Source: Sedimentisphaerales bacterium
GTDB lineage: Bacteria; Planctomycetota; Phycisphaerae; Sedimentisphaerales; SG8-4
Reading direction: 5' to 3'
Length of the DNA: 64,000 bases
Assembly (NCBI GenBank): GCA_016928975.1
Contig: JAFGJR010000050.1
Location: 1-64,000 of the forward strand
Part shown: positions 1-64,000 of the stretch, in pieces
How the letters are laid out: each line of letters starts with the position of its first letter
Numbering within the stretch: the stretch's first letter is position 1
Notes under the pieces: generated by a model
What the model saw: only the letters and a program-made list of their open reading frames with translations
The model's database searches: none
What the model was told of the DNA's origin: nothing
Made by a program: the position numbers and the translations under genes

Positions 1-1358
1 GGGTCCTGTTGCGGCAGGACAAAGGGCTTGTACGCCGTGCCTGCACTATCCACGTAGCTGAAGTAGGTCCGGGTGAACAGGCCGCCCTGACGCTTGCTGC
101 TGAAGGCGATCCACCGGCTGTTGCTGGACCAACTGTGCCACGACTCCGAGAAATCGCTGTTGATGGTCAGCTTGCGGTGTTGTCTTGTGGCAAGATCCAT
201 GAGGTAGAGGTCACTGCTGGGCTGATAGATTGGAAAGCACCCATAGCGGCACATGCAGAAGAGAAGGAATCGGCCATCGGGCGATAGCCTCGGCAGCAGG
301 ATGCTCTGGCCCGTCTCTTCGGCGGAGAGGACGGTCTCGGCCTTGCCCCACTGATCCGTCGCGACATCGTACGCGATGCGGCGAAGGTCGTACTTGAGCT
401 TGTCATAGCCGTCGGGCGGCACGGCGTTGCGGTCCTTCCACACGATCGGCGCACTGCAATAGTAGAGGTACTTGCCGTCGGGAGACCATGACGGGTAGGT
501 CTCGAGCCGGTCTTTGTCGGCCAGTTCCTTTGGGCATGAGCCCTTGTGGCTGCCGACATGATAGCAGACCAGAGCCGAATCGAGGTCCACCACGTCGCGG
601 ACCTCCATTCCTCCCGCGTGAAAGAACTGGTTGACCTTGTTGATGGAGTATACCGCGACGGCGCCGCTGGGATGCCAGGCGGTGTAGCCCCACTTGGCGC
701 CGATCTTATCGACGGCGCCGTGGTGAGCCCAAAGGGTGTGACTGCCGTACGTCCCGCTGCGCAAGGCAATCGTCATCGTGTTGGGATCGCCTCCCACGAA
801 GCTGTGACAATTCAGACAGCCTCCGCCGAATGACCGGCCATGCAGAACCGTCGATGTCTCGTAGTTGGTGAGGTTACGTTGATAGATACCTATGTCCCTC
901 CACCAACTGTAGATAGGTTTCATGAATCGATACACGAGGGTCTGGTCGATGTCCTCCCGGGCGACGGTGTTGCTCACTGGTCGAAACCGCCTCCAGCGGC
1001 CGTCCGCCACGCGGGCGTAGACATCAAAGAAGATATCGTGGCCTCGGCTGGCGTCGAGCAGGGCGCGCCATCGGCGAACCGGGATACGCATCTGTCCCGT
1101 CCTGCTGAAGACGTCTATGCGGTGTCCTTGCTCCGAACGAATCGTGAGAAGATAGGCAGATCCGTCCTCAAGCACCCGGAGGTTCAGAGGGGCGATATTG
1201 GGGGGCAGGACGGTTCCTGAGTAGTCAGGGCTCATGCTCGGTTCCCGGCCGACTTCGTCGTACTTCTCAACCGTCTTGGGAGAGCAGGATCCCGTCCATA
1301 ATCCCAAGACCATGACGCCGCCGCATAAGACGGTCTTGCTGACGACTTTCATTGTCAT
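1..1358 (-). CDS. TolB/WD40-like beta-propeller lipoprotein with CxxCH haem motif, partial (C-terminus beyond left edge)
   Basis: This frame is open from a start at 1358 (or 1352) to the left edge of the window, giving about 452 visible residues with no stop. The N-terminus is a lipoprotein signal with lipobox ending at Cys25. A cytochrome-c-type motif CLNCH lies at about residues 181-185. After it come repeated blades of the form 'PSWSPDGKYLYY' and 'PRLSPDGRFLLF', typical of TolB/WD40-like propellers. It is probably anchored in the envelope with a covalently bound haem, though one CxxCH could be incidental. No strong ribosome binding site is visible, so the choice between the two ATGs six bases apart is open. 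Substrate and role are unknown. The next gene, at 2341, is on the other strand. Confidence 0.8.
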   Translation of the reverse strand, partial: MTMKVVSKTVLCGGVMVLGLWTGSCSPKTVEKYDEVGREPSMSPDYSGTVLPPNIAPLNLRVLEDGSAYLLTIRSEQGHRIDVFSRTGQMRIPVRRWRALLDASRGHDIFFDVYARVADGRWRRFRPVSNTVAREDIDQTLVYRFMKPIYSWWRDIGIYQRNLTNYETSTVLHGRSFGGGCLNCHSFVGGDPNTMTIALRSGTYGSHTLWAHHGAVDKIGAKWGYTAWHPSGAVAVYSINKVNQFFHAGGMEVRDVVDLDSALVCYHVGSHKGSCPKELADKDRLETYPSWSPDGKYLYYCSAPIVWKDRNAVPPDGYDKLKYDLRRIAYDVATDQWGKAETVLSAEETGQSILLPRLSPDGRFLLFCMCRYGCFPIYQPSSDLYLMDLATRQHRKLTINSDFSESWHSWSSNSRWIAFSSKRQGGLFTRTYFSYVDSAGTAYKPFVLPQQD

Positions 1359-2340
1359 TTCACGTACCACGCGCATCACAGCCACGACAGGCGCTACCCC
1401 CTTGCATCAGGGTTGCCAGCAAGATACCAGACTCCGCACGGAAACGCCAGTCTCCAACCCGTTCCGCTGCCGTTGGACATGGAGCCTTTGCGCGTACTCG
1501 CGTGGGTCGCCAGCGGAGCAGATGGTGCCTGCGATTGGAGGCAGCAGAAGGTGTGTCCGCTGCAGGCAGACCTGAGCATGGGGGGCAACGGAGTGAAAGG
1601 GATGTCATGGACGGCCTTGGCCAGGGCAAGTGCCGTCGCACATTGGTCACCACCCGCGATCATTCTGCTTCGTTCTCAAATCGTGGATTGCATCGCCAGT
1701 GAAGGTCCCAGATGGCCTATGTGTGCAACCCACATCGCAGGGTGTCAAACCGGTGTGACGGCTCGCAATTGAAGCAGCGACGTTGTCCTCAAAAAGAACG
1801 ACATGACAGCACTGTGGCACAGTGTTATGATACCGTTCGCCGTATTTCGTGACGATTCCCTTCGGGACGTCCCGGAAACGGATATGGAGTGAGCGTGTCG
1901 GTGCGAGGGCCTGGCCTATGCCGTGAGTGGTCGCCCTCAGGGTCCTGTCTGAGAGCAGATCTTCAGGGCGGGGGTACGGGGTCTCAGGAAGGAAGTCATC
2001 CAGGGCCAAGACTGTGCCAAAGGTGAAGGGGGGCACAACTGCGGAACATGTTCTGGTGGCTGTCCCAGTCCTGTGTTCGGGATTGGCGATCGTGAGTTCC
2101 GCTGTCTGGGTCGAACCGACCCATCACGGCGATGAGGCAGGGTTCTCCAGATCAGTCTGGGTCCGTATATGAGCGTTTGTGGCTTTCTGGGTCACAACCA
2201 GTGGTCGGTTGCGATTGACGGGAGCACTATGGAATCTGCCCAAGGCAAGCGGTTGGCAGCACGGGACAGCCTCGCCAGAGAGTGCGATTCCAGAGGGATT
2301 GGCGTTCATGAGGTTTTACGCTTCACACAGGGAGGCAACG
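1359..2340. other. Intergenic region with no convincing gene
   Basis: About 980 bases between the leftward lipoprotein and the rightward LuxR-type gene. Several short open frames on both strands overlap each other, lack good ribosome binding sites and show no recognisable domain. The region must hold the promoters of two divergent genes, but no clear hexamer pair was found. Confidence 0.5.
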
Positions 2341-2673
2341 ATGGCTAGGGGCAGATGTGTGACGATATTGTCGGAGCAGGAATGGGGCATGCTCACCGAC
2401 AATCTGAGGCTCTCTTCGCGTCAGGCCGAAATCGCGAGACTCGTCCTCCGCGGCATGGCGGACAAACAAATCGCCTGGCAATTGGGCATTTCCTTTGGTA
2501 CGCTGCGTACCCACATGAGCCGACTGTTCCAGAAGTGTGATGTGAACGATCGCCTGGAACTGCTTGTGCGGATCTACGCGACACTTGAGGAGTCACGACA
2601 GAATCGAACGCTGCCTTTGGCTCAACACGCCAATCACGCGCACTCGAAAGACCGCCTCCGGGTGACAGCATGA
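2341..2673 (+). CDS. Stand-alone LuxR-type helix-turn-helix regulator
   Basis: A 110-residue protein whose middle is a LuxR/GerE-type DNA-binding domain at about residues 25-80: 'LSSRQAEIARLVLRGMADKQ', then 'IAWQLGISFGTLRTHMSRLF'. No receiver or ligand-binding domain precedes it, so it is a single-domain regulator. The start at 2341 is chosen because GGGAGG lies five bases upstream; in-frame starts at 2179 and 2308 lack one. The C-terminal 30 residues are His/Arg-rich and not recognised. It could take phosphorelay output through a partner or act alone. Its targets cannot be read from the sequence. Confidence 0.75.
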   Translation: MARGRCVTILSEQEWGMLTDNLRLSSRQAEIARLVLRGMADKQIAWQLGISFGTLRTHMSRLFQKCDVNDRLELLVRIYATLEESRQNRTLPLAQHANHAHSKDRLRVTA

Positions 2674-2832
2674 TCCCACTTGCTTGTGTCGCAAGCGAAG
2701 AGGGTGTTGCCGCGTTTGATTCGACGAGCATCCCACCGAGGGCGCGACGCGCGCCCGGTCAGACAAGTGCTTGACGAGGGCCGAGGCCGGCATACCTGGT
2801 AAGGCTATCGAGACCATGACGGGCAAAGGACA

Positions 2833-2870
2833 AGCGGGTGGCTACAGAGGCGGCTCCGCGGCCACCCGCT
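2833..2870. terminator. Bidirectional hairpin between convergent genes
   Basis: A perfect 10-base inverted repeat (AGCGGGTGGC at 2833-2842 and GCCACCCGCT at 2861-2870) with an 18-base loop lies between the convergent LuxR-type gene and the secreted-protein gene. No U-tract follows on either strand, so it may work with Rho or protect 3' ends. Confidence 0.55.
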
Positions 2871-2939
2871 GCTACAGGGTTCTGTCACGTCGTCCCTCGG
2901 TGACAGGTTCAAACTGACGCATTTCAAAGTTCAAAGGTC

Positions 2940-3440
2940 TCAGTGGATTTGCGCCTGTCCTGTTGAGACATGTGCGGTTTGAGAGGCAGTCCCGGTGTTC
3001 CCGAGGCCGCCATAGACCATGGACATCTGCACGCCTATAGCACCTGCGCCTTGTGCGGTGACACCTCTGGCCGTCGTCTGGTTCATACTCGCCGACCCGA
3101 CCTGTGCTCCATAGGCATAGCCGGAGCCGCCCTGTTTGTACGCAGTCTGGCCCATGCCGGCACGGAATGCCTGTTCCTGATTGCTCCAGCCCGATGCCTG
3201 CACTCCTGTCATCCATGTGCCCTGGTCGACGTAGCCGAAGCCATTTGGGACGAAGGTCGCTGCTTGCTGGCCTACGTAGCCGCCGGTCTGAAACGACCCG
3301 ACGCCCACTGAGCTGGACGCGGCTGCCGGCGGGCCGCCCATCCAGTAGGAAGCGGTATTGCCCGCTTCGAGGCTATAGCCATAGGCCACCGTCACCGAAG
3401 ACACGATCGCAACACCGAGCACTAACAGTCTCACACTCAT
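2940..3440 (-). CDS. Secreted low-complexity Gly/Ala/Gln/Ser-rich protein
   Basis: A 166-residue protein with an N-terminal signal peptide (hydrophobic residues 4-20, cleavage near AYG) and a mature part dominated by Gly, Ala, Ser, Gln, Val and Thr, with scattered aromatics and no charged core. The start at 3440 is supported by GGAGG eight bases upstream. The mature composition resembles structural surface, matrix or filament proteins. No family is recognised. Alternatives are a small surface-layer accessory or an amyloid-like protein. It appears to be monocistronic and ends at the hairpin at 2833-2870. Confidence 0.65.
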   Translation of the reverse strand: MSVRLLVLGVAIVSSVTVAYGYSLEAGNTASYWMGGPPAAASSSVGVGSFQTGGYVGQQAATFVPNGFGYVDQGTWMTGVQASGWSNQEQAFRAGMGQTAYKQGGSGYAYGAQVGSASMNQTTARGVTAQGAGAIGVQMSMVYGGLGNTGTASQTAHVSTGQAQIH

Positions 3441-4689
3441 CTCTGCACCTCCATTTCTTCTGTGTCACCGTAATTCGTTCGTACAGGACCCGATTAGATT
3501 TGTTTGCAGGGACAGACGTCGTCCCATGCTCATTCCGGCTTCAGATGCGCATGCGCGCGGGCTTGATCCGAAGAGGACGCGGCGGCGAGCCCGCACGTGT
3601 CCGGGTGGGCGCGCCGTAGCAGGAGCCGATGGAGGAAGATCTGCCGCGGTCCGCAGCCTGCCGCCGCGAACGTGCTGTGAATCGACTCTTGCCACCGCCC
3701 TGCACACCGTCATAGTCTACCGTTGGTTGCTCGACTACCGGACGCCTGAGATCCACGCCAATCAACACAGTCCGTTTGCTCCTGCTCGTGAGCGGAATTG
3801 TAGAGTGCACATCGTAGCTTGTCTACAGGCGCCAAGCCCCATGTATGTCGTCAATCCTGAGGACGTCTCGCCCGAATTGCCCAGGTGTACGCGCATCGTC
3901 TGTTTGTTTCGACAAGCTTGCCTCCCAGCGTCACGCTCCGGCCGCAACGGCTTTCCAGGCACGCTCTGCACATCATGCATGTTGCCCGAAGGCGGACCTC
4001 CCGGATGACAAGGCTCGGAACTCGGATCTTCTATGGATATTTGAACATGATCCCACAGGCCGCACTTGCTTATGTCAACTCAGATCGAGCGTGCTGCACC
4101 GCGATAACGCGATTATTCGAACGTGCTGGCAGCATTCGATGGGAGGGATCGCAGACGGTAGTCTGGCATAGACAGTGATGTCCCGACACTATCGGTTCCC
4201 CCAACAATGCAGCGGGCTTTCTGTGGCAGGAATCGGCCGTCCTGATCCGTCCGGATCGGCCCCAGGGCTTCTGAATGCTGCTGCCACAAGGCTCACCAGT
4301 CGCTGCTTCAAGAACGCGCGGACTGCTTTCATGGCTGATGTGGACTCGGTCGGCATGCCACAGATCCTCGGACCGACCGTGCGACGTTCTCTGCAACAGA
4401 CCGAGAGTCAGCGATCCTTGTTCCGTTCGTTCTTCAATCCTGCCAAGTCCGAGCCTGAGGCATTCATTTGCTGTTCAAGGGTCGGTGGGGAGGATTGGCC
4501 GTGAAGTCTGGCGTGGAGAACTCTCACGTCGATTATAGGACGGCTCTGCCAGGGCTCATGCTGATAGCGCGCGTGCTCTCAAGCTGCCTTGGACATAGGC
4601 CGATACGGTAGGTTGGGGCGTGGGCATGCGTGTGCAATGCCTGCCCCGGTCTCGGAGAGCTCACCGCGGACGAGCCAAGGAGTGATGTC
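3441..4689. other. Intergenic region with no convincing gene
   Basis: About 1.25 kb upstream of the H-NOX operon and of the leftward secreted-protein gene. Overlapping short frames on both strands lack ribosome binding sites, domains or consistent codon bias. It should contain the promoter of the sensor operon. No clear hexamers, hairpins or repeats were found. Confidence 0.5.
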
Positions 4690-5228
4690 ATGAAAGGCGT
4701 CATCAACAAAGGTATCCAGGAAATGGTCGAGACCGTCTATGGCGTGCAGGCGTGGGAGAAGGTCAAGTCTCTTGCCGGGTGCGAGGAGCCGTTCTTCGCC
4801 GTGAGTCTCGACTATCCGGACGACATGACGATGGCCCTGGTCAAGGCGGTGGTTGATGTTTCTGGTCTGCCGGTAGAGACCGCGCTGGTCGAGTATGGCA
4901 AGTTTATGGTTCCACATACTCTGAAGAAGCACTACCCTACCTACTTCGCATTGGCTGGCTCGTCACCGCGTGCTTTTCTGCTTAACATGGATCGGATTCA
5001 CAGGGAGGCCACTCGAAGCATTTCAATGGCCGCCCCGCCGAGGTTCACCTATGAGGAACTCCCCGACGGCCGTCTGCTCATGCGCTACGACTCCAAGCGC
5101 GGACTGTGCGCGGTTCTACGAGGTCTGATTCTCGGCGTGGGCCTGCTCTTTGACCAGGAACTCCAGGTGCGAGAGACAACCTGCATGCGCAAGGGCGACC
5201 CCCATTGCACCATGGAGGTGACTTTTCC

Positions 5229-5232
<4 letters not shown>
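4690..5232 (+). CDS. H-NOX (HNOB) haem nitric-oxide/oxygen-binding sensor protein
   Basis: A 180-residue stand-alone H-NOX protein, the usual length of the family. The proximal haem ligand is His104 in 'FLLNMDRIHREA', and the diagnostic YxSxR motif that holds the haem propionates is at residues 133-137 (YDSKR). These match the positions in characterised bacterial H-NOX proteins. H-NOX proteins bind NO (some also O2) through ferrous haem and regulate a partner encoded next door. Here the stop codon overlaps the start of a hybrid histidine kinase (ATGA), so the two are almost certainly translationally coupled and form a sensor-kinase pair. The start at 4690 gives a complete domain. Whether O2 can bind depends on a distal Tyr that cannot be judged here. 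Confidence 0.93.
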
Positions 5233-8615
<3,383 letters not shown>

Positions 8616-8627
8616 TTGAGGGGACGT

Positions 8628-9533
8628 ATGGAACCATCGGAGCACAAACAGGAGGCGGCCGAGTTTCGCGGTCGCGTATTGGTGGCGGAAGACGTAGGGA
8701 CCAACCAGGTCCTGATGGCGTCCCTGCTCGGCAAGCTGGGTCTGAAAGTGACGATCGCGGCGGACGGAGGAGAAGCCGTCCAGAAGGCCTCGTCTGAGGC
8801 CTTCGATCTGATCTTCATGGACATTCAGATGCCGAACATGGACGGCTACCAGGCGACGAAGACCCTTCGACAACGGGGGACCACCGTTCCCATCATTGCT
8901 TTGACCGCCCACACAGAAAAAGGGGAAGAGGCAAAGTGCCTCGATGCCGGTTGTGACGACTACCTCACCAAGCCCATCGACCGGGCGTGTCTGGTCGAGA
9001 GACTCCGAAAGTACCTGTTCGCCCGGAGCAATCCATCGGGTACGAATGGACCGGCTGGACCTCAGAGGCGAGAGTGTGGCTGCGAGTCGTTCGAAAGACA
9101 TCCCGCCGAGACCGGCTCGAACGGGGATACGTCTGAGTCTCACGGCGACCCGATCATCGATTGGGACTCGCTCGTCAGCCGCGGTTTCGATGAGGCATTG
9201 GTCGAGAGCATCATGCCCATCTGTATCGCGGATAACAGGAAACGATTGCGGGAACTCAGGTCCGCGCTGACATCGCGCGATGTGGAGAATATCCGGTTGT
9301 GTGCCCATGCCGTAAAGGGCTCGTTTGCCATGATGGGAGTGTTTCAGCTTGCACAGGCGGCTTGCTCTCTGGAAGAAGGAGCCAAGCAGGGGGACCTGTC
9401 GGCAGCAGAGCCGTTGCTTTCCAGCATGGAGAAGAGCCTGGAGGCGCTTGAAGCCCTCGTGTCGAGGCCGGGCTGGGCCAAGACAACCCGCAGGCAAGCG
9501 AAATCCGTCACCCCCTCTCACCGTCCGGGATGA
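8628..9533 (+). CDS. Response regulator fused to HPT domain (REC-HPT)
   Basis: A 301-residue protein. Residues 8-125 form a receiver with the acidic pair ED, phosphoacceptor Asp in 'FMDIQMPNMDG' and conserved Lys in LTKP. A hydrophilic linker leads to a C-terminal HPT domain with the phosphorylatable His in 'CAHAVKGSFAMMG'. There is no DNA-binding or enzymatic output, so it is a phosphotransfer relay that probably receives phosphate from the upstream kinase and passes it on. It starts 12 bases after the kinase gene. The start at 8628 is chosen for GAGGGGACGT just before the ATG; an upstream in-frame alternative start lacks one. It probably belongs to the same operon as the H-NOX pair. Confidence 0.88.
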   Translation: MEPSEHKQEAAEFRGRVLVAEDVGTNQVLMASLLGKLGLKVTIAADGGEAVQKASSEAFDLIFMDIQMPNMDGYQATKTLRQRGTTVPIIALTAHTEKGEEAKCLDAGCDDYLTKPIDRACLVERLRKYLFARSNPSGTNGPAGPQRRECGCESFERHPAETGSNGDTSESHGDPIIDWDSLVSRGFDEALVESIMPICIADNRKRLRELRSALTSRDVENIRLCAHAVKGSFAMMGVFQLAQAACSLEEGAKQGDLSAAEPLLSSMEKSLEALEALVSRPGWAKTTRRQAKSVTPSHRPG

Positions 9534-9557
9534 CATAGAGCATGAGGTCCGATAGCC

Positions 9558-10472
9558 ATGACCGTAGATCGTCGCAAGCCGCTGCGGATTGCCATTGTGG
9601 AAGATGATTCGACGACGCGAATCGTCGTGGAGCAAATGCTGCGCAAAGGGCCGGTTGACTTGCTGGAGGTGAAGTGCGCCGGGTCTCTGGCCGCCGCGGT
9701 CGAGCTTCTTCATGAGTGCCCGTATGATGTCGTGCTTCTGGACCTGAATCTTCCCGACAGTGCCGGCATGGACACTCTGGCGCAGATCACCCGGCGATAC
9801 CCGCATCTTCCCATCGTGGTGGTCACCGGCGAGCACGATGAGGACATGGGGCTAATGGCCGTCGCGCAAGGCGCCGAGGAGTACCTCGTCAAGTCCGACT
9901 GCTCGGTCCGAAGCCTGTGGAAATCCATCTGGTATGGCATCGAGCGGAAGGAGGCACAGAAGGCGCGGGACGCGCTTCTGGAGGAGCTCGAGACGGCCAA
10001 TGAGGAACTGAGGCGGATTGAAGAGACGCTGCGACAGGAAAACCTGTTCCGCAATGCGGTCATCCGCAATGCGGCCGAAGGGTTATGCGTCTGCCACTCC
10101 GTGCCGGAGCATCCCTTCCTGGTCTTCACCGTCTGGAATGACCGCATGACGGAGATCACGGGCTATACGATGGACGAGATCAACCGTCTGGGCTGGTACC
10201 AGACGATGTACGCTGACCCTAAGACGCAGGCGCGCACCATGGAGCACATGGCCCGCGTGAGGGGGGGAGATGACTTGCGGGCGGAGGAATGGATCATCAC
10301 CTGCAAGGACGGGCGGACCAGAACGCTGCTGGTCTCCACAACGATCATTCTGTCCAATAACGCGCGCACGGATGTTCTGGCCATGATGCTCGATATCACC
10401 GATCGCCTCTGGCCGACCGGTCGGCCTCCAGATGCGTCTTCCTCGCCGACGATGGCCACGCACTTGTCCTGA
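9558..10472 (+). CDS. Receiver-PAS response regulator without recognised output
   Basis: A 304-residue protein. Residues 8-125 are a receiver (EDD acidic cluster, phosphoacceptor in 'VVLLDLNLPDSAG', Lys in YLVKS). A short coiled coil (about 130-160) leads to a PAS domain ending in 'MLDITDR'. In related proteins this motif is usually followed by a kinase, GGDEF or further PAS domain, but here the frame ends within 22 low-complexity residues. I checked the other two frames after this point and saw no continuing domain, so it is either a natural truncation or a single-PAS regulator. It is the last gene of the sensor operon and is convergent with the polyene cluster. Confidence 0.85.
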   Translation: MTVDRRKPLRIAIVEDDSTTRIVVEQMLRKGPVDLLEVKCAGSLAAAVELLHECPYDVVLLDLNLPDSAGMDTLAQITRRYPHLPIVVVTGEHDEDMGLMAVAQGAEEYLVKSDCSVRSLWKSIWYGIERKEAQKARDALLEELETANEELRRIEETLRQENLFRNAVIRNAAEGLCVCHSVPEHPFLVFTVWNDRMTEITGYTMDEINRLGWYQTMYADPKTQARTMEHMARVRGGDDLRAEEWIITCKDGRTRTLLVSTTIILSNNARTDVLAMMLDITDRLWPTGRPPDASSSPTMATHLS

Positions 10473-10564
10473 CGATCGCACTGCTCTGACGCGAGCTTCC
10501 GGAGGAGCGTGGCCCGCGGGTCGGCCTCCGCAGCACCACGCCGTGATTGGCGGCTCGGCACCGC

Positions 10565-11200
10565 CTATTGACCTGAAACTCGCTCACGGACGACGCGGTA
10601 GTGCTTGCCGGGATTGTCTACGCGCATGATTCCTGGGATGGACCGGCCGTCCCACTCGATGGATATCCGACTGAGCAGACGAGAGCCTGAGAGTCGGCAG
10701 AACTGCCGCCAGTTTCCGGTTTCATCGAAAGTGAATAAACGTGTGATGCGGCCCTCCCTACAGGCCAGGGCCCAAGCGTTGCCAGGTTGTCTGTACAGTT
10801 GGCAAGCCTCGTTGGGGCCGTACCAGGGAACAAGCAACTCGGCCACGAGCCCGTCCAGCAGCCACTGATCCGAGAAGGGCAGAGAGTTGCTGATGACATG
10901 CCCACGACCGTCTGGGCCGATCTGTGCCGCATACAAGGTGCTGCCGATGTCCGTGATGCCTGCCACGGCTGCGCCGCCGTCCGGAACCGCCTTGACGACC
11001 TCAGTCAGGGAGATCTCCCGTCCGCCCCAGCGGATCAGAGTCCGAAAGATTGCTTCAGAGACATCCGGGCGAGGACAGGCCTGGAGCAGGGCGGTCCGAC
11101 GGGACGCATCGTCAATCGGTTCTCCCAGCGACTGATAGCTCGCACAGCCTGATGCGGCGGCAAACGCGCCGGACAGGATGATCCAGATCACACATCTCAC
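10565..11200 (-). CDS. DUF3261-like lipoprotein of the aryl-polyene cluster
   Basis: A 211-residue protein with lipoprotein signal (lipobox AASGC, Cys near residue 19). The size, the position directly after LolA and the C-terminal segment on hydrolysis or transfer of an envelope ligand match the DUF3261 lipoprotein found in aryl-polyene clusters next to LolA and the MMPL exporter. I recognise this mainly from context. It starts with GTG overlapping the LolA stop (GTGA), so it is translationally coupled. In known clusters this set is thought to move the finished polyene lipid to the outer membrane. The last gene of the leftward arm. Confidence 0.65.
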   Translation of the reverse strand: MRCVIWIILSGAFAAASGCASYQSLGEPIDDASRRTALLQACPRPDVSEAIFRTLIRWGGREISLTEVVKAVPDGGAAVAGITDIGSTLYAAQIGPDGRGHVISNSLPFSDQWLLDGLVAELLVPWYGPNEACQLYRQPGNAWALACREGRITRLFTFDETGNWRQFCRLSGSRLLSRISIEWDGRSIPGIMRVDNPGKHYRVVRERVSGQ

Positions 11201-11985
11201 GGCTTGGGTTCCCCCGCCTCATTGGGATCAGAGGCCTCTTTCTGAGGGAACATGGCCAAGCAGGCGGCGGAAGCGTCCGGCGAGGAGAAGGTGCCTTCCG
11301 GGATCGGCTGGTTGCGCACCTCCCGGCGGAACCGCATCTCGGTGGTGTCCACATCCGACTCCCGGATCAGGACCCGTGTCACCTGGTAGCCTTTCGGAGT
11401 CTTCGCCACGTAGATTTCGATGCCCCGGATGTACTCGGCGAGGGCTTTGCTGCGAGGCGCCATGTGGATGCAGCCATCGCCGTCCTCTGAGGAGACCACG
11501 CTGATATCGAACATCTTGCGGTCGGCATCGAAGTCCCCCTGAATCCAACGGCCGATCTGTCGCAAGACCTGCCCGATCGCGTTGGCGCCGGGGCTATTCA
11601 GCAGATTCCATTTGCCCTCGCTGAAGGCGTAGCAGCGCACCTTCTTGCCGTCATACATCATGATGGACCGCACCGGCGAGATGATCTCGTAGCGGACGGC
11701 GTCCGGCCTGCGGAAGAAGATCATCCCCTGGGACTCCAGGTCCATGTCGAGCAGGGTCATGTGTTTGCGCTGGATGAAGCGCGTGGCGAAGATGTCATAC
11801 GGCGCACGCGATTCCCGCAGCAGCCGCAAGAGCGACGGCTGCTGCCGGGAATCGGTCTGTTCCTTCGATGTATTCGAACCCTGCACGAGACCGGCTGTTG
11901 TCACGACAACGGACAGCGAGAGCAGCCCAAGACAGGCGACGCGCACAGGACTCGCGCTATCGCAGTGATTCAACTTTGCCATCAT
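11197..11985 (-). CDS. LolA-like outer-membrane lipoprotein carrier protein
   Basis: A 262-residue periplasmic protein with an N-terminal signal segment (hydrophobic residues 16-35). The body has the LolA/LolA-like pattern: 'FIQRKHMTLLDMDLESQGMI' followed by a PDAVRYE stretch, i.e. a strand carrying a reduction-of-helper-like basic motif and then 'RRPDAVRYEI'. LolA folds bind lipid anchors in a half-barrel, and a dedicated copy is a standard member of aryl-polyene clusters, where it is thought to shuttle the product to the outer membrane. It overlaps the downstream lipoprotein gene by four bases and the upstream BamE-like gene by 29 bases. Function in transport of the cluster product is inferred. 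Confidence 0.8.
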   Translation of the reverse strand: MMAKLNHCDSASPVRVACLGLLSLSVVVTTAGLVQGSNTSKEQTDSRQQPSLLRLLRESRAPYDIFATRFIQRKHMTLLDMDLESQGMIFFRRPDAVRYEIISPVRSIMMYDGKKVRCYAFSEGKWNLLNSPGANAIGQVLRQIGRWIQGDFDADRKMFDISVVSSEDGDGCIHMAPRSKALAEYIRGIEIYVAKTPKGYQVTRVLIRESDVDTTEMRFRREVRNQPIPEGTFSSPDASAACLAMFPQKEASDPNEAGEPKP

Positions 11986-12649
11986 TGCTGAAAGTCACCG
12001 TGAGCTGCCTGAAGCGGTTCCTTGAGTAGGTCCAGGTATTGAGATCCGTCGAGGGGGTCATGCTCTTGGCTGGATAGCCGAGCGCGATCATTACACCTTC
12101 CTTGCTCATCCCCAGCATCGCTCTGCCTGCGCTGGCCCCCTCCTGGTCCACCTCGCTCAAGTTGGGATAGCTGACGGGAGTGGGGGACGTGATCATATTG
12201 AAGTACTCTCTGGGAGACATCCCTCCCATGTTCGGACTGCTGAACTCAAAGAGAATCGCCAGGCCCGTGTCCACGGAAATCAGCTCGAACGTGTTCCTTC
12301 GCCCAGAGAGGCCCATTTTGAACGCTGTGTTGTAGGGCAGAAACGCATGGCCTGGACAATCCGTCCAGTTCGTGTAGCTGGCTCTGCACGTCTGGCCTTG
12401 CGCGTAGTAGTGCAGGTTATAGCGACTGTAGCGGACATTCTTGGAGGGGCTCGCCGGCTTCGCAGTCGTGGGCTTGTCTGCCACACTGCCGGCAGCCGCC
12501 GGCTCCGAGGCTACCGCAGTGTCTTGCTCGGATTCCAGCATCGGCACAGACTCCTCTCCCGTCGTGCTGGCCGACTCATTGCTTCTGCACGAGCAGCACA
12601 CGAGAGCCAGCCCGCACAATAACAGAGCCATCCATGCTTTCATCTTCAT
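11957..12649 (-). CDS. Lipoprotein with C-terminal BamE/SmpA-like domain
   Basis: A 230-residue lipoprotein (signal peptide, Cys in the CCSC segment near residue 20) with a Ser/Ala/Pro-rich linker to about residue 70. The last 55 residues resemble the SmpA/OmlA (BamE) fold: 'GMSKEGVMIALGYPAKS', then a tryptophan-containing strand and 'LTVTFSNDGKVESLR'. BamE-like domains mediate protein contacts at the outer membrane. The ATG at 12649 is preceded by AAGGAG at a good distance. An excellent promoter lies 72 bases upstream (12721-12749), so this gene probably leads a short operon with LolA and the DUF3261-like lipoprotein. Confidence 0.7.
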   Translation of the reverse strand: MKMKAWMALLLCGLALVCCSCRSNESASTTGEESVPMLESEQDTAVASEPAAAGSVADKPTTAKPASPSKNVRYSRYNLHYYAQGQTCRASYTNWTDCPGHAFLPYNTAFKMGLSGRRNTFELISVDTGLAILFEFSSPNMGGMSPREYFNMITSPTPVSYPNLSEVDQEGASAGRAMLGMSKEGVMIALGYPAKSMTPSTDLNTWTYSRNRFRQLTVTFSNDGKVESLR

Positions 12650-12720
12650 ACTGCTTCTCCTTTCTCTCCCGTCTTGTTCTTCCATCCTTCTGTATCCTCA
12701 CAACACGATGAACGGCGCGG

Positions 12721-12749
12721 ATCATACGCCTCTCGGATACACCTGTCAA
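12721..12749 (-). promoter_or_regulatory. Sigma-70-type promoter for the lipoprotein/LolA sub-operon
   Basis: On the minus strand a perfect -35 TTGACA (12744-12749) and -10 TATGAT (12721-12726) are separated by 17 bases. Transcription would start near 12714, about 65 bases upstream of the BamE-like lipoprotein start. Confidence 0.7.
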
Positions 12750-12837
12750 ATACTACTATGGAGAAAGGGGCGAGTGAGATCCCTGGCGAACGCATTTTCT
12801 CGGTGTTGCAGTCCGCGAGTGAGCCGGCAAGGACATC

Positions 12838-13443
12838 CTACAGGTAGAAGCCGAGCCCCAGAACGATCGAATTGATCCCCCGGTTGTGTTCGTTCAGACC
12901 GGCATTGGATACGTGATGGGCGCGAAGAACGATGAATCCGGATCCGATTCGAACTCCGACGCCAGCTACGGGATTGAAGTTGATACGACTCCCCTGGTCC
13001 TCTCTCTGGAAATCCGTGTAGATCCCTTCGACGCCGGCCTCTATGTAGGGGACGATCCGTGAACTCTTCGGCGAGCCAAACTCGTAGACGGCGAGGAACC
13101 CAGCGGAGGCGACCAGCCGCTCGCCCGTGAAGTCGCTCCCCGTTGCAGCTCCTGCGTTGGCCTCAAACCGGATGCACAGTCCCTCCGGCGCCCGATGCGG
13201 CCAGATCGCGTCATAGTCAAAGAGCGCCTGGCAGTTGAGCAGAAAGAAGTCCATGTCGGACCAGTCGTAGGCGGTTCCCGCGTACAGCCCTAACGCCGTC
13301 TCATGCGGCACTTGTCCCCGCACGGCGCCCCAGAGGTTCTCGATCAGTGAACCATCCGCTTGCACGCGGGGCGCCACTGACAGCAGAACCGTCCCGACAA
13401 CACTCATCAGACAGGCGAATGACTTCCTCGATTGAAATCGCAT
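12838..13443 (-). CDS. PagL-like lipid A 3-O-deacylase / acyloxyacyl hydrolase family protein
   Basis: A 201-residue outer-membrane beta-barrel with signal peptide (cleavage near VQA at residue 29) and a C-terminal strand ending in Tyr-Leu. The C-terminal motif 'HHVSNAGLNEHNRG' at about 176-189 matches the PagL signature with catalytic His177 and Ser179. The third catalytic residue (Glu in Pseudomonas PagL) appears to be Asn here. PagL removes the 3-O acyl chain of lipid A at the outer membrane. The start overlaps the upstream ketosynthase-like gene, so it is part of the polyene operon. It may trim a lipid in the outer leaflet or the cluster product itself. Confidence 0.75.
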   Translation of the reverse strand: MRFQSRKSFACLMSVVGTVLLSVAPRVQADGSLIENLWGAVRGQVPHETALGLYAGTAYDWSDMDFFLLNCQALFDYDAIWPHRAPEGLCIRFEANAGAATGSDFTGERLVASAGFLAVYEFGSPKSSRIVPYIEAGVEGIYTDFQREDQGSRINFNPVAGVGVRIGSGFIVLRAHHVSNAGLNEHNRGINSIVLGLGFYL

Positions 13444-14459
13444 TCAATGATCCCACAATTCCCGTCGGCGTCACATTTAATGGAGAGAATCTGCCTGGGG
13501 CTCAGTTCGTGCTGGGCCGCGATGGCGGCAATCGCCACATCGAAGGTCTGTCCCCCGGGCATGCTTCCATACACCGGAGTGTAGGCCACCCGGGTCGTGG
13601 CGGATTCGGACAGTCGCCGGTAGGCGGCGCCATAACAGGTGTGCCCATCGGCCCCGAGGACGACAAGACGATCCGTCGGGATGGTCGCGCGTTGGCTCTG
13701 CGTCCACGAGAGCCGGTCGATGTAACCGTAGCCGGTGCTGTCATCCCTCCCTCGCGTCAACAAGAGAAAGGCCGCTCCTTCCCCCATGACGGCCGTCTGT
13801 TTGTCCCACGCGAAGGGCTCGATGGGACCGCACGCGGAGGCCCCAAAGAAGCGATCATAGCAGTATGCCAGAACAGGGCAAATCTCCTCGACGGCCCCAA
13901 ACAGGACCGCCTCCACCTGATCCTCCAAGAGCCACTGTTGTGCAGTGAGCAGCGCTGAAATGGTCGACATCTCAAATTGACTGACCGTCAGGCACGGTCC
14001 TTCCAGCTCCAGCACGATGCTCATGTGCGATGCGGCCGAGGAATGAACCGAGTTCGAGAACAGCGTTGGGGAAGGAAAGCGACCATCGCCGTCGATCATG
14101 CTATCCAGGAAGTCAAACGTGCTTTTGGAAGCTCCATAACCGCTGGCGACCACCAGGCCTATGTCGCTTCGCTTCAGCGGCCTGCTCCAGCCGGCATCCT
14201 CCAGCGCCATCGCCCCTCCCAGCACAGCCATCTTGGCGAAGCGGTTCATCCGTCTCAGAGCCACGGCGGAAGCGAACTGGTTGACGGAGGAGACGTCAGC
14301 CTGATAGGCTGGCAACTGGCGCTGCCCCGATGGCGTGGCCACGGAAACTGTCCCGTTCGGTCTGCCGCCGCTGCGCAACGCGTCGAGCACCGCCTGCTTG
14401 CCACGACCAAAGCCGCCGACCAAGCCAATCCCGGCAATAGCGATTCGTTGCTCCGTCAC
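13407..14459 (-). CDS. Ketosynthase-like protein lacking the active-site Cys (chain-length-factor type)
   Basis: A 350-residue thiolase-fold protein of the beta-ketoacyl synthase family. The usual nucleophile motif (TACAS) reads QFEMS at 161-165, so the Cys is replaced by Glu163. The downstream His motifs are also missing. Chain-length factors of type II polyketide and aryl-polyene systems are ketosynthase relatives without the Cys that pair with an active ketosynthase, so a heterodimer with the enzyme at 14456-15643 is likely: the two genes overlap by four bases (GTGA). It starts with GTG at 14459. Alternatively it decarboxylates malonyl-ACP, as KSQ-type domains do, but those carry Gln rather than Glu. 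Confidence 0.8.
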   Translation of the reverse strand: MTEQRIAIAGIGLVGGFGRGKQAVLDALRSGGRPNGTVSVATPSGQRQLPAYQADVSSVNQFASAVALRRMNRFAKMAVLGGAMALEDAGWSRPLKRSDIGLVVASGYGASKSTFDFLDSMIDGDGRFPSPTLFSNSVHSSAASHMSIVLELEGPCLTVSQFEMSTISALLTAQQWLLEDQVEAVLFGAVEEICPVLAYCYDRFFGASACGPIEPFAWDKQTAVMGEGAAFLLLTRGRDDSTGYGYIDRLSWTQSQRATIPTDRLVVLGADGHTCYGAAYRRLSESATTRVAYTPVYGSMPGGQTFDVAIAAIAAQHELSPRQILSIKCDADGNCGIIECDFNRGSHSPV

Positions 14460-15643
14460 GATTGCCCCTGAAAGATCAATGCCGCGTTGTTCCCGCCGAA
14501 GGCTGCCGAGTCGGACAGCCCGTATTTGCCGGCAATCGACGTGTTCTCAACAACCGGCCGGCCGAGGAAATCCGGGTCCGGCTCCTCGAAGCCGATGTTC
14601 GCCGGCACTCGCCTCTGCTGCAGACAAAGGACCGTGATGACGGCCTCGATTCCTCCCGCTGCCCCCAGCGTATGACCGGTGAACCCTTTCGTTGAGCCAA
14701 ACGGGGCCCCCGGAAACATCTCGGGGAACAGTCGGCCCTCGACGCGGTCGTTCTCCGGCGTGCCGGTGCCATGTGCATTGATGAAGTCGATCTCCTGCGG
14801 ATGTAGGCCGGCGTGCGCCATCGCCCACTCGATTGCCCGTCTCAACCCTCTGCCGTTCGGCTCCGGCGCAGAGATGTGATAGGCGTCGGAGGCATTGCCG
14901 TATCCACGCAACCAGGCTTGAATCGGGGCATCCCGCTCCTGTGCTGACTGGCGCGATTCCAGCACCACGACGCCGGCTCCTTCTCCGAGATTCAACCCCT
15001 GGCGGTTGCGGTCAAACGGTCGGCAGGGGTTCACGTCCGTGATCAACAGGGACAGAAACCCGGCGTGAATGACGTTGCACAGCATGTCGGCGCCGCCGGC
15101 GATCACAACATCGCACGCGCCGGCTCGCAGCCACTCCGCCGCGTGCCCAATCGCGACCGCGCCCGAAGAGCAAGCATTGGTGATCGTCTGGCACGGCCCC
15201 GTCAGATGAAATGCCTGCGCGACCATGGCGGCCGGATTGGCTTGCAGATAGTGACGTATCGGCTCGACGCCGGGCATGCGAGCCGCCCGGAAGTCCCGGT
15301 AGAACAACTCGTTGTTCATGGCGCTACCGACCGTCGTCCCCATGCACACGCCCACCCGTCGGCGTTGGAGCCATTCGCCGGTCAAGCCGGCATGGGTCAT
15401 CGCTTCATCGGTGGCCGCGATCGCCAGCCGTCCACATCGCTTGCACTCCGGCCCTTCATCGTATCCCGGGGGGACCGACAGACTATCCAACTGAAACACA
15501 GGGTAACGACTCCCGTTTACCTCGCGCCAGCCGATACTGCGCCGGCCGGCAAACAGGCTCTCGGCGAGTTTCGCAACCGATCCTCCGGCCGCGCACAGAC
15601 AGCCCAGCCCCGTTACGGGGACCGCCTGATCGATTTGCCTCAT
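14456..15643 (-). CDS. Beta-ketoacyl-ACP synthase (FabF/KAS II type) of the polyene cluster
   Basis: A 395-residue complete ketosynthase: Cys158 in TNACSSGA, first His in 'INAHGTGTPENDRVE', second His in 'GSTKGFTGHTLGAAGG'. It catalyses decarboxylative condensation of malonyl-ACP with an acyl starter. The start overlaps the stop of the ACP gene and its end overlaps the start of the Cys-less partner, giving an ACP-KS-CLF unit in one transcript, the arrangement expected of a type II polyene synthase. Its neighbours make it the best candidate for the main chain-extending enzyme. Confidence 0.93.
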   Translation of the reverse strand: MRQIDQAVPVTGLGCLCAAGGSVAKLAESLFAGRRSIGWREVNGSRYPVFQLDSLSVPPGYDEGPECKRCGRLAIAATDEAMTHAGLTGEWLQRRRVGVCMGTTVGSAMNNELFYRDFRAARMPGVEPIRHYLQANPAAMVAQAFHLTGPCQTITNACSSGAVAIGHAAEWLRAGACDVVIAGGADMLCNVIHAGFLSLLITDVNPCRPFDRNRQGLNLGEGAGVVVLESRQSAQERDAPIQAWLRGYGNASDAYHISAPEPNGRGLRRAIEWAMAHAGLHPQEIDFINAHGTGTPENDRVEGRLFPEMFPGAPFGSTKGFTGHTLGAAGGIEAVITVLCLQQRRVPANIGFEEPDPDFLGRPVVENTSIAGKYGLSDSAAFGGNNAALIFQGQS

Positions 15644-15903
15644 TGCGCCATGCGCTCCTCAATGAACTTGGCCAGCGAGTCAACCGAGGCCAGGGCCTTT
15701 CGTCCCTCCGTCATGTCCTTGATCTCGACCCCGAAATGCTTCTTCACGATCACCACCAACTCGACGGCATCGAGCGAATCCAACCCTACCCCTTCGCCGA
15801 ACAGGACCTCGTCGTCCCGAATCTGCTCGGGCGTGATCTCTTCCAGGTTCAGGTCTGCCACGATGACTTGCTTGAGTCTCTGTCTGATATCCTTGATGTC
15901 CAT
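15640..15903 (-). CDS. Acyl carrier protein
   Basis: An 87-residue acidic ACP with phosphopantetheine attachment Ser43 in GLDSLDAVEL. It holds the growing chain as a thioester. The start at 15903 is chosen because AGGAGA lies about ten bases upstream; the longer frame to 15978 runs into the intergenic region. First gene of the leftward arm, overlapping the ketosynthase gene by four bases. Confidence 0.93.
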   Translation of the reverse strand: MDIKDIRQRLKQVIVADLNLEEITPEQIRDDEVLFGEGVGLDSLDAVELVVIVKKHFGVEIKDMTEGRKALASVDSLAKFIEERMAQ

Positions 15904-16089
15904 GAATAACAACTCTCCTGATCGTTGTGCCATCCTTAAGAGGAGGCGATCCCGTCGACAATCGCGGTTCCACAGCACATCCTGCGTCTGGAAGGACGGC
16001 GGGTTGGATTACGACCATCCAGCCTACACATTTCGCGGCCATCCACAATATCGAAATCGTTCACCAGGGCCATAGCACCCTATTGTACC

Positions 16090-16118
16090 ATACTATGAAG
16101 AGATTATCATACGTTCAA
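16090..16118 (-). promoter_or_regulatory. Possible leftward promoter for the ACP-KS operon
   Basis: On the minus strand, TTGAAC (16113-16118) and TAGTAT (16090-16095) are 17 bases apart in an AT-rich island unusual for this window. Both hexamers match only four of six positions. The start site would lie about 180 bases before the ACP gene. Confidence 0.35.
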
Positions 16119-16124
16119 AAAGTA

Positions 16125-16152
16125 TTGACAGCAAAATCGTTTCCGCTATTTT
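16125..16152 (+). promoter_or_regulatory. Possible rightward promoter for the main polyene operon
   Basis: TTGACA (16125-16130) and TATTTT (16147-16152) are 16 bases apart in the AT-rich divergent region between the two arms of the cluster, about 100 bases before the ketoreductase start. The two divergent promoters are back to back, so a single regulator could control both arms. Confidence 0.5.
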
Positions 16153-16258
16153 GAGAACCCTGGCGCGGACCTACCTGTGGCGCATAGATCAGGCCCGACG
16201 ATGATGTGCTGGCACGCACGGAATGCACGATAGAACAGGCAGATCGGGAGGCTGTGGA

Positions 16259-16987
16259 ATGAGTGAGCAGAACATCGCTTTGATCACGGGTGCGTCAAGG
16301 GGCATTGGCGCGGCGATTGCCCTTCGTCTGGCCCGGGACGGCTATGACATATGGCTGAACTACAGAAGCAATCAGGAGGCCGCCCAGGCGGTGGCCGGTC
16401 AGATTCGGGACATGGGCCGCCACTGCACCCTTGTCCCGTTTGACGTATCCGATGAATCGGCCACCCGAGGGGCATTGGATGGACTTCTGGCAGAGCGGTG
16501 TCCCTACATCCTGGTCAATAACTCCGGCATCAATCGAGATGGTCTGTTGTTCTGGATGTCTCGTGAGAACTGGAAGGACGTGCTGGATGTGAGTCTCGAC
16601 GGCTTCTACCATGTTACCAGTCGCATCGTGGGCCTGATGATGCAGAAGAAGCGGGGCCGCATCATCAACATCGTATCGACGTCCGGCCAGACCGGTATGC
16701 CGGGTCAGGTGAACTACTCCGCCGCCAAGGCCGGCCTGATCGGTGCTACGCGGGCTCTGGCCAAAGAGGTGGCCCGCAGCGGTGTGCTCGTCAACGCTGT
16801 CTCTCCCGGCTTCATCGAGACCGATATGACGAAGGATCTGCCGAAATCGGAGATCCTCAGACTGATTCCATTGCATCGATTCGGAACAGGTGAAGAAGTT
16901 GCGGCGGCCGTGGCCTTCCTATGCTCGGAGGATGCATCTTACATTACGGGGCAGACTCTGAACGTCAATGGCGGGGTGTACATGTGA
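16259..16987 (+). CDS. 3-oxoacyl-ACP reductase (FabG-type SDR)
   Basis: A 242-residue short-chain dehydrogenase: nucleotide-binding GASRGIGAA near the N-terminus, NNSG in place of the common NNAG, catalytic Ser in STSGQTG and the Tyr-Lys pair in YSAAK. It reduces 3-ketoacyl-ACP with NADPH in each elongation cycle. The ATG at 16259 is preceded by GGGAGG and is preferred to an in-frame ATG at 16223. First gene of the rightward arm of the cluster. Confidence 0.92.
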   Translation: MSEQNIALITGASRGIGAAIALRLARDGYDIWLNYRSNQEAAQAVAGQIRDMGRHCTLVPFDVSDESATRGALDGLLAERCPYILVNNSGINRDGLLFWMSRENWKDVLDVSLDGFYHVTSRIVGLMMQKKRGRIINIVSTSGQTGMPGQVNYSAAKAGLIGATRALAKEVARSGVLVNAVSPGFIETDMTKDLPKSEILRLIPLHRFGTGEEVAAAVAFLCSEDASYITGQTLNVNGGVYM

Positions 16988-17029
16988 CGCCGAATCCGTC
17001 GGTGCAGTCAACGAACGTACGAGGGAAGA

Positions 17030-18253
17030 ATGGACCGAGTCGCCATTACAGGGGTCGGGATCATCTCCTGCCTGGGAACCGATAAGGACACGGTTGCCCG
17101 CAGGCTATATCGCGGCGAATCCGCCATTGAGGTAGACCCTGAGCGGGTGGCCCTGGGTTTTCGCAGTCCCCTGACGACTCGCATTCCTGGCTTCGACGCC
17201 GCTCAGTACCTGAGCCGTAAGGCGAGAAAGACGATGGCGGACTTTGCCGTGCAGGCTTACGCGGCGGCAGCCGATGCCATCCGGGATGCTCGCTTGGCGC
17301 CGGAGGATCTTCAGAACGACCGCACGGGCCTGATCTTCGGCTGTGACTCCAGTTGCATGGCGGCCATCGAACAAGTGGACCTGGTCAGGAAGCACCACAC
17401 GACGAGCGCCATCGGCAGCGGCCATGTGTTCTGTTCCATGACTTCCAACATCACGATGAACCTGAACGCCCTGCTCGGCACCCAGGGTGCCTGTTGGACC
17501 CTCAGCGCCGCGTGTAGCAGCAGCGGGCATGCCGTGGGACAGGCGGCGGATCTGATTCGCATGGGAAGGCAGGACCGCGTCATCTGCGGCGGCGCGCAGG
17601 AGTTGAATTGGCAATCCATGTGTAGCTTCGACGCTCTTGACGCATTCTCCGTGCGGGTGTCCTCGCCGCGTGAGGCCTGCCGGCCTTTCGATGCAGACCG
17701 GGATGGCCTGGTGCCCGGCGGTGGAGCCGCAGCGCTGATGTTGGAGCGATACGACCTGGCGAAGCAGCGACAGGTGCGCATTCTGGGCGAAGTGTTGGGC
17801 TATGGCTTCTCTTCCGATGGGGCCAATGTCTCGGTCCCGAGCGAAGCGGGACTGCGGCGAGCCATGGCGGCGGCCATCCGCGAGGCCGGGCTCTCGATTG
17901 AGGACGTGGACTACATCTGTGCTCACGCCACCGCTACGCCCGTCGGCGACGGCGTCGAGGCCTGCGGAATCCATGCGCTGTTCCGCGATACGTGCCGTCC
18001 GGCCGTCTCTTCCCTGAAGGGGATGATCGGACATGAATTGTGGATGGCAGGCGCCGCGCAGGTAGCGTATTGCATATTGATGGCGAGCCACGGATTCACA
18101 GCGCCCAATATCAATTTCGAGCGGCCCGATCAGTACAGCGAGAAGCTCCGGATCCTGACCGAGCGGCTTGACAGGCCTCCGCGCACGGTCCTATGCAACT
18201 CCGCCGGCTTCGGCGGCACGAACGCGTGCCTTGCCTTGCGACTTCACTCATAA
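17030..18253 (+). CDS. Beta-ketoacyl-ACP synthase (FabB/FabF type)
   Basis: A 407-residue complete ketosynthase with Cys162 in SAACSSSG, first His in 'CAHATATPVGDGVE' and second His in 'SSLKGMIGHELWMAG'. The segment before the Cys is FabB-like. Aryl-polyene clusters normally pair a FabG-type reductase with a ketosynthase like this one, and here it follows the reductase by 42 bases. It probably initiates or extends chains; which of the four active ketosynthases does which step cannot be read from sequence alone. Confidence 0.92.
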   Translation: MDRVAITGVGIISCLGTDKDTVARRLYRGESAIEVDPERVALGFRSPLTTRIPGFDAAQYLSRKARKTMADFAVQAYAAAADAIRDARLAPEDLQNDRTGLIFGCDSSCMAAIEQVDLVRKHHTTSAIGSGHVFCSMTSNITMNLNALLGTQGACWTLSAACSSSGHAVGQAADLIRMGRQDRVICGGAQELNWQSMCSFDALDAFSVRVSSPREACRPFDADRDGLVPGGGAAALMLERYDLAKQRQVRILGEVLGYGFSSDGANVSVPSEAGLRRAMAAAIREAGLSIEDVDYICAHATATPVGDGVEACGIHALFRDTCRPAVSSLKGMIGHELWMAGAAQVAYCILMASHGFTAPNINFERPDQYSEKLRILTERLDRPPRTVLCNSAGFGGTNACLALRLHS

Positions 18254-18707
18254 GCACATCCCCGGCATCGCCATTCGCCTCCGAGAAATGCGAGCGCTCG
18301 GCAGGGGTGGGGGTAGTCAACGGTTCCACGTCCGACACTGGTCGGAGGTTCCACCGACATCGATGTCTTTCTGCCCTCAGACACGGTCTTCCGTCGTGTC
18401 ACGAGCGTAGGCTTCTTGCATTAAGGTTAGATGAACCACTTGCCGCAGCGACAGACTGCCCGGAGGACCCAAACTCGCCAGTTTGTGAGTCTGGATTTTC
18501 CGCATTCTTGAAGGGGGCGACGGACTGTGCCTCGGTGCGAAAATATCGCTTGCAGGGATACTGCACGCGGCTATACTGGTGGGCCGGATATGGTATGCAG
18601 TAGGTTGATGGCTCGACATGGATTGATGATTCTGTGGAAGGTGAGGTTGGCGGCCTTCCCTCACAGGTCTGCACGGCAGTAGACACTTGTGCCGCAAGGC
18701 CGCACTT
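18254..18707. other. Intergenic gap inside the rightward arm
   Basis: About 450 bases with overlapping short frames and no recognisable domain. It contains a promoter-like element at 18550-18577, so the genes from 18708 onward may be expressed separately from the ketoreductase-ketosynthase pair. Confidence 0.5.
18550..18577 (+). promoter_or_regulatory. Possible promoter for the CrtI-like and downstream genes
   Basis: TTGCAG (18550-18555) and TATACT (18572-18577) are 16 bases apart, about 130 bases before the flavoprotein start. Each hexamer differs from consensus at one or two positions. Confidence 0.5.
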
Positions 18708-20144
18708 ATGGCGACTCCGAAGTACAACACGATTGTTATTGGCGGAGGTGTGGCCGGATCGGCCTGCGCCTTGCTTCGTGCTCGCAAAGGCGAACGCGTT
18801 GTCATCGCCGAGCGGTCGGGGTACCTGTCGCCGACGCTTCGCGGCTTTGTTCGACGAGGGACGTACATGGACTCCGGGTTCCATTACACCGGCTCCATGG
18901 GTCCCGAGGGGTTCACGCGGCGTCTGTTGCATGAGCTGGGTCTGGCCGAGCCGCTCGGGAACGCCGCATATGCCCGGGATGCAGTCGATCACCTGCGCTT
19001 TCTCAAGCCCGCGTTCGATTTCTCCTTCCCGCAGGGCTGGGACGCGCTGGAACAGAGCCTGTGTAAGGTGTTTCCCGCGGATTTTCAGGGATTGCGGTCT
19101 TTTCTGGCGGAAGTGCGATCATCGTGGGAGCAAGGCCAACAGGCGTTTCTGAAGGATCGTGGCAAGAGTCTCGGCTCACTCTTCTTGGGCGCGGGGCAGA
19201 GCCTGCAAGAGGGGATCGAGCGCAGCACGAACGACCCATTGCTCCAGGCTCTTCTGAGCTCCCACGGGATTCTCTACGGTGCCGCTGCCAAGGAGACCTC
19301 GCTGTTCTTCCACAGCCAAATCGTAGGTTCCTACTACGAGTCAGCCTGCATGATCAAGGGTGGAGGACGGCTCTGGGTGGATGCCTTCGAGAACGCGCTA
19401 CGTGAGGCCAACGTCGAGCTGATGTGCGGGCGAAGTGTCTCGCGGATCTGTCTGGACGATCAGCGGCGGTTCACGGCGGTCGAGCTGGACACGGGTGAGA
19501 CGCTGTCTGGGGACAGATGTATCAGCACCGCGCATCCGAAGGTTACGCTGGCCATGATGCCGCCAAACGTCTTCTCCCCCGCCTACCGCAAGCGGGTTGG
19601 CGGTCTTGAGGAGACGCCGTCCGCCGTGGTTCTGTACGGAAGGTGTCGGTCTCCAGGTTTCTCGGGCAATCTGATTCTTGCGGATGAGCCTCACGCGGCT
19701 CTGGACTGGAGTCGCCTGCCGGTGGAGAGACGTCCCTTCTTTGTCAGTTCCCCCGAGGAGACGGGCGGCATATCAGTCATTTGTCCCGCCAGCCTGGCCG
19801 ACGTGCCTGGCAACGGAGATCGTCAGAGTCCCGGACGACCCAAGGGTTACCATGACTGGAAGATGCAGTTGATGGATCGGCTGGTGCGGCGATTGTCGAC
19901 CAGCGCCCACGATCTGCTGGGCGATTTTGAGCCCCTGGATGTGGCCACACCCCTTACATTCCGGGACAGGCTCAGCAGTCCCGAGGGGGGCTTATACGGA
20001 GTCAAGCACCGGATGGTGGACATGCCCTTGTTACCGCGAACGGCGGCAGGGGGGTTGTATCTCTCCGGTCAGGCGGTGGTAGCGCCTGGGGTGTTGGGGG
20101 CGTTATGCGCCGGTTTTCTTACGGATAGTTGTATCGTCGAATGA
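18708..20144 (+). CDS. FAD-dependent oxidoreductase, phytoene desaturase (CrtI)/carotenoid isomerase-like
   Basis: A 478-residue flavoprotein with an N-terminal Rossmann dinucleotide-binding motif (VIGGGVAGSACALL, residues 8-21) followed by the acidic residue that contacts FAD ribose (AER). The C-terminal 'GLYLSGQAVVAPGVLGALCAG' is the typical second FAD contact of CrtI-like enzymes. These enzymes desaturate or isomerise long hydrophobic polyenes. In this cluster it could add or rearrange double bonds in the polyene, or desaturate a fatty chain. The start at 18708 replaces an in-frame TTG at 18687. It overlaps the next ketosynthase by four bases. Confidence 0.82.
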   Translation: MATPKYNTIVIGGGVAGSACALLRARKGERVVIAERSGYLSPTLRGFVRRGTYMDSGFHYTGSMGPEGFTRRLLHELGLAEPLGNAAYARDAVDHLRFLKPAFDFSFPQGWDALEQSLCKVFPADFQGLRSFLAEVRSSWEQGQQAFLKDRGKSLGSLFLGAGQSLQEGIERSTNDPLLQALLSSHGILYGAAAKETSLFFHSQIVGSYYESACMIKGGGRLWVDAFENALREANVELMCGRSVSRICLDDQRRFTAVELDTGETLSGDRCISTAHPKVTLAMMPPNVFSPAYRKRVGGLEETPSAVVLYGRCRSPGFSGNLILADEPHAALDWSRLPVERRPFFVSSPEETGGISVICPASLADVPGNGDRQSPGRPKGYHDWKMQLMDRLVRRLSTSAHDLLGDFEPLDVATPLTFRDRLSSPEGGLYGVKHRMVDMPLLPRTAAGGLYLSGQAVVAPGVLGALCAGFLTDSCIVE

Positions 20145-21409
20145 GCCTGCAACGTACTGACAATCACGGATCACAGCGACGAGTCGTCGTCACAGGCATG
20201 GGGACAGTGACTCCCTTCGGCTGCGGCGTGCCGGCCATGTGGCAGGCCCTGACGGAGGGGGCAACGGCCGTACGTCTTTGCCCGATGCTCACCGGAATCA
20301 AGGGCCTGCGCACGACCGTCGCCGCCACGGTTCCCGAGGTGGATGGCCGGTGCATCGACCGCAAGAAGCGCCGGTATATGTCCAACATGTCCATCTACGC
20401 GGTTCTCGCCGCCTATGAGGCGATCCGAGCGGCTGGACTGACATCCGATCAGGTGCAGGATGTCCGGACAGGGGTCTGCGTTGGCTCGACTACGGGCAGC
20501 ACATCGGAACTCGAGCACTTGTTTTGGGATGTGCTCAAAGATCGAAGTGCAGAGGGCGTCAAATCGACGCATTTCTTCAAAATCATGAACAGCTCCTGCG
20601 CGGCGAACCTTGCCCAGGCCCTCGGCGTTCGCGGCCGGCTGCTGGCCCCGTCGGGAGCATGTGCCACTGGTACGATCGCCATTGGGCTGGGGGCCGAGAG
20701 CATCGCCCTGGGCAGACAGGATGTGATGATCTGCGGGGGGGCGGATGAGCTTCACGCGCTGACCGTCGGGGTCTTCGATACGCTGGAAGCGTCGTCCCGC
20801 ACCTACAACGATCGTCCTGAGTTGACTCCGCGACCGTTCGACCGCGATCGCGATGGGATCGTCTGCGGCGAAGGAGCAGGGATCGTCATTCTGGAAAGCG
20901 TGGAGCACGCGTGTGCGAGAAACGCCACGATTCTTGGGGAGATCGTCGGGTTTGCCGCCAGTAGCTCGCCCGAAGACATTGCCAACCCGGGACTGCAATC
21001 CATGGTCCGGTGCATGGAGACAGCGGTCGAGGAATCAGGACTGCGCAGGGACGAGATCGGCTATCTCAACGCGCATGCGACCGGGACCGTTCGAGGCGAC
21101 AGTGCCGAGTGCGAGGCTGTGGACAAGGTGTTCGGCCGGGACATCCCCGTCAGCAGCCTGAAGGGGCACATGGGTCACACCATGGCCGCCTGCGGCGCGC
21201 TGGAACTGATCGCTACGCTCTTGATGCTGCGCGAAGGGGTGCTGCTGCCCACGCGGAATCTCTGCCAGCCGGATGACGTGTGTGGCCGCCTGAATCTTCT
21301 GACAAGAATCGAGCGCCGACAAGTGGACGTGGCAATATCCAACAATTTCGCGCTGGGTGGAGTCAACTCGGCCGTGGTTATCAGGAGATCGATCAGTGAC
21401 AGACAATGA
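20141..21409 (+). CDS. Beta-ketoacyl-ACP synthase (FabF type)
   Basis: A 422-residue complete ketosynthase with Cys174 in SGACATGT, first His in 'LNAHATGTVRGDSAE' and second His in 'SSLKGHMGHTMAACG'. The start overlaps the stop of the CrtI-like gene (ATGA) and its 3' end overlaps the next ACP gene. The KS-ACP pair after a CrtI-like flavoprotein suggests a specialised elongation step rather than primary fatty-acid synthesis. Confidence 0.92.
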   Translation: MSLQRTDNHGSQRRVVVTGMGTVTPFGCGVPAMWQALTEGATAVRLCPMLTGIKGLRTTVAATVPEVDGRCIDRKKRRYMSNMSIYAVLAAYEAIRAAGLTSDQVQDVRTGVCVGSTTGSTSELEHLFWDVLKDRSAEGVKSTHFFKIMNSSCAANLAQALGVRGRLLAPSGACATGTIAIGLGAESIALGRQDVMICGGADELHALTVGVFDTLEASSRTYNDRPELTPRPFDRDRDGIVCGEGAGIVILESVEHACARNATILGEIVGFAASSSPEDIANPGLQSMVRCMETAVEESGLRRDEIGYLNAHATGTVRGDSAECEAVDKVFGRDIPVSSLKGHMGHTMAACGALELIATLLMLREGVLLPTRNLCQPDDVCGRLNLLTRIERRQVDVAISNNFALGGVNSAVVIRRSISDRQ

Positions 21410-21665
21410 GATAATTGAGTTGATCAATCGGAGTCTTATCAAAGAATTCGAGCTGGACCCCGGCGTCATGACGCCGGAGGCTCACTTGGTCGAAACCCTG
21501 GGGTTTGACAGTCTTGATTTCGTCGATGTGGTGGTCGTGCTGCAACAGGCCTTCGGTGTGACGCTCCGGGAGGAGCCGCGAGTACGCGAAGTCAGGACGC
21601 TGGGTGACCTGCATCGCCTGGTGATCGAGAAGAAGCATGAGTTGGAGGGCTCTCAGGGAGGCTGA
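21396..21665 (+). CDS. Acyl carrier protein (second copy)
   Basis: An 89-residue ACP with phosphopantetheine Ser39 in GFDSLDFVDV. It starts with GTG at 21396, inside the end of the ketosynthase gene, with AGGAG at a normal distance. It probably serves the ketosynthase it overlaps. Two ACPs of different sequence are also typical of aryl-polyene clusters, where they separate starter loading from chain extension. Confidence 0.9.
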   Translation: MTDNEIIELINRSLIKEFELDPGVMTPEAHLVETLGFDSLDFVDVVVVLQQAFGVTLREEPRVREVRTLGDLHRLVIEKKHELEGSQGG

Positions 21666-21713
21666 GATCATGCCCACGGCGGCCGAATGGAAGGCCCGGT
21701 GGAGTGTGTGAAC

Positions 21714-22511
21714 ATGGGAATGGATATCGGAGAAGCAATTCAAAGCCGAGGTCAACGCGCGGATTCCGCGTCGCGGATGGTCGTCCTGATGAACGTCTGG
21801 GTATTCACCCTGATGCTCCTGGAGACGGTGGTCGCGTTGGTGATCAGTCCTCTGCTGGTGCTGCTGTGGCTGGTGGTGACGCGCTGGCCTCTGGCGAAGA
21901 TCGCGCGCCACCTGATCTGGCTCTATGGGCGTTTCTGGATATGGATTGTGTCGCCGTTCGTCCGTTTTCGACTGGTTGGGGCCGACCACCGGCAGCTCGA
22001 TCGGCCGTGCGTCTTTGTATTGAATCATCTGTCCTTTTTTGACGTTTTCTTTACGTCTGCGTTGCCGGTGTTCGATGTGGCCATCTACGTGCGGTCCTGG
22101 CCTTTCAAGCTGGCCTGGTATGCCCCGTTCATGCGGCTTGGGGGCTACGTGGACGTGGAACGACTGTCGTGGGAGGAGATCGTGGCGAAGACCGAGCGGA
22201 TCCTCCGCGAGGGGCATTCCATCATGCTGTTTCCCCAGGGGCATCGCAGTCGTGACGGCCGGCTGGGCCGCTTCTACTCGGGGGCGTTCAAGCTGGCGGT
22301 TCAGTTCAACGTTCCGATCGTGCCGCTTTGTATCACGGGGACCGATCGGCTGTTGCCTCGCGGGCGTCGCTGGTTATCGCCTGCGAACGTACGGATGCAA
22401 TGCCTGGGGCCGATTGAGATGGCGGCCTTTCAAGGAGAGACGGGACACATCAGGTTGCGAAAATACGTGAAGGAATTGATGGGAGCTTGCCTTGCCGGGA
22501 ACCGGTCATGA
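21714..22511 (+). CDS. 1-acyl-glycerol-phosphate acyltransferase-like (PlsC family)
   Basis: A 265-residue membrane-associated acyltransferase. A hydrophobic N-terminal segment (about 23-60) anchors it. The catalytic NHxxxxD motif reads NHLSFFD, and downstream 'MLFPQGHRSRDGRLG' corresponds to the second conserved block (usually FPEGTRS), here with Gln and His. It probably transfers the polyene or another acyl chain from ACP to a lipid acceptor, anchoring the product in the membrane. An acyltransferase of this kind is a standard member of aryl-polyene clusters. The start may also be 21687. Confidence 0.85.
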   Translation: MGMDIGEAIQSRGQRADSASRMVVLMNVWVFTLMLLETVVALVISPLLVLLWLVVTRWPLAKIARHLIWLYGRFWIWIVSPFVRFRLVGADHRQLDRPCVFVLNHLSFFDVFFTSALPVFDVAIYVRSWPFKLAWYAPFMRLGGYVDVERLSWEEIVAKTERILREGHSIMLFPQGHRSRDGRLGRFYSGAFKLAVQFNVPIVPLCITGTDRLLPRGRRWLSPANVRMQCLGPIEMAAFQGETGHIRLRKYVKELMGACLAGNRS

Positions 22512-22524
22512 TCGATCCGCGGAC

Positions 22525-23868
22525 ATGCGGCCGCACGTCCAGCAGGAGTTGCGGCGCATCGCACCTGCGCGACTGGCGCCGGTGGAGACGACGTCGGCAT
22601 GCACGAACCAGCTCCTGGCCGACCATGTCCGTTACTGCTACGAACTCTCGCGTTTCTACCGCCGGCGGTTCGACGCCGTTGGGCTCAGGCCACAGGACAT
22701 CCATTGTCTGGCAGATCTGCGTGACTTGCCTCTGACGACCAAGGCGGACCTGGCGGAGCATGGGAGCGAGTTGTTGTGCGTGCCGGAGACCGAGGTGGTC
22801 GATGTCTGCCAGACCTCCGGTACGACCGGGACACCTGTCGCTCTGTTGCAGACGGAACGGGACCTGCAGCGCCTCGCGTACAACGAGGAATCGTGCTTCC
22901 TGGCGGCTGGGCTGACGGCGCGCGACCGCGTCGTGATCGCGTGCGCCCTGGACCGCTGTTTCATGGCGGGGCTGGCCTACTTCGAGGGTCTTCGCCGCGT
23001 CGGCGCCACGGCGATTCGCGCCGGCGCCGGCAGTCCGTCGCTGGTGGGGGAGGCAATCCTGTTGCACAAGCCGTCTGCCGTCGTCGGAGTCCCCTCGATG
23101 CTGTTGGAGGCGGGACACTCTTTGCAGAAACGAGGCGTCGATCCGAAGGCATTGGGGATTCACACGATGATCTGTATCGGTGAGCCGGTGCGGGACGTGG
23201 ACCTGTCGCTGTCCGCCCTGGGGCAGCGTCTACACGATGCCTGGGGGTCGCAGGTTCTAGGGACATACGCCAGCACGGAGATGGCGACGTCGTTCACGGA
23301 ATGCGCCGGCGGTCGGGGAGGAGGCCACATCCTGGCGGACCTGATCGCGGTGGAGATTCTGGATGAGGCCGGCCGGCCTGTGCCGCCGGGCGAACCGGGT
23401 GAAGTGGTGGCAACACCTTTGCAGGTGACCGGAATGCCCTTGCTGCGTCTGACTACGGGAGACGTCGCGACCTTGTTGACAGACCCGTGTCCTTGTGGTC
23501 GCAGGACGTACCGAATCGGACCGGTTCTGGGTCGCAAGGCGCAGATGCTGAAGGTGCGCGGCACGACGGTGTATCCCACGGCCATCTTCGCGGCCTTGCA
23601 GGGCCTGGAGGGAATCCGCAACTACTACCTGGAAGTACACCAGGATCATGAGCTGTCGGATCGAGTCCGGGTGCTCGTCGGTCTCGAAGAGGGGACCGGC
23701 TTGAAAGAGGAGGAGATCTCCGACCGGATACGCGGGCGGGTGCGCGTGAAGCTCGACGTCACTGTCGCGCCCGCCGACGAGATCCGCAAACGTACCGTGA
23801 TCGAAGGTCGTCGCAAGCCCGTGCTCGTGTTCGACTATCGAGTGAAAGGAAAGGTGAATCTGGCATGA
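22525..23868 (+). CDS. AMP-dependent acyl ligase, phenylacetate-CoA ligase (PaaK)-like
   Basis: A 447-residue adenylating enzyme. The AMP-binding loop reads QTSGTTGTPVAL, and a C-terminal lid with 'RKPVLVFDYRVKGK' follows. PaaK-like ligases activate aryl acids as adenylates and pass them to CoA or ACP. In aryl-polyene and flexirubin pathways such an enzyme loads coumaric or related aryl acid onto ACP. The next gene is the ammonia-lyase that would make that acid, and the stop overlaps its start (ATGA), supporting this role. The ATG at 22525 is chosen; an upstream TTG at 22492 inside the preceding gene is the alternative. Confidence 0.85.
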   Translation: MRPHVQQELRRIAPARLAPVETTSACTNQLLADHVRYCYELSRFYRRRFDAVGLRPQDIHCLADLRDLPLTTKADLAEHGSELLCVPETEVVDVCQTSGTTGTPVALLQTERDLQRLAYNEESCFLAAGLTARDRVVIACALDRCFMAGLAYFEGLRRVGATAIRAGAGSPSLVGEAILLHKPSAVVGVPSMLLEAGHSLQKRGVDPKALGIHTMICIGEPVRDVDLSLSALGQRLHDAWGSQVLGTYASTEMATSFTECAGGRGGGHILADLIAVEILDEAGRPVPPGEPGEVVATPLQVTGMPLLRLTTGDVATLLTDPCPCGRRTYRIGPVLGRKAQMLKVRGTTVYPTAIFAALQGLEGIRNYYLEVHQDHELSDRVRVLVGLEEGTGLKEEEISDRIRGRVRVKLDVTVAPADEIRKRTVIEGRRKPVLVFDYRVKGKVNLA

Positions 23869-25463
23869 AGCGACCCGTAGTGGTCCTGAACGGCAATGAT
23901 CTGACGGTCGATGATATTGTGGCGATCGGCATCGGGGATAAGGCGGTAGCGCTCGATCCTGCCGCCCTCGAGCTATGTCGGCGGAGCCGCGCGTTCCTGG
24001 AGCGGCAGATAGCGGCCCGGCAGGTGATTTATGGGGTCAACACTTCGTTTGGACCCATGTGCAACAAGATTATCGCCGAGGATGACCTGGGGCATCTTCA
24101 GGTGAATCTGATCCGCAGTCATGCGGCTGGTCTGGGGGATCCTCTGAAGTACTACATCGCGCAGGCGGTTCTGGCCGTGCGGCTCAACACGCTCGTCAAA
24201 GGCTACAGCGGCGTGCGCGTGCCATTGCTGGAGCTGATGCGGGATATGATCAACGCGGGGATCGCCCCATATATCCCGGAGTGCGGAAGCGTGGGAGCAT
24301 CCGGGGACCTCGTGCACCTGGCGCACGTGGCTCTGGCGATCATCGGGGAAGGGGCGGCTTATCACAATGGACGGGAGACAACTGCCAGGGAGGCTCTGGA
24401 AGCGGAAGGTCTGAAACCATTCCGACTGAGCTTCAAGGAGGGGCTCGCCCTCATCAACGGCACCAGCGCCATGACGGCCCTGGCGGCCTTTGCGCTGTTC
24501 AGCGCCCGGAAGCTGCTCGCCCTGAGCTGCGTGACAGCGGCCTTCGCGTTGGAGATCTTCGGGGGGATTGACGACGCCTTCGACGAAGACCTGCACCGGG
24601 TCAAGCCGCATCCGGGCCAGCAGCGCGTCGCCGAGACGATCCGACGCCTCTATCACGGCTCGCGAAACGTCACATTGCGAGAGGAAATACACAAACGTGT
24701 TCGCGAGGGAAAGGCGGAGGGCATCTCGTTCGAGACGAACATCAACGTCCAGGATGTCTACTCCATCCGTTGTACGCCCCAGATCCTGGCCCCGGTTCAG
24801 GAGACCATCGAACAGGTGGCCAAGACAGTGGCCATAGAGGCCAATTCCGTCAACGACAACCCCGTGGTGATTCCTGAGAAAGAGAAGATCATTCACGGGG
24901 GCAACTTCCACGGCCAGAGCATCGCGTTCGCGATGGATTCCCTGTGCATGGCGGTTTCCGAGATGTGCACCCTCTCGGAGCGACGGATCAACAAGCTTCT
25001 CGACAAGCACCTCAACGAGGGGCTGCCCGAGCTGCTGATCGCCGGGAAGGTAGGGCTGACCATGGGGTTCATGGGCGCCCAGTACGTTGCCACTTCAACC
25101 ACCGCGGAGAACCGGCATCTTGCGAACCCTGTGGGGACACTGTCGATCTCCTGCAATGCATCGAACCAGGACGTAGTCAGCATGGGGACGGTCGCGGCGA
25201 GAAAGGCGTTCAAGGCGGTGAGCAACGCCAAGCATATCCTGACCGTGGAAGTGCTTGCGGACCTCCAGGCTCTGTCTTTCCGCAATGCCCCCGGCCTCGG
25301 GATCGGATGCCGCCGGGTCTATGAATTGCTCTCCAAACACTTCAAGGTATACGACAATGGGACGATCTTCCATGATGTGCTTGTGAAGTTCCGCAAGCTG
25401 CTCTTCTCCAGCCAGTTGTTCGATGATCTGAGTGTTTATTGCGATGAAGGATCTGCATCATGA
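23865..25463 (+). CDS. Aromatic amino acid ammonia-lyase (tyrosine/histidine ammonia-lyase family)
   Basis: A 532-residue MIO-dependent lyase. The prosthetic group forms from Ala145-Ser146-Gly147 in GSVGASGDLV, and the catalytic loop Tyr is in VIYGVNTSFG (Tyr56). The substrate-selectivity segment reads NLIRSHAAG (about 81-89). From memory, the tyrosine ammonia-lyase of the Flavobacterium johnsoniae flexirubin cluster has NLIRSHSSG at the same place, whereas plant-like PAL has Phe-Leu. The likely reaction is L-tyrosine to p-coumarate plus ammonia, the aryl starter for the polyene. Histidine as substrate cannot be excluded from sequence. It overlaps both neighbours by four bases. Confidence 0.88.
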   Translation: MKRPVVVLNGNDLTVDDIVAIGIGDKAVALDPAALELCRRSRAFLERQIAARQVIYGVNTSFGPMCNKIIAEDDLGHLQVNLIRSHAAGLGDPLKYYIAQAVLAVRLNTLVKGYSGVRVPLLELMRDMINAGIAPYIPECGSVGASGDLVHLAHVALAIIGEGAAYHNGRETTAREALEAEGLKPFRLSFKEGLALINGTSAMTALAAFALFSARKLLALSCVTAAFALEIFGGIDDAFDEDLHRVKPHPGQQRVAETIRRLYHGSRNVTLREEIHKRVREGKAEGISFETNINVQDVYSIRCTPQILAPVQETIEQVAKTVAIEANSVNDNPVVIPEKEKIIHGGNFHGQSIAFAMDSLCMAVSEMCTLSERRINKLLDKHLNEGLPELLIAGKVGLTMGFMGAQYVATSTTAENRHLANPVGTLSISCNASNQDVVSMGTVAARKAFKAVSNAKHILTVEVLADLQALSFRNAPGLGIGCRRVYELLSKHFKVYDNGTIFHDVLVKFRKLLFSSQLFDDLSVYCDEGSAS

Positions 25464-25888
25464 GCCTGCCGGCGGATACCGAAGCCTACATGCTCCACCG
25501 TTCGCCTATGCGGCTGGTGCACAGGCTTCTGTGCGTGTTGGGGGACTACGCGGAAGGTGAGACGACTCTGTGCATCGGTGACGTCGGGGTTGCCCCGGAC
25601 GGCAGAGTAGAAGGGGCTGTCCTCCTGGAGTTGGTGGCCCAGACATACGCGGCCGCCCAAGGGCACGAGGATCGGGCCGCCAACAAGGTCGGCAGGATGG
25701 GGTATCTCGTCGGCACCCAGGATTTTCGGGTCGAGGACCTTCCGCCAGCGGGCCAACCCCTCCTGGTCAAAATCAAGTCGTCCCGGTCCTTCGGAGATTT
25801 CTACCTTGTGGACGGGCAAGTGTTCTGTGAAGGGCGTGTCGTGGCCGGCGGGATCATCAAAGCCTGGGTCCAGCCTGACACGCAATAG
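25460..25888 (+). CDS. 3-hydroxyacyl-ACP dehydratase (hot-dog fold, ApeP/FabZ-like)
   Basis: A 142-residue single hot-dog protein. Catalytic His13 in MLHRSPMRLV and Glu57 in 'VEGAVLLELVAQTYAA' occupy the positions of the His and Glu of FabZ/FabA-type dehydratases. It removes water from 3-hydroxyacyl-ACP to give the trans double bond of each polyene unit. It overlaps the ammonia-lyase stop by four bases (ATGA). Confidence 0.85.
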   Translation: MSLPADTEAYMLHRSPMRLVHRLLCVLGDYAEGETTLCIGDVGVAPDGRVEGAVLLELVAQTYAAAQGHEDRAANKVGRMGYLVGTQDFRVEDLPPAGQPLLVKIKSSRSFGDFYLVDGQVFCEGRVVAGGIIKAWVQPDTQ

Positions 25889-25958
25889 GACGGGGGATGA
25901 ACCGGGTCTGCACTGGGATGGGAAGGCGGCCGAGACATATCTCGTTGAGGGATGATCG

Positions 25959-28355
25959 TTGAGTCTACTGGAGCAAAGCAAGACTACCGCGCTGGCGCGA
26001 GCCGCCCGATGGGCCTATCGAGTGGGGGTCGGGCGGCGCTGGATCTATGCTGGGATCCTCGCGACTCTGACCATGCTCGGCGGATTGATCGTGACTCGCG
26101 TGCCCATGCGGGAAGACATCGCGGGGATGCTCCCGGATAGCGATCCGACATTCGTGGCCAGCTACCGGTTGCTGGAGGCGGCTCCGTTCACGCGAAGCAT
26201 TCTCATCGATCTGGAAGCTCAGGAGTCCGGGCAGGCGTCTCTGCTGACGGAGACGGCGGAGCGGTTGTGTGAACGGCTGAGACCACCGCTGATCTCGCGG
26301 GTGACAAGCAGTCTGTCCATGGAGACAGGGGTGAGTCTTATTGACTGGCTCTATGCGCACATGCCGCAGTTGTTTACGGAGGAAGATGCGGCTGCGCTGC
26401 GGTCCAAGGTCGCGTGCCAGCAGGTGGGCGAGACACTGAAGAACGACCTTCAAACCCTTGCCGGTCCGGAGGGGATCTGGCTGCGAAAGTGGCTCGCCAA
26501 GGATCCCCTCGGCTTCCGCGATCAGGTGCTGCGAAAACTCGGCAACGTCGCCTTTCTTCCCGGTGTCCAGATCGAGCGGGGATTCCTCGTGGACCCGGCG
26601 GGCAGGCACCTGCTGGTTGTGGCGGAGACGCCGATCTCCATGGGGGACTCGCAGGGCGGCGCGCAGCTACTGCGGTATTTGGATGAGGCGATCTCGCAAA
26701 CGGTTCCGGAGGCGGTTCAAGCCCGTGTGGTCTGTGTTCACCGCTACACGGTCGCCAACGCCGCGACCATCAAACGGGATCTGGTGGTTGTCTTCGGCGT
26801 GTCGTCGCTCGGACTGGTCGTGGTTTTTCTGGTGATGCTTCGCAACTGGCGTGCCATATTCGTGTTTGCAGTTCCGTCGCTGGCTGTGCTGGCAGGCATG
26901 GTGGTAGCCGCGACGCGGTTCCATCCACTGTCGGCGATCGTCGTGGGGTTCGGGGCTGTTCTCCTTGGAATCGCCGACGATTACGGCCTGCATGTGTTCT
27001 ACGCGCTTCGCAGGCCGGGCGCCCGGCCGGAAGAAGAGATGGGGCAACTGGCGGCGCCTATGGTCGTGTCGTTCGCCGCGACTGTGGGGGTCTTCGTCAT
27101 CCTGCTGTGGTCCGCCGTGCCAATCCAGCGTCAGTTGGCCGTGTTCGCGATCTCGGGACTGGTGACAGCCTTCGGGTTGGCTATGGTATGGCTGCCGCAC
27201 TGGGTGGGCCAAGGTCGCCGCGAGCATTGGATGCTGCTGCCCCGCACGCTCGGGACTCATCGTCGCTGGGTGATCGGGGGATGGTTGGCGGTGATCGTGG
27301 TCTGTATCCCGTGGTGCCTTAAGGTGGCATTTGAAGGGGACATTCGATCGGTTGGACTGACCCCCAAGAACATCCTGGCAGACGAGGTTTGCATACATGA
27401 TGTGTGGGGCGACCCGCGGGGGCGCGCTCTCGTGATGGTTCGTGGCGACGACGAGGAGACGGCGCTCAAGACGAACGAGCACGTCTATGCTCAATTGTCC
27501 GGGCGCCGGGGCGCCGGGGAGTTGGTGAGCATGGCTCCACTGTTGCCCAGCCGCGCGACACAGTTGGCGAACCTGGCGAGATGGGAGCATTTCTGGCAGG
27601 AGCGCGGGCGTCTGGACCGATTGGCGGCATCTCTCGACGCCAACGGGCGCGCCCTGGGCTTCTCCAAAGGAGCGTTCAATCCATTCCTTCAGTGGATCAC
27701 GCAGGAGAGGGAGCCCTTCGGTCTTGCGGATCTCCGCCAGGCCGCGGGCCCGCTGTTGGAGCCACTGTGGGTGTCTCAGCCGACCGGCGTGGGCTTGATC
27801 AGCCTGGTCAGCGATGACGGCGACGCGCCGGCGGCGGCAGACTTGGCCGGCTTGGATCTGCCGGGTGTCCAGGCGGTTTCGCAGAAGCGGTTCGCGATTT
27901 CGCTGCGACAATTGCTGCACCGGGATTTCACCCGGTTTCTGGTGGGCGCCCTGGTCATGGTCACGGCGGTTCTGGCGGTCACGTTGCGCCGTCCCGGACA
28001 GGTCGCTCTCTGCCTGCTGCCGGCGGCAACCGGAGTGGTAGTCATGCTGGCGTTGATGGGCCTGCTGGGGATCCGAGTGAACCTGTTCAACATCGCGGCC
28101 GGCGTGCTCGTCCTGGGACTGAGCATCGACTACGGGACGTTCATGCTCCATCGCTCCCGGGAACGGGACGGGACGGCGGAGCAATCCGTGGTCACTTCGG
28201 CCCTCACAACGATCAGTAGTTTCGGCGCCCTGTCGCTGGCGCATCATCCGGCAATGTTCTCGCTGGGCATCACCGTCGTCTTAGGACTCCTTCCTTCTAT
28301 GATTTGCGCCCTCGTCGTGGTTCCTGCGATGCAGCACCACGGCTGGGCGGACTGA
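25959..28355 (+). CDS. MMPL/RND-family exporter
   Basis: A 798-residue transporter with two similar halves, each of one transmembrane helix, a large periplasmic loop and about five clustered helices. Helix 1 is near residues 27-50, cluster 1 near 265-400, helix 7 near 430-450 and cluster 2 near 655-795. The helix motifs 'GIADDYGLHVFY' and 'LSIDYGTFMLHR' carry the acidic residues that couple proton flow. MMPL proteins export lipids and glycolipids, and one is present in almost every aryl-polyene cluster. It starts with TTG at 25959, supported by GAGGGATG upstream. It probably exports the lipid-linked polyene to LolA. Confidence 0.88.
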   Translation: MSLLEQSKTTALARAARWAYRVGVGRRWIYAGILATLTMLGGLIVTRVPMREDIAGMLPDSDPTFVASYRLLEAAPFTRSILIDLEAQESGQASLLTETAERLCERLRPPLISRVTSSLSMETGVSLIDWLYAHMPQLFTEEDAAALRSKVACQQVGETLKNDLQTLAGPEGIWLRKWLAKDPLGFRDQVLRKLGNVAFLPGVQIERGFLVDPAGRHLLVVAETPISMGDSQGGAQLLRYLDEAISQTVPEAVQARVVCVHRYTVANAATIKRDLVVVFGVSSLGLVVVFLVMLRNWRAIFVFAVPSLAVLAGMVVAATRFHPLSAIVVGFGAVLLGIADDYGLHVFYALRRPGARPEEEMGQLAAPMVVSFAATVGVFVILLWSAVPIQRQLAVFAISGLVTAFGLAMVWLPHWVGQGRREHWMLLPRTLGTHRRWVIGGWLAVIVVCIPWCLKVAFEGDIRSVGLTPKNILADEVCIHDVWGDPRGRALVMVRGDDEETALKTNEHVYAQLSGRRGAGELVSMAPLLPSRATQLANLARWEHFWQERGRLDRLAASLDANGRALGFSKGAFNPFLQWITQEREPFGLADLRQAAGPLLEPLWVSQPTGVGLISLVSDDGDAPAAADLAGLDLPGVQAVSQKRFAISLRQLLHRDFTRFLVGALVMVTAVLAVTLRRPGQVALCLLPAATGVVVMLALMGLLGIRVNLFNIAAGVLVLGLSIDYGTFMLHRSRERDGTAEQSVVTSALTTISSFGALSLAHHPAMFSLGITVVLGLLPSMICALVVVPAMQHHGWAD

Positions 28356-28362
28356 GGCAACG

Positions 28363-28755
28363 ATGCGTACGTTACGAGAAGAAATCATGGCGTGTACGGA
28401 GGGACGGATTCGGACCCTGGGGGAGGACGGAAGCCAGGAGCTTGTCTTTAGTTTCGGCAAGGGTTTCACCGGCTTCTCCGGCCATTTCCCGGGTCATCCG
28501 GTTCTGCCGGCGTTCGTCCAGTTGCTGACGGCACAATGTGCTTTACAGATCCGCAGCGCCCGAAACTGGAATTTGCGCCGGGTGGCTCGGAGCAAGTTCC
28601 TCAGGATAATCCTGCCGGACGAGCCCGTGACAGTTCGATGGCGGGAGCAGCCGCAGGGCGGCGAAGTACGATGCAGCTTCACGCTGCTGGTGAACGACCA
28701 GAAGGCAGCGGTTTTCACGCTCGATTTCGCCTCTGAGGAAACCTGCCATGCGTAA
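28363..28755 (+). CDS. Hot-dog fold protein, FabZ-like but lacking the catalytic Glu
   Basis: A 130-residue hot-dog protein with the FabZ signature FSGHFPGHPVLPAF at 38-51. In FabZ the stretch continues to the catalytic Glu six residues after the Pro, but here that position is Leu55, and the N-terminal catalytic His is not evident. It may be a non-catalytic partner, a dehydratase with a different mechanism or a thioesterase. Aryl-polyene clusters usually encode two dehydratase-like proteins, one of which resembles this. It follows the exporter closely and overlaps the thioesterase gene. Confidence 0.75.
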   Translation: MRTLREEIMACTEGRIRTLGEDGSQELVFSFGKGFTGFSGHFPGHPVLPAFVQLLTAQCALQIRSARNWNLRRVARSKFLRIILPDEPVTVRWREQPQGGEVRCSFTLLVNDQKAAVFTLDFASEETCHA

Positions 28756-29209
28756 GCCGTACTTCGTGCCCGTCCAGAATGCACCGGCTCCTTTGAGCCT
28801 GACCGTCAAGCGACGTGTCCGGTTCGAAGAGGTGGATTCCATGGGGATCGTCTGGCACGGCTGTTATCCGAGTTACTTCGAGGACGCGCGAGTGGCCCTC
28901 GGGCATCGGTACGGGATCAGCTACAGTGATTTCATCCGGGAGCGCATTCCGGTGCCCGTGCGGCAAATGCAGATCGACTACTTCTACCCGTTGAGGTTTG
29001 AAGAAGAAATGGAGATCACGGCGATCCTGCACTGGTCGGACGCCGCACGCATCAATTTCGAATACCGGATCCGCAACGACAGCCGCCAACTTGTCTGCAC
29101 AGGCTGCACGGTCCAGATGATGCTGGATCGCGACTTGAACGTGTTGCTTGCACCGCCGCCGTTCTTTGCTGCTTTCCTGCACAGGTGGAAGCAGGGGGAG
29201 TTGGCGTGA
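28748..29209 (+). CDS. Acyl-CoA/ACP thioesterase (4-hydroxybenzoyl-CoA thioesterase family)
   Basis: A 153-residue hot-dog thioesterase. The family active-site motif is at residues 30-45: Asp30 in VDSMGIVWHGCY, His37 and Tyr40. It hydrolyses acyl thioesters and may release or proofread chains on the ACPs. A YbgC-type thioesterase is a usual member of aryl-polyene clusters. It overlaps both neighbours. Confidence 0.85.
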   Translation: MRKPYFVPVQNAPAPLSLTVKRRVRFEEVDSMGIVWHGCYPSYFEDARVALGHRYGISYSDFIRERIPVPVRQMQIDYFYPLRFEEEMEITAILHWSDAARINFEYRIRNDSRQLVCTGCTVQMMLDRDLNVLLAPPPFFAAFLHRWKQGELA

Positions 29210-30336
29210 ATCGAGTGCATGTGGTGGACGCACGGGTCGTGACAGCCCTGGGAGTGGGGCAGGATGCCCTCTGGGCGGGCTTGTTGTCGGGGCGCACCGG
29301 GATCGCCCCCGTGCGACGATTTGCCACGGATGCCTACACGTGCGGAGTCGCCGGTTGTATCGCGGCCCTGGACCCCGAGCCCCCTGGCTCACGGTTGGAT
29401 GAGCTGGTGCAGATGCTGTTCGCCGAGCCTTTTTCGGTGCCGGCGGATGCGATGTTGCTTACTGCGACCACGAAGGCGGGAATCGACCAGTTGGAGAAGG
29501 TTGTGCGTGAGCAAGGGACGGCTCTGGACCGCGTCCTGGGGTGTCAGGTGGCGGACTTGATCGCGGCTCGATTGGGTTTGAAGGGATGGCGATGCAGCAT
29601 CAATGCGGCGTGCGCATCCGCCACGGTGGCCTTATCATTGGCGGCCTCACGGATCGAACAGGGGGAGGCCGAGTCGGTTCTGGTGTGCGGCCTGGATGTG
29701 GTCTCGGAGTTCGTATTCTCAGGATTCTCTGCGTTGAAGGCCCTGTCGCCGCAAGTGTGTCGTCCCTTCGATGTGAACCGTGACGGCCTGGTCCTGGGGG
29801 AAGGGGCGGCGTGCCTGCTGCTGATGAGCGAGCGTGCCTGCTGCAAGGCCAAACGCCAGAGCCTCGGGCGGATCGTCGGCTGGGGGATTGCCTCCGACGC
29901 CCATCATATCACCGCGCCGTCGAGAACGGGCGAAGGGCTGGTCCTGGCGGTCCGCCAGTCCTTGGACCGGACCGGACTACAACCGGCCGATATCGCCGCG
30001 ATCAATACTCATGGCACCGGGTCCGTTTACAACGATGCCATGGAGCTGACCGCCTTCTCCACGGTCTTCAATCCACTGCCTCCGTGTCATTCCATCAAGG
30101 GGGCCACGGGACATACGATGGGTGCCTGCGGAGCGATCGAGACCCTCGTGGGGCTGTGCTGCCTGAGGGATCAGTGCATCCCGCCGACCGTGGGCTTGCG
30201 GACGCCGGAGCCGGGCGGGCAGGGACGTATTGCGGCTCACGTGCAGGCCATTTCGGGAGATTTTCTGCTGACCACGAACTCCGGCTTCGGGGGGGTCAAT
30301 GGGGCCATCATCCTGCAAAGGAGTTCTCCATGGTGA
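29206..30336 (+). CDS. Beta-ketoacyl-ACP synthase (FabF type), compact
   Basis: A 376-residue ketosynthase, slightly shorter than FabF. Cys136 is in NAACASAT, the first His in 'INTHGTGSVYNDAMEL' and the second in 'SIKGATGHTMGACGA', so the catalytic triad is complete. It starts with GTG overlapping the thioesterase stop. It overlaps the next, Cys-less ketosynthase-like gene by seven bases, so the two form a second KS-CLF-like pair in the cluster, independent of the pair at 13407-15643. Confidence 0.9.
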   Translation: MNRVHVVDARVVTALGVGQDALWAGLLSGRTGIAPVRRFATDAYTCGVAGCIAALDPEPPGSRLDELVQMLFAEPFSVPADAMLLTATTKAGIDQLEKVVREQGTALDRVLGCQVADLIAARLGLKGWRCSINAACASATVALSLAASRIEQGEAESVLVCGLDVVSEFVFSGFSALKALSPQVCRPFDVNRDGLVLGEGAACLLLMSERACCKAKRQSLGRIVGWGIASDAHHITAPSRTGEGLVLAVRQSLDRTGLQPADIAAINTHGTGSVYNDAMELTAFSTVFNPLPPCHSIKGATGHTMGACGAIETLVGLCCLRDQCIPPTVGLRTPEPGGQGRIAAHVQAISGDFLLTTNSGFGGVNGAIILQRSSPW

Positions 30337-31031
30337 ACGTGGACATCCGCGGGATCGGGTGGGTGACGCCCTCCGGCATCGGCAGCGGGCAACCCGGCGA
30401 GGCGTTGCGGCTCGAGCCCGGAACGTTGCCGGCTCTCAAGAGCCGGCAGTTTCTGGATGTTCCACATCCGCGATTCGGCCGGTTCGACGCGTACGCCAAG
30501 GCCGGATTCGGGGCCATCGCCCTGGCGCTGCGAAGCGCGGGCCTGGACCAGTGGGCGCAGAAGCGGCCGGTCGGCCTGGTGGTGAGCACGCGCCGCGGCT
30601 GCCTGGAAGCCGATCTGGCCTACTTCCGGACGGCGGCATTCCAGGGCGGGGCCCTGGCCAGTCCCAACCTGTTTGCCTATACGCTGCCCAGCACGATGCT
30701 CGGCGAAGTCTCCATCCAATTCGGCTTGACAGGTCCCAGCTTCGTCGTGGATAATCCCGACGGGCATCTGGCCGGGATCTACGCCGCCCTGGACCTGATG
30801 CGTTGGGATTTGTGTGAGACCGCGGTCGCCGGCTGGTGCGATGTGGACTCCGAGGTCCCAAGTTGTGTCGCGGAGGAGCCGTGCGGGGCGGTATTCCTCG
30901 TGCTGGCCAAAGGCCCAGATGGGGCCACGTGGCAGTGGGATGGCCGGCAATTGACATGTGGAAGGCAGCGAATCGCTGACTTTGCCGAACTGGCCCGCAA
31001 GGTTCTGAACGCGGGACACCCGGGTGCATAG
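30330..31031 (+). CDS. Short ketosynthase-like protein without active Cys (chain-length-factor-like)
   Basis: A 233-residue protein corresponding to the N-terminal part of a ketosynthase. The nucleophile region reads VVDNPDGHLAG, so the Cys is replaced by Asp144, and the His motifs are absent because the C-terminal half is missing. It resembles the short chain-length-factor-like protein of aryl-polyene clusters, which pairs with a full ketosynthase. The ATG at 30330 follows AAGGAG and overlaps the preceding gene. The full open frame extends further upstream but that part is out-of-frame shadow of the ketosynthase. Confidence 0.75.
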   Translation: MVNVDIRGIGWVTPSGIGSGQPGEALRLEPGTLPALKSRQFLDVPHPRFGRFDAYAKAGFGAIALALRSAGLDQWAQKRPVGLVVSTRRGCLEADLAYFRTAAFQGGALASPNLFAYTLPSTMLGEVSIQFGLTGPSFVVDNPDGHLAGIYAALDLMRWDLCETAVAGWCDVDSEVPSCVAEEPCGAVFLVLAKGPDGATWQWDGRQLTCGRQRIADFAELARKVLNAGHPGA

Positions 31032-31110
31032 AACGTGATACTTGGACCTCGCAGTTGTGGCGCTGGTCGCGCGTACATCAGGTGAGGCGCAGTGTGGATG
31101 GCTCTGAACG

Positions 31111-32379
31111 ATGAAGATGAAGCTGATCTATCCGACATGGCCGAAGCTGGAACACCAGACCCCGTTTCATCTGCCGCCTCACGGGCCGGTGGTCTTTGCG
31201 GCGACTGTGCCGGAAGACGTGGAGCTCGTTTTTGAGGACGACAATGTCCAACCCGTGGATTTCGAGGAAGAGGTGGACATGGTGGCCCTGTCCGTCATGT
31301 TGACCTGCCAGCTCCCGCGAGCCTTTGAGATCGCCGACACGTTCCGGGCGAAGGGGTTGCCGGTCATCTTCGGCGGAATCGCCACCATGTTGCACAGCGA
31401 GGAGGTCTCACAGCACGCCGATGCCGTCTTCCTGGGCGAGACGGAAGGGCACTTCGGCCGAGTGATCGACGACCTCAAGGTGGGGCGGCTCAAGCCCGTC
31501 TACAATTACATGAAGGATCCTCCGCCCACGGAATGGATCGGGCCGGCGCGTCGGGATATTCTCAACCGCAGGTTGTACAACTATCGCGGCGTCCAGATGG
31601 TGGACCTGGTCCACGCCTCGCGAGGCTGCAAGTTCAACTGTTTCCCCTGTTGCAGCGCCTTTCTCGGCGGGCGGAAGTTCCGGCCTCGCCCGATCGAGAA
31701 GGTCGTCGAGGAGATCGAGCAGATTCCCAATAACCGGCTCTTCATCGTGGATAATTCGCTGGCGCAGGACCGGGATTGGCTGGTGGCGTTGTTCACCGCC
31801 CTCAAGCCGTTGAAGAAGAAGTGGGTCTCGCACCCGATCCTGTACGATGAGGAGGTCATTCGCTTGGCGGCGGAAGCCGGCTGCTGGTATGTGTACCAGG
31901 CGGTGTTTGATACCTCGGACGTGATTCGCAACCGCATTCGCATGCTCCGGGACAACGGGATCGGCGTGGAAGGCACCATCCTGCTCGGCACAGACGATCA
32001 CGACGTGAGTTTCATCAAGCGTCTCGTCGACTTCCTTTGCGAGGAGCATCTGGATGTTGCCGAGTTCACGATTCTCACGCCGTTTCCGCACAGCCCCATC
32101 CGCGAACAGTTGGAGCGGGAAGGGCGCATCCTGCACAACAACTGGGCCGATTACTCCGCCGACAAGGTCGTTTTCCGGCCGAAGAACATGTCCGTGGATG
32201 AGTTGCAGGCGGCGTACGACGATGCCTGGAAGACCTTCTACGCGGACGCAGGGTACCAACTGCGAATGGGGCAACTGTTTCAGCGGGTCATCGAGCGGGA
32301 GGTGGCGGATGGGACGTATCACCGGTACGACCCGCGAACAAAAAGGCGATTTCAGACGAAGGAAGCAGGAACCAAGTGA
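31111..32379 (+). CDS. Radical SAM protein with N-terminal B12-binding-like domain (1 of 3)
   Basis: A 422-residue protein. Residues 1-130 look like a cobalamin-binding Rossmann domain (without the DxHxxG base-off motif). The [4Fe-4S] ligands are Cys173, Cys177 and Cys180 in RGCKFNCFPC (CxxxCxxC), and the C-terminal part is the usual radical SAM barrel. Proteins of this group methylate unactivated carbon, form rings or modify lipids and polyenes. Position directly behind the ketosynthases suggests a tailoring step on the polyene. It overlaps the next radical SAM gene by four bases. Confidence 0.85.
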   Translation: MKMKLIYPTWPKLEHQTPFHLPPHGPVVFAATVPEDVELVFEDDNVQPVDFEEEVDMVALSVMLTCQLPRAFEIADTFRAKGLPVIFGGIATMLHSEEVSQHADAVFLGETEGHFGRVIDDLKVGRLKPVYNYMKDPPPTEWIGPARRDILNRRLYNYRGVQMVDLVHASRGCKFNCFPCCSAFLGGRKFRPRPIEKVVEEIEQIPNNRLFIVDNSLAQDRDWLVALFTALKPLKKKWVSHPILYDEEVIRLAAEAGCWYVYQAVFDTSDVIRNRIRMLRDNGIGVEGTILLGTDDHDVSFIKRLVDFLCEEHLDVAEFTILTPFPHSPIREQLEREGRILHNNWADYSADKVVFRPKNMSVDELQAAYDDAWKTFYADAGYQLRMGQLFQRVIEREVADGTYHRYDPRTKRRFQTKEAGTK

Positions 32380-33737
32380 ACCGAGTCCTCTTGATATCAT
32401 CCAATACGTGCTATACACCCTATCCGGTTTACCCTCTGGGAATGTCGACGGTGGCAGGTGCTCTGATCGACGCGGGCTACGAAGTCCGCCAGTTCGATTG
32501 GCTGGTGGCGGGTCGTAGCGAAGACTTGTTGGGGCAGGCTGTCGGTGAGTTTGCGCCGGACGCGGTAGCGGTGTCGATTCGCAACGTTGATCGTATCGAT
32601 TCCACGGCGGAGTTCGCCGATACCTGGGAGTTGAAGGAGGCCCAGAGTGTGGTCACCTCACTCCGGCGTTTCACCACGGTTCCCGTGGTCATTGGCGGGC
32701 CTGCGGTGTCCACCATGCCGCAGGAGGTGAGACGGTACGTCGGCGCGGATATGGCCGTGCCGGGAGAGGGCGAACATGCTATTGTGGCTGCCTTGGCGGC
32801 CGTGATCGAAGGCCGGCCGCTTCCGGCTGTCTGGCCCATGGCGAGTGAGCGACTTTGTGGAGAGTACCAGCATTCTCCCTCCTTTGACCCGGAGCTCGTG
32901 GCGCACTACTGGGACAAAAGCGGAGTCATCGGGCTCCAAACGAAACGCGGCTGTCCATACCATTGCTGCTATTGCACCTACCCCGACTTGGAAGGTACGA
33001 CATTTCGTCCTCGTCCCGTCGAGGCCGTCATTGCCGACATGGAACGGCTCAAGCGGGATTTCCACGTGGACACCTTGTTTCTGGTGGATTCCGTGTTCAA
33101 CGATCCTCGAGGCAAGTACCTGTACCTGGTCGAGGCGCTGGCGGCCAGGAACCTCGGCGTGAAGTGGGCCTGCTATATGTCTCCACGCGGACTGACGCGC
33201 GAGGCCCTCATGCTCTGCAAGCGAGCCGGTCTCTATGCCGTCGAGCTCGGCACCGATGCCACGACCGAGACGACGCTCAGGGGGATGGGAAAACCATTCC
33301 GGTGGGAAGAAGTGGAGCGGACGAACCAGATGCTGGCGCAGACGGGCATTGCCTGTGCGCATTTCGTCATCTTTGGCGGACCGGGAGAGACGCCGGAGAC
33401 GATCCGGGAAGGGCTCGACAATATCGCTCGTCTGGAACACTGCGTCGTCTTCGGCTTCTCCGGGGTCCGGATCTATCCTGGAACGCGTCTGCACCAGCAT
33501 GCCATTGCCGAGCACTTCCTGCAGGAGACGGATTCGTTGTTTGAGCCCGTCTACTATGTCTCCTCGGCCGTGGACAAGGCATGGATGGAGCAACAGGTGA
33601 CCGAGTCGTGGGCCGGCCGGCGGGATCGGATCTTCCCGCCCCATGAAGGACAGCGTGCGGCGGCGATTCTTCGATCCTTCGGATGGAAAGGGCTGCTCTG
33701 GGAGCGCATGATTCGGTTCCCGTCGGCTGTGGCCTGA
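32376..33737 (+). CDS. Radical SAM protein with N-terminal B12-binding-like domain (2 of 3)
   Basis: A 453-residue protein: B12-binding-like domain about 1-145 ending with 'PGEGEHAI', then Cys193, Cys197 and Cys200 in RGCPYHCCYC. It begins with GTG overlapping the previous stop (GTGA), so it is translationally coupled to the first radical SAM gene. Not a close duplicate of its neighbours by eye, so the three enzymes probably do different reactions. Substrate unknown. Confidence 0.85.
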   Translation: MNRVLLISSNTCYTPYPVYPLGMSTVAGALIDAGYEVRQFDWLVAGRSEDLLGQAVGEFAPDAVAVSIRNVDRIDSTAEFADTWELKEAQSVVTSLRRFTTVPVVIGGPAVSTMPQEVRRYVGADMAVPGEGEHAIVAALAAVIEGRPLPAVWPMASERLCGEYQHSPSFDPELVAHYWDKSGVIGLQTKRGCPYHCCYCTYPDLEGTTFRPRPVEAVIADMERLKRDFHVDTLFLVDSVFNDPRGKYLYLVEALAARNLGVKWACYMSPRGLTREALMLCKRAGLYAVELGTDATTETTLRGMGKPFRWEEVERTNQMLAQTGIACAHFVIFGGPGETPETIREGLDNIARLEHCVVFGFSGVRIYPGTRLHQHAIAEHFLQETDSLFEPVYYVSSAVDKAWMEQQVTESWAGRRDRIFPPHEGQRAAAILRSFGWKGLLWERMIRFPSAVA

Positions 33738-33768
33738 GGGATGGGCGGGAGACAGAGGCGGCTGAGGC

Positions 33769-35208
33769 ATGGACACGCGACGCGTTTTGCTGATTCACCC
33801 GTTGGGTTATGACGTGCATGTGGCGGACCGGGATATCTCTCGGATGGCGAACCTGATGCCGCCGCTGGGCCTGGCCAGCATCGCCGCCTACGTGGAACAG
33901 CACGGCTTCTGTGCGGATATCGTCGACTGCTTCGCTCATCCGGAGTCGGATCGAGTCATCGAGGACTACGTGCGCCGGCACCGACCCCGGTTCGTGGGAG
34001 CGACGTGTACGACGGCAGGCTTTCTCGATGCGGCGAGGGTCTTTCGCCGGGTCAAGGAGCTGAACCCGGAGACCTGCTGCATCGCCGGCGGGCCGCATGT
34101 CTCGGCGCTGCGGGAGAAGATCGTCCAGGATTTCCCGGAAGTGGACTACGTCGTCGTTGGGGAAGGAGAGACTCCGTTGCGGAGTCTCATGGAGGCGAAT
34201 GGCCGGCCGGAGGGCATCGCCGGACTGGTCTACCGGGAGAATGGTCAGGTTGCGTTCTCCGGGTTCCAGAGGGACCTGCTGGATCTCGATACTCTGCCCC
34301 TGCCCACGTACCGCAAGATATCGGGCTTCCCACGGCAGTACCAGTTGCCGATCTTCAACTACCCCAGGACGCCGAACACAAGCTGCATCTCCAGCCGGGG
34401 TTGTCCCTACCAGTGCAGCTACTGCGACCGTTCCGTGTTCCGGCGCACCTTCCGCTACAATTCGGCGGACTACCTCTATCGGCACCTGCAACTTCTGAAA
34501 CGGCAATTCGGGATACGACACATCAACTTCTACGACGACCAGTTCACGTTCAACCGGGACCGCGTGGAAGCGTTCTGCCGCCGGATGATGGCCGAGCCCC
34601 TGGGCATGACGTTCAACTGCGCCGTGCGGGCCGAGCACGTGGACCGGGAGCTGCTGGCCCTGATGAAACGGGCGGGCTGCTGGATGATTAGCCTGGGCAT
34701 CGAGACGGGGGACCCCGACCTGCTGGCCCAACACCGCCAGAACGCGGACCTGGCGCGGATGAGCCGGACGATTCACGACATCCATAGGGCCGGCATCCGC
34801 GTCAAGGGACTCCTCATGATCGGCCTGCCGGGAGAAACGGAGCAGAGCTTTCGCCGCACGATGGAGTACGTGTTCTCCGTGCCCATCGACGATTTGAACC
34901 TCGCCAAGTTCACGCCGTTCCCGGGGTCGCCGTTGTATGAGAACATCCACTCCCTCGGTCAGTTCGAGGAGGACTGGGAGAAAATGGATTGCATGAGCAC
35001 GGTGTTCGTGCCCCACGGCATGACGGCCGGGCAATTGGAGAGCCTGTTTCTCGCATTCTACAAGCGCTACTACACTCGCCCCAAGACGCTCTGGAACTTC
35101 GTGAGCATGTTGTGGAAATCGCCGGACAGTTGGAAGCGGTTTCTGATGAACGCCGGCAGCTTCGTGGCGTTTGCACGTGCCAACCGCCGAATCGTGGAAC
35201 GAAAGTGA
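33769..35208 (+). CDS. Radical SAM protein with N-terminal B12-binding-like domain (3 of 3)
   Basis: A 479-residue protein with an N-terminal B12-type domain (including 'PPLGLASIAAYVEQHG' and VVGEGETPL) and radical SAM cluster Cys212, Cys216 and Cys219 in RGCPYQCSYC. The third of three tandem genes. It follows by 31 bases and overlaps the glycosyltransferase start by four bases. Its architecture is like that of anaerobic cyclases, methyltransferases and hopanoid-modifying enzymes. The reaction here is unknown. Confidence 0.85.
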   Translation: MDTRRVLLIHPLGYDVHVADRDISRMANLMPPLGLASIAAYVEQHGFCADIVDCFAHPESDRVIEDYVRRHRPRFVGATCTTAGFLDAARVFRRVKELNPETCCIAGGPHVSALREKIVQDFPEVDYVVVGEGETPLRSLMEANGRPEGIAGLVYRENGQVAFSGFQRDLLDLDTLPLPTYRKISGFPRQYQLPIFNYPRTPNTSCISSRGCPYQCSYCDRSVFRRTFRYNSADYLYRHLQLLKRQFGIRHINFYDDQFTFNRDRVEAFCRRMMAEPLGMTFNCAVRAEHVDRELLALMKRAGCWMISLGIETGDPDLLAQHRQNADLARMSRTIHDIHRAGIRVKGLLMIGLPGETEQSFRRTMEYVFSVPIDDLNLAKFTPFPGSPLYENIHSLGQFEEDWEKMDCMSTVFVPHGMTAGQLESLFLAFYKRYYTRPKTLWNFVSMLWKSPDSWKRFLMNAGSFVAFARANRRIVERK

Positions 35209-36398
35209 CGCCGGGGGTCGCCGTGGAGCGGATTGCCGTCGTCATCCCGGTCTACAATCAGCCCCAGCAGCTCCGAGATGTCGTCGGTCGCTGTCTTGTC
35301 GCCTGTTCTCGAGTCGTGATCGTGGATGATGGCAGCGGTCAGCCGGTCGCTCCGCTGTTGGCCGGTCTGCCAGTCGAGGTGCTTCGTCACGAGGTCAATC
35401 GAGGCAAAGGAACCGCCATCGCAACCGCGGCCGGGCATCTGCGCGAGCAGGGGATGACGCATATGATCACCCTGGATGCCGACGGCCAGCACGATCCGGA
35501 GGACCTGCCGAAGATGGTGGAGGCGATTCGCGAGCATCCGGAATCACTCATCATGGGAGTCCGGGACTTCGAAGGCCAGGCCGTGCCGGTGAGTTCCCGG
35601 TTCGGCCGGGCGTTCGGGAATTTCTGGGTGCGAGTGCAGACGGGCACGAAGGTGCGAGATATCCAGAGCGGATTCCGCGTCTACCCCATTGCGGTGATTG
35701 AACACTTGCCCTGCCGGTCCCGGCGCTATGCTTTTGAGGTGGAGGTGGTGGTGCGTGCCCTGTGGGGCGGCGTAAGCGTGCACGAGGTTGGCGTGCAGGT
35801 TCACTATCCGGGTCCGCAGCATCGCAATTCCCATTTTCACAAGCTGTGGGACAACCTGCGACTGGTCGTTCTGAACACTCATCTGACCATGCGGTCTCTG
35901 GCTCCCTGGCCGCATCGCCAGGTCGCTGACCTGCGAGCACAGACACCGATCACTGCATGGCATCCGCTTCGCTCCATCCAGACCCTGCTGTTGGAACGCG
36001 CCACACCATTGGAGCTGGCGCTCGCGGTAGCGCTCGGCGTGTTTCTGGGGGCCGTACCACTGATTGGCTTTCACACGCTGGCGATTCTGGTTGCCGCGGC
36101 ACTGTTGCGGCTGAACCGCGTCGCCGCCGTGGCGGCGAGCCAGCTCTGCATGCCGCCCGTGGTGCCGGCCCTGTGTATCGAAGCGGGCCATTTCTTACGC
36201 TTCGGCCGCTTTCTGACGCTGGAGGGAATCGACGGCTTGCGCAGCGCCTCCTTCCTCGAGTTAGGACACAAGGGCCTTGGATGCCTGTGGGATTGGTGCA
36301 TAGGATCGTTGCCGGTCGGGGCAGTCCTGGCCCTGTTGTTTGGCGCCGCGACGTACGTAATGGCGCGAATGTTGCAGAGGGTCCGGCATGCCTTCTGA
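35205..36398 (+). CDS. Family 2 glycosyltransferase fused to DUF2062
   Basis: A 397-residue fusion. The N-terminal 220 residues are a GT-A glycosyltransferase of the dolichyl-phosphate mannose synthase type: VVIPVYNQ, VIVDDGSG and the metal-binding 'TLDADGQHD'. The C-terminal 150 residues form a DUF2062 domain with several hydrophobic segments ('LALAVALGVFLGAVPLIGFH'), also found in some planctomycete and proteobacterial lipid-linked glycosyltransferases. It starts with GTG overlapping the radical SAM stop. It may glycosylate the polyene lipid. The end overlaps the acyltransferase gene by 11 bases. Confidence 0.85.
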   Translation: MTPGVAVERIAVVIPVYNQPQQLRDVVGRCLVACSRVVIVDDGSGQPVAPLLAGLPVEVLRHEVNRGKGTAIATAAGHLREQGMTHMITLDADGQHDPEDLPKMVEAIREHPESLIMGVRDFEGQAVPVSSRFGRAFGNFWVRVQTGTKVRDIQSGFRVYPIAVIEHLPCRSRRYAFEVEVVVRALWGGVSVHEVGVQVHYPGPQHRNSHFHKLWDNLRLVVLNTHLTMRSLAPWPHRQVADLRAQTPITAWHPLRSIQTLLLERATPLELALAVALGVFLGAVPLIGFHTLAILVAAALLRLNRVAAVAASQLCMPPVVPALCIEAGHFLRFGRFLTLEGIDGLRSASFLELGHKGLGCLWDWCIGSLPVGAVLALLFGAATYVMARMLQRVRHAF

Positions 36399-37314
36399 AC
36401 CTCGGACACCCGTCTCCAACGCTCAATGGACCTCGCGCAGTGTAGGCAAACGGTGGCAGTATGCGATCTTTAGCCTCCTGGTTCGGGCGGGCGGACGCCG
36501 CATCGGCTATCTTTGCATGTACGTGGTGGTCGCCTGGTACGTGCTCCTGCGTCCGTTCGTACGCCGACGGTGCAGGTACTACCTGAATCGCCGCTTCCCC
36601 GATGCGAAGAATCCCCTTGTGCGGCTGTGGCATGATTACCGACGAATCGAGGCATTGGGCGAGTCCCTGCTCGACCGGTCGGCCTACGGCCTGCTAGGAC
36701 CCGAGATTCTGAAACTGACGTTCCCCGAAGGTCCACGCATGCGGGAGTTGATCAGGGAAGGTCGGGGCCTGATCATTCTCAGCAGCCACGTTGGGTGCTG
36801 GCAGGTCGCGATGGCGGCATTCGCTCTCCTGCGTGTGCCCGTTCACATCGTCATGCACAAGGAGGCCGGCGACGTCGATCCGCGATGGTTCCACTACGCC
36901 GGCAGGCAAGCCCCATTCGCCGTGATCGACCCCGCGCAGCCCATGGGAGGCGTCCTCCAGATGATCGCCGCGCTCAAGGACAACTACGTTCTGGCCATGA
37001 TGGGGGACCGCGTCTTCGGCGGCGATCCCAACACCCTTCCCGCCCGGTTCCTCGGGGCCCCCGTTCACTTTCCCGTCAGTCCCTACCGCCTTGCGTCCAT
37101 GCAAGGCTCGCCCATCGCCGTGGTGTCAAGCTATAAAGCTGCCTATTCCCACTATCAGGTGGAGATGACTCACATCATCCGTGTGCCGGCCGGACTGGGC
37201 CGAGCCAACGCCGCCTATGCGCCCTACCTGCACGAGTACGTCGAGGTCCTGGAGGACTTCACGGCCGCCCATCCCTGGCAGTTCTTCAACTTCCACGACA
37301 TGTGGCAGGCATAA
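36388..37314 (+). CDS. Lipid A acyltransferase-like protein (LpxL/HtrB family)
   Basis: A 308-residue protein with an N-terminal hydrophobic segment (about 27-50). The catalytic block of the LpxL family, usually HxxxxD/E, reads 'SSHVGCWQVAM', with His but without the usual acid, so activity is uncertain. LpxL proteins transfer acyl chains to lipid A precursors; relatives in polyene and hopanoid clusters acylate other acceptors. It is the last gene of the rightward polyene arm and overlaps the glycosyltransferase gene, consistent with assembly of a glycolipid-anchored product. Confidence 0.75.
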   Translation: MPSEPRTPVSNAQWTSRSVGKRWQYAIFSLLVRAGGRRIGYLCMYVVVAWYVLLRPFVRRRCRYYLNRRFPDAKNPLVRLWHDYRRIEALGESLLDRSAYGLLGPEILKLTFPEGPRMRELIREGRGLIILSSHVGCWQVAMAAFALLRVPVHIVMHKEAGDVDPRWFHYAGRQAPFAVIDPAQPMGGVLQMIAALKDNYVLAMMGDRVFGGDPNTLPARFLGAPVHFPVSPYRLASMQGSPIAVVSSYKAAYSHYQVEMTHIIRVPAGLGRANAAYAPYLHEYVEVLEDFTAAHPWQFFNFHDMWQA

Positions 37315-37365
37315 CCTGGCCCGGCAGGGGGTACTGCGTGGGGACAACAATCTGCACGAGTCTGA

Positions 37366-38208
37366 TTAGAAACGGAGGATCACGTGCAGGCCCAGTTCGA
37401 GGGTGTTGTTCTCCGGCTCGACGTAGTCGTGCGACTCCTGTGATTCTCCGATGTACCAGTATCGCACGAATGGTCCTGCCGCCACGTCGATCGGGCGGCT
37501 TCGGTACCGCAGGATGATCGAGCCCTGGGCGCCCACGCCGCTGAATGGCAGTTGCGCATTGTAGACGTTTTGCAGCGAGACTCTCCTTGTGAAAGGGTCT
37601 TGGACCGGCAAGTCGTGCGAGATCTGCACTCCAATCAGCAACACGTCCACTTCGGCCAGGAATGCTACCTGCAACGGGTGTTGCGACCCTGCGATGGCCT
37701 CCAGGCGTATCGGAAGGTAGAGATAGTTCGCTTCCCGTTCGTATCCGGCAGGATCGAAGGACGTGTCGTCGTTGAGGTATCGATAGGCGATGCCGATATG
37801 GAAGCCGCTGATGAACGGGGTAGGATCCCATTCCATTCCCTGAAGAAACCCGATGCCGGCCACGAAGTCGTCGATGTTCTCAATCTCGTAGGGGGTCCCG
37901 TCCATCAGGGCACCGTCGTAGTCCACCTGGCCCCAGTCGAAGCGGCCCTCGACTTTGAAGGTGGACCAAGCGACGGCGTGCTCGCCGCGACCTTTTTCAC
38001 GGCGGTGGGTGTACGACGCGGTGAGGCCGTAAAAGAAGCCCTCGTCTTTCATGAAATCGGGCTCTTCATATCGGAAGAAGTAGGCTTCTGGTGCGATCTC
38101 AAAGGGATGCGGCCTGAAGAACTCGGGCAATTCAGGCTTTCTGTCTTCGGCGTGAACAAGGCCAACCAATAGGATACTTGCCAGCGGTACTATCTTTGCC
38201 GCCATCAT
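37366..38208 (-). CDS. Outer-membrane beta-barrel protein, porin-like
   Basis: A 280-residue protein with a signal peptide (hydrophobic residues 4-15, cleavage after VHA) and alternating beta strands, ending in a terminal Phe typical of outer-membrane barrels. The ATG at 38208 is preceded by AAGGAG. Not assigned to a family. It is convergent with the polyene operon, and its role is unknown. Confidence 0.65.
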   Translation of the reverse strand: MMAAKIVPLASILLVGLVHAEDRKPELPEFFRPHPFEIAPEAYFFRYEEPDFMKDEGFFYGLTASYTHRREKGRGEHAVAWSTFKVEGRFDWGQVDYDGALMDGTPYEIENIDDFVAGIGFLQGMEWDPTPFISGFHIGIAYRYLNDDTSFDPAGYEREANYLYLPIRLEAIAGSQHPLQVAFLAEVDVLLIGVQISHDLPVQDPFTRRVSLQNVYNAQLPFSGVGAQGSIILRYRSRPIDVAAGPFVRYWYIGESQESHDYVEPENNTLELGLHVILRF

Positions 38209-38834
38209 AGCTCTCTCCTTGGACATCTGTATATCTGATCAGCGGATAGACCGGTCGACACAACCGCCTGTCTGTTCGCTATCATATTCCAGACACTGCC
38301 ACAAGTATATCCGAAGACCTATGTGCGCGCCGTCCATGATTCAGCTATGGGAAATCAAAGGGATGTCTGATCCCGCGATTGTGTCAAAGACAACCAAGTG
38401 ACGACGCCGATGCACCATAAGTACTTGCCTCACAGAGACCAAGATGCACAGCGAAGAGCAGGTAGCACCGTCTTGTCCGAGGTGTTTCCCGGGTACACAC
38501 CATGCCAGGTGCGTGCGAACGGCGCAAGGCGAGAGGCTGCAGGCCTCAGATGGGAAAAGAGACGGGTCAGTTGTCACCCAAATCAGAGCCAGGCGCGTCA
38601 AGGTCCCGCGTTCGCATCGTCGTGCTCGTGGTCCTGTCTCCTTGCGTCATTTCTGGAAGGTGGTGACACGGTCGCTTTTGGGCTTGACCCACTCAAGATG
38701 AGGCGGATAGAATCTCCGTGTCAGATGTCTTCAGTGGTTCTTGTTTCTTATCGGGAGCGGCTGGGCACGACCTTGGCGTCGCCGTGGACGGATCGACCTC
38801 AGCGGCTCACATTCATTTCATAGGGAGACAGAAA
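38209..38834. other. Intergenic region between divergent envelope genes
   Basis: About 625 bases without a convincing gene. It holds a promoter for the rightward lipoprotein (38684-38713) and presumably one for the leftward beta-barrel. No repeats or hairpins were noticed. Confidence 0.5.
38684..38713 (+). promoter_or_regulatory. Possible promoter of the small lipoprotein gene
   Basis: TTGACC (38684-38689) and TAGAAT (38708-38713) are 18 bases apart, each one mismatch from consensus, about 120 bases upstream of the lipoprotein start at 38835. Confidence 0.5.
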
Positions 38835-39473
38835 ATGAGAAATGTGTTTGTGTGTCTGATGGCTGCTTTGCTGGCCGGATGTTCATCGAACTCAAAGAGC
38901 ACGAGTGCGCCGAGCACAAGCCCCCAGAGCACAAGTGCCCGGGATACGAGCGCCCAGAGCGCGACTCCCAGCGCTGGCGCACCGACAGCGCCGGAGGGAA
39001 GCAGTGGTCTTGCAGCTCCTTCCGAGCCGCTGTCCGCCTTCAGTGATTTTGAGCTCAAACCCATGACATTGGCAGACGCAGTCACCCGTGACGCGCGGAA
39101 ACGAGGAGTCGCAAGCCAACTGGAAAGCAGACTGCGAGAGCGGGTGCAGTCGCTCCTGGCGGAGTGGAAGGCCGACACGAGCAGTTCGCGAACCGGCGGC
39201 ACTCTCGTGATTCAGCCCCAGTTGCAGGATGTTCGGATCATTAGCGGCGGAGCGAGATACTGGGGCGGTTCACTGGCAGGCGGTTCTTATGTAACGATGA
39301 CACTCCAATTGATCGATGGCAGGACCGGTGCGATCATCGCCAGCCCTGTCATCAGCCGAACGACCAATGCGGCAGCGGGGACATGGACAATGGGAGCGCT
39401 TGATAGGAACCTGCTGAACTTGGTGGTCGAAACGTCCCGTCAGTACCTGAGCGACAATTACAGGAAGCAGTAA
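38835..39473 (+). CDS. Lipoprotein with Ser/Thr/Pro repeat linker and C-terminal envelope domain
   Basis: A 212-residue lipoprotein (lipobox LLAGC, Cys near residue 15). Residues 17-60 are a low-complexity Ser-Thr-Ala-Pro linker made of near-identical short repeats at DNA level (AGCACAAGTGCC-type units), which may vary by slippage. The C-terminal 120 residues resemble the LpoB/CsgG-type or DUF4410-type folds ('TLQLIDGRTGAIIASPVISR'), which act at the outer membrane. The ATG at 38835 follows AGGGAGA. Role unknown. Confidence 0.7.
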   Translation: MRNVFVCLMAALLAGCSSNSKSTSAPSTSPQSTSARDTSAQSATPSAGAPTAPEGSSGLAAPSEPLSAFSDFELKPMTLADAVTRDARKRGVASQLESRLRERVQSLLAEWKADTSSSRTGGTLVIQPQLQDVRIISGGARYWGGSLAGGSYVTMTLQLIDGRTGAIIASPVISRTTNAAAGTWTMGALDRNLLNLVVETSRQYLSDNYRKQ

Positions 39474-39546
39474 GAGCAGGCCGTCATCGGCGGTCCGGCA
39501 ATCTGCATCGCAGGCGCGATAGGCATTTCGTACTCGTCGATATCGC

Positions 39547-39577
39547 GGGGACGACGTGCCTGTTCCAAGTCGTCCCC
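39547..39577. terminator. Hairpin between convergent genes, copy 1
   Basis: A perfect 9-base inverted repeat GGGGACGAC (39547-39555) and GTCGTCCCC (39569-39577) with a 13-base loop, between the rightward lipoprotein and the leftward beta-barrel gene. The same type of hairpin at the same distance follows the paralogous gene (40368-40400). Confidence 0.65.
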
Positions 39578-39603
39578 TGTGATTTCGAAGAGGCGCCGGA
39601 TCG

Positions 39604-40242
39604 TCACTTGAACAGGAAGAACAAACCGAAGGAGAACTCCGAGCTCCTGAACTCCTCCGTACCGCCGCGTCTCTCGTTCGTCAGTTCGACGGTCGCGCTG
39701 TCGTAAGCGGCCTCCACACCCATCCGGAAATGCTCGCTCTGGAAGAATTCGAGGCCGATCGCAGCGACTACGCCCAGGTTGCTCACGTTGCCTTCCTCGA
39801 CGAAGGAGCCGTTGGCAAGATGATAGGATGGGCCCACGCGAAAGTAGAACGACACCGGATCATCCGGGGCTAAGACGTACCCGAAGTTCATGCTGAGTGG
39901 AAGCTGCCAGTAGTAATGGTCGTCTTCCAGGCCCTCCACCAGCACGAACGTGAAGGGTCCGAACGCCGGCCCGATGATGAGACCGTTGTCCCATTGGTAA
40001 TAGCCAAAGAGCGTCAAACCGATCGGCGGGACATATGTATCCAGATCCACGGTGGGATCGCCCTCGTCCACTACGAAGTTGTCCTCGAACTGGTCCGCAA
40101 GATCGGCGAGTCCGTCAACATAGCTGAGCCCCACGCGGTATCGCACACCAGCGGTTGCAGGGCAGCCGAGGGACAACGCAAGAACAGCCGTGAAGGATAC
40201 GAAGACAGCCTTCCCTGCCCAACCAGAAAACCCTCTAATCAT
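39604..40242 (-). CDS. Outer-membrane beta-barrel, tandem paralogue A
   Basis: A 212-residue protein with signal peptide (hydrophobic residues 11-25, cleavage after ATA). The mature part has the pattern of an OmpW/OmpA-like eight-stranded barrel and ends in FFLFK. It is clearly homologous to the next gene (40426-41100): shared 'GLTLF(G/P)YYQWD' segment, 'SYVDGLADLADQ' versus 'SYINGLSDLADQ', and the same C-terminus. The ATG at 40242 fits the signal peptide. Function not known. Confidence 0.75.
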   Translation of the reverse strand: MIRGFSGWAGKAVFVSFTAVLALSLGCPATAGVRYRVGLSYVDGLADLADQFEDNFVVDEGDPTVDLDTYVPPIGLTLFGYYQWDNGLIIGPAFGPFTFVLVEGLEDDHYYWQLPLSMNFGYVLAPDDPVSFYFRVGPSYHLANGSFVEEGNVSNLGVVAAIGLEFFQSEHFRMGVEAAYDSATVELTNERRGGTEEFRSSEFSFGLFFLFK

Positions 40243-40367
40243 CGCCGTTGCTCCTTGCACCTGAAGGAAAGAACGTGACACAGACGCTGTCACCAAATAT
40301 CCAGACAAATCCCTCACTTGGCCTGCTGCCGGCCAGTCAGGCGCGGCTGGCAGCAAGCCGGTGATGG

Positions 40368-40400
40368 AGGGGACGATCCATGTCTCTCAAGCCGTCCCCT
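40368..40400. terminator. Hairpin between tandem paralogues, copy 2
   Basis: A perfect 8-base inverted repeat AGGGGACG (40368-40375) and CGTCCCCT (40393-40400) with a 17-base loop, downstream of the paralogue B stop. The flanking sequence to the stop resembles copy 1, so the hairpin was duplicated together with the gene. Confidence 0.6.
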
Positions 40401-40425
40401 TTCATTCTGAGAAATCGTTAGATCG

Positions 40426-41100
40426 TTACTTGAACAGAAAGAACAGACTGAACGAGAACTCCGAAGCCTGGATGTTCTCATTACGGTGTGTTCTCAGGTT
40501 CTCAATCTCCACTTCCGCGCTGTCATAGGCGGCCTCCAGCCCCAACCGAAAATGCCGGCTGTTGAAGATCTCGAGGCCGATCGCGCCGACGACACCAAGG
40601 TTGCTGCCTTCATAGAAGTCGCCCCCGGCGAAATGGTAGGAGGGACCGCCGCGAACGTAGAACGACACGGGGTATTCCGGGCCGAGCACGAACCCGACGT
40701 TCATGCTCACCGGAAGCTGCCAGTGCGTGTAGCTCTCGTCCCAGGAGTCTCCCGTCCGGTAGTCGTCGTAGGACACCTGTTCCCAGATGAACATGAATGG
40801 CCCGATCGACGGTCCGAGCATAAGGCCGAAGTCCCACTGGTAGTATGGAAAGAGCGTCAGCCCAATCGGTATGACGATCGTGTCCGCATCCAGATCCAGA
40901 TCGACTCCGACCTCTTCTTCCACAATGGTCTCCAAGTTGTCCTCGTACTGATCTGCGAGATCGCTCAGCCCGTTAATGTAGCTGATCCCCAGGCGGAACC
41001 GCATGCCGGCCGTCGCGGGACTGCTGAGGGACAATACGAGAATCGCCGTCAGGACCACCAAACCAACTTTGCCGGCCCGTGCACAAGATTTTCCAACCAT
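40426..41100 (-). CDS. Outer-membrane beta-barrel, tandem paralogue B
   Basis: A 224-residue signal-peptide barrel homologous to paralogue A at 39604-40242, with an extra acidic stretch around residues 55-75. It ends in FFLFK like its partner. The ATG at 41100 has GGGAGG upstream. Both genes are transcribed leftwards and each is followed by its own hairpin, so they may be separately regulated. Confidence 0.75.
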   Translation of the reverse strand: MVGKSCARAGKVGLVVLTAILVLSLSSPATAGMRFRLGISYINGLSDLADQYEDNLETIVEEEVGVDLDLDADTIVIPIGLTLFPYYQWDFGLMLGPSIGPFMFIWEQVSYDDYRTGDSWDESYTHWQLPVSMNVGFVLGPEYPVSFYVRGGPSYHFAGGDFYEGSNLGVVGAIGLEIFNSRHFRLGLEAAYDSAEVEIENLRTHRNENIQASEFSFSLFFLFK

Positions 41101-41495
41101 GTGTGTTTCCTCCCTGACCATAGATTCTTGAAGAGAACCGTATCACGGTAACGATATCATCAGGTGCCCGAACGAATTCGGCGCCTGGCCTTTTCAGGGT
41201 CCACCGGCCGGATACGGCGGGCCTCGCCCTTGTCGCGGGCCCGGCAACATCCGCGGGCTTTCGCGGCACATCATGTCCGTTTCCAATACCATGTGCCTCC
41301 TTTCAGCCCTTGTCTCCACGGTCGGCTCGGTCAGGGCTTTCGCAGATCGCGGCCTCAGCCGGGGCTGCTTCTGACGGCCGTCACTCGCGCAGCGCCCACT
41401 ATGCTACAACGCAGGATGCGGCAAGTCCATACGTATAAGCACGCATTTTCCGCCGGTCTTCGATTACCATCAGACGAACGGCACAGCCGTGCGGA
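41101..41495. other. Intergenic region between paralogue B and the ESCRT-like arm
   Basis: About 395 bases with no convincing gene. It contains a small palindrome, ACCGT-ATC-ACGGT at 41137-41149, just upstream of paralogue B, possibly an operator. The leftward ESCRT-like arm ends at 41496. No strong terminator was found. Confidence 0.45.
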
Positions 41496-42341
41496 TCACG
41501 TCTCTAACTTCACGGCGAAGGTCATCACCCGGACGTTGTATGCGAACGCGGCGGCCACGGCGAAGACGAATACGGCCACCGTCCACCAGGAGCTCAAGCC
41601 GGCTCCGACCAGCGACCAGGCGAGCAGAGCGTCCACGAAGGTGTAGAGGGCAAGCACCAGGGCGTTCGCCCGGTTGGATTTCCGGCGGCACATGGCTCGC
41701 ATGAAGTTGATTGTCAGAACGGGCAGCAGCAGCACGGTGACCAGCCAGCCAAACAGCCGCTGGAACCAGGGGAATGCCCTCGTCCTTCCCTGTACGGCCG
41801 CCACGATAGACTCGCCGGGCGATGTTTCCACCTGGTACCTTTTGGAGAGGACGTCCTGGCCCGTCGACACGTCCGCCAGACTGACCTCGATGTCAATCTT
41901 GGCGCCGGTAGGGTAGGACTCGAAGGTATGAACCACGCCGTATAGAACCCCGCCGACGCCTAAGTGCTCGCCGTACTTGACGACTGCCTTGGTGGACCGT
42001 TGCGCCGGCTGGCGCAGCTTCAGCAGCTTGCGCAGCTTCTCCGAGATCGTGCGGTTTCGCACGTCCAGAATGCCTGCCTGGCCGATCGCCCGCCGAAGGC
42101 CATCCGTGAAGTAGCCGGTGGAGTCGTTGTCCAGATGGAGCAGGGCGGCCTTGCGAAGCGCTCCTCTGGAATTGCGAATATCATCTACGACGGCCGAGAT
42201 CACCTTGTCGGCCAGGTCCTTGCGGGCGGCTCCAATCTGGGGCGTATCCGGCCTCAGGTTCCCCCAGCCCGACCAGGCCACGTAACTCACCAGCGCAAGC
42301 GTGCCGACTTTCCTCACGATGGAGCCGACCAGTCTTGGCAT
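41496..42341 (-). CDS. Membrane protein with CsgG/TolB-N-like domain
   Basis: A 281-residue protein: an N-terminal hydrophobic segment, a soluble domain at about 40-185 resembling CsgG/LpoB/TolB-N folds ('LGVGGVLYGVVHTFESYP', then 'IEVSLADVSTGQDVLSKRY'), and three or more transmembrane segments after residue 190. ATG at 42341 is preferred to GTG at 42350 because GGAGAG then lies at a normal distance. It is the last gene of the leftward arm, 25 bases after the Vps4-like ATPase, so co-expression with the ESCRT-like proteins is likely. Its role is not known. Confidence 0.65.
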   Translation of the reverse strand: MPRLVGSIVRKVGTLALVSYVAWSGWGNLRPDTPQIGAARKDLADKVISAVVDDIRNSRGALRKAALLHLDNDSTGYFTDGLRRAIGQAGILDVRNRTISEKLRKLLKLRQPAQRSTKAVVKYGEHLGVGGVLYGVVHTFESYPTGAKIDIEVSLADVSTGQDVLSKRYQVETSPGESIVAAVQGRTRAFPWFQRLFGWLVTVLLLPVLTINFMRAMCRRKSNRANALVLALYTFVDALLAWSLVGAGLSSWWTVAVFVFAVAAAFAYNVRVMTFAVKLET

Positions 42342-42366
42342 GAGTTGCACTCTCTCCGTGTGACCC

Positions 42367-43503
42367 TTACTCGTCTTCTTCCGTATCGGGCGGCTTGACT
42401 CTGGCGTCCCGCCACGACTCGAATTCCCTCAGCATGTCGGTCGTCACGGAGGGTTTCACCTTCGCGATGGCGTCGGTGAAGTCCCTGGCCGTGACGGTTT
42501 CTTGGCTGCCACTGGCGATCTGGCGATTGAGTGCGAAGCGCTTGGCCCGGTCGCACAGCTCCGCCACGTCCGCGCCGCTGTAACCTTCCGTCATAGGCGC
42601 GATGGAGGCAAATGACACGTCGGTGGCGGCAGGGACTCCTTTCATATTCAATGCGATGATCGCCTCTCGCGCCTTCGCGTCCGGCGGACCGACATAGATG
42701 TGCGTGCCCAACCGGCCCGGCCGAATCACGGCTTCATCGAGCACCCAGGGCTTGTTCGTCGCGGTCAGGACCAGCATGCAGTTGGTGTTCTTCACCAACC
42801 CGTCGGTCAAGGCGAGAAACTGCGCGACCGAGCCGATCTTGCGGTTGCCTCGTTTGGCCAGCAGATGGTCCACCTCATCGAGAAAGAGGATCGCCTTGGC
42901 ACAGGCGCGGGCCTCATCAAAGAGCCGTTGGAGGTTTTTCTCCGTCTCGCCGACGTACTTGTCCTTGATCTGGGAGGCGTTGACGTTGAAGAACGCCGCA
43001 TCCAGTTCGCCTGCCACCGCCTTGGCGATGTAGGTCTTCCCGTTGCCCGGCGGACCATACATCAGAATGCCGCCGCCGATGCGGACCTTGAATCGCTCGT
43101 ATACCTCCGGATGCAGGAACGGCTCGATCACCTTCTCCCGTAACTCCTGCTTCACGTCCTCCAAACCGGCCACGTCCTCCAGCTTCTCGGCAGGTCGGTC
43201 CCTCAACTCCCAGGGGCTCGTGCCGGTGCTGCCCTCGCCTGCATTGGCCTCTTTGATCGCCTTGCGGGTGGCGTCGCTGTTCTGGCTCTTGGCTTTGGTC
43301 TTGAGCTCGGCTGCGATGTTGATCAGCTCCGTGGCGTCCTCGACGTACCGTGCGGCGATCTTGCCCTCCGTCTCCTCTGCCAGCTTCAGGCCGAACTCCG
43401 CCGCCTTGGCAGTGTGGAAGAAGGCTCTGGCGTAATCCTTTTCCAGGATCGCCTTCTCCGCCCCCGCTTCATGCTCTCGCTTCTTGTCGGCGATGAAGCT
43501 CAT
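42367..43503 (-). CDS. Vps4-like AAA ATPase with N-terminal MIT domain
   Basis: A 378-residue protein. Residues 5-70 form a three-helix MIT-like domain ('EKDYARAFFHTAKAAEFGLK' and then 'RYVEDATELINIAAELK'). After a linker comes one AAA domain: Walker A GPPGNGKT (150-157), aromatic pore loop in KDKYVGETEKN, Walker B ILFLDE (205-210), sensor Asn250 and arginine finger in IRPGRLG. The C-terminus has the extra helix of the meiotic AAA clade (Vps4, katanin, spastin): 'VTARDFTDAIAKVKPSV' followed by DMLREFESW. Vps4 disassembles ESCRT-III by binding MIM motifs with its MIT domain. The start overlaps the stop of the ESCRT-III-like gene (ATGA). A CDC48/CdvC-like relation is the alternative. Confidence 0.85.
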   Translation of the reverse strand: MSFIADKKREHEAGAEKAILEKDYARAFFHTAKAAEFGLKLAEETEGKIAARYVEDATELINIAAELKTKAKSQNSDATRKAIKEANAGEGSTGTSPWELRDRPAEKLEDVAGLEDVKQELREKVIEPFLHPEVYERFKVRIGGGILMYGPPGNGKTYIAKAVAGELDAAFFNVNASQIKDKYVGETEKNLQRLFDEARACAKAILFLDEVDHLLAKRGNRKIGSVAQFLALTDGLVKNTNCMLVLTATNKPWVLDEAVIRPGRLGTHIYVGPPDAKAREAIIALNMKGVPAATDVSFASIAPMTEGYSGADVAELCDRAKRFALNRQIASGSQETVTARDFTDAIAKVKPSVTTDMLREFESWRDARVKPPDTEEDE

Positions 43504-44147
43504 TTCTCGTCCTCCATCAGCTTCTTGAGTCGCGACCGCGCGTCGGTGATCTGGTCCTTGACACCGCCGTCCTGTTCCATCTGCCTGGCGGGTCGCGCCG
43601 TGCCGATATCCGCGGCCGCCTCGTCCTGGAGCTGCTTCATCATCTCGTCGGTCGTGGGGATCACGTCGGTCATCTGGTTGGCGACGCCTTCCATTTCCTT
43701 GCCGTACATCCTCTCCCAGATCTTGTCCGTGTCCACCTGCTCGCCGAGCTTGTCCTGGACCTCGTCCAGCACGTTGGCGACGACCTCCGGATCGATCTTG
43801 ACGACCATATCGATGGCGCTGAGCGCCTGGGCGAAGTCCTGGTCGCTCTTGGCCAGCTCCATCTTGCTGAGCAGTTGCTCGAAGACCCATCGCTTCATCT
43901 CGAGCTTGGACATGAGCAGCTCATTGGCGCGCACGGACTGCAAACACCGCTGGGCCCCGCCTTTCTGCCCATCCTTGAGATACTGTCGAGCCTCGGCCCA
44001 CGCCTTGTCGCGGTCCTTCTGGAGCTTGCCGATGCGCTCGCGCACGATATCCACCGCGCTCTCCGCCTCGCGGAATGCCTTGCGTCGCTTCTTCGCCTCC
44101 TCCCGCTCCCTCTCACGCTTCGACTTGAATAGATCGCCCAAACCCAT
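43500..44147 (-). CDS. ESCRT-III/Snf7-like coiled-coil protein with C-terminal MIM1-like motif
   Basis: A 215-residue helical protein with ESCRT-III features: short amphipathic start (MGLGDLF), strongly basic first helix (KSKREREREEAKKRRKAF), a helical hairpin with a CHMP-like stretch ('ARQYLKDGQKGGAQRCLQSV'), then an acidic second half and at the very end DARSRLKKLM (RLKKL at 206-210), like the MIM1 motif that MIT domains bind. The next gene is a MIT-AAA ATPase and overlaps it. The call rests on motif pattern and context: a plain coiled-coil protein or PspA/Vipp1 relative is possible. The ATG at 44147 has AAAGGAG upstream. Confidence 0.75.
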   Translation of the reverse strand: MGLGDLFKSKREREREEAKKRRKAFREAESAVDIVRERIGKLQKDRDKAWAEARQYLKDGQKGGAQRCLQSVRANELLMSKLEMKRWVFEQLLSKMELAKSDQDFAQALSAIDMVVKIDPEVVANVLDEVQDKLGEQVDTDKIWERMYGKEMEGVANQMTDVIPTTDEMMKQLQDEAAADIGTARPARQMEQDGGVKDQITDARSRLKKLMEDEK

Positions 44148-44245
44148 CTGCCATCTCCTTTCACCTGACTACTCTGTGACGCCGGCGCCCTTCTCACGTC
44201 TCTGTGAGCCAACCGACCGGGGAGCGGTGCCCCTTCGCCCTCTTT

Positions 44246-46099
44246 TCATGGAAGATGGGACGGTGTTGCCCTCGCAAGGCGGAACCCCACGTTGACGCCG
44301 TGGTCGCCTGGTGTGTTCCCGTACCGGACTGCCGAGCGGCAATACCTGGCGATGCCTCGCCAGCCGCCGCCGCGGATGACCCGTTGGACGCCCGAATCGG
44401 GACCAGGCGGATCCGTCACCGGCTCTTGGCAATACTCCGCGCACCAGTCCTGACACCACTCCCACACGGTCCCGTGCATATCATGCAAGCCCCAGGCGTT
44501 GGGCTTCTTCTGGCCCACACGATGTGGCTTCCAGGCACTATTGTCCTTATACCACGCGTATTGACCAAGGATGGAATCATCGTCTCCGAAGGCGAAGCGG
44601 CCGGCGCTTCCGGCGCGACAGGCGTACTCCCACTGGGCCTCCGTCGGCAGCTCGCATTGTTGTCCCTCCCTGGCACTCAGTCTGCGACAGAACTCCGTTG
44701 CATCGTTCCACGAGACGCTCTCCACCGGCATATCGTCCCCTTTGGAATGACTCGGCTCGGTTCCCATGACGGTCCTCCATTGTGCCTGAGTCACGGGGAA
44801 CGTGCCCATGTAGAACGCCCGGCGGATCGTTACCTCATGCTGTGGACCTTCGTTCTGGAAGCGACCCTCTTCGTCGTCGGGCGAACCGATGAGGAATCGA
44901 CCGGCCGGGACCAGAATCATGGGGAGCTTCACGCCCTTGCCACAGTCCAGTTCGGTGGTCCAAGGCAGGCCGAGCGCGTCGGCAGCGGCACGCTGGACTT
45001 CCTGCGCCTCCTCCGGCCTCATCGGGAAGAACGCCTCGACCGGCCGGATCCTGGTCTCCAGCTCGATTTGTAGCCGCGCGTCTCCAAGTCCATCGAAACC
45101 GACCTGCCGCTCCCAGGGCTTGTGTCCATCCTTCTCCGCGAGGATTCGATACTGGCCGGTCGGCAGGGTCAACTTCACAGGTGCAAGACCCGCCGCACGA
45201 CCATCCACGCTTACTCTCGCGCCCGCCGGCACTGTCTCTATGTGCAGCGCGGGCTTCTCCACGATCTCGATTCGTCCCTTGCGAGGGGATGGCTGTGAGC
45301 CAGGCTCCGCGCTCGCCCTGGTATCGGCCAACACGATCTCGTGCCACGAGCCGAGCTGCTGGCCCCAGGGGGTCTGCGGCATGGGAGTCTTGAATTTCTT
45401 CGCCCATCGCGGGACTTGTTCCTCAACATATCGGCCCAGGGCCTGGACCGTCAGCCTGTTGGTCTCGTCAAACGCGGCTCCCCTTATCCCCTCCAGCAGG
45501 TAGTGGGTAAAAGCCCCGTGCTCCTGGTCCGGCCATTCATATGCCCGCTCCCCTTCAGAGCACGAGAACAGCAGACAGGTCGTCGGCGTCGTGCCCTCCG
45601 CGGGCGTCTCGGCTGCTGTCACGATATCTCGGCTGAACTCGTGCGTGAGAAGATTGTCCGTGTCGCCCATTCCCTTGTGCGGGTCGTTGCGGCACGCGTC
45701 GAGGATCAGCACCCGGTGTGCAGATTCCATGTAGCCCAGACACTCTCCCAGGACGGCCATCGATAGAGACGCCAACTGGGGCATGTGGATGCGGGAATTC
45801 GCTGTCAGCAGATGCGCGCCGGTCCTGGTCTGCACCCCGTGGCCGGCGAAGTAGAACAAGAACAGGTCCTCGTGGGAGAGCAAGGGGGCCAGATTATGCA
45901 AGGCATCCACGATGTTGACGTGGTCGGGCATCTTGTCGCCACCTGTGACCAGAGTGCGCACCAGGTCGAAGCCGCATACGTCGCGAAGGCATTGGCCGAC
46001 CTCTTCCGCATCGCGCGCGGCGAAGCTCAGATCCGTGATCTCCGGATCATCGTATTTGCTGATTCCCACGACTAACCCGTATTTCTTCATATTCGTCAT
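44246..46099 (-). CDS. Caspase-fold protease (C14, metacaspase-like) fused to PEGA and formylglycine-generating-enzyme-like domains
   Basis: A 617-residue three-part protein. Residues 5-235 are a caspase-like domain with the catalytic dyad His87 (FAGHGVQT) and Cys136 (LDACRND). Residues 285-350 are a PEGA domain. Residues 390-612 are an FGE-sulfatase (SUMF1)-like domain ('MILVPAGRFLIGSPDDEEG', 'PTEAQWEYACRAG', 'HGTVWEWCQDW', GFRLA), common in bacterial conflict proteins as a C-type-lectin-like binding module rather than an enzyme. It is cytoplasmic by sequence. The gene lies between the two ESCRT-III-like genes in the same leftward arm. The upstream gap is 11 bases. Confidence 0.9.
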   Translation of the reverse strand: MTNMKKYGLVVGISKYDDPEITDLSFAARDAEEVGQCLRDVCGFDLVRTLVTGGDKMPDHVNIVDALHNLAPLLSHEDLFLFYFAGHGVQTRTGAHLLTANSRIHMPQLASLSMAVLGECLGYMESAHRVLILDACRNDPHKGMGDTDNLLTHEFSRDIVTAAETPAEGTTPTTCLLFSCSEGERAYEWPDQEHGAFTHYLLEGIRGAAFDETNRLTVQALGRYVEEQVPRWAKKFKTPMPQTPWGQQLGSWHEIVLADTRASAEPGSQPSPRKGRIEIVEKPALHIETVPAGARVSVDGRAAGLAPVKLTLPTGQYRILAEKDGHKPWERQVGFDGLGDARLQIELETRIRPVEAFFPMRPEEAQEVQRAAADALGLPWTTELDCGKGVKLPMILVPAGRFLIGSPDDEEGRFQNEGPQHEVTIRRAFYMGTFPVTQAQWRTVMGTEPSHSKGDDMPVESVSWNDATEFCRRLSAREGQQCELPTEAQWEYACRAGSAGRFAFGDDDSILGQYAWYKDNSAWKPHRVGQKKPNAWGLHDMHGTVWEWCQDWCAEYCQEPVTDPPGPDSGVQRVIRGGGWRGIARYCRSAVRYGNTPGDHGVNVGFRLARATPSHLP

Positions 46100-46110
46100 C
46101 GGCTTCGAGA

Positions 46111-46716
46111 TCAGGCCTCTTCGGCTTCGAGTTTCTTCAACCTTTCCTCTGTTTCCGGCGACAGGGTGATTGGAGGTTTGGTTTCTTCGGCGAACTCGGC
46201 CACGCGCTGCTCGGTCTTGACCGGGGTCGGCTCGGCCACCTCGTACCTCTCTCGTTCCAGGTCGCGCGCCGCTTTGTCCGACTGGCGCAACGTGGCGAAC
46301 AGGTCCTGGAGCTCCAGGGCGATCTCGTCGAACTGCCCCTCGGTGACACCTGTCTGCAAAGCGGCCTTCGCCTCGCGGATCTTGTCCAGGGCCACTCCGA
46401 TGCGGTCGAGGTTCTTGCCGATGATCGTCTCGCGACCGCGGAGGCGGTCCATCTCGCGGAAGACCCGCTCGATCTCGCCGGCGACGACCCTCCTGGAATC
46501 CCCGTGCGAGCGCTCAAACTCCTGCTTCTTCTGCATCGCTCGCGATTCCAGGGTGCGGATTTCCTCCTTGAGGGCTTCGAGGCCGCCGGTATTGTCTCTC
46601 TTCGAGGCCGCGAAGTTTGCCTCCATTGTCTCCAGGGCGCTCGCCCGTCGCCGGGCGTCAGAGCCGCCGAAGAGTCTCGCCACGAGAGACCGGATTGTTT
46701 CCCACAGACCTGCCAT
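46111..46716 (-). CDS. Second ESCRT-III-like coiled-coil protein with C-terminal MIM1-like motif
   Basis: A 201-residue helical protein. It starts with an amphipathic helix likely to enter membranes (WETIRSLVARLFGGS), continues as basic then mixed coiled coil (about 20-150), then a Pro/Thr-rich linker, and ends in SPETEERLKKLEAEEA with RLKKL at 192-196, the same pentapeptide as the protein at 43500-44147. Size, charge order and end motif match ESCRT-III proteins, and a MIT-AAA ATPase is encoded in the same arm. Not a close duplicate of the other protein. A PspA-like protein is the main alternative. The ATG at 46716 has GGAGTGAG upstream. Confidence 0.7.
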   Translation of the reverse strand: MAGLWETIRSLVARLFGGSDARRRASALETMEANFAASKRDNTGGLEALKEEIRTLESRAMQKKQEFERSHGDSRRVVAGEIERVFREMDRLRGRETIIGKNLDRIGVALDKIREAKAALQTGVTEGQFDEIALELQDLFATLRQSDKAARDLERERYEVAEPTPVKTEQRVAEFAEETKPPITLSPETEERLKKLEAEEA

Positions 46717-46949
46717 TGCTCACTCCTTATCTTCTCGCCGTCTGCCAAATCGCGTGTTCAGCCACTCGCCGGCGCGGGCGAGGGGCAGCAAGACAACAAA
46801 ACCCCGGAGTCCAAAGGGCCGACCGATTATAGCATCTTTTTGGCAACCATGTGGCGAAGTCCGCCGACATACTCGAAGAAGGTAGGGACCGCACCCATTC
46901 GCGATCGGTCGGTTCGCCAGGATGGCTATGAATCACGTCCATCGAGCAG

Positions 46950-48641
46950 TCAATCCAGCACCTGGAACGACAACAGCGCGCCGGCCCAGCCGTCCGGACC
47001 GATCGCGTCGAGCTTCTCCGTGAGTTTGTCTACCTCGTTCTGCGACAATTTGACGAGCGGTCCTTTGGGCGTCGAGCGCAGCACGGTGCCGTGATCGATC
47101 AGCGGCTCATCCGAGACGATCAGGGCGATGTGCTCCCAGCCGCCGGGTCCTTCCTCCGTGTAGGACTGGATTCTGTCCCAGGGCAGGAATTGCGGCCCGG
47201 GGACTTCATACAGCTTGCCGGTCTCAGCTCTGGCTGCTCGGGCGCTGACGAACGCATTGGGGATGTGCACATAGATGGCGCCGCTGGTGCCGATGTTCAA
47301 GAGCGTGACCAGGCCCGCCCGCATCGTTTGGAAACTGAATTGCAGCGAGCTGTGCTTGGGCAACGCCTGGATTTCAGCGGTGGAGACCTCCGTCGCCAGT
47401 CCGCGCGTGAACCGGACGGATGGAATCGACCGCGTCTGGAGGCCGACTTTCCTGATTGTCGCGGTCTTGGGGTCTTGACGCACCTTCTCTCGAATCCGTC
47501 GCAGAAGCTCGCTGTCCGTGGATGTGTAGCCGGCGAGGGCCACTTGAGCGGGGTCAAAGCCAAACTCCTCCGAGACCAGTCGTTCGATACTCTGGTGCCT
47601 CTGGTCTTTCCGGGCGAGGGACTTCAGGATATCCAGGGCGCTGAGCTTCTCCAGAATCTCCCTGGCCTGGACCAACGTATCCTGGGTTTTCTCATGCATT
47701 CGTTCCATCTGCTCTCGGCCCTTCTGGGCTTGCTGGATCACGTCCAACTGACTGTCCAATCTCGCGACGGCGATCTCGGATTCCTTGGCCGCTTTCTTCG
47801 CCGCCCACTGGGCGTTCTCGATCTGCATCTCCGCCTCGATCAGCTCCTTCTTGTGTTTCTTCTCCAGCAGCGCCAGCTCCTGCTCCTTCTCCATCGCTGA
47901 CAGCCGATTGTCGGTCTCAATCGAAGTCTTCTGTCGTTCATGCTGGGCCTGCAACTCCATCTGTCTCAGCTCAGCCTTGAACGTTGCTTCTTGCTCCCGG
48001 GCGATTGCCGCCAACTCTTCCTGGCGGAGGCGCGCCGTCTCTGCGTTGACCGCCTGGGCACTGTCCCAATGGATCTTCGCGAGGGTCGTCACGATCCCGC
48101 AATCGTCGAGCCAAAGTGACAGTTGTCGCTCCCACCACTGAACGGACAGAACGTCGTTGTGTCGCACCGCGTCAACAGACCCCTGTTCGCCGGCCGCCTG
48201 GTGGATCGCGTCCAGCACCTTGCCGCCGATTCGATGGACGATCCAGGACTCCAGCATCTCCCCGGACAAGGGCAGGTCGGGAGATACCAGAGTCAGGGCG
48301 CAGAACCGCAGGAAACGGTGGAAATCCACTATGGAGGCACTACCTTCCATACCGAGATCCCACTCGTATCCCGACTCGTCTTTGATCACCTTGACGAACA
48401 GCAGCGACAGCGATGGGAGCCGGGATCGAACGCTCACGACAAAACTGTCCAGGGGCAACGATCGCAGATCGGCCAGCGCCTCCCTGTTCGTCGGGTTGAT
48501 GCCGTAGGTCTCGCATCGCTCCCGCGTGCACGTGAAGAGCTTGACCTCATCGAGGGGATCGAGAATCTCAATCGCAGGCTTCTTCCTTCGGAACAAGCCC
48601 TGCTTCATCACGATGGGGTATACTCGGACAACATCAGTCAT
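46950..48641 (-). CDS. SPFH-like coiled-coil protein with C-terminal DUF4384-like domain
   Basis: A 563-residue protein. Residues 1-195 look like a diverged SPFH/band-7 domain, ending with the usual 'WLDDCGIVTTLAKIHWDS'. A long coiled coil rich in Glu/Lys/Gln follows (about 200-325). The C-terminal part has 'FSFQTMRAGLVTLLNIGTSG' and 'GAIYVHIPNAF', the pattern of DUF4384, a domain found with caspases and PEGA proteins in stress-response loci. SPFH proteins scaffold membranes, and in Bacillus one recruits PspA, an ESCRT-III relative. Start ATG at 48641, or GTG at 48650. The SPFH assignment is by pattern and needs a profile search. Confidence 0.6.
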   Translation of the reverse strand: MTDVVRVYPIVMKQGLFRRKKPAIEILDPLDEVKLFTCTRERCETYGINPTNREALADLRSLPLDSFVVSVRSRLPSLSLLFVKVIKDESGYEWDLGMEGSASIVDFHRFLRFCALTLVSPDLPLSGEMLESWIVHRIGGKVLDAIHQAAGEQGSVDAVRHNDVLSVQWWERQLSLWLDDCGIVTTLAKIHWDSAQAVNAETARLRQEELAAIAREQEATFKAELRQMELQAQHERQKTSIETDNRLSAMEKEQELALLEKKHKKELIEAEMQIENAQWAAKKAAKESEIAVARLDSQLDVIQQAQKGREQMERMHEKTQDTLVQAREILEKLSALDILKSLARKDQRHQSIERLVSEEFGFDPAQVALAGYTSTDSELLRRIREKVRQDPKTATIRKVGLQTRSIPSVRFTRGLATEVSTAEIQALPKHSSLQFSFQTMRAGLVTLLNIGTSGAIYVHIPNAFVSARAARAETGKLYEVPGPQFLPWDRIQSYTEEGPGGWEHIALIVSDEPLIDHGTVLRSTPKGPLVKLSQNEVDKLTEKLDAIGPDGWAGALLSFQVLD

Positions 48642-48668
48642 CTTTATCACCAGTTTCGTTGCTCGATG

Positions 48669-49502
48669 CTACTCCATCTCCACGACCATGCGACCGATCT
48701 CGTTCTTCCACCGATAGATCGTGAATTCGACCTTCCCGCAGTCCTGCGGCACAACGAACTCGGCTCCACGGGAAGATAAGCGGCTGGCTTGCACCAGCAC
48801 GGAGTCGGCGTTGCAGGTCGTGGTCAATCCTGGCTCCTCACCGGCGCCTTGCCTGGCGCCGTAGTCGATCGAGAAGACCAGGTTGGAGGCGGATCGCTTG
48901 ATCTCGCAGGATACCGTGACGCCTTCCACCGTCGTTGACGCTTTGAAAGACGAGGTCAGCGCGCTGACGGGTTCCTCCGGGGAACCGGCCGTGGGCGGGA
49001 CACAGCGTGCCGAGCCCTTTGCCAGACCTCGCGTCGCAGGGACGGGCTTCAACACAAGGCCCGTGCCGAGACTGCCGCATAACCATTTGCCGGTATTCTC
49101 GACCGCCATGAGAAGATCGGCCAGGAAGTCCCCGGCCTCCCCTTTGACTGTCGCCGTGATCTTCTCCAGCCGCAGGATCAAGTCAGGCTTGCGGACGGAC
49201 TCCCGCATCGCTTTGGCGATATCCCGAATTCGCGATTGACAATATACGCACCCATCGGCGTGGTTCAGCAGGGGCTGTTCCTCTTCCTCACTCAGCCGGG
49301 ATTCCACATGTTTCCACAGACGAATGTCGAGATCGGTGCGCGAACCCAGGTATCCACAGTATAGGACGGGCCTGTCCGCGAATCTGGGCGTGGCATACTT
49401 GCTCAGGTGCCGGCGGGAGATTGCCTCGCCTGCTGCCTGGTTGCCCCGGCTTCCGGTATGTTCATTCGTGGGGTTCATGGAGTCACTCACTTGCCTTTCC
49501 AC
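48669..49502 (-). CDS. Zinc-finger (anti-sigma-like) protein with C-terminal beta domain
   Basis: A 277-residue protein. Around residues 80-90 is a HxxxCxxC zinc motif (HADGCVYCQS), as in anti-sigma factors of the zf-HC2 type, preceded by a helix and followed by a region without a clear transmembrane segment. The C-terminal 110 residues seem beta-rich and are not recognised. It follows the 508-residue gene by three bases, so regulator and inhibitor may be paired. Whether it starts at GTG 49502 or ATG 49478 is open. Confidence 0.6.
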   Translation of the reverse strand: MERQVSDSMNPTNEHTGSRGNQAAGEAISRRHLSKYATPRFADRPVLYCGYLGSRTDLDIRLWKHVESRLSEEEEQPLLNHADGCVYCQSRIRDIAKAMRESVRKPDLILRLEKITATVKGEAGDFLADLLMAVENTGKWLCGSLGTGLVLKPVPATRGLAKGSARCVPPTAGSPEEPVSALTSSFKASTTVEGVTVSCEIKRSASNLVFSIDYGARQGAGEEPGLTTTCNADSVLVQASRLSSRGAEFVVPQDCGKVEFTIYRWKNEIGRMVVEME

Positions 49503-49505
49503 AGA

Positions 49506-51032
49506 TCACAGAAGGCCAAGCATCTGCTCGAGCCCGGTCAACTGCCGTTTCACCTCGTCCGGTGTTGTCGAGAAGACTTCCGCCAGCGATTTCAGCTCGT
49601 CGGGCGCCATCGCATATCGATTCTCCCACTCGGCGTCGTAGTTCGCCGCGTAACGGCTCATCTTCCCCTCGGACAGGATCAACTCCTGAAACCGGGCCGC
49701 AAGATAAGCCTGGGAGTCCACGGGGCAATCCTTGTCCTTCTGCACGGCACGGACTTCCCCCAATAGGACCTCGCCCTCGGATGCCTGCTTCTCCAGCAGG
49801 TCGATTCTCTGCTTGATCTGATCTCTTGAATGACCTTCGCGGCCCAGTGCGGCCTTGAGCCCTTCGCGAGTCCGCTCCTTCAGCACCCGAAGGTATTCCC
49901 GTTTCTCGAAGCAGGCGTCCCTGCGAATCACCGACAGCTCGAGGCGGCGGCCTCTGGCCGTCACAAGCTCGACAAAACCACCTCTGGATGTATCTTCAAG
50001 TCCGAGGTCTCGTGCCAGATCATCGACGGAGACGTCGCTCCAGTCCGTGGGCGCCGTGTACTTCAGAAGCAGAGCGGCCCTCGCCACGGGGGCCGCGTCG
50101 GACGGAATCCCTTGCCGCGGTTCCGAAGTCTCCGGATCTTCCGATTCATCGTCATCATCCCTGCGACCGCGATGACTTCTCCAGGCGAGCGTTTCCATCT
50201 GCTCGTCCTGGGAGAACTCATCCGCTCCCGCCGGTCCGGCGTCAGGCGGATTCACCTGCCTCTCCGCCGCCTTCCATATTCTTCTGAATCGGTCTGCCAT
50301 GTTCATCGTCGGGACACTGACCTCTTTGTCCTTCGATTCCAGGAAATCGTGGACGTAGTTTTCAATACATCTATGGAGATATCCCCATGCATCACCCGAG
50401 CCGGGCTTGTACTTCCTGCACATGTCCACCACTTTGCACTCAGTCTTGCAGAGGTAATCGAGTGTTTGCATGAGGCTGACGTCGAAGATGGTCCGATATG
50501 CCTCCGCCATCGCCGGAGCGATTTCGCCCGATTCATGGACAAGATGCCTGTTCTTCTTCGACAAGCCACTATACACGGCTCTGCCGACATGCGTCGTGAC
50601 GATGTCGCCATAGGTGCGACGGCGGGGGTTGTCCGGCGAGAAATCCCCTGGCACGAGTCCTCGGTTGAGGGTGATCCACCAGGCAAGCAGGTGGATGAGC
50701 CGCATCTGGTCCACAGACAGTCGCTTGCCGGCCTCGGCCAGATCGCCCAGCCGCTTCAGTTCGCAGAGCATGTCCTCGTCCGACCAGGAATCGACGCTTC
50801 GCCGGATGAATTCCGCCGCTCGCAGGCTTCCCTCGTCGCACCAGGCATCCCCAAAACCCTCCCGGCCCCAGCGGTCCTGATCGAGCAGCCAGGCGACGAA
50901 ACCGTCGGGCAAGGCCTTTCTGCCCTCGTGCCGACTCACAAAAGTGCACCGCTGGCCGGCTAAGCAGGTACAGGCTTCTCCAGCGACCCACCGTTCCCAT
51001 CGGCTCTCATGGGCATGCTCGTTGTCGGCCAT
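49506..51032 (-). CDS. Large protein of unknown function, possible sigma-factor-like regulator
   Basis: A 508-residue protein (ATG at 51032; the open frame extends upstream but its first 77 codons look non-coding). Residues around 195-245 have helical spacing like sigma-70 region 2 ('AWGYLHRCIENYVHDFLESK'). A region near 320-400 could be a degenerate second DNA-binding part. Neither match is strong. The next gene is a zinc-finger anti-sigma-like protein three bases downstream, which favours regulation. It leads the leftward arm of the ESCRT-like region. Alternatives are a conflict-system protein without known fold. Confidence 0.45.
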   Translation of the reverse strand: MADNEHAHESRWERWVAGEACTCLAGQRCTFVSRHEGRKALPDGFVAWLLDQDRWGREGFGDAWCDEGSLRAAEFIRRSVDSWSDEDMLCELKRLGDLAEAGKRLSVDQMRLIHLLAWWITLNRGLVPGDFSPDNPRRRTYGDIVTTHVGRAVYSGLSKKNRHLVHESGEIAPAMAEAYRTIFDVSLMQTLDYLCKTECKVVDMCRKYKPGSGDAWGYLHRCIENYVHDFLESKDKEVSVPTMNMADRFRRIWKAAERQVNPPDAGPAGADEFSQDEQMETLAWRSHRGRRDDDDESEDPETSEPRQGIPSDAAPVARAALLLKYTAPTDWSDVSVDDLARDLGLEDTSRGGFVELVTARGRRLELSVIRRDACFEKREYLRVLKERTREGLKAALGREGHSRDQIKQRIDLLEKQASEGEVLLGEVRAVQKDKDCPVDSQAYLAARFQELILSEGKMSRYAANYDAEWENRYAMAPDELKSLAEVFSTTPDEVKRQLTGLEQMLGLL

Positions 51033-51214
51033 ACACTCCCGCAAGCAGGCAAACCGTCCCACTTGTCGTACTGAGGCGGCGCTCCGAAGGACCTCAAGAC
51101 TGTCACTTCGCACAGGTGCCCATGGCCAGAAAGCGTGGTCGTTGGCGCCGGAAAGCTCCAATCGTCGTTGGCGATGGCACGTCGAAGCGGTCTCCAACTC
51201 ATATGTACGCGCGA

Positions 51215-51243
51215 GATATACCATATTCCCCGTCGGTTCGCAA
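51215..51243 (-). promoter_or_regulatory. Possible leftward promoter of the ESCRT-like arm
   Basis: On the minus strand, TTGCGA (51238-51243) and TATATC (51215-51220) are 17 bases apart in an AT-rich patch. Each matches four of six consensus positions. Transcription would begin about 180 bases before the 508-residue gene. Confidence 0.35.
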
Positions 51244-51417
51244 CCTCGATCTGTCTGGTCCATGCGCTCGCGTAGGCGACTGGCCGGCCTTGCTTGTATC
51301 GGACCTTGCGCGGCATGTCCCTACTGCAAGGCTCTGTACTGGTATCTATGGGAAATCCACGTCCTCTCAGGGTTCGCAGCCCATTCGGTGACTACGGACA
51401 AACAGGGAGTCGCTTGC

Positions 51418-51433
51418 GGAATTGCCATAGTGA
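51418..51433 (+). repeat. 16-base repeat GGAATTGCCATAGTGA, copy 1
   Basis: One of two near-identical 16-mers (15 of 16 bases equal, the other at 52964-52979), both in the untranslated region before genes of the rightward arm (51634 and 53054). It may be a regulator site or a processed transcript end. Confidence 0.4.
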
Positions 51434-51633
51434 AGTGAGAGGCGGCCAACGTGAGAGAACGTCGGTTGGGCAGAGAGTTGTGGCTGCCGAAAAGACGGTG
51501 TTCCGGCTCGCCGTTGCGCAAGATGCGCCGATCTGCAGTGTACATGACTGTGACGGCCGCCAAGTCCTCGCCGCAAGCGGGACAGAGCACAGATCAGGAG
51601 AGCATGAGCTAGTCAGCGAGGAAGGAGAAGGCT

Positions 51634-52902
51634 ATGGACGCCGAGGTCGTGTCGAGAATCACGGTCGAGGAATTGCCGAGGATTCGGACGGTGGTCTGGA
51701 ACACAGCCGCTCAAGGCGCATCCAGATGGCTGGCGGCGTGGGGGGCGATCAACGTCGGCGCCTGGTTCCTCCTGGGTAGTGAAAGCCGTGAATTGCTGCG
51801 GGGGCTGCTGAGCCCGAGCGACACAAGGTACCTGCTTCTTCACGGCGGGCTCATACTTGGGGTGGCCATGCTCGCCTTTGCCGGTGTTGGCCTTGCAGCG
51901 CGCTTCCGCAGCGTCATCTTCCTCAATGGGCTGACCCTGATCGCCGCGGGGCTGTGGAACGTGACGAGTGATTTCATCGCCGTAAGCGCCCTCCAGTCCT
52001 ACAGTTACGCGATTGTGACGCCCGGGGCAATGTGGATCCTGATCGGGATCTGCCAGGTCGTGTGGGGAGTGAGACAGCTTGTGACCTTCACGCGAATGGC
52101 GGGCTGGAGCGTGCCGCGCCTTTCTCGACGCGATCCTGGCGACATGAAGAAGACACTACGAAGAGTGGTCGCGATGGCCGACGATCCCCAGGGCGGGCTC
52201 ATAACGGCTTGCGTGACCAGAAAGGGACTCCTTGGGCTGGACATCACGCCCCGAACCGCTGAGTACAAAGGAGTGCTATCGGCGGATATGGCGATCATGG
52301 TTTCCCTCGGGCTGGATGATTGTGTCGCGCTGACCAGACAGGACGCAAACGAGGCGGCGTTCAGCCCCAATGGAATTGTCGCGGTTCAGGCGGAGCGAGA
52401 CCTGGTGGAGCTGTCGGTGACACCGCTGTCGATGTTCGTGTTGAAGGCATGGTGTGGCAAACCTGTGGATGCGGCCGATGTCCGGTTCGCGGCGGAGCAG
52501 AAGGCGCTCACGCTGCCCATGATCCGGACGTGTCTGGCCTCCGAGGATCCTGGCGTGCGAGCGGCCTCGGTCACCGCTCTGGCCACCGTTTCGGAGGAAG
52601 GGGCCGCGAGTCTCGCCGGCATGTGCATGGATGATTCCTCGCCGATCGTCCAGGCGGCGGCCTTGCGCGTCTGCGCACAGTTGAAGGTGGCCGCCGCCGG
52701 CGCCAAAGCTATCGATTTGCTATGGCATCCGGACCCGAACGTGCGGATATCGGCAGCCAGCTTCCTTTCCGCTGTGCCCGAGCCCCGCAGTATGGTGGCC
52801 CTGGAGGAAGCTATCGCCTGCGAAGCGACGGCACCAGCGATGAAGGCATTGAAGTACGCCGCACGCGTCCAGAGCAGACGACCCCAGGCGGCCACCTGTT
52901 AG
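51634..52902 (+). CDS. Membrane protein with C-terminal HEAT-like repeats
   Basis: A 422-residue protein. The first 160 residues contain four hydrophobic segments (about 27-50, 65-90, 95-115 and 125-150). Residues 300-410 are helical repeats of HEAT type ('LASEDPGVRAASVTALATVS', 'LLWHPDPNVRISAASFL'). The middle is not recognised. The ATG at 51634 has GGAGAAGG upstream. First gene of the rightward arm, divergent from the sigma-like gene. It may link a membrane signal to the proteins encoded downstream. Confidence 0.7.
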   Translation: MDAEVVSRITVEELPRIRTVVWNTAAQGASRWLAAWGAINVGAWFLLGSESRELLRGLLSPSDTRYLLLHGGLILGVAMLAFAGVGLAARFRSVIFLNGLTLIAAGLWNVTSDFIAVSALQSYSYAIVTPGAMWILIGICQVVWGVRQLVTFTRMAGWSVPRLSRRDPGDMKKTLRRVVAMADDPQGGLITACVTRKGLLGLDITPRTAEYKGVLSADMAIMVSLGLDDCVALTRQDANEAAFSPNGIVAVQAERDLVELSVTPLSMFVLKAWCGKPVDAADVRFAAEQKALTLPMIRTCLASEDPGVRAASVTALATVSEEGAASLAGMCMDDSSPIVQAAALRVCAQLKVAAAGAKAIDLLWHPDPNVRISAASFLSAVPEPRSMVALEEAIACEATAPAMKALKYAARVQSRRPQAATC

Positions 52903-52963
52903 TCGAACTCGCGAATTCGCCAGAGACTGCGAATGACTCAGCCGGATGACACTCCTCCATTCA

Positions 52964-52979
52964 GGAATTGCCGTAGTGA
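52964..52979 (+). repeat. 16-base repeat GGAATTGCCGTAGTGA, copy 2
   Basis: Second copy of the 16-mer at 51418-51433 with one difference, 75 bases before the small lipoprotein start at 53054. Confidence 0.4.
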
Positions 52980-53053
52980 CATAGTAGGTGGAGCCCGGTG
53001 TCATAGACAATGGCGGCCAGAAGACTCAGGCCGCCAGGAGAGGAGTAATTGGC

Positions 53054-53341
53054 ATGAACGCGGTATTGCATCGATGGACGAGGAGGTTGGAAACACGTTC
53101 GACCTTGATCGTGCTGGTGGCAACTGCGATCTTCGTTCTGGGAGGGTGCGTCCCCCATTTGCACCGCGCTGCCCGAGTCGTCGGCCCCACGCCCCCGGTG
53201 GTCGTGCCGCCGGCACCGCGGCATGCGCCGCGTGCCCCCCGCGTCGTGCCGAACCGCAGGCACGTGGCGCCGAATGTTCACGCCTCTCCACGAACACACA
53301 GATATAGATCACGTGTGACTCGTGCTGCCCCGACGCCCTGA
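53054..53341 (+). CDS. Small Pro/Arg/His-rich lipoprotein
   Basis: A 95-residue protein: basic N-terminus, hydrophobic segment and lipobox VLGGC (Cys near residue 32), then a mature part of Pro, Arg, His, Val and Ala with no fold evident. AGGAGAGGAG precedes the ATG at 53054. The strongly basic, Pro-rich mature part could bind an anionic cell-envelope polymer. No family recognised. Confidence 0.6.
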   Translation: MNAVLHRWTRRLETRSTLIVLVATAIFVLGGCVPHLHRAARVVGPTPPVVVPPAPRHAPRAPRVVPNRRHVAPNVHASPRTHRYRSRVTRAAPTP

Positions 53342-53710
53342 TACGACCCGACAAGGATGCCCACGCTCGCGCACAGGCCATCCCCCTCGCTCAGAAGATC
53401 AGATCGTAGATTGGCGAGCACGAGGGAGTTGATCCTGTCTATGAACGAGATACAATAAGACATCAGCTTCCCACCTGCTCCGTTGCGTGGACTTGCCGGG
53501 CGACACCCCTGGAGGTCGGGCCCGGGACGGTGGATACATGGTGGCAAGGCAGAGGTCACGAGATTGGCGGCGCCGGACCCATTATCATGGCCCGATAATC
53601 CGGGTACGGGCGGACTTCTGCCATAGATGGATCGTGTGGCAGCAGGCAGTATTCGCTGGTGGCCGCCGCAGTCTGCAATCACACATGGATTCCAAGAAGA
53701 GGGCAGTCCG
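53342..53710. other. Intergenic gap before the second caspase gene
   Basis: About 370 bases. A short frame at 53487-53714 overlaps the caspase start and looks spurious. The gap holds the promoter candidate at 53429-53456. Confidence 0.5.
53429..53456 (+). promoter_or_regulatory. Possible promoter of the caspase-CsgG-SPFH operon
   Basis: TTGATC (53429-53434) and TACAAT (53451-53456) are 16 bases apart, about 255 bases upstream of the caspase start. Confidence 0.45.
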
Positions 53711-54727
53711 ATGAACAGACGCGTGGCTTTGGTGGTTGGCGTGGATACATACGAGGACCCGCAACTGACGACTCTGAGATGTGCGGTGCAAGATGCCACC
53801 GAACTTGCGGCTTTCCTGAAGTATCGGGCGGCGTATGACCGGGTGGAGCAGTTGGTCTCCGGCGTAACGGACGACCAGGTCGTGGATACAGCGGTCCGCC
53901 TGGCCGCCGAGCTGGAGCCGGGGGACCTGTTTGTCTTTTACTTCTCCGGTCACGGCATCGAGTACTCCGGACGACACCTTCTGCTGTGCCCCAAGGCTCA
54001 GTATGGCCGCTTGCAGTTCTATAGGCAGACGGTCCCGGTGGATCAGCTTCGCGACGAGACCGCTCGTCCGGGAGTCGATCGCGTGTTCATTCTGGATGCA
54101 TGCCGGACCAGTCCAGTGGCCGGCAGAGGCGTGGGCGGTCTGCGCGGCGAGGTGATCCTGAGAGATGTGGTCGCCAACGCCCAGGCGAAGGCTTCGGATG
54201 CCGGCTCGTTCGGGATGATGTCCTCCTGCTCGGAGGGCGAGCAGGCGGGCGAGTTGGTGTCGCGACAAAATGGTCTTTTCACCGCGGCGCTGTTATCGGT
54301 GCTCGCGACCAGGATTGCAGCGGGGAATGAGACACGCCTCGACGACGACCTGCGGGTGAGCGTGGCCAAAGAGATGGCGGCTCTGGGCACCCAGGAGGGT
54401 GTATGGCACACCCAGAATCCCTGGACTCAATGCAGCGGACCCGGGACCCCCGTCCTCATCCCATCAGGGGTCCAGGAGGTGAGCCAGGGTCCCGCGGCCA
54501 GCCCACAGGCTCGTCCCCAGCGGGTCAGACCGATCGCGCGTGGAGAGGGGTCGCGTGCCGGGCTGACGGCCCAGCAAGAGCTTCGCTGTGGCAACTGCGG
54601 CAAGCGAATTGTCAGCGAGCTGGGGATCGTCGGCCGCTGTCAGGTTTGTCAAGCCGCGCTCTGTGCCGAGTGCTTTGAAATCCGAGAAATCAATCGCTGT
54701 GCAAGGCATCAGGAGCAGGCGAAATAA
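53711..54727 (+). CDS. Caspase-fold protease (C14) with C-terminal zinc-ribbon/RING-like tail
   Basis: A 338-residue protein. Residues 4-255 form a caspase-like domain with catalytic His81 (FYFSGHGIEYS) and Cys131 (FILDACRTS). After a Pro/Gln-rich linker, the last 45 residues have eight or so Cys/His ligands in paired CxxC spacing (CGNCGKR, then CQVC, CAEC and a final CARH), like a small zinc-ribbon or B-box. Metacaspase-like proteases of bacteria are activated by partner proteins in regulated death or defence. Start at 53711; the open frame extends upstream but the rest looks non-coding. Heads the operon with the CsgG-like, SPFH and FHA genes. Confidence 0.9.
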   Translation: MNRRVALVVGVDTYEDPQLTTLRCAVQDATELAAFLKYRAAYDRVEQLVSGVTDDQVVDTAVRLAAELEPGDLFVFYFSGHGIEYSGRHLLLCPKAQYGRLQFYRQTVPVDQLRDETARPGVDRVFILDACRTSPVAGRGVGGLRGEVILRDVVANAQAKASDAGSFGMMSSCSEGEQAGELVSRQNGLFTAALLSVLATRIAAGNETRLDDDLRVSVAKEMAALGTQEGVWHTQNPWTQCSGPGTPVLIPSGVQEVSQGPAASPQARPQRVRPIARGEGSRAGLTAQQELRCGNCGKRIVSELGIVGRCQVCQAALCAECFEIREINRCARHQEQAK

Positions 54728-54761
54728 CGAACTTGGTCTGGAATGCTGGAAGGGAAGAGTT

Positions 54762-55733
54762 ATGTTCAAAATGGCCCGTTTTGTCAGCTTGTTGCTGTGT
54801 TGCGCCGTTCTGTTCGGCGGTTGCCGCAGCGTACGGACGACGCCGGTGTCCGAGCGCGTGGTCAATCCGCCGGAGCCGGCCCCGCCGGCACCGGACGTGC
54901 CGCCGGTGAAGCAACCGGGTAGTACGACGACGGTCACCTCCGTCAACAACACGACCGTGTCGTCGGTGCCTGGTGAAGACAAGCCGTCTTTGATCTATCA
55001 GGCTCAACTGGACTTGCTGAGAATCCTCGTTTGCACCGAAGAAGCCAAGGAGATCGGGGGGCAGACGACACGGACGGACGTGATGCAGCAGGCGGTCGCT
55101 GAGCACCTTTCGAACCTGGGTTTCCGTATCCTGGACGGGCCGCGCTGTCCGGGCTATCTGACTCCGACTCGGGAGTTGGCTGCCCTGGCCAATGAGCGGG
55201 ACATCGACCTGTTTGTCCTGCTTCGTGGCACGTCCAAACAGGTGGACAAGTTCGGGTCGTTCTACTCCTTCGAGGTGGATGGCCGCGGTAAGGTCGTGCA
55301 GATCACCGGCGAGGAGTTGTTGACGACCCAGAGCGAGCTCGTTCGGGGCAAGCGAGCGTTGAACCGGGAGCAGGCAGCCGAAAGCGCCCTGAGGGTATTC
55401 GGCGAGAAGCTGGGCACGATGCTCAGTGACGAGATCGTCCGCAAGAGCGGGCGGGGAGTGCTCGTGCGCCGGGTGCGTGTCGACGGCCTCCCACGACTCG
55501 AGGATGCCGACAACATTCGTGTCGATCTTGGACGCAAGCCGGGCATCCGGTCGGTGGCGCTCAGCGGCTGGGACGAGCGGACGCGCGTGGCGGTCTTCTG
55601 GGTGTACCTCGATGCCAGCGCCAAGGAGAACCTGGGCGCCTACCTGGAGGAGCTTGGCCAGATCCGGCTTCGGGTCGAGCGCCTGGACCAGACCGGCGCG
55701 GCAACCGAAAAGAAGGGGCGTCTGGAATTCTAA
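54762..55733 (+). CDS. Envelope lipoprotein, FlgT/CsgG-like
   Basis: A 323-residue lipoprotein (lipobox LFGGC, Cys near residue 20) with a Pro-rich linker to about residue 60. The body resembles periplasmic domains of FlgT/CsgG-type proteins (a 'VAEHLSNLGFRILDG' helix-strand segment and a Tyr/Leu-rich strand pattern). No enzyme motif is visible. It follows the caspase by 34 bases and precedes the CsgG-like gene by 16 bases. It could be an envelope sensor or secretion component. Confidence 0.65.
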   Translation: MFKMARFVSLLLCCAVLFGGCRSVRTTPVSERVVNPPEPAPPAPDVPPVKQPGSTTTVTSVNNTTVSSVPGEDKPSLIYQAQLDLLRILVCTEEAKEIGGQTTRTDVMQQAVAEHLSNLGFRILDGPRCPGYLTPTRELAALANERDIDLFVLLRGTSKQVDKFGSFYSFEVDGRGKVVQITGEELLTTQSELVRGKRALNREQAAESALRVFGEKLGTMLSDEIVRKSGRGVLVRRVRVDGLPRLEDADNIRVDLGRKPGIRSVALSGWDERTRVAVFWVYLDASAKENLGAYLEELGQIRLRVERLDQTGAATEKKGRLEF

Positions 55734-55749
55734 CGCAGGAGAAGACGAC

Positions 55750-56862
55750 ATGGTCACTCGCAAGACACAAAGAATCATGGCGGTCATGCTGACAGCCCTA
55801 TTGCTGGCTGCGACATCCGCCATCGCCAATCTCGGGGGGGTTCTGGATCAGACCATCAACAAAGTCGCACAGGAGGCGGCCGGGAAGCTCAACGAGACGG
55901 ACTTCCAGGATATCACCAATATTGCCATCCTGCCATTGTGGGGCGACTGTAACCCGCAGACGAAAGCGTACATCGGCAGCATGATTCAGAGCCAGATCAT
56001 CGGCGGTCGGTACAAGGTGATCGAGCGGGATGCGCAGACGTGGGACAGCCTGCTCGGCGAAATAGAATGGAACGTGCTCCGCGAGGATATCATGAACGCA
56101 GAGACCGTTCAGAAATTCGGCAAGGTCATCGGCTGTGACGCCATCGTCTTCGGCACGATCCGAGAGTGCGCGGAGTATCCCGATCGCCGGCTGGCGATCA
56201 CCCGGTTGACCCTCAAGATGAGCGTCGTCCAGACCGGGGAGGCCCGGTGGAGCAGCGGCGAGATTCGCAGCGCGCAAGGCCTTGGGGTCGAGCCGCCATT
56301 GCCTCCCGCGGACCCTGCTCTGCTTCGCGTCATTGCCCGGCTGGCCGATAGTGCTGTGGCGGGTATGAAAGGCGTGACGATCAATGCGGCTCGGATCGGA
56401 CTGTTTCCTCTGCTGGGACAGGCGCAAAGCGCCTACGTGACCGAGGTGCTGCAAGCGGAGTTGACAAAGGCTGGCTGGAATCCCTCGCCGATTTCCCGCG
56501 TGGAGTGGGAGGAGTACCTTGTGGCGAATTATCGCAGTGTCCCGACGGTCGAGGCGATGACGGATTTTGCCAATCGGCGGGGCTATGATGCGTTCCTGTA
56601 TGGAACCGTGAGCGAATGCCGGATTCTGGGACGAAAGTACAAAGCGATGGCGGCAGCGACGTTGAACCTGGTGAATGCCAAGACCGGTGAGGTGATCTGG
56701 AACCCCGGCGAGATCCGTGAGGAAGGCTGGCTGGATTTGCGGGACATTCTCGTTCTGGCCTCCGGCGATCCGCTGGTCTGGGTCCTGGGGGGCATCGTGG
56801 TGCTGCTGATTGCCTGGCGGGCCTTCGCGAAGCTGTTCCGGTCGGCCACGCGGCCAAGATAA
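55750..56862 (+). CDS. CsgG/LpoB-like envelope protein with C-terminal membrane anchor
   Basis: A 370-residue protein with signal peptide (cleavage after AIA near residue 26), two similar CsgG/TolB-N-like domains (about 45-195 with 'VIGCDAIVFGTI', and 215-320 with 'RGYDAFLYGTVSEC'), and a C-terminal transmembrane helix at 345-360 followed by basic residues. The duplicated domain suggests a dimeric or pseudosymmetric assembly. The ATG at 55750 is preceded by GGAGAAGACGAC. Similar domains appear in the membrane protein at 41496 on the opposite arm. Confidence 0.7.
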   Translation: MVTRKTQRIMAVMLTALLLAATSAIANLGGVLDQTINKVAQEAAGKLNETDFQDITNIAILPLWGDCNPQTKAYIGSMIQSQIIGGRYKVIERDAQTWDSLLGEIEWNVLREDIMNAETVQKFGKVIGCDAIVFGTIRECAEYPDRRLAITRLTLKMSVVQTGEARWSSGEIRSAQGLGVEPPLPPADPALLRVIARLADSAVAGMKGVTINAARIGLFPLLGQAQSAYVTEVLQAELTKAGWNPSPISRVEWEEYLVANYRSVPTVEAMTDFANRRGYDAFLYGTVSECRILGRKYKAMAAATLNLVNAKTGEVIWNPGEIREEGWLDLRDILVLASGDPLVWVLGGIVVLLIAWRAFAKLFRSATRPR

Positions 56863-56893
56863 GAACTCCGCCAGGAGAGAATGGAGCGGGAAT

Positions 56894-58735
56894 ATGGGTA
56901 TCTTTTCTGATCGCTGCATAAATGAGAGTTGTCACGGCCGCGTCCCCAAGACGGCCCGGTTCTGCCGGGTCTGCGGTGCGCCGGCCCCCGATGCCGACAC
57001 GAACTGCGGCCGCTGCGGCGTGGTGGTCTCGACCTCCAGCAGACACTGCTGGAATTGTGGAGTGGACCTTGCTGAGATGCGCAAGCCCAAGCTGTTTGCC
57101 AACCGGTGGGTCCGGGAGCCGGATGATTTCGCCGTCCGGCTCGACGAGTGGGACGTGAAGGGCTTCCTGACCAAGGGCTTGATCGTCGATCACGGGACGG
57201 CCGGCCTGGTCTTCCAGCAGGGCCGGTTCTGCGGTTCCATCGACGGAGGCAGCTACGACATGAACGGTTTCCTCCGCAAGCTCAACCACTTCAATCAGAC
57301 GACGCCCACGGCGGTGGTCCTGGTGGAGGCCGGCGATGTCGAGTTGCACATGGAGGGCATCCGGCTGCGAAGCCGCGAGCAACTGGAGGTGGATGCGATC
57401 TTCAAGGCGGTCGTTCGGCTGAAGGACCCGGAGCAGTTCTTCACGAACGCGTTCAAAGGGCGAAACCATCTGACGGTGGGCTACCTGGCGAATTCCCTCA
57501 TGGATGAGCTCCGCGGGGCGCTACAGACGTACGTTGGCGCACGGCCCGTCGCCGACCTGTACAGCAACACGAATCTTCGAAGGGACGTGGAGCAGCAGAT
57601 GCAGTCGGAGATGGAGCCGCTGTTGCAGCGGATCGGCCTGGAGATGGTGCTCCTGCGCTTCGTGGATTTCTTCTGCCCGCAATACGATCCCATCCGCCAG
57701 GAGGAGGCGCAACTGTACGTCGACACGCGCCACGCGGATGTCCAGATCGACCGGCTCAAGCTGACGCAGCGGATGCGCAAGAGCCTCACCACGGAAAAGA
57801 TGGATGCTCTGAAGACCGAGAAGGATCTGGAGGACTTCGTCCGTCAGACCGAGCACGAGTTGGGGATCAAGGACGTAATCCGTGCGGATGAGATGGACCG
57901 GCTCAAGCGGGAATTTGCTTTCACACGGGACAAGGCCGTGCTGCTGCAGGAGATCGAGATCGCCGGGATTCGCGATGAGCACGAGCGAAACCGGATCCGG
58001 GCTAACCTGATTGCAAAGATCGAGAATGAGACTCTGGAGCACCGGGCCGGGCTCGAAAAGAAGCTGGCGGAGGCCAGGAACGAGGCCGAAACCCGGAGAA
58101 TCCGGCTCGAAGTGGATCGTCTCGAGAGCGAGCAGGACTTCTGGGAGGCCGAAAAGGCGGTCGAGCTGCGCAAAAAGTCGCAATTGGTCGAGCTGGAAGT
58201 CCAGGAGAAACGACGGCAGATTGAAGCCAAGACGCTGGAAGATCGCACGAAGGCTTCTGCGCAGGCGTTGCTGAGCATCCTGGACGGCCCGGCGGCGGAT
58301 CGGATCCTGCAACTGGAGCAGTTCCGGATAAAGGAGAAGCTGGCGCCGGACCAGCTCGTGGCCATGGCGGCCGCGGACGACCCCCATATGGCGCATGCCC
58401 TCGCCGAGAAATACAAAGCCGAGGCGGCGATGAGCGACGAGCGGTTCAAACAGCTCCAGGAGTTCATGGCGAAACAGGAGGCCGTGTCACGCGAATCGGC
58501 TGACCGGCTCGAACGCGTGATGAACGTCTCGTTGGAGCAGATGGGCATGACCGCCACCACGCGGGCGCAGGCTCCCTTCTCCAGCCAGACGGTGGTGGCT
58601 CCCGGCGCGGCGGGCGGTCCTCCGATCGTTGTCAATCCCCGCGGCGGCGCCGAGCCGAAGCCTTGCCCGAAATGCCGCCAGATCATTCCAGCAGACAGCC
58701 GGTTCTGCCCGCACTGTCGTGAGAAGCTGTTCTGA
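56894..58735 (+). CDS. SPFH/flotillin-like protein with N- and C-terminal zinc ribbons
   Basis: A 613-residue protein. Two zinc ribbons open the sequence (about 8-65: CINESC with FCRVCG, then NCGRCG with HCWNCG). An SPFH/band-7 domain follows (about 95-290: 'LIVDHGTAGLVFQQGRF', 'AVVRLKDPEQFFTNAF', ending in FVDFFCPQYDP). A coiled coil runs from 290 to about 520, and a third zinc ribbon closes the protein (CPKCRQII with FCPHC). Bacterial SPFH proteins organise membranes; in Bacillus the zinc-ribbon/SPFH proteins YdjG-YdjI work with PspA, an ESCRT-III relative. It lies between the CsgG-like and FHA genes. Confidence 0.85.
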   Translation: MGIFSDRCINESCHGRVPKTARFCRVCGAPAPDADTNCGRCGVVVSTSSRHCWNCGVDLAEMRKPKLFANRWVREPDDFAVRLDEWDVKGFLTKGLIVDHGTAGLVFQQGRFCGSIDGGSYDMNGFLRKLNHFNQTTPTAVVLVEAGDVELHMEGIRLRSREQLEVDAIFKAVVRLKDPEQFFTNAFKGRNHLTVGYLANSLMDELRGALQTYVGARPVADLYSNTNLRRDVEQQMQSEMEPLLQRIGLEMVLLRFVDFFCPQYDPIRQEEAQLYVDTRHADVQIDRLKLTQRMRKSLTTEKMDALKTEKDLEDFVRQTEHELGIKDVIRADEMDRLKREFAFTRDKAVLLQEIEIAGIRDEHERNRIRANLIAKIENETLEHRAGLEKKLAEARNEAETRRIRLEVDRLESEQDFWEAEKAVELRKKSQLVELEVQEKRRQIEAKTLEDRTKASAQALLSILDGPAADRILQLEQFRIKEKLAPDQLVAMAAADDPHMAHALAEKYKAEAAMSDERFKQLQEFMAKQEAVSRESADRLERVMNVSLEQMGMTATTRAQAPFSSQTVVAPGAAGGPPIVVNPRGGAEPKPCPKCRQIIPADSRFCPHCREKLF

Positions 58736-58874
58736 TGGACAAGGACGGCGTGTGCTTGCCCGGTCCTTGACCCGCGCGGGCGCAGTGAATGTAACAGGTT
58801 TGTTTCCTGATGTAGACTTGGGCGCTGGCCGGGACAGCCTCGCCCGAGTGCTGGTGTTGGCAGGGTAGTGTGCA

Positions 58875-60500
58875 ATGACTGAGAACAGTTGTCCACAATG
58901 CGGGGCGATTCTGACGGGGGACCGGGCGCGGTTCTGCCATCAGTGCGGGAGCGATCTCCTGGAGGCGCAGGGCACGAAACGTGAGGAGACACCAAGCGAG
59001 ACGCAAAATCTTGCGTCTCTACGGGGGCGGGAGGTCGCAGTCGAGTCTGAACAGGACACGACAACGGGCGCATCCAGCGTGGGGGAGCAGGAGAGGGAGT
59101 CCACCAGACTGCGCGAGAAGAATACCTCTCGGGGGCTTACTCTTTCCATCAATGCCAACCAGTTCTACATGCAGGGGTTCCGTGCGGTGCTCGATATCAA
59201 GGTCGACAACGTGAGCGACGTTCCCTTTGAGTCGATCGAGGTGGAGGCGTCGGGCGATCTGCTGGGGCGAGTGGAGCGGTGGGCCTGCTCGCTCGGGGCG
59301 TGCGAGGGGCTGCGCAAGCGATTCGGGCTGAAGCTGGAGGACGCGGGTATCGAGATGATCGAGTTTCGAGTCGTCGCCCGCCAGGGGGATTCGGTCTATT
59401 CCTACTGGGCCGAGACGGACCTGCCGGTTTTCGAGAAGACCGACCGGCTGAGCGACATCAAGATCCAGGCCGACCGGTTCATCAACGTCGGCGGGGGGGC
59501 CGGCGGGTCCAAGGACATGGCCCACGCCGTCAATGTCAATATCGAGAACCTCATCAAGCAGGACAGGATTCAGAACGCCAACGACCTGATGCGCGAGTAT
59601 CGCCGGTTCCCGCCGGACTTCGAGGTTCTGCACCTCGTGTACGATCCCAAGGGCAGCGGCGAGCGCGCCGGGGTGAGCGGCGTAACACCCAAGGGGGGCA
59701 AGAAGATCATCGATTCCCGCAGAGGGTCGCCGGTGGAGATCGCCAGCTTGCGAATCAAGACGGATAGCAGGCCCTTCCACGTTCTGCTGGTCGCCAAGGC
59801 CCACGTTGGGCTGGGAAAGCACCGGGGCAATGATATCGTAACGCGGATCTGCCCGCGCTCGCCGGAGCATGACCATCTGTCGAACCAGATGAGCCGGGAC
59901 CACTGCCGGCTCGAATTGACGCCAAAGGGGGTGCTGGTCCAGGACAGACAGTCGGTGAACGGCACATTCCTGGACGGGCGACAAGTCAACGAGCACGGTT
60001 GCCCGATAGAGGGCCGCGACAGGGAGCTTGATCTTGCCGGCGTGTTCAAGCTGGGTATCCGACGGCTCGGCCAGCGGGCCGGAACGGATGAGGCAGCCTA
60101 TCGTGGCCTGCTGGACGCCGGCCCCGGTCAGCTTTGGGACACGGCCAGCCAGGCGGGGATCGAGTCGATTGTCCTGACTCGGCTGGGCAATCTTGGTCCG
60201 GACGACGAGAATGGTCGTGAATGTTACTGCCTTGTCTACCGTCTGGCGACGATCGGCTCAGACAAGGACTGCGTGTTGTGCCTGACGGAGAGCGGTCTGG
60301 AGCCGGTCCACGCCGCCGTCGTCTACCTGCGAGATCGGTTCTACCTGGAGAACCTCTCAGAGCCGTCCACTGTCACTGTGAACGACAGGATGCTCCTGCA
60401 ACACGAGCTGATGCCCTTGAGCTTCGGGGATCGCATTCGCATCGCCCGGCTCGAGATGGAGTTTGCGCAGCGCAGCCAGTTGTTGCTTGGGTCCTCGTGA
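58875..60500 (+). CDS. Zinc-ribbon protein with two FHA domains
   Basis: A 541-residue protein: N-terminal zinc ribbon (CPQCGAIL with FCHQCG), low-complexity linker, middle beta domain of unknown type (about 90-240), then two FHA-like domains. The first (about 310-400) has GLGKHRGND, SRDHCR and SVNGTFLDG, the full set of phosphothreonine-binding residues. The second (about 455-530: ATIGSDKDC, then VHAAVV) lacks some. FHA domains read phosphothreonine and recruit signalling partners. It is the last gene of the rightward arm, 140 bases after the SPFH gene. Kinase partner unknown in this window. Confidence 0.85.
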   Translation: MTENSCPQCGAILTGDRARFCHQCGSDLLEAQGTKREETPSETQNLASLRGREVAVESEQDTTTGASSVGEQERESTRLREKNTSRGLTLSINANQFYMQGFRAVLDIKVDNVSDVPFESIEVEASGDLLGRVERWACSLGACEGLRKRFGLKLEDAGIEMIEFRVVARQGDSVYSYWAETDLPVFEKTDRLSDIKIQADRFINVGGGAGGSKDMAHAVNVNIENLIKQDRIQNANDLMREYRRFPPDFEVLHLVYDPKGSGERAGVSGVTPKGGKKIIDSRRGSPVEIASLRIKTDSRPFHVLLVAKAHVGLGKHRGNDIVTRICPRSPEHDHLSNQMSRDHCRLELTPKGVLVQDRQSVNGTFLDGRQVNEHGCPIEGRDRELDLAGVFKLGIRRLGQRAGTDEAAYRGLLDAGPGQLWDTASQAGIESIVLTRLGNLGPDDENGRECYCLVYRLATIGSDKDCVLCLTESGLEPVHAAVVYLRDRFYLENLSEPSTVTVNDRMLLQHELMPLSFGDRIRIARLEMEFAQRSQLLLGSS

Positions 60501-60762
60501 CAACATCGAAGGCCGACTCGCTTCACGCTCACCTGCTCGCCGGCGCGCCGCGTCACCAGCCCAGGCAGACGCGATTCCCGAGCGCGCCCGTCGGCGACCT
60601 CTTCCCGTGACGGGGCCACAGATTTTATTTCTCACCTCGGTAGTGGATCATCAGCTTTCTCGGTAGAATGGACGCTCGTTATGTCTTGGGTGTCCTTATG
60701 AGGACTGGAGAACACATAATCACAGTTGGCCCTGGGGCCGACGCAGATTCGAGGGGAGACCA

Positions 60763-62289
60763 ATGAGCTTCGACCAGAGCCGCCGCAAATTCCTGGGAAC
60801 CGCCGCCGCTGTGGCGGGCTTCACAATTGTTCCGAGGCACGTGTTGGGAGGGGCCGGCACGGTCGCTCCCAGCGGCAAGATCACCCTGGCGTTGATCGGC
60901 GCGGGCACGCAGGGCCTGCGGGAGTTGTCCTCCCTGCTGCCGATCCCCGAGATCCAGGTGGTCTCCGTCTGCGATCCGAGCAAGTATGCCGTTGAGTATC
61001 GGGACTGGTCGGCCCGGGGACTGTTGAACGACCTTCGCAGGCTGGTGGGAACATCAGACTGGGGTGCGGGCACTGAAGGGACGATCCCGGGAGGCCGCGA
61101 TGTCGGCAAGAGCGCGATCGAAGCCTACTACGCAAACCAGCGGCCCGGCGGCGCCTACAGAGGCTGCTCTGCCTACGCGGATTTTCGCGAGCTGCTCGAC
61201 AAGGAGAAAGACCTGGATGCGGTCAAGGTGATGACGCCGGACCATCTTCACGGGCTCATTTGTATTGCCGCCATGAAGAAGGGCAAGCACGTGATGACGC
61301 ACAAACCCATCGCAAACCGGCTGAAGGAGGCCAAACGGGTGATCGACACGGCTCGCCAGCGCGGCGTCGCGACGTATTTCCTGCCGTGGGGCGCCAACGG
61401 GTCGATGGACCAGGTGATGGCCTGGATCAAGGACGGTGCCATCGGCACGCTGCGGGAGGTCCACAACTGGACCAACCGCCCTGTGTGGCCGCAGTATGCG
61501 ACGATCCCGACCGACACGCCGCCTGTGCCGAAGGGCTTTGACTGGGACCTGTGGCTGGGGCCCGAGCAAGAGCGGCCGTATCATCCGAGTTACACGCACA
61601 TGGTGTTCCGCGGATGGTACGACTTCGGAGGCGGAACCATGGCGGACATGGGACACTACAGTCTGTGGACCGTCTTCAACGCGCTGGAATTGCAGGGCCC
61701 CACAGTGATCGAGCCGATGCTTAGTCACGATTGCGTATTCAAGGGCGATGTCTCCACGACGGTGAAGAATGACTTTTCGTTTCCGACGGCCAGCGTGGTT
61801 CGTATGAGGTACCCGGCGCGCGGGGAGCGGCCACCGGTGGACCTGATCTGGTACGACGGCGGTATACGACCGCCTACCCCGCCGGAGATGGAAGAGGACG
61901 CCAAGGAATTTGCGGCCGAGGCCATGATGTTCGTCGGGGACAAGGGCAAGATCCTCGCGGGCTTTCACGTCGAGAATCCGCGCCTGATTCCCGAAAAGAG
62001 GATGCAGGGGTACAAACCTCCGGAAGCGCCCGGCCGCCAGCGCGAGCGCGGACAGGTTCCGTCGGGCTTGCGCCAGTGGGTGGCGGCCTGCAAGGGCGGG
62101 GAGCAATCGCCCGGCAGCTTCCTGAACGCCTGGCCGATCTCCGAGGCGGTCAATCTGTGGGCGGTCGCGTTGCGGACCGGCCGCAGGTTGCAGTATGACG
62201 CCGAGAAGATGGCCGTCACAAACGTGCCCGAGGCAAACAAGTACCTGTCACGTGAATATCGCAAGGGTTGGGAGCCAGAATCCGTGTGA
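60763..62289 (+). CDS. Tat-exported Gfo/Idh/MocA family oxidoreductase
   Basis: A 508-residue protein with a twin-arginine signal (SRRKFLG, residues 6-12) and a Rossmann dinucleotide-binding fold ('ITLALIGAGTQG') followed by the family motif 'KHVMTHKPIA' (usual EKP is here HKP). The C-terminal domain is a beta-sheet of the family. Substrates are usually sugars, inositols or related polyols. Such Tat-dependent copies are greatly expanded in planctomycetes. ATG at 60763. The gene is followed by another of the family. Confidence 0.9.
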   Translation: MSFDQSRRKFLGTAAAVAGFTIVPRHVLGGAGTVAPSGKITLALIGAGTQGLRELSSLLPIPEIQVVSVCDPSKYAVEYRDWSARGLLNDLRRLVGTSDWGAGTEGTIPGGRDVGKSAIEAYYANQRPGGAYRGCSAYADFRELLDKEKDLDAVKVMTPDHLHGLICIAAMKKGKHVMTHKPIANRLKEAKRVIDTARQRGVATYFLPWGANGSMDQVMAWIKDGAIGTLREVHNWTNRPVWPQYATIPTDTPPVPKGFDWDLWLGPEQERPYHPSYTHMVFRGWYDFGGGTMADMGHYSLWTVFNALELQGPTVIEPMLSHDCVFKGDVSTTVKNDFSFPTASVVRMRYPARGERPPVDLIWYDGGIRPPTPPEMEEDAKEFAAEAMMFVGDKGKILAGFHVENPRLIPEKRMQGYKPPEAPGRQRERGQVPSGLRQWVAACKGGEQSPGSFLNAWPISEAVNLWAVALRTGRRLQYDAEKMAVTNVPEANKYLSREYRKGWEPESV

Positions 62290-62374
62290 AGATGATATCG
62301 AGATGGACCTGGATGCGCAAGGCGAGCTATCCGTGCCTGCACGCATTGAAAGTGTAGCTGTTGGAGGATCAAGC

Positions 62375-63667
62375 ATGTGCAAACGAAAGTTTTCTCTCAG
62401 TCGGCGACGGTTCTTGAGAACCGCGGTACAAGCCGGTGCTTTGATGGCGATGCCCCAAGTGATTCCAGGCAGCGCGTTAGGCAAGAACGGCGCGGTCGCG
62501 CCGAGCGAGCGGATCGTGCTGGGCGGCATCGGCATCGGCAATCGCGGCGGGTACGACCTGGGCTGTTTCCTGCATGAGCCGGACGTGCAGTTTGTGGCGG
62601 TCTGTGACGTGAAGGCTGTGCGTCGCAAGGCCGTGAAGGAGATGGTCGATACCAGGTACGGCAACCGCGACTGTGCCACGTACATCGACCTGCGCGAGCT
62701 GCTCGCTCGCCGTGACATCGATGCCGTGCTGATCGCGACAGGTCCGAACTGGCATGGGACTGCCTCTATGCTGGCGGCCCAGGCCGGAAAGGATGTGTAC
62801 TGCGAGAAGCCTTGCACGAGGACCATTGCGCAGAGCCTGGCACTGGCCGCGACGTTCCGGCGGACCGGCCGGGTCTTCCAGGCTGGCACGCAACGCCGCA
62901 GCCTGCCCAATTTCGCGTTCGCCATCGAGCTGGCCCGTACCGGCAGGCTCGGCAAGCTCCACACCCTCTACGCGCACCCGATGGGACTGAGAACCGTCAG
63001 CAGCGGTTGGCTCCCGGCGGAGCCGGAACCGCCCGGGGACGAGGTGGACTGGGACATGTATCTCGGCCCGGCGGCCTGGAGGCCCTTCAATCGCAAGCTC
63101 CTCGACGGCTTCAACTTCGAGAAAGGCGGCGGTATGGTCGGCGGCTTTGGCGGCGGTGGGTGCCTGGAATGGGGGTCTCATTGCGTAGACTTGTGCCAGT
63201 GGGCCAATGACGCCGATGGAACGGCCCCCGTGGAGTATGAGCCGAAGGATGACCGGCTGCACGCTCGCTATGCCAACGGCGTCAAGCTGGTCCTGCGCAA
63301 CGACGGCTGGCTGCCACTGGGCTCGTGCCCGGTGCGATTCGAGGGCGATGCCGGCTGGGTGGAGACGGGCGATGACGCGGAGATCGCGTCGAGCTCGCCG
63401 GCGTTGCTCACCGGAAGGGGAGCCAAGATCCCCGGCTACCCGGCGGACTTCCACATCCGTAACTTCCTGGACTGCGTGAAGACCCGTGCTCAGCCACGCG
63501 CGAATGCCGATGTGGCATGTCACTCGCACATCGCCTGCCACGCCGCCAATGTCGCGCTGTTCCTCGGTCGAAAGCTCAGCTATGACCCCGTGAAGAACGA
63601 GTTCATCGGCGACGAGGAAGCCAACCGGCTTCGCTCCGAGGCTTTGCGTGAACCATGGCGGCTGTGA
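62375..63667 (+). CDS. Tat-exported Gfo/Idh/MocA family oxidoreductase (second)
   Basis: A 430-residue protein with a Tat signal (SRRRFLRT) and a Rossmann fold in 'IVLGGIGIGNRGGYD', with the canonical 'VYCEKPCTR' (EKP) motif. It is shorter than the preceding gene (508) and different in sequence. The ATG at 62375 has GGAGG upstream. A further in-frame start at 62195 lies inside the previous gene. Likely the same sugar-related pathway and operon as the preceding gene. Confidence 0.9.
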   Translation: MCKRKFSLSRRRFLRTAVQAGALMAMPQVIPGSALGKNGAVAPSERIVLGGIGIGNRGGYDLGCFLHEPDVQFVAVCDVKAVRRKAVKEMVDTRYGNRDCATYIDLRELLARRDIDAVLIATGPNWHGTASMLAAQAGKDVYCEKPCTRTIAQSLALAATFRRTGRVFQAGTQRRSLPNFAFAIELARTGRLGKLHTLYAHPMGLRTVSSGWLPAEPEPPGDEVDWDMYLGPAAWRPFNRKLLDGFNFEKGGGMVGGFGGGGCLEWGSHCVDLCQWANDADGTAPVEYEPKDDRLHARYANGVKLVLRNDGWLPLGSCPVRFEGDAGWVETGDDAEIASSSPALLTGRGAKIPGYPADFHIRNFLDCVKTRAQPRANADVACHSHIACHAANVALFLGRKLSYDPVKNEFIGDEEANRLRSEALREPWRL

Positions 63668-63710
63668 CATTCGACGTTTCAAGTAGACCCATCTGGTGAT
63701 GAGGACGATT

Positions 63711-64000
63711 ATGGTACTTCGGAATCGGTATTTGGCATGGTGTGTGCTTGTGGCGGTGGCGGCTCTTGCGGTGGCCGGCAACGGCCAGAGTTCGCGAGAG
63801 GAGAGAGAGCGCCAATTGATCGGCGTGCTTCGGTCGGATTCGCCGCCCCAGGAGAAAGCGATCACCTGTAAACAGTTGGCCGTCTACGGTACGGATGAAG
63901 CCGTGCCGGCGCTGGCTCCGTTGCTCTCCGACGAGAGGCTCGCGTCGTGGGCGCGGATCGCTCTGGAGGTGATTCCCGGCCCGGCGGCGGACCGTGCTCT
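63711..64000 (+). CDS. HEAT-repeat secreted protein, partial (continues beyond right edge)
   Basis: The frame from ATG 63711 is open to the window edge (96 codons). Residues 8-23 are a hydrophobic signal peptide. The rest starts like a HEAT or PBS-lyase repeat protein ('GTDEAVPALAPLLSDERLAS'). Planctomycetes often encode such a protein next to Gfo/Idh/MocA genes. Domain order past the edge is unknown. Confidence 0.8.
   Translation, partial: MVLRNRYLAWCVLVAVAALAVAGNGQSSREERERQLIGVLRSDSPPQEKAITCKQLAVYGTDEAVPALAPLLSDERLASWARIALEVIPGPAADRA

Follow-up and report, generated by a model that had tools for sequence, protein, structure and literature searches.

A Snf7-like gene overlapping a Vps4-like ATPase gene in a planctomycete suggests a bacterial ESCRT-III/Vps4-type pair

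Two overlapping genes of a Sedimentisphaerales bacterium encode a Snf7/ESCRT-III-like filament protein, P0002, and a Vps4-like ATPase with a single AAA domain, P0001. Together they probably constitute a bacterial pair of the ESCRT-III/Vps4 type: the ATPase would take hold of RLxxL tails and extract subunits from a membrane-bound filament. Both genes lie on the minus strand of the window, by which is meant the whole stretch of 64,000 nucleotides analysed. P0002 (215 aa) is read first, from 44147 to 43500, and P0001 (378 aa) second, from 43503 to 42367, with a stop/start overlap of the 4 bases ATGA at 43500..43503. An earlier note on this DNA had located both reading frames and their overlap correctly and left the strand unstated; on the plus strand the same reading frames are interrupted by stops. 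The frame of P0002 is not a chance one, since it has 340 matching proteins (query included, E up to 0.001) and the ATPase gene is next to it in all five loci described below. The pair belongs to a minus-strand run of eight closely spaced genes, in reading order P0007, P0006, P0005, P0003, P0004, P0002, P0001 and P0008, with successive gaps of 3, 18, 233, 11, 98, -4 and 16 bases.

The assignment of P0002 (43500..44147) draws on Pfam, on profile searches against PDB and on fold comparison. The protein alone matches Pfam Snf7 (PF03357) at E=6.7e-5 with 23.1 bits, under the cut-off of 27.3 bits. At E up to 1, Snf7 is matched by all 58 aligned family members, query included, which were picked from the 120 listed of 340 (best 5.7e-10), and the family member P0120 reaches 34.0 bits, above the cut-off. 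Snf7 is also the best Pfam family in three of three divergent members sharing 34-62% identity (5.7e-6, 7e-5 and 5.7e-4), while none of six reversed-sequence controls matches it. The PDB profile search with the family returned four SNF7 sequences at 1.1e-5 to 0.0012, the only matches below E 0.01, the next one standing at 0.28. Foldseek places the ESCRT-III superfamily in 38 of the best 50 rows, the first five being CdvB, Asgard ESCRT-IIIB, CdvB2, Snf7 and CdvB. The helix layout is that of ESCRT-III, with a long alpha1-alpha2 hairpin (residues 10-98, 43854..44120, minus strand) followed by shorter helices and a C-terminal helix. The net charge is +10 over residues 1-100 and -13 over residues 101-215, in agreement with the basic N-half and acidic C-half described in the earlier note, whose reading of the protein as Snf7/ESCRT-III-like and distinct from PspA is likewise upheld. 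The amphipathic start given to P0002 in that note is not borne out (moment 0.11, residues 1-14) and belongs to P0003.

The pair could instead belong to a membrane stress system of the PspA/Vipp1 type, divergent and accompanied by an accessory ATPase, rather than to ESCRT-III proper. PspA and Vipp1 are present among the fold matches of P0002, whose superfamily fold they have in common, and PspA adjoining AAA proteins is known in bacteria, according to the accessible part of PMC11237479. The common fold is not accompanied by a profile match, however. PspA_IM30 is absent from the seven Pfam families, Snf7 included, that match P0002 at E up to 1; PspA falls outside the 25 commonest of the 83 families matched by the aligned members, every one of which matches Snf7; and the PDB profile search with the family found SNF7 and no PspA. 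This origin is considered highly improbable. Judged from its sequence, P0002 is a distant Snf7/ESCRT-III homologue, neither a generic coiled coil nor a PspA protein.

Profile searching found the Snf7-like gene at five loci, namely the window, L001 (genome G001), L011 (G502), L012 (G532) and L016 (G460). At each of them the ATPase gene is next and the two genes overlap by ATGA, so that the pair is conserved in other genomes, a point that the earlier note had put up for checking. Identity to the window ranges across the loci from 34 to 72% for P0002 and from 41 to 75% for P0001, and the ATPase frame of L016 stops early, at 319 aa. Among the named genomes found, a Phycisphaeraceae MAG comes nearest, its locus L001 showing 72% (P0002) and 75% (P0001). 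Other genes of the run recur as well: a P0008-like gene is found near the pair in three of the five loci, a P0003-like gene in three, and a P0005-like gene nearby in four, the counts being bounded at L001 by a contig that spans 4.8 kb only. In L011 and L016 no gene separates the P0003-like gene from the Snf7-like gene downstream of it; the window has P0004 between the two. P0008 itself (41496..42350, minus strand, 284 aa), 3' of the ATPase gene, is a probable membrane protein by its membrane segments as judged by eye, and its homologues occupy the same place downstream of the ATPase gene in L011 (40% identity) and L016 (32%).

The association extends beyond these loci. With identical contig size taken as a proxy for the same contig, a listed ATPase cluster could be matched to at least 46 of the 77 Snf7-like clusters whose contigs reach 2 kb, and to at least 32 of the 48 whose contigs reach 5 kb; the counts are lower bounds, 120 proteins being listed per family. 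A control with seven shifted sizes gave 0 or 1 match. Source names for the Snf7-like protein include, among others, Phycisphaeraceae, Planctomycetota, Hydrogenedentes and Thermodesulfobacteriota, to which the ATPase adds Verrucomicrobiota. Within the phylum a match was obtained in 1 of 392 genomes with P0002 as query and in 2 of 392 with the profile, and within the class in 4 of 397 with the profile, all of them among the named pair genomes; the gene pair is rare within the class. Pfam Snf7 matches at E up to 0.001 occur in eight genomes, three of which hold the pair (G502, G532 and G460), and the remaining five gave no family-profile match in the stretches examined; G001 holds the pair yet was missed by this Pfam search. 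Carriage on a plasmid or virus was considered and rejected, the searches having given neither a plasmid match nor a relative in viral contigs.

The two coiled-coil proteins of the run end alike. The RLKKL of P0002, correctly read in the earlier note, forms a MIM1-like tail at residues 206-210 (43518..43532, minus strand), and RLxx[LMI] occurs within the last 16 residues in 112 of the 120 listed Snf7-like proteins, against 1.3% when the last 30 residues are shuffled. The least conserved stretch of the family directly precedes the tail, with a mean majority of 0.45 (residues 181-197) versus 0.72 (198-215). P0003 (46111..46716, minus strand, 201 aa) is a second coiled-coil protein with an amphipathic start (moment 0.49, residues 3-16), and it carries RLKKL at residues 192-196 (46129..46143, minus strand). 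It has 37 relatives besides itself, and RLxx[LMI] lies within the last 16 residues of all 38 listed proteins (1.0% in shuffles); the family alignment holds 35 of the 38, the short P0136, P0154 and P0155 being left out. P0003 was also considered as a second ESCRT-III protein and rejected, because hhalign to the P0002 family gave a probability of 0.7% and the PDB profile search gave generic coiled coils; Snf7, Ist1 and the P0002 family are all absent from the five Pfam families listed for it.

In the listed relatives, then, the tail motif that the earlier note had singled out is conserved and the linker before it varies, but in the two most divergent loci, L011 and L016, the motif is altered or lost. 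Among the loci, strict RLxx[LMI] is seen in three of five for the Snf7-like proteins (L011 has RLKEVL, L016 none) and in one of three for the P0003-like proteins (L011 has RLMEEL, L016 none), which slightly lowers our confidence in the ESCRT-III/Vps4-type reading and makes the Cdc48-type unfoldase discussed below a little less unlikely. Relative to the MIM1 consensus, the position of the first leucine is mostly A or G in the P0002 family. The tail fits MIM1 partially and may bind in the MIM manner; MIM1 peptides, helices rich in leucine, dock on MIT between its alpha2 and alpha3 (accessible parts of PMC5840170 and PMC7240154). Since the same terminal motif is present in two unrelated-looking coiled-coil families of one run, the tails of P0002 and P0003 may share one receptor, most simply the N-domain of P0001.

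P0001 (42367..43503, minus strand) matches Pfam AAA with 117.9 bits and Vps4_C with 22.4 bits (cut-off 21.3), and Vps4_C is matched at E up to 1 by 60 of 61 aligned family members (best 3.8e-7), the alignment comprising 61 of the 120 listed ATPase proteins. As the earlier note had claimed, there is one AAA domain with its motifs: Walker A GPPGNGKT at residue 150, KYVGE at 182, Walker B ILFLDE at 205 and RPGRL at 261. GPPGNGKT is kept in 119 of the 120 listed relatives. The AAA domain, lid and C-terminal helix span residues 96-368 (42400..43218, minus strand), and the C-terminal helix, also foreseen in the note, is modelled at residues 355-367. The lid of eukaryotic Vps4 carries a beta domain; the modelled lid of P0001 has no strands of 3 or more residues. 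The N-terminal domain (residues 1-75, 43279..43503, minus strand) is modelled as three helices at 3-20, 24-44 and 48-73, that is, 18, 21 and 26 residues long, and this number and size fit MIT. The MIT-like domain of the earlier note survives to the extent of this predicted bundle, but Pfam, PDB profile, hhalign with shuffled controls and pairwise Z gave no MIT match for it, and its best PDB profile match is a Sel1 repeat protein. In the fold search of P0001, MIT chains are absent because the best 50 rows are all filled by AAA proteins, residues before 92 being barely probed. The N-domain is MIT-like by predicted architecture only.

By profile scores the AAA domain is a little nearer Cdc48 than CdvC: the NCBIfam ranking is CDC48 223.7, CdvC 203.8 and PAN 203.7 bits, all far under the model cut-offs. 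Structural identity is alike, 33-39%, to p97, archaeal and yeast Vps4, katanin and spastin. Two stretches, TN[KR]PW.LD.A, which we take to be Vps4-like, and [RS][PA]GR[LI], presumably Cdc48-like, each occur in 110 of the 120 listed ATPase proteins. Membership in the Vps4/katanin/spastin clade, as the earlier note put it, was therefore stated too firmly; Vps4_C is matched, but CDC48 ranks first. P0001 is likely to be Vps4-like by architecture, a name it owes to Vps4_C and the three-helix N-domain in spite of the CDC48-first ranking and the mixed motif stretches, and it would be placed somewhere near the Cdc48/Vps4 split.

Alternatively, P0001 could be a Cdc48-type unfoldase with a TPR/Sel1-like adaptor domain that extracts or unfolds other clients, its partner being a coiled-coil substrate or adaptor which has the Snf7 hairpin by descent and works off membranes. 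The leading CDC48 model, the Sel1 repeats found first by the N-domain profile and the presumed Cdc48-like stretch agree with such a function. It is less easily reconciled with Vps4_C in nearly all aligned members, with a Snf7-like partner whose gene overlaps in every locus, with a P0008-like gene next in three of the five, and with the same terminal motif in both coiled-coil families among the listed relatives. We regard the unfoldase as unlikely and return to the ESCRT-III/Vps4-type pair.

A further gene of the run, P0004 (44246..46099, minus strand, 617 aa), lies between P0003 and P0002 and encodes a caspase - PEGA - FGE-sulfatase-like protein (Peptidase_C14 78.6, PEGA 48.7 and FGE-sulfatase 165.1 bits), the likely His/Cys pair of the caspase domain being in GHG at 86-88 and DACR at 134-137. 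A caspase gene stands beside the pair in two loci, inside the run in the window and 15 bases 3' of the ATPase gene in L001. In L001 a reverse transcriptase (RVT_1, 63.6 bits; 573-1973) precedes the Snf7-like gene, and the FGE end of P0004 resembles the stretch just before that gene (40% over 50 residues, E=6e-5). An Asn-rich FGE-like stretch follows the reverse transcriptase domain of L001 at 1630-1752, and P0018 carries a similar one. The reverse transcriptase and FGE-like stretch of L001 look like a diversity-generating retroelement with its template region beside the module. Such an element was rejected for the window, where no frame shows the reverse-transcriptase Y.DD pattern; the final 175 bases of the P0004 end also have no further copy in the window at up to 10 non-A mismatches in 60.

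These neighbours raise the alternative of a defence or cell-death cassette, whose core would be the caspase, DUF4384 and FGE-type sensors and in which the ESCRT-like pair would limit membrane damage, comparable to what ESCRT-III does against pore damage in animal cells. It overlaps the ESCRT reading and differs in purpose. The caspase-PEGA-FGE gene within the run, the caspase and reverse transcriptase genes flanking the pair of L001 and the FGE-like match between the two loci all speak for it. Nevertheless, tblastn with P0004 found no caspase in the examined stretches of L011, L012 and L016, so the caspase looks optional to the cluster, and the PADLOC matches were limited to AAA models, IetA/TRIP13-type and weaker ones, plus a single caspase model. 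We judge a cassette of this kind to be somewhat unlikely.

The DUF4384 domain (31.7 bits) forms the C-terminus of P0005 (46950..48650, minus strand, 566 aa), a coiled-coil protein with tblastn relatives in L011, L012 and L016. P0005 was suspected from its layout to be an SPFH-type scaffold; Pfam, PDB search and PDB profile search were without match, BLASTP and hhalign against the real SPFH protein of the window gave nothing, and the scaffold reading is not claimed. That SPFH/Band_7 protein, P0284 (56894-58732, plus strand; Band_7 E=4.8e-11), has a double zinc ribbon and, by eye, a long coiled-coil-like stretch, and its gene is followed by that of an FHA protein with a zinc ribbon (58875-60497, plus strand). 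The two genes sit on the opposite strand, some 5.6 kb past the point where the run begins; P0284 was not found in the four other pair-holding genomes by a weak test without a positive control. Partners at archaeal ESCRT loci include SPFH with coiled coil and zinc ribbon, and FHA (PMC10936438, accessible part).

The run opens with P0007 (49506..51263, minus strand, 585 aa; Sigma70_r2 E=0.094) and P0006 (48669..49502, minus strand; HX3CX2C at residue 81, zf-HC2 E=0.22), 3 bases apart; weak Pfam matches make the former a possible sigma-like regulator and the latter a possible anti-sigma-like protein with a zinc finger. L011 (9215-9859) and L016 (1761-2450) have, upstream of their P0003-like gene, a gene for a small protein with membrane segments by eye, 23% identical between the two; part of the protein is perhaps winged-helix-like, and it gave no Pfam or PDB match. 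Divergent from the run on the plus strand are a HEAT-repeat protein (51634-52899) and a second caspase-domain protein (53702-54724). Downstream of P0008, at 39604-41121 on the minus strand, are two adjoining outer-membrane beta-barrel proteins, alike by eye, and at about 13400-30300 are genes resembling by eye ketoacyl synthases, acyl carrier proteins and reductases, perhaps of a fatty-acid or polyene pathway.

For the ESCRT-III/Vps4-type pair the following course is proposed. P0002 would polymerise at the inner membrane, and P0003 may join its filaments as a co-subunit whose amphipathic start would help it reach the membrane; P0008 may anchor or trigger assembly. The N-domain of P0001 would bind the tails as MIT binds MIM1, and the ATPase would seize them and remove filament subunits with ATP. 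The module may serve to repair or remodel the membrane during stress or attack, a purpose suggested by the caspase gene within the cluster in two loci; it is the least certain step. To call the module complete, as the earlier note did, goes too far, and the note overlooked the second RLxxL-tailed partner and the recurrent membrane protein beside the pair. More tentatively, the genes may represent a working bacterial ESCRT. Its parts would be a Snf7 filament, another subunit tailed with RLxxL, a membrane anchor and, for disassembly, a Vps4-type ATPase from close to where Cdc48 and Vps4 divide. Such a machine would come close to the minimal ESCRT that has been proposed as ancestral in early archaea, and in certain lineages it would be coupled to caspases and hypervariable sensors, forming the membrane-repair arm of bacterial cell-death immunity; this larger picture is possible but doubtful.

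In the accessible part of their 2024 survey, Makarova et al. place the ESCRT-III/Vps4 pairing in archaea and eukaryotes only. An ESCRT-III gene beside a Vps4-type ATPase, criterion ii of PMC10936438, is found in all five loci here, and the accessible text of that paper gives the ESCRT-III gene upstream of the ATPase gene as the usual order in archaeal systems. The window pair resembles the archaeal and eukaryotic systems (Snf7, Vps2 and CdvB with Vps4/CdvC) in its Snf7-family partner, its ESCRT-III gene read first, and its single-AAA ATPase, whose N-domain is small and helical and which carries Vps4_C, as well as in the leucine-based C-terminal tail. It differs in being bacterial, in a MIT unrecognisable by sequence, an AAA domain slightly nearer Cdc48, a lid without modelled strands, a partial MIM1 fit, and the additional P0003, P0008 and P0005. 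Bacterial Vps4-like ATPases, such as ACB74714.1, were described by Ravi et al. 2024 (PMC11237479) and read in the part accessible as transfer from archaea; snf7 is displaced by a TPR/6TM gene in those loci, whereas in the window the Snf7-like gene overlaps the ATPase gene. The same accessible part reports bacterial Snf7/PspA beside a double-AAA protein (OGG56892.1), with a suggested role in ATP-dependent membrane remodelling. Those Snf7 homologues have a TM segment and an AAA partner with two AAA domains, one inactive, while in the window the ATPase combines a single AAA domain with a MIT-like domain, and the surrounding run of genes is a different one. In the openly accessible literature, including a review, the PspA/Vipp1 paper, part of PMC7203096 and papers on conflict systems and retroelements, no description of a bacterial Snf7-Vps4 module was found. 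To that extent, a Snf7/Vps4-like bacterial pair with overlapping genes appears undescribed, the systems of Ravi et al. being the nearest.

A conserved bacterial Snf7/Vps4-like pair would alter the map of ESCRT distribution. The question of whether a bacterial ATPase disassembles an ESCRT-III filament becomes directly testable, and the pair offers a simple system, without eukaryotic complexity, for tracing the origin of AAA-driven ESCRT filaments.
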